DNA of 38,634 bases, taken from contig JACNKP010000067.1 in assembly GCA_014381985.1 (NCBI GenBank), forward strand, positions 1 to 38,634. Direction: 5' to 3'. This DNA is from SAR92 clade bacterium (GTDB taxonomy: Bacteria; Pseudomonadota; Gammaproteobacteria; Pseudomonadales; Porticoccaceae). The notes under the pieces were generated by a model that ran no database searches, was not told the origin of the DNA, and worked only from the letters and a program-made list of their open reading frames with translations. Position numbers and translations under genes: made by a program. Position 1 is the stretch's first letter, and every line of letters begins with the position of its first letter. Positions 1 through 38,634 of this stretch are shown here, piece after piece.

Positions 1-537
1 TGACCCGCCCACGGACGCCGTGTGTCGGGGGCCTTCGACCGCACCCGCCTCATGGGTGTCCGGCGGGGCGTAACGCTGCCCGGGGCGGGCGCCAGGGTCC
101 CGCCTGGTGGTAAAGCCCGCCATGAGTGTTTTATGCGCATAATGTACGCTGGCCATGGCAACATCAGATCCAGACATACGCAGCGCTTCTCTATCGTTAT
201 TTGGTCCTAGCTCGCTCTGCAGATGAACGTGCATATCCATCAGACCTGGCATAACAAAACTTGAGGACAAATCGATTAACCTAGCATCACCACCAATCTC
301 GTCAATTCCAACAAAACCGTCCTTAACCGCGACAATTTTGCCGTGCTCAATCACTATGGTTTGCTGGGAAAGGGCTTCCTCTCCGGGTACCGCGAGAAGC
401 GTACCAGCGTGAATAACTTGGACGCCCGCAGATACTGACATTGAAAAAATTGTGCCCAATATCCATAAACTGCGGACAATCAATCTACATTTTGACTTTA
501 AGCTAGTATTTTCATAACCATTAAGTGCTTTACTCAT
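1..537 (-). CDS. Exported amidohydrolase-family protein, C-terminus cut off by window edge
   Basis: The frame is open from an ATG at 537 to the window edge (179 codons, no stop). Residues 1-37 look like an N-terminal export signal with a hydrophobic stretch ending SMSVSA. The typical composite-domain start of imidazolonepropionase/prolidase-like amidohydrolases follows: VIHAGTLLAVPG near 41-52, then PGLMDMHVHL with metal-binding His103 and His105. AGFTT near 140-144 is also expected for the family, so this is probably a periplasmic metal-dependent hydrolase of a peptide or cyclic amide. From about residue 145 (positions 1-105) the DNA turns very GC-rich (44 of 60 bases in 1-60, against 18 of 60 in 481-540). 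The frame stays open, but normally hydrophobic positions become Arg, Pro or His. The substrate is unknown. Confidence 0.8.
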   Translation of the reverse strand, partial: MSKALNGYENTSLKSKCRLIVRSLWILGTIFSMSVSAGVQVIHAGTLLAVPGEEALSQQTIVIEHGKIVAVKDGFVGIDEIGGDARLIDLSSSFVMPGLMDMHVHLQSELGPNNDREALRMSGSDVAMASVHYAHKTLMAGFTTRRDPGARPGQRYAPPDTHEAGAVEGPRHTASVGGS

Positions 538-613
538 CACCGTCATCCTTATATCACTAACAAAAAAGAGTGCCACTTAAATAAGCTCACTCAAAATGAA
601 AACCTCTATAACA

Positions 614-2590
614 TCATTTTACCCCATTAACTAAGTCTGCTCTTGGCGAATGTCTATGAACACCGTCCTGTGGTATCAGTCTGGCGTCACGCAGTAATGC
701 GGGTGATCTTTTTTCGCTCTTTATCATCGCGGAAGAACTGCCTTGTATGGATACACTATCAGACCACGTTTTAGAGTCATCCAACACCAGTGGCGCGGCC
801 AAAGCTTGAGCTAACGTCGCAGCATCGGTGAATTCTGGGAGTACCCTAGTGGCGACAAACGATACTCTTGGCTTAATCCATGACTCCCCAATTCTGTCTC
901 GTTGCCCCCAAACAATATCGCTGTACTGCTGGTCACTAACCGCTACATCTCTGCTAACACCATATCGCGTAACCATCATGAAGCCATCAAACAAAATCGC
1001 CAAGTCTTCTCTAGTAGAGCTATAACTATAAAACTGCGGCGCACCTTCAGTTGCAAACATCTCCGCCACATCCATCATAGTGTAAGATTTTTGCAGTTCA
1101 GTAATAAGGTCTGGATTTCTAAATCGCACCTGAGCCAATTTAGTTAATTCGTTTTCCCCTCCAGAGGCATACAGTGGATCGAGAGGGTAATTGACCTGAA
1201 GATAATCCGACTCAATCTCACCTGCCTGATACACTTCTACCACAGCATTATAAACCGTCCGTGAATTTGAATAGGTCAACCACCTTGTGCTTGGAAAATA
1301 GTCATTTGCATGAGCCAATTCATGATATAAGAGACTAGCGAACGAGTACTCTGCGTCCGCAAGTGAGCGCGAAAGACGAAGGCGTATAGGATAATAAAAA
1401 TACGCGTAGTCATTATTTTTGACATATCGCCACGGCATCTCAAACTGCAGTTCTGCGCCAAAACCCGCTCTATAATCTGGTGCTTGATTAATCGTATCTC
1501 TTTGTTCAGGCGTTTCCCACAAATCACTAGGATCAAGATAAATGGCTGCTGAAGTTGGGTTATAAAACGACGGGCGAATGTCGTATGAAATGACGATTGC
1601 AGTCGTCGCACGAAGTAAGTTTTTAAAATCGTCATTAAAGTCATAATTTTCAAGAAACTTCTTGAACTGGTCACCCATCCACTGATGAGAAACAATCACC
1701 CTATCCATTATGTCATCGACAGAAGGCGTTGTAGTCACTTGAGCAATCAAAGGTGACTGGGCAAAGGTACAGACGTCGTATCGACTATTGTTCGAATAAA
1801 CACAATCTATTAACTGTTGCCCTGCCGTCGAGTTCGGATTGTATAAGAATACATCAGCAATTCGACTCGTAAATGGAGCATTGTCCGCAGGTACCGCTAT
1901 GCTGCTGTTTTCAACCAAAATACCAATTTCATCGCTATAATTTTGACCATCAATGGCCCCCGTTAAGGAAAACTTGAGTATGGTATCTTGGGTCACATCC
2001 GGTGCATCAAAGAAAATAGCGACTTCACCATCGGTTGATGTTTCACTAAACGTAACTGTTGGTCCCTCTGTTTGACTCCATACCCATGAGTCTTTGTTAA
2101 TCGCCGTTGACCCAAAATCATTTGTCACATAGCTAACCAACGATACTGCGCTGCCCTCAAGCGCGGCATGCCCCAGACGAATTGTTAGCTCAGCCAGATC
2201 TTCAGTTACAGTAAAAGTGTGAGTCAATGTGTTATCAGTAGAATTATCAATCTTATAGTCAACTTCGAAGCTATAGTTTCCAACCTCGGGAGGGCTAAAC
2301 CCAACAACCTTACTATCTTTGGCATAAAAGCTAAGTTCAGCCCCTGCAGTTTGCCGCCAACTGATACTAGATATCTCATTGCCCGGCACAAACAAAATAA
2401 GCTCAGTTGACTGCCCAATAGAAACTGACGTCTCTAATTGGATAATTTCCCCAGGTGCTGGTGCTGGTGGTGCAGGTGGTGGTGGATCGCCTATAGTATC
2501 GGATCCTGACGAACCTCCACCGCAACCCGCTAGCAGTAAAGATATAAATATTAAAAACAGGACTTTACTCTTCACAAAATAAAAAAACAT
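614..2590 (-). CDS. Lipoprotein with Ig/PKD-like region and HExxH metallopeptidase-like motif
   Basis: This is a 658-residue lipoprotein of unrecognised family. The leader ends in a lipobox (LAGC, Cys23) followed by a Gly/Ser and then Pro/Ala-rich linker, so it should be anchored in the outer membrane or periplasm. Residues about 50-230 are beta-rich with the repeated pattern SxxWxQTxG, typical of PKD/Ig-like modules. Residues 420-430 carry YHELAHAND, a perfect HExxH zinc motif (His423, Glu424, His427), and DVAEMFATEG near 507-516 could supply the third ligand. The intervening part is rich in Tyr and Trp. A GGAG sequence lies about nine bases before the ATG. It stands alone, with more than 200 bases to the next gene upstream. 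Peptidase activity is inferred only from the motif. Confidence 0.82.
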   Translation of the reverse strand: MFFYFVKSKVLFLIFISLLLAGCGGGSSGSDTIGDPPPPAPPAPAPGEIIQLETSVSIGQSTELILFVPGNEISSISWRQTAGAELSFYAKDSKVVGFSPPEVGNYSFEVDYKIDNSTDNTLTHTFTVTEDLAELTIRLGHAALEGSAVSLVSYVTNDFGSTAINKDSWVWSQTEGPTVTFSETSTDGEVAIFFDAPDVTQDTILKFSLTGAIDGQNYSDEIGILVENSSIAVPADNAPFTSRIADVFLYNPNSTAGQQLIDCVYSNNSRYDVCTFAQSPLIAQVTTTPSVDDIMDRVIVSHQWMGDQFKKFLENYDFNDDFKNLLRATTAIVISYDIRPSFYNPTSAAIYLDPSDLWETPEQRDTINQAPDYRAGFGAELQFEMPWRYVKNNDYAYFYYPIRLRLSRSLADAEYSFASLLYHELAHANDYFPSTRWLTYSNSRTVYNAVVEVYQAGEIESDYLQVNYPLDPLYASGGENELTKLAQVRFRNPDLITELQKSYTMMDVAEMFATEGAPQFYSYSSTREDLAILFDGFMMVTRYGVSRDVAVSDQQYSDIVWGQRDRIGESWIKPRVSFVATRVLPEFTDAATLAQALAAPLVLDDSKTWSDSVSIQGSSSAMIKSEKRSPALLRDARLIPQDGVHRHSPRADLVNGVK

Positions 2591-2806
2591 ACTAGGCGTC
2601 TCCAGTTAACTCATTGATAATTCATTCCGTTGAATCCATTTTTTTATAGGGTTCCAAAAGACACCTGGCTTAATCGATCTTTGACTAAGCCGACCCAAAA
2701 TATACTACTAGATTCTTACAACAGATTTTATAGTGACCCTCTAATTAAACAAAGGATCTTTTTCAGTCACAGCAAGCGAAGTTTCACCCTTAAATTCATT
2801 ACTCTC

Positions 2807-4123
2807 CTAAAAGCCGCCATTAAGATAATCGATCGTCATGTGCGTTAAGGCTTTAACACCCACCGGCAAAGCACCATCGTCGATAATGAACAGTGGGGAA
2901 TGATTGCCGGCGGTGCTTGAGAGGTCGGCTCCAATTTTATTGACCCCTAAGTAAAAATAAAAGCCCGGAACCTGCTGAGCAAAGAAACTAAAGTCTTCAG
3001 CACCCATGCTACGGCCTGACCTATATACCATGTCTTTGCCAACGATATCCCTCAACGTGGGCAATACCCTCTGCGTTAGATCAGGGTCATTAACGGTTAC
3101 CGGGTAGTTATCGCCATTAGGGAGCAACACCTCAACCGTGGCGCCTGCCATCGCGGCGGTAGTTTCAGCTATTTTTCGCAGCTCAATGAATATTTGTTCC
3201 CTAATAGCAGGATCAAAGGTTCTTATGGTTCCCTCCATCTCAACAACGTCGGGGATAATATTGCTTCTAACACCACCATGAATACTGCCCACTGAAATGA
3301 CCGCAGGAGATTCAGTTAGGTTCAGCTTTCTCGATATAATAGTTTGTATATTATTGCCAATCTGAAAGGCAACCATAATTGGATCTATGGACTCCCATGG
3401 GGTAGAACCATGCGCTTGACGCCCTTTAATAGTAAATTTCCAAGCGTCAGACGCAGCCATAAATGGACCCTCTCGATAGCCAATAATACCGTGGGGCGCA
3501 TTGGTCACGTGCAATCCGAAGATAACGTCAGGTTTATTGGTCTTCCAGATTCCTTCCTTTAGCATTAATTTGGCGCCACCCTCCTCGCCGACTGGCGCAC
3601 CCTCTTCGGCGGGTTGGAATATAAACATCACACTGCCTGCAAGCTCATCTCGCACCGACGTCAAAAACTCTGCCACACCCATTAAAATAGCAACATGCGC
3701 ATCGTGGCCACAGGCATGCATCACACCAACCTCTTGACCGTTGTAGGTATCTGTTTGCGCCGACGCAAATGATAAACCTGTCATTTCCGTGACGGGCAGG
3801 CCGTCCATGTCAGCTCGTAAAGCCACCAAAGGTCCGGGTTTGCCACCTTTAAGAATTGCAACGACGCCGGTATGAGCGATCCCTGTTGTAACCTCAAGCC
3901 CTAAACTTCGAAGATGATTCTCAACCTTCTTTGACGTCTTAAACTCTCTGTTAGATAACTCGGGAAATTGATGCAAATCATGTCGCCATTCAACGACCTT
4001 TTTCATGAGTGGCTCTAGATCATTGTCCAGTTGAGCTTGTAATTGCTCAGTGCTGGCAGCACTAAAAGGAACATAAGAAAGGCAAAGCATTAAGCCTAGA
4101 ATTTTTGTTTTTATCTGCATCAT
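2807..4123 (-). CDS. Exported M20D-family metallopeptidase/amidohydrolase (hippurate hydrolase-like)
   Basis: The protein has 438 residues, with a signal peptide of about 24 residues ending FSAAS. The body matches M20D amidohydrolases (hippurate, N-acyl or indole-acetyl amino-acid hydrolases). ADMDGLPVTE lies near 104-113 and MHACGHDAH at 135-143, where Cys138 and His140 are the usual metal ligands. PAEEGAP near 171-177 holds the catalytic Glu pair, and GAEDFSFF comes near the end. It should release an amino acid from an N-acyl conjugate in the periplasm, since most relatives are cytosolic and this one carries a signal sequence. Two adjacent ATG codons start it (4123 and 4120); an AGGGG lies just upstream and slightly favours the second. 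It sits 45 bases after the YeeN-like gene on the same strand. Confidence 0.92.
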   Translation of the reverse strand: MMQIKTKILGLMLCLSYVPFSAASTEQLQAQLDNDLEPLMKKVVEWRHDLHQFPELSNREFKTSKKVENHLRSLGLEVTTGIAHTGVVAILKGGKPGPLVALRADMDGLPVTEMTGLSFASAQTDTYNGQEVGVMHACGHDAHVAILMGVAEFLTSVRDELAGSVMFIFQPAEEGAPVGEEGGAKLMLKEGIWKTNKPDVIFGLHVTNAPHGIIGYREGPFMAASDAWKFTIKGRQAHGSTPWESIDPIMVAFQIGNNIQTIISRKLNLTESPAVISVGSIHGGVRSNIIPDVVEMEGTIRTFDPAIREQIFIELRKIAETTAAMAGATVEVLLPNGDNYPVTVNDPDLTQRVLPTLRDIVGKDMVYRSGRSMGAEDFSFFAQQVPGFYFYLGVNKIGADLSSTAGNHSPLFIIDDGALPVGVKALTHMTIDYLNGGF

Positions 4124-4168
4124 TTAGCCCCTGATCTTAAGTTTAACGAAGTACATAACTCCCAACGT

Positions 4169-4882
4169 TTATTCTACGTTATGATAAATACTCTGCACAT
4201 CATCTAGATCATTCAGCATTGCGGTAAATGTTTCAAATGTTTCGACGTCATCACCCACCAGTGGGGCTGTGTTTTGTGCAATAAACTGAATTTCATCAAC
4301 CTCATACTCTATCTCGCCAAAAGCGTCGTTCAACGACTTCTTAGCTTTAAATGATTCTGTGTGCGGCGCAAAGACGGTTAGCATGCCCTCCTCGTTTTCA
4401 ATATCTACGACATCAACATCAGCCATTAATAAAGCATCTAACACCGCCTCTTCGTCCTGTCCGGAAAACATTAAAATCGTTAGATGATCAAACATATGGC
4501 TAACAGAACCTTGGGTGCCTATCTTGGTTTTAGTCTTGCTGAAGCACAGTCGCACATCATTAAATGTGCGACTTGGGTTGTCCGTTAAACATTCAATAAT
4601 GACCATACAGTTACCTGGGCCATACCCTTCGTAACGAGCTAGTTCAAAATTCTCTCCGGCTCCACCTTTAGCTTTCTCAATGGCTTTTTCGATAACATGC
4701 GAGGGTACCTGATCTTTCTTAGCGCGCTCAATAATACTGCGCAGACTTAAATTGCCAGTAGGATCTAATCCGCCAGCCTTAGCAATCACATAAATCTCGC
4801 GACCATATTTGCTATAAACTTTTGCTTTGGCGTCTGATGTTTTCGCCATAGAGTCTTTGCGGTTTTGATAGGCTCTGCCCAT
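4169..4882 (-). CDS. yeeN: YebC/PmpR/TACO1-family protein, YeeN-like
   Basis: The 237-residue protein starts MGRAYQNRK, has [24 protein letters not shown] near 55-78 and RYEGYGPG near 86-93, and ends [11 protein letters not shown]. This is the complete YebC/TACO1 fold. The MGR-type N-terminus, the length and the ending agree with Escherichia coli YeeN rather than YebC. Family members are described either as DNA-binding regulators (PmpR) or as ribosome-associated factors that help translate proline-rich stretches. The job of YeeN itself is less clear. An earlier in-frame ATG would add eight residues, but the family N-terminus and length fix the start at 4882. Cytoplasmic. Confidence 0.9.
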
Positions 4883-4982
4883 GATAAAATCCCATTCTAG
4901 AAACAAAAACGTATTCTATAACAGGCTATCAGCTGGAGCACTGATTTTGGCTATTAAATGGCACGACTAAAAATATAATTGC

Positions 4983-5222
4983 TTAAAAGCTATTATGTTT
5001 TCTCCACAAGAAGAGCGACAAATAAACGAGTAAGACCGGCTCAATTAGCACCAAGAGACCAACCAAGCCGTTATCCGACATAGTCCCCAAAAAAGCTGAT
5101 AACTGTTCAAACTCATCGCCAGCGAAAACTAAGGGCAAAATGATCGCTGCCATCGCTATTACCTTAAACCCTGTGTGGAGTAAGCAAACAACGAATAAAC
5201 CACCAACTAGTAATTTTGCCAT
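4983..5222 (-). CDS. Small two-helix membrane protein, unknown function
   Basis: The product is 79 residues with two hydrophobic segments. The first (about 4-35) has VGGLFVVCLLHTGFKVIAM followed by more hydrophobic sequence. The second (about 52-72) is LVGLLVLIEPVLLVYLSLFLW. A short acidic loop (GDEFEQLSAFLG) separates them and the C-terminus is basic. An AGGA-containing purine stretch about ten bases before the ATG supports the start. No family is recognised. It lies about 100 bases upstream of the YeeN-like gene on the same strand and is divergent from the exported protein gene at 5459. Confidence 0.6.
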   Translation of the reverse strand: MAKLLVGGLFVVCLLHTGFKVIAMAAIILPLVFAGDEFEQLSAFLGTMSDNGLVGLLVLIEPVLLVYLSLFLWRKHNSF

Positions 5223-5458
5223 AGAACTATAATCCTGCCTATGAACCTATTCACGCTCGTTATCTTTATAGATGCCAATTCACACCTCAACTTTTCGCTC
5301 CAACTCGCCCTCATATAAACCTGTCACTTTTAAATTAGTATAGACGCTTATTTGAAAGTTGATTCAGTTAAGGGTATGTATTGGCAACAATGCAAGGAAA
5401 TTATTCTGTGTTACTATTTAATATCAAATAATCGAAAAACCACACTAGAGGGTAACTC

Positions 5459-6208
5459 ATGAAAAAGATAATATTTTTATTAGCAGCATTATGTTCAGCA
5501 TTTTCATACGCGCAAGAGTCATACAAACACGAGCCTGTAGCCAATAAAGCTGAATATTACGCGGGTAAATATAATGAAAGAAAAGATATGGGTGACCTAT
5601 TAGCATGGGCCGGTAAATTCGAAGACTGGCAAAATGAATCTGGGCTCTATGCGAGTATGTCTACCTCAATTATGGTGCCCTACTTTATTCAAAACACCGC
5701 TGCTTCGGATATAGTCTGGCTGAATATATGGCCAACATCAACAGCACAATATAAAGGGCTAGAAAACTGGCTGGTAAACGGCGGCGAGTTGATGAGCAAA
5801 TTGCCGGTCACTAACTCACAGGTAATCGATACAGCGCAGTGGCCCATCTCTGCACCTGAAGGAGAAGGCACCATTGGGATGGTTAGATACTCTGACTGCA
5901 AGCTAAAGGAAGGCGTGTCTGGCAGGCAAGCATTTGATGCTTATAAAGAGTTTGCCATAGCTGCAAAGGAAAAAGGCGACAACTTAGGCCGAAAAATGAT
6001 CTTCCCAGCCGCTGGCGGCACCCAAGGTGATTATGATTATGTTTATTCCTTGTATGCAAATAAAGTATCGGAACTTGGCGAAGCCTCAGACCTGTACTGG
6101 GCAGAAATCAATGGGTCAGATGAAGACGTGGCGCTAAATGAAGTAGTAGAGTCTTGCACAAACTCTAGAATGTATTCGTCCAAGAACATCAAAGCTTCTA
6201 ATAACTAG
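5459..6208 (+). CDS. Exported protein of unknown function
   Basis: The protein has 249 residues with a textbook signal peptide (KK then a hydrophobic stretch, cleavage after FSYA) and no lipobox, so it is probably a soluble periplasmic or secreted protein. The mature part is rich in aromatic and acidic residues and includes WAGKFEDWQNESG and IVWLNIWPTSTAQYKGLENW. Two Cys in the mature part (SDCKL and ESCTN) could form a disulfide. No catalytic motif or family is recognised. The spacing from a GAGGG sequence to the ATG at 5459 is good, and the gene is followed 30 bases later by a strong intrinsic terminator. It is therefore a single-gene transcription unit, with its promoter somewhere in the AT-rich 236 bases upstream. 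Confidence 0.78.
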   Translation: MKKIIFLLAALCSAFSYAQESYKHEPVANKAEYYAGKYNERKDMGDLLAWAGKFEDWQNESGLYASMSTSIMVPYFIQNTAASDIVWLNIWPTSTAQYKGLENWLVNGGELMSKLPVTNSQVIDTAQWPISAPEGEGTIGMVRYSDCKLKEGVSGRQAFDAYKEFAIAAKEKGDNLGRKMIFPAAGGTQGDYDYVYSLYANKVSELGEASDLYWAEINGSDEDVALNEVVESCTNSRMYSSKNIKASNN

Positions 6209-6237
6209 ACTTACAATAAGCTTAAAGATATATGAAA

Positions 6238-6270
6238 GCTCTAAAACCCTCCTAGGTTTTAGAGCCTTTT
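6238..6270 (+). terminator. Intrinsic terminator after the exported protein gene
   Basis: An 11-bp perfect stem (GCTCTAAAACC at 6238-6248 pairing with 6255-6265) closes a six-base loop and is followed by CTTTTA. It lies 30 bases after the stop codon at 6208 and is a good rho-independent terminator for that gene. The arms are flanked by T-rich sequence on one side only, so the plus direction is favoured. Confidence 0.85.
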
Positions 6271-6424
6271 ATTATGTTTCATGGAAGATTGCTTTACTAA
6301 CGCTCTACTGTCACAACTCTTATTTGTAATTGAAGTCACCATAATCAACTGTTTTGTCGTAAATCATTGTCGCCAGAACGATATCTGGCATTTTTGAATA
6401 ACATCTACAGCCGACAGCCGAATA

Positions 6425-7564
6425 CTATTTAGAGTCTAGGTGATGGCTCAGATGCTGGTGAAAATTAACGATGGCCTTTTCAAAATAACCAAACGTAAAA
6501 TGGCTATTGGCGCCACTTCCCGCAGACTCTTGGATAGCGCAGGCCGCGTCACGGTCTTCATCTTGACCTGACTCATTAACAAAAAGCGCATCGCGCATGG
6601 CTTCGTCCACCGTAATTGTATGGCATTCGCTATCTTTGTTAATCATCCGGTAAACGACCCATTTGGATCGGGTTGGGCTTAGGGGCTCAAGAATAACCAG
6701 ACTGGTGTGCTTTGATAGTACGGCGACACTAACATTGGGGAAGAGCAGATAAACAGAGGTTACCAAGCCATCAACACAACGTTTCTCGGGGGCTATTTGC
6801 CGTAACTTTTCGATTCGCCGAAAGGGAAATATCACTCTTGAATTAGGTCCAAAATTTTCCACTAACGTGACATTATCAAGACCATAAGGATAAAAAGTCT
6901 CTTTGTGCAGGGACTTAATATGGTATCCCTCCATCAATGTCTCAGTGAGCAACTTCCAATTAGCCTCGTCCGTTAGATCACCTTGTTCAAATAACGCCTG
7001 CTCTGGAGTAAAATAATCAAGCTTATCGTCTAGCATCTCTTCGGTGATACGACCTTCTTGCATCACATATACAATACCGCCCTTTTCCCTCGCACTGACT
7101 TCCACTAAGCCGTGCTCATCTGGATTAACACCAGGAAACCCCTCCTGTCCTGGGATGCTTTTAAGGTTGCCTTCCAGGTTATAGGTCCAGGCATGATACG
7201 GGCAGACAAAAGATCGAGAACAACCACTGCCTTTGGCGACCTGCATGCCACGATGCCGACATGCATTGATAAAAGCCCGCACAATGCCATCAAGGCCACG
7301 TACGACAACCAGTGGCGTTCCGGCCGCTTTACGGGCAATGTAACTGCCCCTATCTGGTAATGCTACTGACGGGCAATACGGCACCGCAAGACGTTTTAAT
7401 AAGGCAATTTCAGCATCAAATCTTTCTTGGGACTGATAATTTTCAACAGGCTCTCGCCAAACCGTTTCACCTAAATCTGTAGTGTTATTGTCAATATGAC
7501 TAAAAATACGCTCTATAACCTCTTGATCATTAAGCAGTACGGTCTTGTCGAGAGTTTCCTTCAT
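6425..7564 (-). CDS. Rieske non-heme iron ring-hydroxylating oxygenase, large subunit type
   Basis: The 379-residue protein has both hallmark domains. The Rieske 2Fe-2S centre is CRHRG (Cys102, His104) and CPYHAW (Cys121, His124). In the catalytic domain, METLMEGYHI-type sequence supplies His215 and His220 for the mononuclear iron, and Asp337 in GQDEDRDAA is the likely third ligand. The enzyme would use O2 and reductant to hydroxylate or demethylate a substrate. No reductase or ferredoxin partner is adjacent, so electrons must come from elsewhere. It starts 35 bases after the DUF3604 gene on the same strand and is probably cotranscribed with it. Length and layout are typical of alpha-subunit-only oxygenases such as those acting on quaternary amines or small aromatics. 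The substrate is not deducible. Confidence 0.93.
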   Translation of the reverse strand: MKETLDKTVLLNDQEVIERIFSHIDNNTTDLGETVWREPVENYQSQERFDAEIALLKRLAVPYCPSVALPDRGSYIARKAAGTPLVVVRGLDGIVRAFINACRHRGMQVAKGSGCSRSFVCPYHAWTYNLEGNLKSIPGQEGFPGVNPDEHGLVEVSAREKGGIVYVMQEGRITEEMLDDKLDYFTPEQALFEQGDLTDEANWKLLTETLMEGYHIKSLHKETFYPYGLDNVTLVENFGPNSRVIFPFRRIEKLRQIAPEKRCVDGLVTSVYLLFPNVSVAVLSKHTSLVILEPLSPTRSKWVVYRMINKDSECHTITVDEAMRDALFVNESGQDEDRDAACAIQESAGSGANSHFTFGYFEKAIVNFHQHLSHHLDSK

Positions 7565-7599
7565 TACACATCCATTTTCGTTTGTTGTTGTTTTTTCTG

Positions 7600-9783
7600 C
7601 TATTGAGCCATGTAATGAATAGGCGAAGACCAGGCGCGCTCCTGGATTGTGGTAGCCAAGTCAGATCTGGGTGCAACACCAGCACGAATGGCATCCCAGG
7701 TCGACCAACGACAGGTTGGATTTTCTAACGCGCGTGCATAATAAAAAGCGCGCTGATCAGCCCTAAAGTCTGGATCATGCCATAGGGTCGATAGTTGCGC
7801 CGCACCAGTTTCTAAATTGATCGAACAGTCGGTAATATCCACTCTGGCACCATTGTCAGGACAACGGTTTGTTTTGGGGTTCACCTCTGCATTACCGGCG
7901 CATGCCACATCGATAACATCTTCATGAGTATTGCCATCGGTATCAATCCAGCCCTTAACTATCTGTATCCGCTGCAGGGGGGCATTTTCTGGGTCGGCTG
8001 AGGCCATAATTAAAAAGCTCGGTGAGCTAGGAGCAGTTGATGCACTTTCTTTAGCCAAGAGAGTGCCTCCCATACTGACGCCACTAGCGTACGCCTGCTC
8101 CACACCATCAGCACTTGTTAGCATGGTGTTATCAAACCCATAACCTGCAAAGAAACGGAGCCTTATGCGTGGGCCTGACGTGGCGAATACTTCCTTTCGA
8201 CGAAAAGCACTATACAGCGACTCTCGGGTGTTTTTCTCAGCCCATGCAGCAGCCAAGCCTGAGGCTCCAAAAGTTGGTGTGGCGCCGCCGGTATAGACAC
8301 TACCGTCGATCTTAACGTACATGTGTTTACCCAGTGGGGTTGGGTTTAGCGTGGTCGCTATTTTCGACGCATAGTAGGTAAACTCTCCGCCAAGTCCTTC
8401 TCGCGGTATCGAGCCTCGCTGTTCGGCAGTAGACGATAATATCCCTAATTTTGATACAAAAGCTGACTCATCATTTTGGCTTGCCGCTGAATGGGTATCA
8501 CTTGAGCCAATAAATCCAAACTTATACGGATTTTTGACCCCTTCTTGCTCAAGGGTCAAACCAGTCAGTAGAGCCTCACGCACATAGGATCCTTGCGGTT
8601 TACTTATTGCCCCTGTTGCAACCCGATAAGGCATGATTTCAAAACCAGCCCATTCATCTCGAGTTGATAAATTAGGGTGGGTTTCTGAAGTACCTTTTAT
8701 CTGCGTTATTTCAACCAGCGGTTCATTTCTGCTACGCTTTTCTGCATAAGCATCATCAAAAGACCTGCTCGCCCAATCTACCCGCTTAAACATCTGACCG
8801 TTGGAGGCATTAGAATTATGCGGTATAGCCAGACTTTCAACGCCTTTTACCCTCAGCGCATCCATCCATTCCCAAAGATCCTCTGGGTTATCTGAATGAA
8901 AGCGAGAAAAGGGCTCACGAGGCAAGCGGTCGCTTCCAGAAAATATAACATTTCTATGCAAGTTACCCATGTCGCTAGTGCTGGTGGTGTATTCGTAGGC
9001 GGCGAACGTGGTGAACTTACCCGGATCATTAAATTGGTCTGCAGCGTTAATAGTATCGCTCCATGCACTCCTTACGACATCGAGCACTTCTTTACGGTCT
9101 AAATCTCCTTCTAATACGGCAGTAACTGCGTCAGGTAAGAAACCCGAGAATGCCAGTAAACGCTTCATTGAACTAATGAAACCAGTGCCGAAGTTGTCAG
9201 GCGCATTTAGGTCATTATAAGGCTCTGAGAATTCATTTTTTGAGAAGGCTGTGCTAGTGTCTGCAGCCGCTTTAACCAAACCTAAAAACATCGCGTGGTC
9301 GGTAACAGCATAAAAATCCATCGGCCGTGATAGTTGCATATTGTAGCCGCCGGGATTTTTGATCGCCTCGCCTCTGGCAAAGCGATAGGCATCATAAGGG
9401 GTTGCTAACGTGCCAAACGCATAACCATCAAAGGAGTATGCTGTGTGCACATGCAAGTCACCAAAATATGCACTACGTTCCATTTGGCTTTCATCTTCGA
9501 TAGTATCAACGGTAACCGAAGCCTCTTCTCGCACTAATAATTCAGTTTCTGTTTCAAAGACGTTTTTTAGCGGAAAGATTGCTGTCCTGGGGTCATCCTT
9601 AAGGAGTCGATCGATTTCAGCAGTTTGCGCCAGAGCACGCTCATCAGAAAGAATGTCGGCGGCAGAACTGAAACCCTCACTGGACGCCTCCATTGTTTGG
9701 TCTGAACAGGATGTTAGTACCAGTCCCATCATCAGTATCCAGAAACAGTGTCGGTATTTACAGTGCCTATTTACCATTTTCAT
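7600..9783 (-). CDS. DUF3604 lipoprotein (PHP-like metal-binding domain)
   Basis: The protein has 727 residues. A leader with lipobox LTSC (Cys26) predicts a lipid-anchored periplasmic protein. The DUF3604 signature AYFGDLHVHTAYSFDG lies at 105-120, with putative metal ligands His111 and His113. TDHAMF (Asp162, His163), an IPHNSNASNG motif and a GSSDTHSAAS motif follow, all resembling the PHP hydrolase layout. The C-terminus ERAWSSPI is family-typical. Function is not established for the family. Members are common in marine bacteria and are often next to oxidative or catabolic genes; here a Rieske oxygenase follows after 35 bases. Two ATG codons (9783 and 9777) can start it, with AGAG just upstream. 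Confidence 0.9.
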   Translation of the reverse strand: MKMVNRHCKYRHCFWILMMGLVLTSCSDQTMEASSEGFSSAADILSDERALAQTAEIDRLLKDDPRTAIFPLKNVFETETELLVREEASVTVDTIEDESQMERSAYFGDLHVHTAYSFDGYAFGTLATPYDAYRFARGEAIKNPGGYNMQLSRPMDFYAVTDHAMFLGLVKAAADTSTAFSKNEFSEPYNDLNAPDNFGTGFISSMKRLLAFSGFLPDAVTAVLEGDLDRKEVLDVVRSAWSDTINAADQFNDPGKFTTFAAYEYTTSTSDMGNLHRNVIFSGSDRLPREPFSRFHSDNPEDLWEWMDALRVKGVESLAIPHNSNASNGQMFKRVDWASRSFDDAYAEKRSRNEPLVEITQIKGTSETHPNLSTRDEWAGFEIMPYRVATGAISKPQGSYVREALLTGLTLEQEGVKNPYKFGFIGSSDTHSAASQNDESAFVSKLGILSSTAEQRGSIPREGLGGEFTYYASKIATTLNPTPLGKHMYVKIDGSVYTGGATPTFGASGLAAAWAEKNTRESLYSAFRRKEVFATSGPRIRLRFFAGYGFDNTMLTSADGVEQAYASGVSMGGTLLAKESASTAPSSPSFLIMASADPENAPLQRIQIVKGWIDTDGNTHEDVIDVACAGNAEVNPKTNRCPDNGARVDITDCSINLETGAAQLSTLWHDPDFRADQRAFYYARALENPTCRWSTWDAIRAGVAPRSDLATTIQERAWSSPIHYMAQ

Positions 9784-9827
9784 ATTCTCTTATTATAAGG
9801 TCAGTGAGCCGCTTTAAAGAGTTTAGC

Positions 9828-9902
9828 TTATTGTTGTCTAGCTGTATGCCAAATGGGTGAGCCCCAAGCCATTTCAGTAGCCGTTGCCGGAACACCACAG
9901 CC
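9828..9902 (-). pseudogene. Fossil C-terminus of a second DUF3604 gene
   Basis: Between an in-frame TAG and a TAA at 9828-9830, one minus-strand frame reads CGVPATATEMAWGSPIWHTA and then RQQ. EMAWGSPIWH closely resembles the ERAWSSPIHY ending of the intact DUF3604 protein directly downstream in the same orientation. No start codon or further homologous sequence is visible. The likely explanation is a former tandem copy, deleted or decayed except for its last codons. This is an inference from about 15 residues, so chance similarity cannot be excluded. The rest of the gap (9784-9962) holds nothing recognisable. Confidence 0.4.
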
Positions 9903-9962
9903 CTAGAGTCGACAATAATCTGTATAGGAAAGGGCCGAAATGCTCCTTAAAACCACCTCGAT

Positions 9963-10424
9963 CTATTCGCAGCCTTCATCGTTAAGCTCTCCCGAAGGCA
10001 TTTGGGTGCGGCAGAACGTCGCGCCGTAAAGATCAGCACCAGAAAGAATAGCACCAGTGAGATCAGCGTCAGAAAGATTAGCGCCATTAAGGTCCGCTGC
10101 AGTAAGGTTAGCAAGAGAAAGGTTAGCACCGCTAAGGTTAGCCTCAAAAAGGCTAGCAGTGGTAAGGTCAGCTCCCGCAAGATTAGCAAAAGAAAGGTTG
10201 GCGCCAGCAAAATAAGCACCAGTAAGCTTAGCTCCAGAAAGCTCAACTCCAGTAAGATCAGCGCCCTCAAAGTCAACATAACTTAAAGAGCAATTCTGAC
10301 ATCGCTTAAGTTGTTCAACCCTCAAAAAATCTGCTTCTTCGTATGCCCATGCACTCGTCATCATAAGCAGAGCAGCAACACAGAGTCTCTTCGCAAGGTA
10401 ATTCGGTAACCTAGAATAATCCAT
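9963..10424 (-). CDS. Exported pentapeptide-repeat protein
   Basis: The protein has 153 residues with a signal peptide ([14 protein letters not shown], hydrophobic core, cleavage near SAWA). About 20 pentapeptide units of the A(D/N)LxG type then run from [11 protein letters not shown] to [13 protein letters not shown]. These should fold into a right-handed quadrilateral beta-helix. A CQNC motif precedes the repeats and CRTQ and CE follow them, consistent with disulfide capping in the periplasm. An upstream TTG (10451) would add nine residues, but the ATG at 10424 puts a normal signal sequence first and is preferred. The repeated codons make the DNA itself internally repetitive. Function is unknown; similar small exported pentapeptide proteins are common in marine gammaproteobacteria. 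Confidence 0.85.
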
Positions 10425-10614
10425 AACAACAATTCCGAGTACTTTAACCAAGAGTAGGTAAAATATGTCGATTTATCTATAAATTGTTATAAAACAATTA
10501 TTACGGCAACGATCTCTTTCTGTAAAACCATAACAGACCGTATTTTTATAATCCGCCGGCGTTGTGAATTCACCTCAAGGCTGGGCGGCGTTATTGGAGC
10601 CCTAAAAATTATCT

Positions 10615-11637
10615 TCAGTTAAAATCTTCTGCTGAAATATCACTATGGTGAGTGTCGAGTATCACAAATAAATATTCATTACCCGCTCTTAGCAAAGTAT
10701 GGCCTGTGTAATCGTAATAATGAATGTATCCGCCAGCATAAAATGAGCCTTGAGTGCCTTGTGTTATAGAAAGATTAGAGAAATTCAAACCACCGTCTAA
10801 GCGAATCTTATCAACCCCATCTTCAAAATCATGAATAGCGCTTGTAGTTATAAAGCCATCTGAACCATCCCCTGGACGAGCGATAAAAATATCGTGGCCA
10901 CTGCCGCCGTAAAGCTGATCTTTCCCGTCGCCACCATCAAGAATATCGTCGCCATTCCCGCCATATAACTCGTCGAAACTGTCAGAACCATATAAAGTAT
11001 CGTTGTCATCGCCACCATAAAGCTTATCTTGGCCACTTCCGCCGTCGATAATGTCATTTCCCGCTTCTCCATATAGAAGATCTCTTCCGCCAAGGCCGTA
11101 TAAAATATCATTCCCTGGGCCAGCATATAAGGTGTCTGAATTGTCCGTGCCATAGATTATTTGGTCGTCGGGAAAAGCGGGCATCAGCGTCTTTAAATGA
11201 GCTTCAATCTCGGCTGCCGTATCACGTATTGCATCCCCTGTTATAACACCGTTAACCAGCGGATCGCCTTCCAAGCCAAATAGGTATCGCAAGGTAAGCA
11301 AACCATCAGTTAATGCATCAATCTGTCCGTCACCATCAATATCAGCAAGGTCACCTAGCTTCTCAATTCTAGATTCAATATCTACCGCTGACTTATAGTC
11401 GGCATTGGATGCAATCGCTCCCGTAATGAGAGGCTCTCCGTCTAGACCAAACATACCTCTAAGCAGCAGTAATCCATCAGTTAACGCGTCATATTGACCA
11501 TTGCCATCAATATCTAAGGTTAATGTCGATGGATTAGATTCTTCCTGTGAAAAACTTGTCATCGAAAAGAGAAATAGAATAATGGGCCAAGACATTTTGG
11601 CTAGATAGTAGTCGCTATGCAGTCTAGAACAATTCAT
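10615..11637 (-). CDS. Secreted EF-hand (dockerin-like) plus RTX calcium-binding protein
   Basis: The protein has 340 residues. A signal-like segment (about 15-30, ending TSFS) is followed by two near-identical EF-hand or dockerin-type repeats, DIDGNGQYDALTDGLLLLRG near 42-61 and DIDGDGQIDALTDGLLTLRY near 99-118. An RTX block of GGxGxDxLYG nonapeptides spans about 160-255, including GDDNDTLYG and GGNGDDILDGG. The C-terminal part resembles the beta-rich tail of RTX secretion substrates. It should bind several Ca2+ ions and act outside the cell as an adhesin or scaffold piece. No catalytic domain is visible. The ATG at 11637 lacks a strong ribosome site and a second Met (residue 15) is possible. 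No type I secretion genes lie nearby. Confidence 0.85.
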   Translation of the reverse strand: MNCSRLHSDYYLAKMSWPIILFLFSMTSFSQEESNPSTLTLDIDGNGQYDALTDGLLLLRGMFGLDGEPLITGAIASNADYKSAVDIESRIEKLGDLADIDGDGQIDALTDGLLTLRYLFGLEGDPLVNGVITGDAIRDTAAEIEAHLKTLMPAFPDDQIIYGTDNSDTLYAGPGNDILYGLGGRDLLYGEAGNDIIDGGSGQDKLYGGDDNDTLYGSDSFDELYGGNGDDILDGGDGKDQLYGGSGHDIFIARPGDGSDGFITTSAIHDFEDGVDKIRLDGGLNFSNLSITQGTQGSFYAGGYIHYYDYTGHTLLRAGNEYLFVILDTHHSDISAEDFN

Positions 11638-12011
11638 GGCTAGAGCTCAACTTGTGTTTACTAAGCATAGCTAAAGAAGGTCGACTTATCTATACGGCTA
11701 TGCCCGTCCATAAAAGGAATAATGGCGGGGTCTGTGGGCCACTTATTGCCTCCCCAGTGATAAAAAAACCAATGCCTTAGGGGTTGTATTTGTTGCTGGT
11801 ACTCGATGTTCTTCGTTCTTAATATCGTGTCTATTAAAAGAGACCATAAGGAGTCTTTAAACAGACAGCAACGATAAGTCATTCTTCGGAATGAATAATT
11901 ATGTCGAGATAGGAACAAAAGATAAATCATAAAGCTCAACTGACATAGAGCTCACTTATTAAAGATTTTTGGGTTAAGACGCAAAAATTGGGACTTGAAA
12001 GGGGAAACAAC
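11638..12011. other. Divergent intergenic region, no confident gene
   Basis: These 374 AT-rich bases separate the RTX gene (minus) from the DmdA-like gene (plus) and must hold both promoters. A minus-strand frame (11661-11939, TTG start) ends with GGNKWPTDPAIIPFMDGHSR and a few more residues. Its composition is protein-like, but it has no recognisable domain, ribosome site or signal, so it could be a decayed gene tail. A good AGGGGA lies just before the plus-strand ATG at 12012. No terminator hairpin is evident. Confidence 0.4.
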
Positions 12012-13223
12012 ATGTCGCAAGAGAGTAAAACTGCAGCCATTCCATTTGGAGCCCGAGTAAGAAAATCACCCTTCTTTGACTCTACTAGAAAAGATGGCGC
12101 AAAGGCGTTTTCAGTGTACAACCACATGTACTTTCCAACGTCATATGCCGGAACAGAGAGTGAATATGATAGTCTTATTAATGATGTGACTATGTGGGAT
12201 GTGGCGGTTGAACGACAGATTGAAATCAACGGCCCCGATGCCTATGAGTTTATTCGTCGGCTAACGCCAAGGAACCTGGAGAAATGTGAAATTGGCCGTT
12301 GTCTCTACGTGATCCTAACAGGCCACAATGGTGGCGCGATTAATGATGCCGTGCTTCTTAGATTAAAACCCGATCAATTCTGGTTGTCTCCAGGTGATGG
12401 CGACGTACTACTTTGGATCCAAGGCGTGGCTATTAATTCGGGCTTTGACGTCAATGTTTTTGAACCTGACGTGTCGCCTCTGGGCATATGTGGGCCTAAA
12501 GCACCCGCCCTCATCAACAAACTGTTTGATGGCGAGCACGATGATTTACGCTTTTATCAAGCACGTGAAACCTCGCTCGCCGGCATTCCAATGGTGATTG
12601 CTCGAACAGGATGGAGCGGCGAAATAAGCTACGAGCTCTATCTTCGTGATGGAAAGCGTGGCGATGCATTATGGGCAGTCGTCAAAGACGCCGGCCAAGA
12701 GTTCAACATAGCACCGGCAGCCCCAAATACTATACGCAGTATTGAGGGCGGCTTGCTCTCTTATGTCTCAGACATCACTAGAAATGACTGCCCCTATACC
12801 ATCGGGTTAGACCGTCTGGTTGATGTTGACCAAGACATTGACTTTATTGGCAAGGAGGCCTTAAAGAAGATCAAAGAAAACGGTCCTGCAAGAAAACTAG
12901 TGGGCATAGAGATTGCCGGTGATCCCATCACGTCTGCACCTGAGCATCCATGGCCTGTTTTCAGCGGTGATGAAAATGTTGGCTATGTTTCACGTTGTAT
13001 ATTCTCGCCGCGTCTTGGGAAGAATATTGGCTTTGCCAACGTTCCAACCGAACTCTCCGCGTTAGATACACAGTTAACTATAAAATGTTTTCTGGGTGAT
13101 TTAACTGCGACTGTTAGTGCGTTTCCGTGGGTACCCGCAGAACGCATCGCTCGACATATTGCGCCTCCACTGGCTAAAACGAACCCGTTTGGCAGTCTAC
13201 GTATGAGGGCCAGCCCCCTGTAA
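12012..13223 (+). CDS. GcvT-family methyltransferase, DmdA-like (DMSP demethylase family)
   Basis: The 403-residue protein belongs to the folate-binding GcvT/DmdA family. Family landmarks are SVYNHMYFPTSY, MWDVAVERQIEINGPDAYEF, LTPRNLEKCEIGRCLY, VFEPDVSPLGICGPKAPAL and FIGKEALKKIK. DmdA moves a methyl group from dimethylsulfoniopropionate to tetrahydrofolate, giving methylmercaptopropionate. The next two genes encode an acyl-CoA synthetase and a crotonase, matching the DmdB and DmdD steps. However, segments that I recall as GWSKQGG and CPNLIERIE in characterised DmdA read GWSGEIS and APNTIRSIE here, so another O-, S- or N-methylated substrate is possible. An AGGGGA six bases before it fixes the ATG at 12012 over an upstream TTG. 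Confidence 0.85.
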   Translation: MSQESKTAAIPFGARVRKSPFFDSTRKDGAKAFSVYNHMYFPTSYAGTESEYDSLINDVTMWDVAVERQIEINGPDAYEFIRRLTPRNLEKCEIGRCLYVILTGHNGGAINDAVLLRLKPDQFWLSPGDGDVLLWIQGVAINSGFDVNVFEPDVSPLGICGPKAPALINKLFDGEHDDLRFYQARETSLAGIPMVIARTGWSGEISYELYLRDGKRGDALWAVVKDAGQEFNIAPAAPNTIRSIEGGLLSYVSDITRNDCPYTIGLDRLVDVDQDIDFIGKEALKKIKENGPARKLVGIEIAGDPITSAPEHPWPVFSGDENVGYVSRCIFSPRLGKNIGFANVPTELSALDTQLTIKCFLGDLTATVSAFPWVPAERIARHIAPPLAKTNPFGSLRMRASPL

Positions 13224-13236
13224 TAGAGATAAACAA

Positions 13237-14874
13237 ATGTCCAACAACAAGTTTGATGCCTTCGCTATAACCGCAGCGAATTATGAAGCCTTAACCCCGC
13301 TTTCATTTTTGCCAAGAACAGCACTGATGTTTCCAAATCGTCGTGCAGTTGTTTATGGCGAGCGCAGCTATTCTTGGCAAGAGTTTTATAAGCGCTGTAC
13401 CAAACTTGCTTCAGCACTGAACAAGATTGGTATTGGCAGAGGCGATACCGTCGCTGTTTTGGCCGCAAATACCCCCGAAATGGTAGAAGCTCACTTTGGC
13501 ATACCGATGTCTGGTGCCGTATTAAACACGGTTAATACTCGCTTGGATGATGAAACCATCGGCTATATTTTGCGCCATGGAGAAGCCAAAGTATTTATCG
13601 TTGATTACGAGCTTGCTCCCCAAGTCAAAAACGCACTTGAAATCCATGGAGACAGCGATTTACTAGTCATTGATATCTTAGACCTGCAAAACACTGTTAA
13701 CCCAGCGGCAATAGGCACTACTGACTATGAAGCATTTTTAGCAACCGGCACAGATAAGTTTCATTGGGATATGCCAACCAATGAATGGGATACCATTGGC
13801 CTTAGCTACACCTCGGGCACATCAGGTCGGCCCAAGGGCGTGGTGTACCATCACCGTGGCTCATATCTAATGTCGATGGGAACTATCACCGACTGGGATT
13901 TACCTCGTCACCCTAATTATTTGTACACTGTACCCATGTTTCATTGCAACGGATGGGGCCATGCGTGGACAATGACCGCGTTGGCGGGAACCATGTTTTG
14001 TACACGAGCCATTGTTCCAGAGGCAATTTTTTCGGCGATTTTAGAGCATAATATTTCTCACTTTGGCGGCGCGCCGATTGTATTAAGTATGCTACTTAAT
14101 TCTCCTGCAGCTAAAGATTTCTCTTGTCCGCATAGAGTTGAATTAATGACCGCAGGCGCCCCTCCGCCAGCCTCGGTAGTGCAAGGCATAGAAAACTTAG
14201 GCTTCAATGTCACACAGGTCTATGGGTTGACTGAAACCTACGGCCACACTGTTATGTGTACCTGGAATTCCGATTGGGATAACCTCGATGAGGAAGCAAG
14301 AGCTAAATTAAAGGCTAGGCAAGGTGCCGCAATGGTTCAGACGGCAGGCATGCGCATTGTGGACATGGAATCTCGGGAAGATGTTCCCGCCGACGGGCAA
14401 ACGATCGGTGAAATACTAATCCGTGGTAATACGGTGATGAAAGGCTACTTAAAAGATGCCGATAATACCGCAGCATCCTTTAAAAATGGTTGGTTCCATA
14501 CTGGCGATTTAGCGGTCATGCATCCACAGGGTTATGCCGAAATTAAAGACCGTTTAAAAGATATTATTATTTCCGGTGGTGAAAATATTTCTTCCGTAGA
14601 GATTGAGAGTGTATTGCATAGGCATGAGGCCGTAGCACTCGCCGCGGTGGTCGCTCTGCCGGATGAAAAGTGGGGCGAAGTGCCCCTTGCTTTTATAGAG
14701 CTCCTTAATGGAGCCCAGGTTACAGAGAAGGAACTTGAAGTGTTTTGCAGAGCTCACCTTGCTAGCTTCAAACGTCCGAAAAAAGTTATATTTGGCGAAT
14801 TACCTAAAACAGCGACGGGTAAGATTCAAAAATATGAGCTGCGGGCTCTGGCGCGCAGCGGCCAACTAAACTGA
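13237..14874 (+). CDS. Acyl-CoA synthetase (AMP-forming), DmdB-like
   Basis: The 545-residue ANL-superfamily ligase is complete. The P-loop YTSGTSGRPKG is near 191-201, YGLTETYGH near 330, TGDLAVMHPQGYAEIKDR near 425-443, ISGGENISSVEIE in the hinge region, and the C-terminal KTATGKIQK carries the adenylation lysine. It activates a carboxylic acid with ATP and CoA. It starts 13 bases after the DmdA-like gene and a crotonase follows, so the predicted substrate is methylmercaptopropionate or an analogous demethylation product, as in DmdB. Medium-chain fatty acids remain an alternative, because DmdB-type ligases are not separable from these by motif alone. Cytoplasmic. Confidence 0.93.
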   Translation: MSNNKFDAFAITAANYEALTPLSFLPRTALMFPNRRAVVYGERSYSWQEFYKRCTKLASALNKIGIGRGDTVAVLAANTPEMVEAHFGIPMSGAVLNTVNTRLDDETIGYILRHGEAKVFIVDYELAPQVKNALEIHGDSDLLVIDILDLQNTVNPAAIGTTDYEAFLATGTDKFHWDMPTNEWDTIGLSYTSGTSGRPKGVVYHHRGSYLMSMGTITDWDLPRHPNYLYTVPMFHCNGWGHAWTMTALAGTMFCTRAIVPEAIFSAILEHNISHFGGAPIVLSMLLNSPAAKDFSCPHRVELMTAGAPPPASVVQGIENLGFNVTQVYGLTETYGHTVMCTWNSDWDNLDEEARAKLKARQGAAMVQTAGMRIVDMESREDVPADGQTIGEILIRGNTVMKGYLKDADNTAASFKNGWFHTGDLAVMHPQGYAEIKDRLKDIIISGGENISSVEIESVLHRHEAVALAAVVALPDEKWGEVPLAFIELLNGAQVTEKELEVFCRAHLASFKRPKKVIFGELPKTATGKIQKYELRALARSGQLN

Positions 14875-14989
14875 ACCACATGATGGCACTAGACTGGGCT
14901 GGTCAATTAACGATACTCTCGCTTTCTTAGACCTTACTAATAATGCAATCTAACACTAGAAAACATAAAGTATTTTAGGAGAAATTATT

Positions 14990-15790
14990 TTGGAAAAACT
15001 CGATAACTTTGATCTCGAAAATCTCACTCTCATCGGTGACGAAGACGGTATTGTGCAGGTTGTCCTGTCGCGGCCAGCAAAGCGTAATGCCCTAAATGCT
15101 CAAACTATTGAGGAATTGATCGAGGTTTTCTCTAAGCTCCCTAGGATGGGTGCCCGAGCCGTAGTGCTTCGAGCTGAAGGAGACCATTTCTGTGCTGGTT
15201 TAGACCTCGTCGAACACCACAATGAGCAGCGTCGCCCTGAAGAATTTATGCATATTTGCCTGCGTTGGCATGAAGCCTTTAATAAAATGGAATATGGTGG
15301 CGTGCCAATCATAGCTGCACTTAAAGGAGCCGTAGTTGGCGGTGGCCTGGAGCTTGCCTCTGCCGCTCACGTTCGCGTGGCTGATCAAAGCACCTATTTT
15401 GCATTGCCTGAAGGACAGCGTGGCCTATTTACCGGCGGTGGCGCAACTATTCGTGTTGCCGACCTTGTTGGTAAAGCACGCATGATCGATATGATGTTAA
15501 CCGGCAGAGTCTATAAGCAAGAAGAAGCCTTCCAAGTGGGCTTGTGTCAGTATCTTATCGACGGTTCAAGTGACGATAAAGCCATGGCGATTGCCCGTAC
15601 AGCGGCGGAAAATCCAGCCTTATCTAATTTTGCTATTTGCTCTGCAATTAGTCACATGCAAAATATGTCGGCGATGGATGCAGCCTACGCAGAATCTGTT
15701 ATGGCGGGCATTGTTAATACTCAGCCGGCTTCTAATGAAAGATTAGAGGCATTTGCCAATAAGAGCGCACCAAGAGTTCGTCCAGACTAA
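14990..15790 (+). CDS. Crotonase-family enoyl-CoA hydratase, DmdD-like, TTG start
   Basis: The 266-residue crotonase has the oxyanion-hole segment FCAGLDL (67-73) and [20 protein letters not shown]. Both hydratase glutamates are present, Glu121 and Glu141 (LPEGQRG). These are, as I recall, the same residue numbers reported for the catalytic glutamates of DmdD, the methylthioacryloyl-CoA hydratase that releases methanethiol. The first codon is TTG: AGGAGA at 14977-14982 lies seven bases before it, and no ATG occurs before the fold begins. A gap of 115 bases separates it from the ligase gene. DmdC, the dehydrogenase between the ligase and hydratase steps, is not in the window. Confidence 0.9.
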
Positions 15791-15852
15791 CCACTCGGAC
15801 TCCATCAATAAGGCCATAAATAAGACGTTAAATTAGCGTATCTAAAACCAAA

Positions 15853-15887
15853 AATCCTCAGCACATCTATGCTAAGGATTAGTATTT
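15853..15887. terminator. Bidirectional intrinsic terminator of the tRNA-Ala fragment and crotonase gene
   Basis: An 11-bp stem (15853-15863 with 15870-15880) encloses a six-base loop. Read on the minus strand it pairs fully with one G-U wobble and is followed by TTTGGTTTT. It begins eight bases after the tRNA CCA end, so it is the natural terminator of that tRNA. On the plus strand there is one C-A mismatch followed by TATTTTT, so it may also stop the crotonase transcript. Confidence 0.75.
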
Positions 15888-15888
15888 T

Positions 15889-15938
15889 TGGTGGAGGCTA
15901 GCGGGATCGAACCGCTGACCTCAACACTGCCAGAGTTG
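15889..15938 (-). pseudogene. 3' half of tRNA-Ala(GGC), probable attachment-site remnant
   Basis: On the minus strand the sequence gives an anticodon arm with loop CTGGCAG (anticodon GGC, T before and A after) and variable loop AGGTC. The T-arm is AGCGG TTCGATC CCGCT, the acceptor 3' strand is AGCCTCC, and ACCA follows. U at position 70 fits the G3-U70 identity pair of tRNA-Ala. Upstream of the anticodon arm the sequence becomes unrelated AT-rich DNA: no D-arm and no matching acceptor 5' strand occur. One anticodon-stem pair is mismatched. A 3' tRNA half with its own terminator downstream is what integration at a tRNA gene leaves on the displaced side. The remaining gap up to 16103 holds nothing else recognised. 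Confidence 0.75.
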
Positions 15939-16103
15939 AGTGATTAAAAAATAAGTCGTGTATAAAGACTACATCATTGATTTATTGGAAAATTTGCCTT
16001 TTATTCGACTGCGTATGCTACGCAGCTACACTTTTAAATGAGCATCTCGATCTAGTGCGAGTATTCATTTTCATAGCGATTAGGGCTTAGAATAAATATT
16101 AGG

Positions 16104-17624
16104 TTAGTCCACTTTGTCTAAGGCAAATGGCAGTATACGCTCTACGAACTTAGTGTACGCAAGCCCCGATGGATGTAATCCGTCAAGTGCGACTAAGTTT
16201 GGGTTATTTAATCCTTCCCGAGTTATGTCAGTAATATAAACATAAGTAAGGCTATTTTCTTCAGCATAATCTTCTGCAAAACTATTATACATATCTATAT
16301 CTGCGCTAATGGCTTGAGGATTGCCGTTTTGCCCGTAAGGCGTATAAGCATAATCAGGAATGGAAATGATAATTAATTTAGCCGCATCACCACCCACAAA
16401 AGAAATGGCGTAGTTTACCAGCTCAATGAATTCACTTTCGTACACACTAAACGCTTTACTTTGGTACTGATTATTTACCCCAATCAACAAAGTCACTAGG
16501 TCGAAATCGTTCGGCGGGTCTTCAGATATAATCGCATTTTTTAAATTAGTGGTCGTCCAACCAGTCTTTGCTATCACCTCTAGAGAAATCACATCCTGCT
16601 CAGAGTATTCCACTTCCAAACTAGTTTTTAACTGCTCAGGAAAACTGCAGGTATTACAGACACTCGCGCCAACTGTATAACTATCTCCAAGCGATAAAAC
16701 TTTAACATTACGCGCCGGTAAGTCGACATCAGTGGAGATAAAGAACCTCCAAATTGCTCCATACAAATCGACACTTTCACCAAAGTCTGCACTATGTCCT
16801 GCTCCCTCGGCCAGTAAATACCTCACCTTTTGGTTATTTATACATGACCCGAATGTATATTGCTTAACGGCTTGACTTCCCCAAGTTATATTCTGAATTG
16901 TGGGGGTCATATTACAATTGAAATTTAACGCCCAATTTTCTGCACTGGCTTGCGCAGACATGAATATGCTGCCGGCAGCGCCACTTCCCCCATTCACTGG
17001 AATCAAATTATCTTCGGTGCCATTGACTTGAAAAACTGATGCAGCCCGAAAGGGAACAATTTCACCAATAGTGACGGTCTGCTGGCTAATTATCGGGGCA
17101 ATTGCCTTAAAATGAGTGGTCTCTTTAGCGATTCTATTAACCAGTCCTGCACCGTTAGAGACGCCAACGCCGTAGATTTTATTAACATCAAATAATCCCG
17201 TACCGTCCAAATCATTAATAATCAAGCTGACGAATTCGACATCATCCGCATTAGTTTCGTTGCTTACATTCCAGTGCTTATCGAAACCATCAGGGAAAAT
17301 ACCAATGAATTTTCCATCATCAATTAATATGGAAACATCAACATTATTGCTCAGCCAATCCTCACCAGTACCGCCCGCACCATGAAAAAAGAACACCACA
17401 GGATAATTGTCTTCCGAGGGACTTTCGGGGTAACGAATGAGATAGGGCCGGTCTACTAGCTGACCATCGATGCTCTGGGTGATTGTCTTTTTTTCTATAA
17501 TTGAGACGTCCGGCACAACTGGCGAAGAGTCCACCACCGCAGCTTGTGAAATTGGCGGCGATGAACCGCCTCCACCGCAGGCTGTGAGAAAAAATACACT
17601 GATCCAAAGAACTGCTTTCTTCAT
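16104..17624 (-). CDS. Two-domain esterase lipoprotein: LpqC/PHB-depolymerase-like plus SGNH hydrolase
   Basis: The 506-residue lipoprotein has lipobox LTAC (Cys16) and a Gly/Ser linker. Domain 1 (about 45-295) resembles LpqC/feruloyl-esterase/PHB depolymerase alpha/beta hydrolases. It has VFFFHGAGGTGEDW, nucleophile Ser156 in GVSNGAG, Asp205 in GTEDNLIP and His277 in GAGHSAD. Domain 2 (about 306-500) is a GDSL/SGNH hydrolase with GDSYT (Ser315), IGVNN (Asn384) and DGLHPSG (Asp481, His484). Both catalytic sets look complete, so it carries two independent ester-cleaving sites on the cell surface or in the periplasm, plausibly for a polyester or acylated polysaccharide. It stands alone in an AT-rich setting. 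Confidence 0.88.
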   Translation of the reverse strand: MKKAVLWISVFFLTACGGGGSSPPISQAAVVDSSPVVPDVSIIEKKTITQSIDGQLVDRPYLIRYPESPSEDNYPVVFFFHGAGGTGEDWLSNNVDVSILIDDGKFIGIFPDGFDKHWNVSNETNADDVEFVSLIINDLDGTGLFDVNKIYGVGVSNGAGLVNRIAKETTHFKAIAPIISQQTVTIGEIVPFRAASVFQVNGTEDNLIPVNGGSGAAGSIFMSAQASAENWALNFNCNMTPTIQNITWGSQAVKQYTFGSCINNQKVRYLLAEGAGHSADFGESVDLYGAIWRFFISTDVDLPARNVKVLSLGDSYTVGASVCNTCSFPEQLKTSLEVEYSEQDVISLEVIAKTGWTTTNLKNAIISEDPPNDFDLVTLLIGVNNQYQSKAFSVYESEFIELVNYAISFVGGDAAKLIIISIPDYAYTPYGQNGNPQAISADIDMYNSFAEDYAEENSLTYVYITDITREGLNNPNLVALDGLHPSGLAYTKFVERILPFALDKVD

Positions 17625-17919
17625 CGGGTTACCAACGTCATAAAATTTCGATGTTGCATATATACTGGTAAAACTACTTTATGGATGTGTGGACACCACA
17701 ATTAGGCTCTTTTGGGAAGGGGGTACCTCGATCTAGTTTATCAGGGAAGATAGAATTGATTTCCAAGATCAACATGCTCTCTGAGGAACACTCTTGCTAC
17801 CTAGCCCCTGGTGACGGAGCGCGCTCATCCTTGGGCTAGATTACATGAACCCAAAGGTATCTCAAGGGCCTGGCGGTAATGAAATCGATCTGAGATTACC
17901 GACACCGAATCACCGATTT

Positions 17920-19206
17920 TCACTCTGCATCTGCGACCGGGCTGCTGAGCGTGATTACCAGCTGCGTATTGGGCGTCGTATACGCGTTAACAACCCTTAC
18001 TGGCCAGCTGATTTCCGCAAGGCGCACGCCTGTCGCGAGTTCAAGGGTGAGCGTACCAAGCGCCGGTAAAGTCACGGGCCCGGGGTTGTTCTGATCGCCA
18101 AAATTCGAAAGATTCTGCAACTGAAACGGCACGCTCGAGCGGTTTTCAAGACGCACCTGAACAAGTGTGGTTTCTGGAAGATAGTGCGCCGACGTTACAA
18201 CAATGCTCGCCTTCACCAACGGGGCTAGCTCCCGCTCCCGTCCCAGTAGAGTGTCCTGGAACCAAACCGCAGTTCGCTTTGCAAACAGCGCAGCACGCAC
18301 GGCAGTCATCTGTGCAGATGTAGCGAAAACAAGCGTTACCGGACGATGACCGCCCAGCTCCGGGAGGTAATCCCAGTCAATGAGATCATGCACATCCGAG
18401 GTACCAATCAGCGCGAGATCATTGTCAATCGCAAGCTGAAAGGATTCCGGCGAGTACGAGACGCCGTTGACCACCTCGATGCCGTGCAACAGCTTCTCCG
18501 AAAACCAGCGCTGGTGCTGCGGTGATACCGGCGGCTTGCCATCGGGGGCCTGTTCCGACCAGGATGGGTGATTCCAGAACAAAAACGCACCCTGGCCGTT
18601 AGCAGCGCTGACGGCGGCATCGGCCGCCCACAGACCCGTCCTGACGTAGTATTCATTAACTTCACGCTCTGACCCCCAATCAGGCAAAGCATCCAGACGC
18701 GCCGCCATGCCCGCTTCATCGTCGGCGCCCGCATCTAGCTGAACCAAGGGGTTTGCGTCCTCGACGAAAATCGCGTTGATATGTCCTGTCGGCAACTCGC
18801 GAGTTATTTCAACACCCGGAACGACCAGGATAGGCTCATCGGTCGCCGCCTCTTGAGCGATAGCATAGGCCCTGTTCCGGTCCGGGTTCGGCAGATCTGC
18901 GCGATGCGGTTGCCATTCGAGGTGCTCCGTTATCGCGAGAATATCCAGCCCGTCACGCAGGCCTTCCTCAACGCGCACATTGGGCCACACGTGTCCGTCG
19001 GAAAAAACGGTGTGTGTGTGCAGGTCGGCCGTGAGTACCAGATAGTCCGCGGTGTTGGGAAACACCATATCCCGTTGCAGGCTTGCGGGCGTCGGCACCA
19101 GCGGTTCGGCCTTACCATGGGCGTACGCCTGAGACAGGGCGAGACACAAGTTCAGGATAAGGGTAAGCGTCAGCACGATGCTCCCGCGAGCGAGTTGGTA
19201 ATGCAT
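17920..19206 (-). CDS. Exported PHP-domain phosphoesterase-like protein in a GC-rich patch
   Basis: The 428-residue protein has a signal peptide ending near AYAHG. The PHP metal-site motifs occur in order: DLHTHTVFSDGH (His63, His65, Asp70, His72), TEHLEW (Glu94, His95), GVEITRE (Glu133), TGHINAIF (His142), WNHPSW (His213) and GTSDVHD (Asp271, His273). It resembles the Sb-PDE/CehA-like exported phosphodiesterases, so it probably hydrolyses a phosphoester in the periplasm. The C-terminal 100 residues form a beta-rich tail. GGAGATC lies just before the ATG. Base composition differs sharply from neighbours (37 of 60 bases G or C in 18601-18660, against 29 of 60 in 20101-20160), indicating recent transfer from a GC-rich donor. 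The 295 bases downstream hold no gene. Confidence 0.88.
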   Translation of the reverse strand: MHYQLARGSIVLTLTLILNLCLALSQAYAHGKAEPLVPTPASLQRDMVFPNTADYLVLTADLHTHTVFSDGHVWPNVRVEEGLRDGLDILAITEHLEWQPHRADLPNPDRNRAYAIAQEAATDEPILVVPGVEITRELPTGHINAIFVEDANPLVQLDAGADDEAGMAARLDALPDWGSEREVNEYYVRTGLWAADAAVSAANGQGAFLFWNHPSWSEQAPDGKPPVSPQHQRWFSEKLLHGIEVVNGVSYSPESFQLAIDNDLALIGTSDVHDLIDWDYLPELGGHRPVTLVFATSAQMTAVRAALFAKRTAVWFQDTLLGRERELAPLVKASIVVTSAHYLPETTLVQVRLENRSSVPFQLQNLSNFGDQNNPGPVTLPALGTLTLELATGVRLAEISWPVRVVNAYTTPNTQLVITLSSPVADAE

Positions 19207-19413
19207 ACACGATCTCCTGTCGGATAACTAACCACCCCGACATTATTAAAAAAGGCAGGTAACACAAAAGAGTAGATTCAAGATATTATGGCACACCAAT
19301 CAATCACTACAACACTAGATTACAGGAACCCAGATGATCTACCCTTTGAAAGCGTAGCTGTACGAATCTAAATTTTTGTGCAGTTAGTAAGTACGCTTAT
19401 GGAATGTAACCTT

Positions 19414-20694
19414 TTAAGTATGAAGGGTTGCATGAAAAAATTTATATAGCGGAATACCCAGCAAAAACAACCCTACTCCTAAAAGCAGAACATACAAACC
19501 AGAACCTGCGGCAGCTATCAAAGTATATGTGACTGACAACAAAGCCACTCCGGCCCAGCCCTTTGCGCTAAGCCAAGAACGCTTAAATTCTGCCACAGCA
19601 GATAACCCATAGGGCGCCAGAATTGAAAGGGTCGACATAGAAATTAGAAAAGAGAACGCGCCGACTAGCCCATCGGTAAAGTTAAGCACCAGTAAAGCCG
19701 TTGAAAATACACTGGATACCATAAGTGCTCCGGCTGGAGCTCCGCCCCTGTTTTTCTTTGCAATTATCGCAGGGGCTAAACCATCTGCAGCTACTGCCAT
19801 GGGCATCTGCCCCATCACAAATATATTGCCATTCAAAGCACCTGCTGTGGAGATTAAGGCGCCTACACCAATCAATAGCGCACCTCCCTTGCCCATGTGC
19901 GCGGCCGCATCAACAAAGGGCGATTCTGATACCGCCAATATGTCGGAAGGCACCAAGAACATAATAGCGATTGACGCGCCCACATAGAGTAATGACACAC
20001 TAAGCGCTGCAGACACTACCGCAATAGGAATCGTTTTCTTGGGGTTCTCCACATCAGCGGTTGGAATGACCGCGGCCTCTATGCCTATAAATGCCCACAT
20101 CGTTAATAACGCGGTAGTCGCCAATGCCTGAGAGATAGGTAACCCCTGCGGATTAAATGAAGGAAAGTTATCAATGTCACCGTAGGTAATCCCCAAACCT
20201 ATAATCACAACTAATGGAATAATTTTAAGTATGGTCAAAACCAACTGAACCGAAGCGGCCTCGGATACTCCTTTAACATTTACCCAAGTTAGCACTCCAA
20301 TGCCACCGGCTGCCACCAATGCCTGAGTGAGGCTGTTGGCCGTAAATATAGGAAATACTGATCCCATGTAACCTACGAAACCTATTGCTATAGCGGTGAC
20401 TCCAAACACGACGCCAACCCAGTAACCCCACCCTATCAAAAAGCCGGCTAGATCGCCGAAAGATTCCTTCACATAGGCATAAGGACCGCCTGCATTATCG
20501 GTAGTGCCCGCCAATCTCGCCAACACGAGGGCCAATACAATTGTTCCAGCAGAGGTCAACAACCAACCCAGCAAACTGATCCAGCCGTAAGGTGCCAGCA
20601 CCGCAGGTAGTAGAAAGATACCCGAGCCGATCATTACGCCTACTGACATTCCCCAACACTGCCAGAACCCCATTTTTTTGGTTGTTGCACTCAT
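19414..20694 (-). CDS. APC-superfamily amino acid permease
   Basis: The 426-residue integral membrane protein has about 12 hydrophobic segments. The APC first-helix signature GMSVGVMIGSGIFLLP lies near 15-30, followed by GGPYAYVKESFG near 69-80. AFIGIEAAVIPTADVENPKKT in the centre matches the transport-site helix of arginine/agmatine and polyamine-type carriers. AGGAGCACCG precedes the ATG. It is the last gene of a minus-strand operon, 54 bases after the guanidino hydrolase gene, so its substrate is probably the guanidino or amino compound handled by the two preceding enzymes. The exact solute and the direction (uptake or antiport) cannot be read from sequence. Confidence 0.92.
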   Translation of the reverse strand: MSATTKKMGFWQCWGMSVGVMIGSGIFLLPAVLAPYGWISLLGWLLTSAGTIVLALVLARLAGTTDNAGGPYAYVKESFGDLAGFLIGWGYWVGVVFGVTAIAIGFVGYMGSVFPIFTANSLTQALVAAGGIGVLTWVNVKGVSEAASVQLVLTILKIIPLVVIIGLGITYGDIDNFPSFNPQGLPISQALATTALLTMWAFIGIEAAVIPTADVENPKKTIPIAVVSAALSVSLLYVGASIAIMFLVPSDILAVSESPFVDAAAHMGKGGALLIGVGALISTAGALNGNIFVMGQMPMAVAADGLAPAIIAKKNRGGAPAGALMVSSVFSTALLVLNFTDGLVGAFSFLISMSTLSILAPYGLSAVAEFKRSWLSAKGWAGVALLSVTYTLIAAAGSGLYVLLLGVGLFLLGIPLYKFFHATLHT

Positions 20695-20748
20695 CGGTGC
20701 TCCTAGAAACCCCTTGGTTCTTTCATAGTTTAGTCGCTATTAAAGAAT

Positions 20749-21648
20749 CTAATACTGGGCCTTTTGCTTATTAGACGCTCGCAGAATAGGTCTCGTCATA
20801 CAAGTTGGCCCACCTTCACAGGGTATACAAAGTGACTCTCCACTAAAGGTATCGATTTTACAGCCAGCATTGCGCATCAGTGACAACGTTTTATCGCATC
20901 CATCAATTGCCACAACATGACGCGGAGCAAGAGTAAGTACATTTAGGTTTAATCCACCAGAGGCCTCAAACTCATCCGCTGGCGCCTCAAGCAATTCATA
21001 GCCTCTTGAGCTTAAGAGCTGGGCTAATGCAACAGGCAATAGCGCCTTATGCACCAACGCTAAGTCCTCTGCCAACAGGCTGATCAATGACATTAGGTGC
21101 AAGCATGCCTGCTCGCCCTGATAACAGGGCAAGTCAAAGGCTAAAACGGTTATCCCTTGATTGCCGAGCATGTTTTGCATCTGAATAATGCCGGCCTCAT
21201 TAGTTCTGTATCCACGCCCGATAAGTAATGTCTGATCATCTAACCAAAGCGTATCACCGGCCTCGCAGGTAGCTTCACCCATCACTTGCCCAATAACTGG
21301 AATGTTCATGGACTGGTAGAAAAGTCGATGTGATTCTGACTCACTAGCCCTAAGCACTTTTCCCGGGTTCATTAGAATGGCACCCTGAGGAGTCATTAAA
21401 GAAGCATCGTAAGTAAAAACTGCATCGGCTGATTCCATGTTTTCTGGCATCCACAACACTTCGACACCAGCTTGTTCGATATGCGAAACAAATTTTTGGT
21501 AATCTTTACCTAACTCTTTTGGATCAAAGCTATCGCCATAATGCCACTGATGAGCATCTGCGTTTCGCAACGTCTTTCCTGGGGCATGCAAAGCAACCCT
21601 TTGCAAGGGTGCGACCATTGAAGATACGCCGTAAGTCTTTACTGACAT
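20749..21648 (-). CDS. Guanidino-group hydrolase of the amidinotransferase/DDAH/arginine deiminase superfamily
   Basis: The 299-residue penta-fold enzyme has the superfamily catalytic elements in order: EAGD (Glu129, Asp132), GRGYRTN at 144-150, HLMS with His184, and the nucleophile Cys283 in GGPTCMTR near the C-terminus. DDAH relatives convert methylarginines to citrulline and methylamines, and deiminase relatives convert arginine to citrulline and ammonia. This protein could do either or act on another guanidine. The N-terminal motif MVAPLQRVALHAPG is family-typical. It lies 56 bases after the isochorismatase-like gene and 54 before the permease gene. Cytoplasmic. No strong ribosome site is seen before the ATG. 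Confidence 0.9.
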   Translation of the reverse strand: MSVKTYGVSSMVAPLQRVALHAPGKTLRNADAHQWHYGDSFDPKELGKDYQKFVSHIEQAGVEVLWMPENMESADAVFTYDASLMTPQGAILMNPGKVLRASESESHRLFYQSMNIPVIGQVMGEATCEAGDTLWLDDQTLLIGRGYRTNEAGIIQMQNMLGNQGITVLAFDLPCYQGEQACLHLMSLISLLAEDLALVHKALLPVALAQLLSSRGYELLEAPADEFEASGGLNLNVLTLAPRHVVAIDGCDKTLSLMRNAGCKIDTFSGESLCIPCEGGPTCMTRPILRASNKQKAQY

Positions 21649-21704
21649 GGTTGTGATTTAAACATTTAATGAATTGTTGATTTTGCTGTTTATCAACTGG
21701 ACTT

Positions 21705-22325
21705 TCATTCGTTACCCTGTCGGCGATCGGCGTCCACTAAATCCCCTGCAACAAGACTCAATGCTTGATTCATATCAAGGGCAGTGCAGAACTCGCCATG
21801 CAGATTGGCCACCGTCATTGAATGCACCAAATCCGGATCATAATCTGTGCCATCAGGTCCTACCCGATTTGTTGTTGCACAACAGTCTGGTACAAGGTAA
21901 GTATCAAACCCCATATTTCCGGACATTCTAATGGTAGTTTCAACACAACAATTGGTAAAAAAGCCAACCACCACCAATCTTTGAACACCCGCTCTGCGCA
22001 GTAGAATCTCTAGCGATGTCCCAACAAAACCGCTATTTACATCTTTCTCAACGACTATATCGCTGGCGGCAATTTCAAAGCCTGGTTTCAACTCACCTCC
22101 GGGCTCGGAAAGCTTTAATGGGGAGGCTGCTTCGCGAGAATCATGCAAAGTCCAGGCAACTGGCAACCCACGTTGTCGCCACTCAGATAACAGCGCGAGC
22201 ATATTATTTTCAGCCTCAAGGTTGTTTCTGCGGCCAGTTTTACCGCCCCAATGAGCCAAAACATCAACACCCTTTTGCACATCGATTAGGAGTAGACAGC
22301 TATCCTTGGAAAATTGATTAATCAA
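21705..22325 (-). CDS. Isochorismatase-like cysteine hydrolase, TTG start
   Basis: The 206-residue enzyme has the family triad: Asp15 in LLLIDVQKG, Lys94 in VVEKDVNSGF and Cys127 in FFTNCCVETT. Members hydrolyse amides such as N-carbamoylsarcosine, ureidoacrylate or nicotinamide. Next to a guanidine hydrolase, a carbamoyl (ureido) substrate is the most economical guess. The first codon is TTG, preceded by AGGAAGAAG; no ATG or GTG precedes the catalytic Asp, so TTG is required. It is the first gene of the operon leading to the permease. The 347-base divergent region upstream carries its promoter. Confidence 0.88.
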   Translation of the reverse strand: MINQFSKDSCLLLIDVQKGVDVLAHWGGKTGRRNNLEAENNMLALLSEWRQRGLPVAWTLHDSREAASPLKLSEPGGELKPGFEIAASDIVVEKDVNSGFVGTSLEILLRRAGVQRLVVVGFFTNCCVETTIRMSGNMGFDTYLVPDCCATTNRVGPDGTDYDPDLVHSMTVANLHGEFCTALDMNQALSLVAGDLVDADRRQGNE

Positions 22326-22411
22326 ATCAGTCTTCTTCCTATTTTATTTAATTTATGAAAATTGAATATAAAGCAGAATAATAACTATGCCAAACATTGT
22401 CCAGAACAAAA

Positions 22412-22439
22412 AATCCCCCGCACTTAAGTACGAGGGATT
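22412..22439. terminator. Bidirectional terminator-like hairpin in a divergent promoter region
   Basis: Nine-base arms (22412-22420 and 22431-22439) pair with one C-A mismatch on the plus strand, which becomes a G-U wobble on the minus strand. The loop contains the palindrome ACTTAAGT. A T-run follows in both directions: TAATTTTTG on plus, and seven T on minus, complementary to the A-run at 22408-22413. No annotated gene ends here, so it may end an unrecognised minus-strand small RNA, be left from a lost gene, or act as an attenuator for the isochorismatase transcript. Confidence 0.6.
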
Positions 22440-22569
22440 AATTTTTGATAGCACTGTCTAATTACGAACCAACACAGAAGATACTCTTGATTCGGGTTCA
22501 AGGCAGAAACACGGCATTGATGTCACTAAACCCTTCTCCCAGATAAAGACAGAATTCAATATATTTAGG

Positions 22570-22628
22570 TTGACTAATAACCACCCCCTAGTTACCATTC
22601 TACAATACATATGACCCATATTGTGGGT
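22570..22628 (+). promoter_or_regulatory. Candidate sigma-70 promoter with inverted repeats for the catabolic operon
   Basis: TTGACT at 22570-22575 and TACCAT at 22593-22598 are separated by 17 bases, a reasonable sigma-70 match (five and four of six consensus bases). Just downstream, ACCCA-TATTG-TGGGT (22614-22628) is an inverted repeat at the place where a repressor would block transcription. The overlapping CAATA...TATTG pair adds to the symmetry. The ATG follows at 22673. Confidence 0.4.
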
Positions 22629-22672
22629 TATTTTAAAAATAGCAACTTTGAAGTATTGGAAAGGAGAAAAGC

Positions 22673-23542
22673 ATGACTGGCTGGGAAAATGGCGATTGGC
22701 GCGATGAGAGCTTATGCATATTTGATCAATCGAACCTACTAAACAAGATGGGCCTCGAATTTTATGATCTCAGTCATCCGTGGGGGTTAGGGCAGCCATG
22801 CTGGCCGTATTTTGAAGACGTCAAAATCGAACGCCTACATGGCATGTCTAAATCGGGGGTTCTGACCCAAAAGATCACAACAGTCATGCACTCAGGAACC
22901 CATGTCGACGCCCCAGCACATGTGGTTCCAGGTACACCATTTATGGATGAAGTTCCTTTACCGTATTTTTTTGGTAGCGGCGTGATCGTATCTATTCCTA
23001 AGAATAAGTGGGAAGTCATCACAGCCGAAGATTTGGAAAATGCTCGACCAAAAATTCGTGAAGACGACATTGTTATCGTGAACACAGGTTGGCACAAATA
23101 TTACGGCGATAATCAGCACTATTACGGATATTCTCCCGGCTTTTATAAAGAAGCTGGCGATTGGTTTGTTAAGAAAAAAGTGAAGATGGTTGGAAACGAT
23201 ACACAGGCTCTCGACCATCCTCTCGGCACAGCGATTGGCCCGCATGGACCGGGTGCCCCCCATGGTCTTCTGCCCAATGTTGTTGAGGAATATGAGCGTG
23301 AAACTGGCCGCAAAGTTCTTGATGATTTTCCTGAATGGGAGCCGTGTCACAATGCCATTCTGTCCGCCGGAATCTGCGGCTTTGAAAATATCGGCGGCGA
23401 CATCGACAAAGTGACCGGTAAAAGGGTGACTTTTGCTGCTTTCCCATGGCGCTGGAAAAAGGGTGACGGCTGCATTGTCCGCCTGGTCGCAATCGTAGAC
23501 CCATCAGGCACGTTCCGTATTGAAACCGGTAAGTCTGAATAA
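22673..23542 (+). CDS. Cyclase-family metal-dependent hydrolase (kynurenine formamidase-like)
   Basis: The protein has 289 residues. The family motif HSGTHVDAPAH lies at 73-83 (His73, His77, Asp79, His83 bind Zn or Mn), preceded by YDLSHPWGLGQPCWP near 31-45. TAIGPHGPGAPHG further on is also family-like. Members hydrolyse N-formylkynurenine or open cyclic amides and lactones, or act in polyketide cyclisation. Here it is the first gene of a long catabolic operon, so ring or formamide hydrolysis of the imported substrate is a reasonable inference. AAAGGAG is well placed before the ATG at 22673. The stop overlaps the next start (TAATG). Confidence 0.9.
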   Translation: MTGWENGDWRDESLCIFDQSNLLNKMGLEFYDLSHPWGLGQPCWPYFEDVKIERLHGMSKSGVLTQKITTVMHSGTHVDAPAHVVPGTPFMDEVPLPYFFGSGVIVSIPKNKWEVITAEDLENARPKIREDDIVIVNTGWHKYYGDNQHYYGYSPGFYKEAGDWFVKKKVKMVGNDTQALDHPLGTAIGPHGPGAPHGLLPNVVEEYERETGRKVLDDFPEWEPCHNAILSAGICGFENIGGDIDKVTGKRVTFAAFPWRWKKGDGCIVRLVAIVDPSGTFRIETGKSE

Positions 23543-23889
23543 TGAAGGTTACACGTATAGAAAAGGCTGAGCCTTACCAAGCACCGAACCACTTTGATTG
23601 CACAGCGTTGCGTTTACAGGGGTTTGATGCAAGCTCAGCCGAAAATTTCTGGGTTGGGCTTTCGCACATCTTGCCTAACGGCGGCACCACGATGGAAGGA
23701 ACAAACCTTGAGAAAGTTTACATCGTTGTCTCTGGCGAAGTTACGGTGGTAACGTCCGAGGGCCGTGCTACGCTTGGCGTTCATGACAGTTGTCACATCC
23801 CCGCAAACGAGAGGCGTCAAGTGATTAACGAAACCAATGAAACTGCATCCATGATTGTCGTTATGCCATATCCGGAGGGAAAACGATAA
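23542..23889 (+). CDS. Small cupin-domain protein
   Basis: The 115-residue single cupin barrel has NGGTTMEGTNLEKVYIVVSG near 50-70 and HDSCHIPANERRQVINET near 92-109. The usual first-motif histidines are weakly kept, with Glu/Lys/Tyr in their places, while His in SCHIPA is present. It could isomerise or bind a small oxygenated metabolite, or sense one. It is translationally coupled to the cyclase gene (TAATG overlap at 23540-23544). Its own stop codon overlaps the anomalous ATA start of the SDR gene. Its position between hydrolase and dehydrogenase genes suggests an enzymatic role in the same pathway. Confidence 0.85.
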   Translation: MKVTRIEKAEPYQAPNHFDCTALRLQGFDASSAENFWVGLSHILPNGGTTMEGTNLEKVYIVVSGEVTVVTSEGRATLGVHDSCHIPANERRQVINETNETASMIVVMPYPEGKR

Positions 23890-24686
23890 CACTTCCCGAA
23901 ATCAATACGAAGACCCTATTTGATGTACGCGGCAAATCAGCAATTGTCGTCGGCGCGACTGGTGCCTTCGGGAAAGTTGTTTGCGCAACACTTGGTAACG
24001 CTGGTGCCAAACTGACAATTACTGCCGGCAATGCTCAAGAACTCGAGTCCCTGAGACAAGAGCTTAAAGCCGCTGATGTTGATGTTGCCGCGGTAAATAA
24101 ACGACCTAATACGGAAGAAGACTGTCAAGAGATGGTAGACACCGCCTTGTCAGCATATGGTGCCATTGATATTCTTGTGGTGGCATCGGGCACAAATGAA
24201 GTTGCTCCTATCGTCGATATGGAGCCAACTCAGTTTAGGAAAGTCATGCTCGCCAATGTTGACGGCGCCTGGCTGATTTCACGTGCTGTCGGTAAAGTCA
24301 TGATCGAACAGGGTCGCGGAGGGAAAGTCGTATTTACGTCCTCTGCACGCGGCAAGTTGGGTCACCCTGCAGGGTATTCAGCCTACTGCACATCAAAAGC
24401 GGCCACTGACGGCCTTACGAAAGCCCTTGGATGTGAGTGGGGAAAATACGGGGTAACAGTAAATGCCATAGCACCAACAGTTTTTCGATCACCACTTACA
24501 GCTTGGATGTTCGAAGACGACGATCACGCGAAGAGTGTGAGGGCCGGTTTTCTATCACGCGTGCCGGTCGGTCGGCTCGGTGAGCCCGAGGACCTAGCTG
24601 GACCGCTCCTATTTTTGTGCTCTGCTGCGTCAGATTTCCATACAGGCCACATTGTGTATGCTGATGGCGGGTATACGGCGGGATAA
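23886..24686 (+). CDS. Short-chain dehydrogenase/reductase with ATA in place of a start codon
   Basis: Read from ATA at 23886 this is a 266-residue SDR of normal length. The nucleotide-binding motif is VVGATGAFG (Gly23, Gly26, Gly29) and the catalytic residues are Ser152 or Ser153 plus Tyr167 and Lys171 (YCTSK). ADGGYTAG comes at the C-terminus. It oxidises or reduces an alcohol or ketone with NAD(P). No ATG, GTG or TTG exists in frame before the Rossmann motif; the first ATG (24132, residue 83) would delete the cofactor site. GGAGGG ends six bases before the ATA. The ATA overlaps the cupin stop as ATAA, where ATGA would be usual. One G-to-A change explains this without harming the cupin stop. 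Confidence 0.82.
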   Translation: MTLPEINTKTLFDVRGKSAIVVGATGAFGKVVCATLGNAGAKLTITAGNAQELESLRQELKAADVDVAAVNKRPNTEEDCQEMVDTALSAYGAIDILVVASGTNEVAPIVDMEPTQFRKVMLANVDGAWLISRAVGKVMIEQGRGGKVVFTSSARGKLGHPAGYSAYCTSKAATDGLTKALGCEWGKYGVTVNAIAPTVFRSPLTAWMFEDDDHAKSVRAGFLSRVPVGRLGEPEDLAGPLLFLCSAASDFHTGHIVYADGGYTAG

Positions 24687-24692
24687 TACCAA

Positions 24693-25598
24693 ATGATTGA
24701 TAACAATAAGATAGCAATAATCGGCGCTGGGCTCATGGGAGCTGGAATTGCGCAAGTATTCGCTTCAAAAGGTTTTTCGGTTTCTGTTTGCGATCCCATT
24801 GAGGATGTGCGGCTCTCTTTAAAGACGCGCATTCAAGACGGTCTAAAGTCAGTTGCGTCCGACCCGTCTATTGCCGATCACGTCAATGTGACCCGTGATA
24901 TGAGTGAAGCTCTGTCCGGCGCTTTCGCAGTCTTTGAAGCTGCCCCGGAAAAATTGGAAATAAAACAATCAATCTTCAAGGAATTGGATAAAATCGCCGC
25001 TCCAGAGACTATTCTAGCGAGCAATACATCTGTTATTTCCATATCAAATATCGCAAAATCTGTCATACGCCGCGAACGCATGTTGGGAACCCATTGGTGG
25101 AACCCACCCTACCTCGTACCGCTTGTCGAAGTTGTTCCAATCGCTGAAACCAAGGACAAAGTGACCACTCAAATGATAGACCTTCTTAGCAATGTTGGTA
25201 AGAAGCCGGTCCTCGTCAAAAGAGATGTTCCAGGCTTTGTGGGAAATCGGCTTCAGCACGCCCTATGGCGAGAAGCGCATGCTTTGATTGAGGAAGGCGT
25301 CTGTGATGCAGAGACGATCGATATTGTTGTGAAGAACAGTTTTGGTATGCGCTTACCGGTATTGGGTCCGATCGAGAATGCCGACCTTGTTGGGCTCGAC
25401 CTTACACTTGATATCCATAGAACGATTTTGCCGGAACTTTCCAAGAGGTCTGATCCAAGCCCCGCACTGGTTAAGAACATTGAGGCAGGGCGGCTTGGAT
25501 TTAAGACTGGCAAAGGTTTTCGTGACTGGACTGATGAGCAAATTCAAGAAACCCGAACAACCCTGTCGCAGCACTTATTGAAGACTCTACGCGAGTAA
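24693..25598 (+). CDS. 3-hydroxyacyl-CoA dehydrogenase family NAD-dependent dehydrogenase
   Basis: The protein has 301 residues. The NAD-binding N-terminus is AIIGAGLMGAGIAQVFASKG (8-27), followed by SNTSVISIS near 110 and GTHWWNPPYLVPLVEVV near 130-146, the family catalytic His segment. The C-terminal helical domain begins near DVPGFVGNRLQHALWREA. The family includes 3-hydroxybutyryl-CoA dehydrogenase and L-carnitine 3-dehydrogenase. The WNPPYLVPLVEVV form together with a BKACE gene downstream recalls the carnitine case. It would turn a 3-hydroxy acid or its CoA ester into a 3-keto compound for BKACE. It starts six bases after the SDR gene. Confidence 0.92.
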   Translation: MIDNNKIAIIGAGLMGAGIAQVFASKGFSVSVCDPIEDVRLSLKTRIQDGLKSVASDPSIADHVNVTRDMSEALSGAFAVFEAAPEKLEIKQSIFKELDKIAAPETILASNTSVISISNIAKSVIRRERMLGTHWWNPPYLVPLVEVVPIAETKDKVTTQMIDLLSNVGKKPVLVKRDVPGFVGNRLQHALWREAHALIEEGVCDAETIDIVVKNSFGMRLPVLGPIENADLVGLDLTLDIHRTILPELSKRSDPSPALVKNIEAGRLGFKTGKGFRDWTDEQIQETRTTLSQHLLKTLRE

Positions 25599-25625
25599 GA
25601 CTTAGAGCTGAGGAGCAAACACATT

Positions 25626-27116
25626 ATGGATGTATCTCTTTTGATTGGTGTTCTCGCTTATGAACTGATTATTATTGTTGGCCTTGGAGTATGGCTTCAG
25701 AGGCGTCATAAAGTTAGTTCAAAGGACGAATTCGCCCTCGCGGGGCGGGACTTGCCGGTTCCAGTTGTGGCTGTGACATTAGCGCTGACAGTTCTGGGTA
25801 CTGCACATATTCTAGGCGTTTTCGAAATGACCTGGATGATGGGCGCTGTCGCTGTCTGGTTTTCGATCGCACACGTCATCCTGTTAACCTTCGTTTGTCT
25901 CGGCACGGGACTCTGGGTTCGTCGATTAGGGGTGACAACCGTTCCAGAATTGATAGACCGTGTTTCTGGGCTGGAAACCCGTCTTCTCGTCTCTTGTGTT
26001 ATGGCCGGCGTGTTGTTCGGAATTTTGACCATTGAGGCTCAAGGCATTGGGATTATCTTTGCGACGCTCACAGACTGGAATATTCAAACCGGCGCTATAG
26101 TCGGAGGCATTCTGGGTATTCTTTATGTGATTTTTGCCGGAATGCGCGAAATCGGCTGGGTCAACCTTGTTAACGCTGTGGTGATGTATGCAGGCCTGAT
26201 TCTTGCGACAATTTTCGTGGCATTCAGTCTTCCCGAAGGTGGATTTGATAGCGTCGGTGAATTTTACAAAACGACGGGACAAGAATCCGCCATCTCGATC
26301 TGGGGTACAGCGGATCTCATGGTCAACTTTGCCATCGTCAATATTGTCGCCGTGGTATTTAGTCAAAGCGTCAACCAGATGTTGCTACAGCCTGCAATGT
26401 CCGCGAAAGACGAAGCAACAATAAAGAAGGCGCTGTGGATTGCAGCCCCTGTCAACGGTCTGTTCGGCGTTTTTGCTGTCGTTCTTGCGTTGGCAGCACG
26501 TGCGCAACCTGAATTTTCCGAGCTCGCCAATGCGCCGAAAATTGGCGTTACAACCATGCTTATAACCACGCTTCCTCCCTGGCTCGGCGCCGTACTTCTC
26601 GCATCCTTTCTTGCTGCAATCCTATCGACATTTGCCATCATCGCACTATCGATCGCGACAATTTTTACCAAAGATATCTTTCAGGCACTGTACGCACCGA
26701 ATGCCAGCGAAAAATCGATGACTATGGTTATACGTTTAGTCATCATCGTTGTTGCAGGCATTGCAATTGCTGTGGCTTCACTGCTGCCTCCAATATTGGC
26801 CGCCATGATCTGGCTCTTTGCCTGGTTAGTTCCCGTGTTCTGGATTTTGATGTCTGGTATTCTGTGGAAGCGCCATCAGGGCGTCTCTATTGCAACATTA
26901 ATTGTGGCTTGGGCTGCAAATGCAGCCTGGTCTTTCTCCAGCCTACCGCAGGTAATGGGATTTGAGGCAGCCGGGAACCTCAACGCCTATGTAACTGCAA
27001 TAGTATCAATTGTCATTCTCGTCATAGGAAACAGTTTGGTCGTTGGCGCGCCAGGGCTTTTTCGTGAAAATGCGACGACCACCGGCAATACCCAGACAAC
27101 GACAGGAGATCAATAA
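25626..27116 (+). CDS. Sodium:solute symporter (SSS family)
   Basis: The 496-residue membrane protein has about 13 hydrophobic segments. SSS family features include an N-terminal helix followed by SSKDEFALAGRDLPV near 35-49, a conserved region typical of pantothenate/proline/acetate-type symporters. It couples Na+ entry to uptake of an organic solute, presumably the operon substrate or a product formed in the periplasm. GAGGAG lies upstream of the ATG. The stop overlaps the ATG of a 39-residue membrane protein (TAATG). The tail is hydrophilic and Thr-rich. Confidence 0.93.
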   Translation: MDVSLLIGVLAYELIIIVGLGVWLQRRHKVSSKDEFALAGRDLPVPVVAVTLALTVLGTAHILGVFEMTWMMGAVAVWFSIAHVILLTFVCLGTGLWVRRLGVTTVPELIDRVSGLETRLLVSCVMAGVLFGILTIEAQGIGIIFATLTDWNIQTGAIVGGILGILYVIFAGMREIGWVNLVNAVVMYAGLILATIFVAFSLPEGGFDSVGEFYKTTGQESAISIWGTADLMVNFAIVNIVAVVFSQSVNQMLLQPAMSAKDEATIKKALWIAAPVNGLFGVFAVVLALAARAQPEFSELANAPKIGVTTMLITTLPPWLGAVLLASFLAAILSTFAIIALSIATIFTKDIFQALYAPNASEKSMTMVIRLVIIVVAGIAIAVASLLPPILAAMIWLFAWLVPVFWILMSGILWKRHQGVSIATLIVAWAANAAWSFSSLPQVMGFEAAGNLNAYVTAIVSIVILVIGNSLVVGAPGLFRENATTTGNTQTTTGDQ

Positions 27117-27235
27117 TGTTTTGGTCAATATTTCTGCAGAGCTTCATACTCATTATAGCAATCGTAATTGCTGGTCGTGTCATTGCAGCATTTACAGACA
27201 AACGAGCTAAAACCAAAAGCGATAGGAGCGCCTAA
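27116..27235 (+). CDS. 39-residue single-helix membrane protein, coupled to symporter
   Basis: The product begins MFWSIFLQSFILIIAIVIAG and has a basic tail (TDKRAKTKSDRSA), so it should span the membrane once with the C-terminus inside. The ATG overlaps the symporter stop (TAATG) and AGGAG lies just upstream, so translation is well supported. No family is recognised. Tight coupling suggests a small accessory subunit of the symporter. Confidence 0.7.
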   Translation: MFWSIFLQSFILIIAIVIAGRVIAAFTDKRAKTKSDRSA

Positions 27236-27239
27236 AATC

Positions 27240-27377
27240 ATGGACGTAACACAAGCCTGGATGGTGGGTGTGGTCGCTGCCATGTCTGTCTTTGGCGGCT
27301 TTGCACTTGTTGGATATTTCTTACGACGCGTGCGTGAGCTCAGAACAAACATTGAGATTGAGAAGGATCGCAGCTAA
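27240..27377 (+). CDS. 45-residue single-helix membrane protein, coupled to BKACE gene
   Basis: The product begins MDVTQAWMVGVVAAMSVFGG, continues hydrophobic to about residue 27, then ends in an Arg/Glu-rich tail (RRVRELRTNIEIEKDRS) that may form a short amphipathic helix. It starts four bases after the preceding small gene, and its stop overlaps the BKACE ATG (TAATG). AGGAG lies about 12 bases upstream. No family is recognised; it is probably a second small partner of the symporter. Confidence 0.68.
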   Translation: MDVTQAWMVGVVAAMSVFGGFALVGYFLRRVRELRTNIEIEKDRS

Positions 27378-28309
27378 TGGCAAAGAAAAAAGTAATTATA
27401 ACCTGCGCTATAACAGGCGCAATACATACGCCTACCATGTCGGACGCCCTACCCTACCGTACGGAGGATATAGCACGTCAGGCTCTCGATGCTGCCGAAG
27501 CTGGTGCCGCAATCTTGCATCTACACGCGCGCAATCCTGAAGATGGATCTGTATCACTTGATCCCGATCACTTCATGGGTTTTCTGCCAACGATTAAGCA
27601 AGCAACCAATGCGGTTGTAAATATATCAACGGGCGGCAGCTTGGTCACCACCATTGATGATCGCATGAAGCCTGCCAAACGGGCATCCCCCGAAATGTGC
27701 TCAATAAATATGGGTTCTATGAATTTCTCCTTCCACCCCTTGGCCGATCGCTACGACGATTGGAAATTCGACTGGGAAGAAGAGTATGTAAAAAATTCGG
27801 ATAGTTTTATTTTCCGCAATACCTTCGCCGATATAGCGAAGGTTGCAAATGAACTAGGCGGCGATTACGGCATTAAATTCGAACATGAATGCTATGATGT
27901 CGGACATCTGTATAACCTTGATTTTTGCATGAAACAGGGGTTGTTCAAAGCTCCGATCTTCATTCAATTTATTTTTGGCATTCTTGGCGGCATTGGGCCC
28001 GAAATCGATAATCTCATCTTCATGAAGAGAACCGCGGATCGCTTATTTGGTGATCAGTATCAGTGGTCCGTTCTGGGTGCTGGTGGAGCGCAAATGCCCC
28101 TAGCCGCAGCAGCAGCGACAATGGGGGGCAACGTTCGCGTGGGACTTGAGGATTCTCTTTTCATTGAACGCGGCAAACTTGCCACGTCAAACGCTGAGCA
28201 GGTAGCCAAAGTTCGCGGCATCGTTGAGGGGCTTGGATATGAAGTGGCAACACCTGACGATGCACGGGAAATGTTAGCCCTTAAAGGTGGCGACAAGGTT
28301 ACTTTCTGA
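27377..28309 (+). CDS. Beta-keto acid cleavage enzyme (BKACE, DUF849)
   Basis: The 310-residue TIM-barrel enzyme has the BKACE hallmarks: ITCAITGAIHTP (8-19), ILHLHARNPEDG with zinc ligands His48 and His50, NISTGGS (82-88), and VGLEDSLF with Glu258 as the third conserved ligand. BKACE cleaves a beta-keto acid with acetyl-CoA, giving acetoacetate and a new acyl-CoA. Known members act on 3-keto-5-aminohexanoate (Kce) or 3-dehydrocarnitine. The 3-hydroxyacyl dehydrogenase gene upstream can supply the keto acid, and the CoA-transferase genes downstream can handle the acetoacetate. The start overlaps the previous stop (TAATG). Cytoplasmic. Substrate not deducible. Confidence 0.95.
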   Translation: MAKKKVIITCAITGAIHTPTMSDALPYRTEDIARQALDAAEAGAAILHLHARNPEDGSVSLDPDHFMGFLPTIKQATNAVVNISTGGSLVTTIDDRMKPAKRASPEMCSINMGSMNFSFHPLADRYDDWKFDWEEEYVKNSDSFIFRNTFADIAKVANELGGDYGIKFEHECYDVGHLYNLDFCMKQGLFKAPIFIQFIFGILGGIGPEIDNLIFMKRTADRLFGDQYQWSVLGAGGAQMPLAAAAATMGGNVRVGLEDSLFIERGKLATSNAEQVAKVRGIVEGLGYEVATPDDAREMLALKGGDKVTF

Positions 28310-28415
28310 TCTGATTTTATCTCGCTGTGTGGAGTATACCGTCCTGGGGGCATGGCGTTGTTCAATTATGAGATGTAATTCCATTCCAAAGATTTTTAAC
28401 CAAGTGGAGAATATT

Positions 28416-28718
28416 ATGAAGAGCCCTACTGTCTTAGTATCAGTTTTAGCGACGATTGTATCAATCTCGGTTTCCCAAGCACAGGAAAGTCCACGTGGTG
28501 CGGAATGCAAATCTGACTTCCAGGCTTTGAGCGCTGCGAACGGAATGACCGTCACTGAGGAAGAAGTTGGAACGTTTTGCGAATGCATGGGACCCCAAGT
28601 AAAAGCAAACCCGGCTTTAGCAACCGAGATTGAAACCAATAGTGGGCTTCCGCCAAAAGAGAGTGCAAGCCCAGAGATGTTAGAAGCTGTTGAAAGCTGT
28701 CTTCCTGCAAAAGGTTAG
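28416..28718 (+). CDS. Small exported cysteine-containing protein, unknown function
   Basis: The protein has 100 residues with a clear signal peptide (MKSPTVLVSVLATIVSISVSQAQ), leaving about 77 residues. Four Cys (GAECK, FCECMG, ESCLP) suggest two disulfides in the periplasm, and the spacing (CEC in the middle) is not a recognised haem or metal motif. GTGGAG lies before the ATG at 28416; the longer upstream frame lacks a signal sequence at its start and is rejected. It sits between cytoplasmic catabolic genes (BKACE and CoA-transferase), which is odd for a periplasmic protein unless it serves the same substrate outside. Confidence 0.8.
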   Translation: MKSPTVLVSVLATIVSISVSQAQESPRGAECKSDFQALSAANGMTVTEEEVGTFCECMGPQVKANPALATEIETNSGLPPKESASPEMLEAVESCLPAKG

Positions 28719-28764
28719 ACGTTGGCCGTCAATTTACTGATCTGTCAAAGCGAGGTTTCCAAAA

Positions 28765-29472
28765 ATGCCTTCAAAAGTTTTTCAAAGTGCCGCTGATGCA
28801 CTCTCCGATCTTACCTTTAACGGTATGACGCTCATGAGCGGAGGGTTTGGTCTTTGCGGTATTCCTGAGAATTTAATCGCAGCTGTGCATGAGGCAGGTA
28901 TGCAAGACATCTCTATTGTATCGAACAATTGCGGCGTAGATGGCTTTGGTCTCGGGATCTTACTTGATGCCAAGCAGATTAAGAAGATGATCTCTTCTTA
29001 TGTCGGAGAGAATAAAGAGTTCGAGCGTCAGTATTTAGAAGGGGAACTTGAGCTTGAATTTAATCCCCAGGGAACTCTGGCAGAGCGTATCCGTGCTGGT
29101 GGTGCGGGCATCCCAGGCTTTTATACCAAAACAGGCGTAGGAACGCTGATTGCCGAAGGTAAGGAGCACAAAGACTTCAATGGAGAGACGTACATGTTAG
29201 AAACGGGCCTGACCGCCGATGTCTCTCTGGTAAAGGCCTGGAAGGCAGATAAAGAGGGTAATCTCGTATACCGAAAAACAGCCAGGAATTTTAACCCAAT
29301 GATGGCAACAGCCGGTAAGGTCACTGTCGTTGAGGTAGAGACGATTGTTGAGAGCGGTGAGCTTGATCCCGACGAAATTCATACGCCGGGAATTTATGTA
29401 CAGCGGGTCATCAAAGGCACTTTTGAAAAACGCATTGAGCAATGCACGACCCGTTCTCGAGGAGATGTATAA
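28765..29472 (+). CDS. scoA: 3-oxoacid CoA-transferase subunit A
   Basis: The 235-residue alpha subunit matches ScoA-type sequences closely: MSGGFGLCGIPENLIAAVHE near 28-47, SNNCGVDGFGLG, ISSYVGENKEFERQYLEGEL and AGGAGIPGFYTKTGVGT. With subunit B it transfers CoA from succinyl-CoA to acetoacetate, forming acetoacetyl-CoA. This fits the BKACE gene upstream, which releases acetoacetate. The stop overlaps the subunit B start (TAATG). GAGG lies upstream of the ATG. Cytoplasmic. Confidence 0.95.
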   Translation: MPSKVFQSAADALSDLTFNGMTLMSGGFGLCGIPENLIAAVHEAGMQDISIVSNNCGVDGFGLGILLDAKQIKKMISSYVGENKEFERQYLEGELELEFNPQGTLAERIRAGGAGIPGFYTKTGVGTLIAEGKEHKDFNGETYMLETGLTADVSLVKAWKADKEGNLVYRKTARNFNPMMATAGKVTVVEVETIVESGELDPDEIHTPGIYVQRVIKGTFEKRIEQCTTRSRGDV

Positions 29473-30128
29473 TGTCGGGCGCCGGACAAAAAGGTTGGAA
29501 TCGAAATCAGATGGCTGCTCGTGCGGCCCTCGAACTCAAAGACGGTTTTTATTGTAATCTGGGTATAGGAATTCCGACACTCGTTGCGAATTATATTCCC
29601 GAAGGGATGCATATCACTCTTCAATCGGAAAATGGTATGCTCGGCATGGGGCCGTTCCCGTATGACGGAGAAGAAGACGCTGATCTGATCAATGCCGGAA
29701 AGCAAACCATAACGGAACTTGATATGAGCTCTTACTTCTCATCGTCTGATAGCTTTGCCATGGTCAGAGGCGGTCATATTAATCTCTCAATCTTAGGTGC
29801 TATGGAAGTTTCCGAAAAAGGAGATCTCGCCAATTGGATGATACCTGGAAAAATGGTCAAGGGAATGGGTGGCGCCATGGATCTGGTAGCCGGCGTTAAG
29901 CGCGTTGTTGTCGTGATGGACCATACGTCAAAATCTGGTGATCCAAAGCTTCTGCATGAATGCTCGTTACCCCTAACTGGTCAACAAGTTGTCGATATGG
30001 TTATCACCAATTTTGGCGTTTTCGAGATTGATCGCGGGAAAGGTATGCGGCTTACTGAACTTTCTCAAGATATGACTGTGGAAGATATCAAGCAATCAAC
30101 AGAAGCCCACTTTGATATTGCACTATAA
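29472..30128 (+). CDS. scoB: 3-oxoacid CoA-transferase subunit B
   Basis: The 218-residue beta subunit carries the catalytic glutamate Glu53 in LQSENGMLGMGP and the family segments CNLGIGIPTLVANY and GAMDLVAGVKRVVVVMDH. The ATG at 29472 overlaps the subunit A stop and follows GAGGAGATGTATA; an upstream in-frame start at 29442 lies inside subunit A and is rejected. It is the last gene of the first operon. Its stop codon lies inside the left arm of a 25-bp perfect inverted repeat. Confidence 0.95.
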   Translation: MSGAGQKGWNRNQMAARAALELKDGFYCNLGIGIPTLVANYIPEGMHITLQSENGMLGMGPFPYDGEEDADLINAGKQTITELDMSSYFSSSDSFAMVRGGHINLSILGAMEVSEKGDLANWMIPGKMVKGMGGAMDLVAGVKRVVVVMDHTSKSGDPKLLHECSLPLTGQQVVDMVITNFGVFEIDRGKGMRLTELSQDMTVEDIKQSTEAHFDIAL

Positions 30129-30186
30129 TGAGTCAGGCCTAAAGAACCACGCCCAGAATGGGGTTCTTTAGGCCTGACTCATTATA
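30124..30186. repeat. 25-bp perfect inverted repeat overlapping the end of scoB
   Basis: Positions 30124-30148 (TATAATGAGTCAGGCCTAAA then GAACC) are the exact reverse complement of 30162-30186, around a 13-base loop. The stop codon of the CoA-transferase gene lies within the left arm. There is no T-run after either arm, so it is not a textbook intrinsic terminator, though such a hairpin would be very stable in RNA. A miniature mobile element, a processing or 3'-protection element, or a rho-assisted terminator are options. Confidence 0.9.
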
Positions 30187-30240
30187 GGAGTTTCTGCATT
30201 GAAGCTGGTGTGAGAATTCAGGCAGTTCGTCATATTGAAC

Positions 30241-30269
30241 TTGACACGTTTATTGCAACCTCATACTAT
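30241..30269 (+). promoter_or_regulatory. Near-consensus sigma-70 promoter for the TonB receptor block
   Basis: TTGACA (30241-30246) is a perfect -35 box, followed after exactly 17 bases by TACTAT (30264-30269), five of six matches to the -10 box. The predicted start near 30276 leaves a leader of about 108 bases that begins with a strong inverted repeat. It would drive the TonB receptor and perhaps the genes after it. Confidence 0.65.
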
Positions 30270-30277
30270 ACCACTAT

Positions 30278-30321
30278 GCACTACATGATAACCGTATTGT
30301 GGTACATTTATCATGTAGTGC
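30278..30321. repeat. 14-bp inverted repeat at the predicted transcript start, candidate operator
   Basis: GCACTACATGATAA (30278-30291) and its exact reverse complement (30308-30321) flank 16 bases. The left arm starts a couple of bases after the predicted transcription start. This fits an operator for a dimeric repressor or a 5' hairpin in the leader RNA. No T-run follows, so attenuation by simple termination is unlikely. Confidence 0.7.
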
Positions 30322-30383
30322 GAAAGGCTTCTTTGGTCGGAATTGCCTGCCCCAGGGTAGGGCAAGAAATACAGGGGAATGAT

Positions 30384-32690
30384 ATGTTTCAAAAAAACAA
30401 ATTTGTTATGGCGCTACTCTTAAGTAGCTCAGTTATATCGATACAGACTGCACAAGCACAAATCGAAGAGATCATTGTAACCGCAACAAAACGCAACGAG
30501 GGATTGCAGGATATTCCCATTTCTGTAACCGCATTCTCCCAGGATGACCTCGATAGGCTCGGTTATAGCAATCTCCAAGGCGTTCAGGAATCAACGCCAA
30601 ACCTAAACTTCGCGATTCATGGTTTTGACTCAAACGTCGCCCGCGTCACACTGCGCGGCATTGGTACTGAAACGCTTGTTGGTGGCGGCGACCCGGGCGT
30701 CGCGCTGCATATAGATGGCGTTTACGTGGGGCGAAATTCTGCGTCTGCAAGCGATATTTTTGATATCGAACGCGTCGAAGTTCTTCGCGGTCCACAAGGA
30801 ACGCTCTATGGCCGGAACGCAACAGGCGGTTCGGTTAATCTTGTTACCAAACGCCCAACAGATGAGCTCGAAGGTCGCGCCGATATCACTTACGGTAATT
30901 ATAACGCCTTAAGGGTGCGCGGCGTTGTAAATGTTCCTTTAACAGACAAAGTCAGTTCTCGTCTCGCACTCTATTCCGATACCCATGACGGCTATATGGA
31001 GAACCTCTACGACGCTGGTCGCGATTCCAACGACAGAGACAACCAGGGTGCACGGCTTCAATTTTTGTGGCAATCGGATTCGGGCAATGAAGTCCTCCTC
31101 CGTGGATACTATTCGAGCTTTGGAGGTGTCGGACCAGGCGGACGATATCTTGGCAAGGATATTCCTACAGCTAATGGTTATCCCGCGAGATATCAGATTG
31201 GGGTTTCGGCGGGCCCTTTACCGCCGCGCGGTGCCCCAATTACTGCCGATCTTTATAACAATGCCACCACTGTGGCGGGGGATTCAGTCTTGCCGCGTCC
31301 AACCGATCCGCATCAGGTTCGAAAAGACGCCCCGGAATTTCTAGATCAAACAATCAAAGGCATTGACTTAGAGGCGACCTTTAACTTGACCCAAGGCGTT
31401 TTGCTCAAATCGATCAGTTCATATCAGGAAAACGACAACGAAATTCTTGTTGATTCGGACAACTCTGAACTACCAATTGCAACACGCCAAAGAAACAATA
31501 TGGCGTCACAGTTCAGTCAGGAGTTCAATCTGATCTCGCAAACAGATTCGCCATTCCAGTGGTTGCTTGGTGCTTATTTATACCATGAAGAGTTGACGGA
31601 AACATTCCGGACTAGGTTAACTGCCGGACTACTGCCGAAAACGCTTCCACTGCCCCCCGGTGCGACTCCTGGCGGTGGCGGCTTTGGACAATACCGGGTC
31701 GCCGATTACAAAGTAGATTCTTACGGGCTGTTTGCGCAGCTTTCCTACGACCTTACTGACCGACTCTCGGTAACTGGCGGCGTACGACATACTTGGGACA
31801 ACAAACACCAAGCGCGCACGACTGGTGGACTTGTCGGTACATCCAACAATGTTCGATTTATGAGCGGCGCTAACGGCCCGTTGCCGCCTGATGCCGGCGA
31901 CGTTTCTTTCTCCGAATTCACGTATCGGTTCAGCGCAGATTACGCACTCTCAGATGACAATTTAATTTTTGCCAGCTATTCTCATGGATACAAATCCGGC
32001 GGGTTTGACTTCAATGGCGGGCAAGTTGTCGGCGGGGGGGAGCAACTTCCATACAATCCCGAATTTGTAAATGCCTACGAGGTCGGATCAAAAAACAGGT
32101 TCTATGATGATCGAGTATTGCTGAACCTGACCGGCTTTTACTACGATTATCAAGACCTTCAAGTCTTCCGACTGACGGAATTTGGTCCGCTTACTGATAA
32201 TGCCGCTCAATCGACCATTAGGGGAGTTGAAGCAGAAGTGGAACTAGCGCCTACCGATGGTCTCCGATTTGACGGCGCCGTCGGATATCTTGACGCAACA
32301 TACGATACGTACACGATTGATATTCCACCATCGAACTTCTCCGGGAATCGATTGAACTACGCACCAAAGTGGACGGCTCATGCCGGCGCTGAATATGCTA
32401 CGCCCATTGGTCCAAATGAACTTGTTTTCCGTGTCGACTGGTCGTATCGGTCTGACACGTTTTTTGATCGCGCCAACACTGCATTTGACACACAAGAATC
32501 CTATAGCTTGGTAAATGCCAGGATTCGCTATAATGCAGAAGAATGGTACATTGACGTGTTCGGTAATAATCTCGCCGATAAAGATTATGTAACCGGCCAG
32601 TTAATTAATCCGCCGTTTGTCTGCGGATGTCGAGTAGTGAATGTCGGCGCTCCGCGTACTTATGGCGCATCATTCGGGGTTCGATTCTAG
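30384..32690 (+). CDS. TonB-dependent outer membrane receptor
   Basis: The 768-residue receptor has a signal peptide (cleavage near AQAQ) and a TonB-box-like EEIIVTATKR. The plug domain contains VTLRGIGTE, DGVYVGRN and VEVLRGPQGTLYGRNATGGSV, and the beta-barrel ends in a terminal Phe (YGASFGVRF). It imports a large or scarce substrate across the outer membrane using TonB. Placement with a sulfatase and catabolic enzymes suggests an organic substrate rather than a siderophore. AGGGGA lies six to eight bases before the ATG at 30384. Longer in-frame starts upstream would put non-signal sequence first and overlap the promoter, so they are rejected. Confidence 0.93.
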   Translation: MFQKNKFVMALLLSSSVISIQTAQAQIEEIIVTATKRNEGLQDIPISVTAFSQDDLDRLGYSNLQGVQESTPNLNFAIHGFDSNVARVTLRGIGTETLVGGGDPGVALHIDGVYVGRNSASASDIFDIERVEVLRGPQGTLYGRNATGGSVNLVTKRPTDELEGRADITYGNYNALRVRGVVNVPLTDKVSSRLALYSDTHDGYMENLYDAGRDSNDRDNQGARLQFLWQSDSGNEVLLRGYYSSFGGVGPGGRYLGKDIPTANGYPARYQIGVSAGPLPPRGAPITADLYNNATTVAGDSVLPRPTDPHQVRKDAPEFLDQTIKGIDLEATFNLTQGVLLKSISSYQENDNEILVDSDNSELPIATRQRNNMASQFSQEFNLISQTDSPFQWLLGAYLYHEELTETFRTRLTAGLLPKTLPLPPGATPGGGGFGQYRVADYKVDSYGLFAQLSYDLTDRLSVTGGVRHTWDNKHQARTTGGLVGTSNNVRFMSGANGPLPPDAGDVSFSEFTYRFSADYALSDDNLIFASYSHGYKSGGFDFNGGQVVGGGEQLPYNPEFVNAYEVGSKNRFYDDRVLLNLTGFYYDYQDLQVFRLTEFGPLTDNAAQSTIRGVEAEVELAPTDGLRFDGAVGYLDATYDTYTIDIPPSNFSGNRLNYAPKWTAHAGAEYATPIGPNELVFRVDWSYRSDTFFDRANTAFDTQESYSLVNARIRYNAEEWYIDVFGNNLADKDYVTGQLINPPFVCGCRVVNVGAPRTYGASFGVRF

Positions 32691-32713
32691 GTTAGCGTTT
32701 GTTCGTCGTTAAC

Positions 32714-32745
32714 GTCGCCGCAAGTTTATAAGAATTTGCGGCGAC
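32714..32745. repeat. 10-bp GC-rich hairpin between receptor and sulfatase genes
   Basis: GTCGCCGCAA (32714-32723) is the exact reverse complement of 32736-32745, with a 12-base loop, 24 bases after the receptor stop. No T-run follows. It may be a weak terminator or a stabilising 3' element that lowers expression of the sulfatase relative to the receptor. Confidence 0.6.
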
Positions 32746-32814
32746 TACACGAAAAGCAGACGACAATAAAGCCTTAGTTTTTCTATGTACTTGATATTGG
32801 GGGTTGGACGTCAG

Positions 32815-34563
32815 ATGAGATACAATATCAGGAAAATTAGAATGGGGTTTGGGGCGTTTTGCCTCATATTGTCTTGCAGTTGCGATATTGCACCTTCAGA
32901 GGTCGTATTAGATGGCAAGGAAGAAGAACCCACCAACAGTGACGGGGCTCATCATCGCCCGTCGGCTCGGCAGGGTTCCCAAACAGCCATATTGGAAGCG
33001 GCCGAAGCACCAAATAAACGACCGAATATTGTCCTGATTGTTGCAGATGACCTTGGGTATTTCGACATCGGCGCCTTTGGCGGTGAAATTCGAACGCCAA
33101 ACCTCGATGCGTTGGCGCAGAAAGGCGTACGCTTTCGCCAATTGCGCGCGGCGCCGGTCTGCGCGCCATCAAGAGCGATGTTGATGACAGGCGCGGACAA
33201 TCATATTGTTGGTATCGGCTCACAGTTTCCAACCGGCGCTCAAATTGGCGCGCCCGGTTATGAGGGATTTCTTTCATCTGACGCGGTCACCGTTCCAGAA
33301 GTACTACGCGACGCAGGCTACAACACCTTCATGGTGGGCAAGTGGCATCTTGGGTTGAAGGAAGAACACAGCCCCGCTGCCCGCGGTTTTCAATCTTCCT
33401 TTGCACTGCTTTTGGGCGCCGGCGGTCACTTTGATATGACAGGCCCAGGACCACCGGAAGCGGTGAAAGCGATCTATCGCGAAGATGGAAAGCTTGTCGA
33501 CGAACTGCCATCGGACTTTTATTCAACGGATTTCTATACAGATCGGATCATAAACGACATTGAAGAAAACCGGCCTGATGGCAAACCGTTTTTCGCCTAC
33601 GTCGCCTACACATCCCCGCATTGGCCGCTGCAAGCACCTGAAGAATACTTGAACAAGTATAAGGGCGCTTATAACAGTGGCTACGAAGAAAAATGTCTAT
33701 CGCGTTTTGAAAATGCGAAATCAATGAATGTCATCCCCTCCAATACTGAATTCAACGGTTGCAGATCTGTTGCGCGACCTTGGGCATCCCTATCTGAAGA
33801 AGAAAGGCGCCGCGAGGCGCGCCTGATGGAGATTTATGCCGCAATGGTAGACAACCTTGATTTCAACATAGGCCGGATCATCGATCACCTGGAATCAATT
33901 GGAGAGCTCGAAAACACCTTCATTTTTTTCATGTCCGACAATGGCGCTGACGAAGGACGCCACAGTCAGATGCCGCAGGTGAGCAAATGGATTGAGACAA
34001 ACTTTGACAATAGTCTTGAAAATCTTGGCCACACGGGATCTTACGCCGCCTATGGCCAAGGGTGGGCGACGGTCGGAATGTCACCATTAAAAGATTTCAA
34101 AGGAAAAGTGAGCGACGGCGGCATTCGCGTGCCGGCCATCGTCTACTATCCCCCATTCGTCAAGACTGGCGCATGGTTCGAAAGCGCAATTACAAACCGC
34201 GATATCGCCCCTACCCTGTTTGAACTTGCTGGGGCGAAATATCCTACCGATTCAAAAATACACTTGGAAGGAAAGTCGTTTATTGGTGAGCTTCGCGATC
34301 CATCTCAACGAACACACTCTGGGCAGGAGGTCTTTTCCTGGGAGCAAGAAGGGTCGAAGGCCGTTATTCAAGGTGAATGGAAGCTTGTGAGGAATGTCCG
34401 GCCTATTGATAATGGCTGGCGGCTTTTCAATTTACGTGAAGATTTATTTGAAGAGAATGACTTGTCAGCGCAGGTGCCGGAAAAAGTTCAAGAGATGATA
34501 GTACTTTACGAGCAATACGCCCAGAAAGTCGGCGTCGTGGACGGAATGTCAGCAACGGAATAG
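32815..34563 (+). CDS. Exported sulfatase (formylglycine-dependent)
   Basis: The 582-residue alkaline-phosphatase-superfamily sulfatase begins its core with NIVLIVADDLGYFDIGAFGG, which gives the metal aspartates Asp78 and Asp79. VCAPSR holds Cys116, the formylglycine residue (C-x-P-S-R). VGKWHLG, AYTSPHWPLQAP and FMSDNGAD follow in order. It removes sulfate from an ester. Arg/Lys followed by a hydrophobic segment and ILSC suggests export, possibly as a lipoprotein, although the lipobox is imperfect. The ATG at 32815 is chosen because it puts the basic region first; an earlier ATG at 32785 adds ten residues and cannot be excluded. No maturation enzyme gene is in the window. Confidence 0.92.
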   Translation: MRYNIRKIRMGFGAFCLILSCSCDIAPSEVVLDGKEEEPTNSDGAHHRPSARQGSQTAILEAAEAPNKRPNIVLIVADDLGYFDIGAFGGEIRTPNLDALAQKGVRFRQLRAAPVCAPSRAMLMTGADNHIVGIGSQFPTGAQIGAPGYEGFLSSDAVTVPEVLRDAGYNTFMVGKWHLGLKEEHSPAARGFQSSFALLLGAGGHFDMTGPGPPEAVKAIYREDGKLVDELPSDFYSTDFYTDRIINDIEENRPDGKPFFAYVAYTSPHWPLQAPEEYLNKYKGAYNSGYEEKCLSRFENAKSMNVIPSNTEFNGCRSVARPWASLSEEERRREARLMEIYAAMVDNLDFNIGRIIDHLESIGELENTFIFFMSDNGADEGRHSQMPQVSKWIETNFDNSLENLGHTGSYAAYGQGWATVGMSPLKDFKGKVSDGGIRVPAIVYYPPFVKTGAWFESAITNRDIAPTLFELAGAKYPTDSKIHLEGKSFIGELRDPSQRTHSGQEVFSWEQEGSKAVIQGEWKLVRNVRPIDNGWRLFNLREDLFEENDLSAQVPEKVQEMIVLYEQYAQKVGVVDGMSATE

Positions 34564-34682
34564 AGTAAGCTGAAATTGGAGCATGACACATGCTTTATTG
34601 AGACGGTTAGAGTACTGATACGAGCAACCGAGAACTTCAAACTCGATATATAAGAGCTTTCTAATAGTCAGGTGAATTTAAA

Positions 34683-36536
34683 ATGAGCGAAGACGATAGC
34701 AATACAAAAAATTCAAGCGGCGGCGTAACCCGTCGTGACATTTTAAAGCTTGGCGCTATAACCGCAGCCACGCTAGCAGTTCCGACCGTGCTGAAAAATC
34801 TTGGCGCTACCTCCATGAGCGGGACGCAAAGGGAGCGATATGATACTGATATTCTGATTATCGGCACCGGATTTGCGGGTATATTTGCCGCTGTTGAAGC
34901 GCGCAAGAATGGTCAAAGCGTTGTAATGCTCGACAAGGGCTCTGTGGGCTGGTCCGGCCTTTCCCCCTGGGCGTCGGATAGCCGTCCCTTTGATCCATCA
35001 ATCTACAGCCGCGAGGAGTGGCATCACAACATTGCAACTAATACTGAATGGGTGAATGATCGCAAGTGGCTCGATATTTTCATGGACGAGTCCCTGGGAA
35101 TTTTCGACATTCTTGAAGATTGGGGCATTCATGATTGTAAGCCGTTTGAACGCTCAAAAGTTTTTCGTCAACTGTTATTGGATGACGATGTGACTCTCGT
35201 TGAACGTACGATGGTCACAAGCTTCATTAAGGACGAAGACGGAAAAGTCGCTGGAGCCGTTGGATTTACATACGATGACTCGCAAGACTCATCAAAAGCT
35301 GTCGTTGTTACGGCCAAGGCCGTGATAATGTGCACGGGCGCTGGCGCATATAAGAGCCCGGGTTTTCCCAACTGGGGACAAACATTCGATGGCGATGCCA
35401 TGGCCTATGAAGCCGGCGCCTTCATAACCGGCAAAGAATATCATGACACACACCCAACACTTTCGGATGCGCCTGCAGCATCCTATGAAGGCTGGGTTTG
35501 GGCGCAGTCTGTTGTCGGCGCTTACATTATGGTGGGTGCGCCGGACCCGGTCTATGGCGGGTTAAATTTGGACATGGCGTTAGGCGTGGCGCAGGGAAAA
35601 ATTAATCGCGATCCAGGCGTCGGGCCGGGCGGCGAAGAAGCGCCCACGGCGGGAGCCGGACCCCATCCTGAAGTTGTGCGAAATCAAAAATACCGTGGCA
35701 AAGGTTTCCTCGTCACGCCGGGCCTAGAACTCGATTTTGGCGGCTTCCCCGAAGCAGCAGCTAAACAGGAATTCGGTTTCCGCGTCGGCGGCGCTACGGC
35801 GGGAATGGGTGTTCACAAAAGTGAAGGCGTCTTCAATTCGGATTACACATGTAAGGCAGATGGTGTCGACGGACTTTACGCTGCCGGAGATGCATTAGGG
35901 TCGATGATGTGTGGTTCATCTTATCCCGCACGCGGTTTTTCATCTTACGGTTCTGCAATTCAGGGACGCCTCGCTGCAAAATATGCTTCGGAATATGCAG
36001 CTTCAATTTCGTCTCTCCACATCAACCCGTCGGAAATTGACTCGAAAATTTCCGCAATGTGGGCGCCACGCGAAAATAAAGAGGGGTTCAGCCCAGACTG
36101 GTTGACAAAAACACTTCAAAACACAATGACGCCATTTCACATTTTATACATCAAGGAAGAACGTCGTCTAGAGGGCGCTCTTTCATCAATTGAATATCTG
36201 CGGCGCAACCTTGTACCAAATATGATTGCACGCGACGGCCACGAACTACGGCTCGCGCATGAGGCTGCAAACATGCTCCTCAATGCCGAAATGAAACTTC
36301 GCGCCGGCTTGTTTAGAACAGAAAGCCGCGGCACGCATTTTCGTGAAGAGTATCCCGCACGCAATGACAAAGACTGGCTTTGCTGGGTTTTGATGCAAAA
36401 AGGCGCTGACGGCGCGATGCAACTATCAAAACACATGCTGCCTGAAGAGTGGTGGCCCGACCAGAGTGTCCCCTATCGGCAGCGCTATCCCCGTCAGTAT
36501 CCTGGTGAAGATGAGTATCTGGCTTCGCGAAGTTAG
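34683..36536 (+). CDS. Tat-exported FAD flavoprotein of the fumarate reductase/succinate dehydrogenase/AprA type
   Basis: The protein has 617 residues. The Tat motif TRRDILKLG lies near 15-23 followed by a weakly hydrophobic stretch. The FAD motif DILIIGTGFAGIFAAVEA is near 55-72. GLYAAGDALGSMMCGSSYPARG is the second flavin-contact region, and the C-terminal helical domain has MKLRAGLFRTESRGTHFREE as in SdhA, FrdA and AprA. It should transfer electrons to or from an organic substrate outside the cytoplasm. A two-cluster ferredoxin gene follows after 21 bases and a ferric-reductase-like membrane protein after that, giving a plausible electron route. AGGTGA precedes the ATG. Substrate unknown. 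Confidence 0.92.
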   Translation: MSEDDSNTKNSSGGVTRRDILKLGAITAATLAVPTVLKNLGATSMSGTQRERYDTDILIIGTGFAGIFAAVEARKNGQSVVMLDKGSVGWSGLSPWASDSRPFDPSIYSREEWHHNIATNTEWVNDRKWLDIFMDESLGIFDILEDWGIHDCKPFERSKVFRQLLLDDDVTLVERTMVTSFIKDEDGKVAGAVGFTYDDSQDSSKAVVVTAKAVIMCTGAGAYKSPGFPNWGQTFDGDAMAYEAGAFITGKEYHDTHPTLSDAPAASYEGWVWAQSVVGAYIMVGAPDPVYGGLNLDMALGVAQGKINRDPGVGPGGEEAPTAGAGPHPEVVRNQKYRGKGFLVTPGLELDFGGFPEAAAKQEFGFRVGGATAGMGVHKSEGVFNSDYTCKADGVDGLYAAGDALGSMMCGSSYPARGFSSYGSAIQGRLAAKYASEYAASISSLHINPSEIDSKISAMWAPRENKEGFSPDWLTKTLQNTMTPFHILYIKEERRLEGALSSIEYLRRNLVPNMIARDGHELRLAHEAANMLLNAEMKLRAGLFRTESRGTHFREEYPARNDKDWLCWVLMQKGADGAMQLSKHMLPEEWWPDQSVPYRQRYPRQYPGEDEYLASRS

Positions 36537-36557
36537 AATTTTAGGAGGTAAGGCAGT

Positions 36558-36773
36558 ATGCCAATTGAAAAAATTCACGGCTGTATTGGATGTGAGAATT
36601 GCGTCAATGCATGTCCAACCGATGTTATCCGGATGGATCCAGGATCTGGACAAGCTTACATCGCCTACCAGGATGAATGCCAAATTTGCCATCTGTGTAG
36701 ATTAAGCTGTCCTGTTGATGCAATTACGTTGACTCCAGATAAGTTTGTTAAACCAACCGTATCTTGGGGTTAG
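36558..36773 (+). CDS. Two-cluster [4Fe-4S] ferredoxin
   Basis: The 71-residue protein has two perfect CxxCxxCxxxC sets: Cys9, 12, 15, 19 and Cys41, 44, 47, 51, each continuing into CP. AGGAGGT lies about ten bases before the ATG. It has no signal of its own. If it works with the Tat-exported flavoprotein encoded just upstream, it would need to be carried out in complex with it, as is known for some Tat partners. AprB and fumarate-reductase iron-sulfur subunits are structural analogues, but this one is shorter. The next gene is a membrane flavocytochrome. Confidence 0.94.
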   Translation: MPIEKIHGCIGCENCVNACPTDVIRMDPGSGQAYIAYQDECQICHLCRLSCPVDAITLTPDKFVKPTVSWG

Positions 36774-36928
36774 TGAAAAAAATTCTTGATCATTAAATCC
36801 GTATGGTTCTGAAATCGTACCAAGCATGTGCAATTAGCATGAGGTACGCGAGCACAAATACCAAATGATTGACCCTCACTCAATGAGTGGCCGTATTAGA
36901 GACACTATCATCACCGGAGTTAACACGA

Positions 36929-38299
36929 ATGTCGACCTCATCAGCACTTCTTCCACCATCAAGAAAGCCACCATTAACATTCCGTCGCCTTCTGGTGGCC
37001 TACGTTCTGATTGCTCTCGTACCGTATGTCTGGTCGACAACACAACAGCTTGAAGTTCGAGGGGTCTACCAATCGATCCTAACTGCGCTGAATATTTCGA
37101 TGCTTGCTGCATTGCTTGCTCAGTACCCGCTCTCTGGGCGCATTAATGCCGTCACCCGCTACACAGGCGTGGACAATGGTATGTTGTTGCACCGCAAAGC
37201 GGGTGAGATAATTGCCCTCTTTTTTCTCCTCCATCCATTTCTAATCATCATCCCACGCTTTTTCATAGCGCCACAGCACGCACTTGGTGATATTTGGTCA
37301 TCACTCACAACCGGCGAATCGTCAACGGGCGTTTTTGCCTGGGTCATCATGATTGTCTGGGTGCTAATGTCTATGTATCGAGACAAATTGCGAATTAGCT
37401 ATGAGTCGTGGCGGATCAGCCATGGCATTGGCTTGGTTGCCGTTGCAATACTTGGGACGCATCATGCAATTTCAGTTGGCCGGCATGGTCGATATGAGCC
37501 TTGGTTTGACGTCATGTGGATTGTTTTATGCTCAATCGCCGTTGGCATTGTCGCGTACACTTACTTTATTCGCCCCATACAGCAGAAAAAACAGCCCTTC
37601 AAAGTCGTTGAAGTAGAAAAAGCAGGTTCGAACGATTGGGCCTTAACAATTGAAAAAGACGGTGACTTTCCGTTTCATTTTGATGCCGGTCAGTTTCTCT
37701 GGATCAACACAAGTGGCAATCCCTATAATCGAGTGGAACACCCTTTCTCGATAGCATCTAGTCCGTCATCCTTACCCAGAGTTTCTTTCATCATCCGTGA
37801 ACTCGGTGATTACACATCCAATTTGGAAGCACTCAAGCCAGGTCAACGGGTGTTTGTTGACGGGCCACACGGGGTTTTCACTTTGAACGGTCGCAGCTCC
37901 AGTGGAATTGCACTCATAGCTGGCGGTGCCGGCATTGGCCCTATCTTGGGAATATTGCGGCAACTTCGAGATCTTGGCGAAACAAAACCCATTCGCCTTA
38001 TATATGGTAATCGCCAATTCGATCAGATGGTCTTTCAGGAGGAAATACACTCGATAGAAAAAGCTCTGTCGGACTTTGACCAAACACTTGTGCTTGAGCA
38101 ACCTGAAGATGGTGTCGATGCGCAGGCGGGTTTCATTTCTCAAAACCTCCTGGAGGGGGCGTTTTCAACAGATCAAAAAGAGTCGTGGGTATTTTATGTA
38201 TGTGGTCCACCGGTAATGGTGGAGGCCGTATCGGACCATTTGAGAACGATCGGTGTTCCTGAGAAACAAATCCTATTTGAACAATTAGCTTTCGCATAG
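36929..38299 (+). CDS. Ferric-reductase-like transmembrane flavocytochrome (FRE/NOX type)
   Basis: The 456-residue protein has an N-terminal half of about six hydrophobic segments. Its histidine pairs LLHRKAGEIIALFFLLH (spacing 14) and SHGIGLVAVAILGTHH (spacing about 13) are as expected for two b-haems. The C-terminal half is an FNR-type reductase with HPFSIASSP for FAD, GGAGIGPILGIL for NAD(P)H and YVCGPP near the end. It passes electrons from cytosolic NAD(P)H through haem across the membrane, or the reverse. It probably exchanges electrons with the ferredoxin and flavoprotein encoded upstream. GGAG before the ATG at 36929 favours this start over a GTG at 36887, which lacks a ribosome site. 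The 155-base gap upstream holds no gene. Confidence 0.92.
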   Translation: MSTSSALLPPSRKPPLTFRRLLVAYVLIALVPYVWSTTQQLEVRGVYQSILTALNISMLAALLAQYPLSGRINAVTRYTGVDNGMLLHRKAGEIIALFFLLHPFLIIIPRFFIAPQHALGDIWSSLTTGESSTGVFAWVIMIVWVLMSMYRDKLRISYESWRISHGIGLVAVAILGTHHAISVGRHGRYEPWFDVMWIVLCSIAVGIVAYTYFIRPIQQKKQPFKVVEVEKAGSNDWALTIEKDGDFPFHFDAGQFLWINTSGNPYNRVEHPFSIASSPSSLPRVSFIIRELGDYTSNLEALKPGQRVFVDGPHGVFTLNGRSSSGIALIAGGAGIGPILGILRQLRDLGETKPIRLIYGNRQFDQMVFQEEIHSIEKALSDFDQTLVLEQPEDGVDAQAGFISQNLLEGAFSTDQKESWVFYVCGPPVMVEAVSDHLRTIGVPEKQILFEQLAFA

Positions 38300-38349
38300 A
38301 CGTTGTTTGAATAATATCACTTATCAGTGTTGAATGATTGGAGCGGCCC

Positions 38350-38634
38350 ATGACCGATGAACTTCGGTTGAAGATTTCCCTTTTAGCCATGCGTATTGGC
38401 GTAACGCTGGTGTTTTTGGTGTGGACACTCGATAAGATTTTCAATTACGAACACAATAACATAGTGATTGGGCACTATTATCACGTGGAGTTAAGCCAGC
38501 CCATTCTTTTCTTTTTAGGATGCAGCGAGCTGGCCGTTGTTTTTTTGTTTTTTTGTGGATTATTCAAAACATTCAGCTATGGAATAATATTGTTCGCACA
38601 TAGTGTGACGACAATAGTGTCATCTTGGCGCTTG
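38350..38634 (+). CDS. DoxX-like membrane protein, C-terminus cut off by window end
   Basis: The frame is open from the ATG at 38350 (GGAG seven bases upstream) to the window end, 95 codons. Hydrophobic segments lie near 9-27, 51-68 and 75-90. RIGVTLVFLVWTLDKIFN near the N-terminus and SYGIILFAHSVTTIVSSW resemble DoxX-family small membrane proteins, which have been linked to quinone or redox functions. It starts 50 bases after the flavocytochrome and is probably cotranscribed, perhaps linking the flavoprotein chain to the quinone pool. Assignment to DoxX is from general pattern only. Confidence 0.7.
   Translation, partial: MTDELRLKISLLAMRIGVTLVFLVWTLDKIFNYEHNNIVIGHYYHVELSQPILFFLGCSELAVVFLFFCGLFKTFSYGIILFAHSVTTIVSSWRL

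What the first reader, a model, noticed from the sequence alone, without database searches (positions are those of the whole stretch)
22673..30128. Unassigned catabolic operon built around BKACE and a 3-oxoacid CoA-transferase
Eleven genes in tight order, many with TAATG overlaps, join a cyclase-family hydrolase, cupin, SDR, 3-hydroxyacyl dehydrogenase, Na+ symporter, two tiny membrane proteins, BKACE, an exported Cys protein and ScoAB. The logic is coherent: 3-hydroxy acid to 3-keto acid, BKACE plus acetyl-CoA to acetoacetate and a new acyl-CoA, ScoAB activating the acetoacetate. Carnitine degradation shares the dehydrogenase plus BKACE core, but no betainyl-CoA thioesterase is present, and the cyclase, cupin and SDR suggest extra ring-opening or carbonyl steps. 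The substrate may be new.
Basis: partly seen in the sequence, partly recalled or inferred. Interest (0 to 1): 0.72.

Follow-up and report, generated by a model that had tools for sequence, protein, structure and literature searches.

The report
Phloroglucinol-degradation operon with dedicated cupin
These genes most likely let a bacterium eat phloroglucinol, a common plant and algal phenol, by a pathway already known from other bacteria, and they usually travel with a small barrel-shaped protein whose job has not been explained.

Summary
The eleven genes are real. The substrate is not unassigned: the set matches the published reductive phloroglucinol pathway (PMC10470551). SDR = phloroglucinol reductase, cyclase = dihydrophloroglucinol cyclohydrolase (DPGC), 3HCDH protein = triacetate-forming dehydrogenase, BKACE = 3,5-dioxohexanoate cleavage (passes that NCBIfam equivalog cut-off), ScoAB = acetoacetate activation. 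Carnitine is excluded: both carnitine dehydrogenase models are missed here, and another locus of the same genome passes one.

What I found in no paper searched: the cupin. In 398 genomes of the phylum, 8 have DPGC and all 8 have this cupin (10 of 398 overall, window genome included); against this, 4 mycobacterial genomes with DPGC and SDR lack it. It lacks the conserved histidine ligands of its closest solved fold and has an invariant Arg near one of their sites. Five mycobacterial members, lying in the same cluster, pass NCBI's 'beta-D-galactosidase' model, apparently named after Rv1717, so that name may hide a phloroglucinol-pathway protein.

Other differences: the reductase's NADPH-binding Arg is missing in 83 of 86 aligned proteins, the BKACE is of another subfamily, and a Na+ symporter comes with two conserved tiny membrane proteins. 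No activity was measured.

The parts
22673..23542 (+). Cyclase-family hydrolase, dihydrophloroglucinol cyclohydrolase (DPGC) candidate: hydrolytic (retro-Claisen) opening of dihydrophloroglucinol to 3-hydroxy-5-oxohexanoate
   Evidence: PF04199; 91% identical to a Novosphingobium plasmid protein; H73, H77, D79 (metal site of the family, recalled) and W44-P-Y46 are at least 95% conserved in 91 rows; the W/Y pair fits the Trp20/Tyr22 that the paper names for the C. scatologenes enzyme (the match by spacing is mine)
23542..23889 (+). Dedicated cupin of unknown role, 115 aa
23886..24686 (+). SDR, phloroglucinol reductase candidate; ATA start codon
   Evidence: best solved relative 5g4k at 193 bits, next entry 139; TAGN where 5g4k has TGRN
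24693..25598 (+). 3HCDH-family (S)-3-hydroxy-5-oxohexanoate dehydrogenase candidate
   Evidence: PF02737/PF00725; Ser113, His134, Asn185 conserved in at least 95% of 70 rows; the Asn of 3-hydroxybutyryl-CoA dehydrogenase named as CoA contact is replaced
25626..27116 (+). Na+/solute symporter, presumed importer
   Evidence: SSF PF00474; a relative lies near the cyclase in 11 of 80 named loci
27116..27235 (+). small membrane protein 1 (39 aa)
   Evidence: relatives directly behind the symporter in L045, L044, L067, L103, shuffle z 9.4-14.0; L081 only 2.8
27240..27377 (+). small membrane protein 2 (45 aa)
   Evidence: relatives behind the symporter in L045, L044, L067, L103, L047, L043, shuffle z 9.6-16.8; L081 only 3.7
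27377..28309 (+). BKACE, 3,5-dioxohexanoate (triacetate) cleaving enzyme candidate
   Evidence: NCBIfam NF053538 525 bits, cut-off 430
28416..28718 (+). exported Cys-containing small protein, role unknown
   Evidence: no Pfam family; no hit at E 1e-6 and 50 bits in the other loci compared
28765..29472 (+). 3-oxoacid CoA-transferase subunit A
   Evidence: TIGR02429 256 bits, cut-off 128.5
29472..30128 (+). 3-oxoacid CoA-transferase subunit B
   Evidence: TIGR02428 323 bits, cut-off 243.6
30123..30187 (.). long hairpin at the end of the operon
   Evidence: RNA fold -47.3 kcal/mol, z -9.6

Best explanation
A catabolic operon for phloroglucinol (1,3,5-trihydroxybenzene) or a compound funnelled into it. 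Proposed steps: (1) Na+-coupled uptake by the symporter with two small membrane partners (inferred). (2) SDR reduces phloroglucinol to dihydrophloroglucinol (by homology). (3) The cyclase-family enzyme hydrolyses the cyclic 1,3-diketone to (S)-3-hydroxy-5-oxohexanoate (by homology). (4) The 3HCDH-family enzyme oxidises the free 3-hydroxy acid to 3,5-dioxohexanoate (by homology). (5) BKACE with acetyl-CoA gives acetoacetate and acetoacetyl-CoA (by homology). (6) ScoAB activates the acetoacetate, and thiolysis yields acetyl-CoA (inferred). No oxygen is used, and steps 2 and 4 cancel in redox if they share a coenzyme. The cupin is a dedicated, probably metal-free helper, perhaps a tautomerase or carrier for one of the enolic intermediates (speculative).
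For: Each of the four enzymes of the in vitro reconstituted C. scatologenes pathway has a counterpart here (paper sections read). SDR: 5g4k is the top solved relative by 54 bits; that this entry is the Clostridium phloroglucinol reductase is recalled. The DPGC residues that the paper contrasts with isatin hydrolase are kept. The dehydrogenase keeps Ser/His/Asn and lacks the CoA-contact Asn, as described for CsTfD. BKACE passes a 3,5-dioxohexanoate equivalog, and the solved relative BKACE15 (8rio, 359 bits) has 3,5-dioxohexanoate among its confirmed substrates (PMC11961710, passages). Rubrivivax gelatinosus, a species the paper names among reported phloroglucinol degraders, holds (strain DSM 1709) ScoA-ScoB-cupin-SDR-DPGC-BKACE in a row plus a second DPGC 83% identical to the window's. 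In Rhizorhabdus and Aminobacter the cluster lies within about 8 kb of hydroxyquinol dioxygenase or maleylacetate reductase genes, that is, other polyphenol catabolism. Carnitine: the window dehydrogenase scores 157 of 592 and 123 of 414 bits needed, whereas contig 51 of the same genome has a protein at 687 of 592 next to another BKACE.
Against: No assay, expression data or phenotype. The Arg at the reductase's NADPH-binding loop is absent (3 of 86 rows have it). The Trp16 that the paper links to triacetate is Ile16 here (3 of 67 rows have Trp). The window BKACE is only 36% identical to the Trp-type enzyme of Acetoanaerobium, and BKACE15, its closer relative, is promiscuous with unknown physiological role. 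The SDR may lack an ordinary start codon. The Rubrivivax stretch held shows no dehydrogenase hit, though it ends at a contig end, and L055 itself has no other pathway gene beside the cyclase.
Confidence: 0.85

Rival explanations
1. Same chemistry on a different ring: a substituted phloroglucinol (acyl, methyl) or another cyclic 1,3-diketone, with phloroglucinol only a side substrate.
For: Reductase loop and BKACE pocket residue differ from the characterised Clostridial enzymes; BKACE15 accepts several beta-keto acids; Novosphingobium and Rhizorhabdus stretches have an extra CocE/NonD-type hydrolase.
Against: A third ring oxygen is needed to leave the 3-hydroxy group that the dehydrogenase and BKACE require (chemical reasoning); DPGC is closely conserved, also with Rubrivivax; no extra tailoring enzyme among the genes given a family.
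Confidence: 0.12
2. Carnitine degradation variant in which ScoAB replaces betainyl-CoA thioesterase.
For: Dehydrogenase plus BKACE plus CoA-transferase core.
Against: Carnitine dehydrogenase models not met here, one of them met on contig 51 of the same genome; cyclase and SDR have no place in it.
Confidence: 0.01
3. Oxidative deoxyribonate catabolism (SDR plus BKACE).
For: SDR and BKACE pairing is published for it (PMC6365646, passages).
Against: No lactonase or glycerate kinase among the genes given a family; the paper's main text does not contain the words cupin or cyclase.
Confidence: 0.01
4. Gonyol (dimethylsulfonio-hydroxypentanoate) catabolism feeding the DMSP genes upstream in the window.
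For: A DMSP-demethylase-like gene (below its cut-off) lies 9 kb upstream; the BKACE reaction would be chemically sensible.
Against: Does not use the cyclase or SDR; no DMSP gene is annotated in the six annotated plasmid stretches around cyclase relatives.
Confidence: 0.01

Closest known systems
Phloroglucinol degradation cluster of Clostridium scatologenes (PGR, DPGC, TfD, TAL; PMC10470551)
   Same: All four enzyme families and reaction order; a CoA-transferase for acetoacetate
   Different: Reductase lacks the NADPH-loop Arg; BKACE belongs to the 310-aa NF053538 subfamily with Ile16, not Trp16; SSS symporter with two small proteins instead of the paper's 'major family transporter'; cupin present (the paper's main text has no occurrence of the word; whether that organism has one was not checked)
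Plasmid-borne clusters in Novosphingobium pentaromativorans US6-1 pLA3 and Rhizorhabdus wittichii RW1 pSWIT02
   Same: Order cyclase-cupin-SDR-dehydrogenase-(transporter)-BKACE; cyclase 91% and 89% identical
   Different: The other proteins are less alike (cupin 51 and 48%, SDR 75%, dehydrogenase 56 and 52%, BKACE 62 and 64%); MFS or no transporter; ScoAB about 5 kb upstream in Rhizorhabdus, not found in the Novosphingobium stretch
Robiginitomaculum MAG locus L045
   Same: DPGC-SDR-dehydrogenase-SSS-small proteins-BKACE-ScoA-ScoB order
   Different: cupin is on another contig; DPGC 84% identical
Mycobacterial cluster (M. riyadhense plasmid L029 and others; Rv1714-Rv1716 in PMC5894108)
   Same: SDR, dehydrogenase, cyclase, cupin, BKACE side by side
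   Different: a third BKACE subfamily (TGPIATK); the cupin passes NCBI's beta-D-galactosidase model

Membership tests
Reductive phloroglucinol degradation pathway | SDR related to phloroglucinol reductase | tested here: met
   5g4k best of 634 matched sequences, 193 vs 139 bits for the next entry; identity of 5g4k recalled
Reductive phloroglucinol degradation pathway | NADPH 2'-phosphate motif TR(S/N) in the reductase | tested here: not met
   TAGN in the window where 5g4k has TGRN; Arg at that site in 3 of 86 rows. A trait the paper reports for the reductases it aligned; the placing of the motif is mine
Reductive phloroglucinol degradation pathway | cyclase-family DPGC with metal site and Trp/Tyr pair | tested here: met
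Reductive phloroglucinol degradation pathway | 3HCDH-family dehydrogenase with Ser/His/Asn but without the CoA-contact residues | tested here: met
   Asn replaced by Arg in the alignment; the Lys lies in a gapped stretch
Reductive phloroglucinol degradation pathway | BKACE acting on 3,5-dioxohexanoate | tested here: met
   NF053538 525 vs 430 bits; by model only
Reductive phloroglucinol degradation pathway | Trp16 in the BKACE pocket as in CsTAL | tested here: not met
   Ile16; 3 of 67 rows have Trp
Reductive phloroglucinol degradation pathway | enzyme activity or growth on phloroglucinol | not testable with these tools
   needs bench work
Carnitine degradation (CDH, BKACE, betainyl-CoA thioesterase) | carnitine dehydrogenase model | tested here: not met
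   157 of 592 and 123 of 414 bits; the first is met on contig 51
Carnitine degradation (CDH, BKACE, betainyl-CoA thioesterase) | thioesterase gene or domain | tested here: not met
   no such Pfam match in the ten of the eleven proteins scanned
NF050094 beta-D-galactosidase | equivalog cut-off 175 bits | tested here: not met
   window cupin 99 bits over the full length; five of five mycobacterial cluster cupins scanned pass, 186-205 bits
Metal-dependent cupins (TM1459 type) | conserved His metal ligands (52, 54, 58, 92 of TM1459; the first three from entry titles, 92 recalled) | tested here: not met
   only one His column (17) is conserved in 85% or more of 62 rows; by the near 1:1 numbering the ligand sites fall at about E52, T54, K58 and R92. 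Binding of a metal by other residues is not excluded

The most novel reading that the evidence does not exclude
The phloroglucinol pathway has a fifth, overlooked component: a metal-free cupin with invariant Arg92, His17, Tyr12, Tyr60, Asp82 and Asn96 that acts on an enolic intermediate (tautomerase or carrier). Rv1717 of M. tuberculosis, published as a beta-galactosidase, belongs to this family, so its true context is polyphenol catabolism.
Probability: 0.45. Interest if true: 0.62.

Novelty: new member of a known kind. Interest (0 to 1): 0.42.

Why it matters
It assigns an operon that automatic annotation leaves as unrelated parts; adds a 2.5 Mb genome, of a genus in which I saw the cluster in few members, to the carriers of oxygen-independent phloroglucinol catabolism (possibly relevant to algal and plant polyphenol carbon); and points to one small conserved protein whose role is open and testable, with a bearing on how a mycobacterial protein family is named.
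Full report
Observation. The eleven genes lie in the stated order and strand, and Pfam gives a family for eight of them. Four junctions are TAATG overlaps, read. The SDR frame starts with ATA at 23886, overlapping the cupin stop; of 87 SDR frames examined (the window's own copy and one overlapping duplicate locus included) 69 start with ATG, 15 with GTG, 1 with TTG, and 2 (the window's own and L085) have no ordinary start near the expected place.

Assignment. The BKACE passes the NCBIfam equivalog for 3,5-dioxohexanoate and acetyl-CoA at 525 bits (cut-off 430). That led to the phloroglucinol pathway of Clostridium scatologenes, whose results and discussion I read (PMC10470551): SDR-type reductase, cyclase-family cyclohydrolase, 3HCDH-type dehydrogenase of the free acid, and a BKACE, with CoA-transferase and thiolase downstream. 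The four enzymes and a CoA-transferase have counterparts here; a thiolase is not among the eleven genes. The SDR's best solved relative is 5g4k (193 bits, next entry 139); that 5g4k is the Clostridium phloroglucinol reductase is recalled. The cyclase keeps the Trp-x-Tyr pair that the paper contrasts with isatin hydrolase. The dehydrogenase keeps Ser113, His134 and Asn185, and an Arg stands where 3-hydroxybutyryl-CoA dehydrogenase has its CoA-contact Asn (the pairing is read by me from the HMMER alignment). Its closest solved relative is a pyridine-carboxylate dehydrogenase, 4om8, at 186 bits, and its best NCBIfam score is 234 of 500 for that family, so no equivalog names it.

Not carnitine. 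The window dehydrogenase reaches 157 of the 592 bits and 123 of the 414 bits that the two carnitine models need. The same genome holds, on contig 51, another BKACE followed by a protein that reaches 687 of 592 on the first and 345 of 414 on the second.

Neighbourhood conservation. A scan of the plasmid collection found the cyclase at 91% identity in Novosphingobium and 89% in Rhizorhabdus, each followed by cupin, SDR, dehydrogenase and BKACE. Of the 80, 55 have at least 5 kb on both sides; of these 41 have the cupin, 53 the SDR, 41 the dehydrogenase, 39 the BKACE and 36 all of them within 8 kb of the cyclase. Of the 38 with SDR, dehydrogenase and BKACE, 36 also have the cupin; the two others are L067, whose genome has a cupin elsewhere, and L088, whose genome shows only a partial match. 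The ScoAB pair was near in only 1 of the 55 and the symporter in 7.

A known degrader. The paper cites Rubrivivax gelatinosus as a reported phloroglucinol degrader. Locus L055 (strain DSM 1709) has a cyclase 83% identical to ours but no other pathway gene beside it. Searching its genome found a cupin and an SDR side by side elsewhere; the stretch reads ScoA-ScoB-cupin-SDR-DPGC-BKACE near a contig end, with SDR and BKACE 70% and 66% identical to those of Acetoanaerobium, and no dehydrogenase hit.

Mycobacterial link. The five cupins scanned from mycobacterial loci of this cluster pass NCBI's beta-D-galactosidase equivalog (186-205 bits, cut-off 175), while four others (window, L032, L127, L113) match it over nearly full length at 79-99 bits. 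That the model is named after Rv1717 is my inference from its label. The Rv1717 paper (PMC7873859, passages) reports beta-D-galactosidase activity of the purified protein with kinetics, which speaks against my reading; it also reports no known glycosidase active-site motif and does not mention Rv1714, Rv1715, Rv1716 or Rv1718. Another paper (PMC5894108, passages) reports that Rv1714-Rv1716 share about 40% identity with a Clostridium polyphenol cluster and that ProX of the same organism binds phloretin and acylphloroglucinols. I did not fetch that organism's genome; that Rv1717 follows Rv1716 is inferred from the numbering.

Variation. At the site of the reductase's NADPH-loop Arg, 83 of 86 aligned SDRs, the window's included, have another residue; whether they use NADH is open. 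Three BKACE groups serve these clusters by their N-terminal motif: TG(A/G)(I/M)HTP in 43 of 67 rows, TGPIA in 20, TGAW in 3, and one outlier (L064) (my grouping). Of 11 symporter-bearing loci looked at, I compared the tiny proteins of 7 with the window's: similarity beyond shuffles in 6, weak in L081.

Taxonomy and transfer. The window genome's RecA is at most 78% identical to 15 chosen genomes: 76-78% to Pseudomaricurvus, Pseudomonas, a Cellvibrionales MAG, Haliea and an Alteromonas, 67-68% to two alphaproteobacterial MAGs, but also only 68-69% to three genomes named as gammaproteobacteria. In the cyclase tree gamma- and alphaproteobacterial rows are intermixed in a supported group of 19, and among 34 other species of the genus sampled only one (G032) has a BKACE like the window's; G193 of the same genus has the cluster too. 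This suggests transfer between lineages at some time. It does not show recent transfer: the cyclase is strongly conserved in all loci kept, and the other Novosphingobium cluster proteins are only 51-75% identical to the window's.

Limits. Function rests on homology and context; no activity was measured. The window is from a draft assembly of 82 contigs. Paper searches cover open-licence papers only.

Noticed in passing
window 11988-15790 +: DMSP-demethylase-like GcvT protein (355 bits, below the 410 cut-off), acyl-CoA synthetase and crotonase in a row, resembling a DMSP demethylation set.
   Followed up: partly
window 23886: SDR opens with ATA overlapping the cupin stop where a relative has an ordinary start; real rare start or a base error.
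   Followed up: partly
window 30123-30187: Near-perfect hairpin of about 28 pairs directly at the end of ScoB, no clear T-run behind it.
   Followed up: partly
window 30210-32690 +: TonB-dependent receptor directly downstream, possibly an outer-membrane route for the substrate.
   Followed up: no
L002 (own genome contig 51): Separate locus: BKACE beside a protein that passes the carnitine 3-dehydrogenase model.
   Followed up: yes
L034 7153-8780 and L025 200-1839: Two cyclase-family genes in tandem in Rhizobium sp. ACO-34A and in G307; in the copies aligned the Tyr of the Trp-x-Tyr pair is Ser.
   Followed up: no
L093, L094, L096, L099, L102, L105, L106, L110, L111, L112, L114: Mycobacterial loci with SDR and cyclase only; dehydrogenase, BKACE and cupin not found within 8 kb.
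   Followed up: partly
window 19414-22325 -: Arginine-deiminase/DDAH-like, isochorismatase-like and amino-acid permease genes divergent from the operon.
   Followed up: no
window 28416-28718 +: Exported Cys-containing 100-aa protein between BKACE and ScoA without a hit in the other loci compared.
   Followed up: partly
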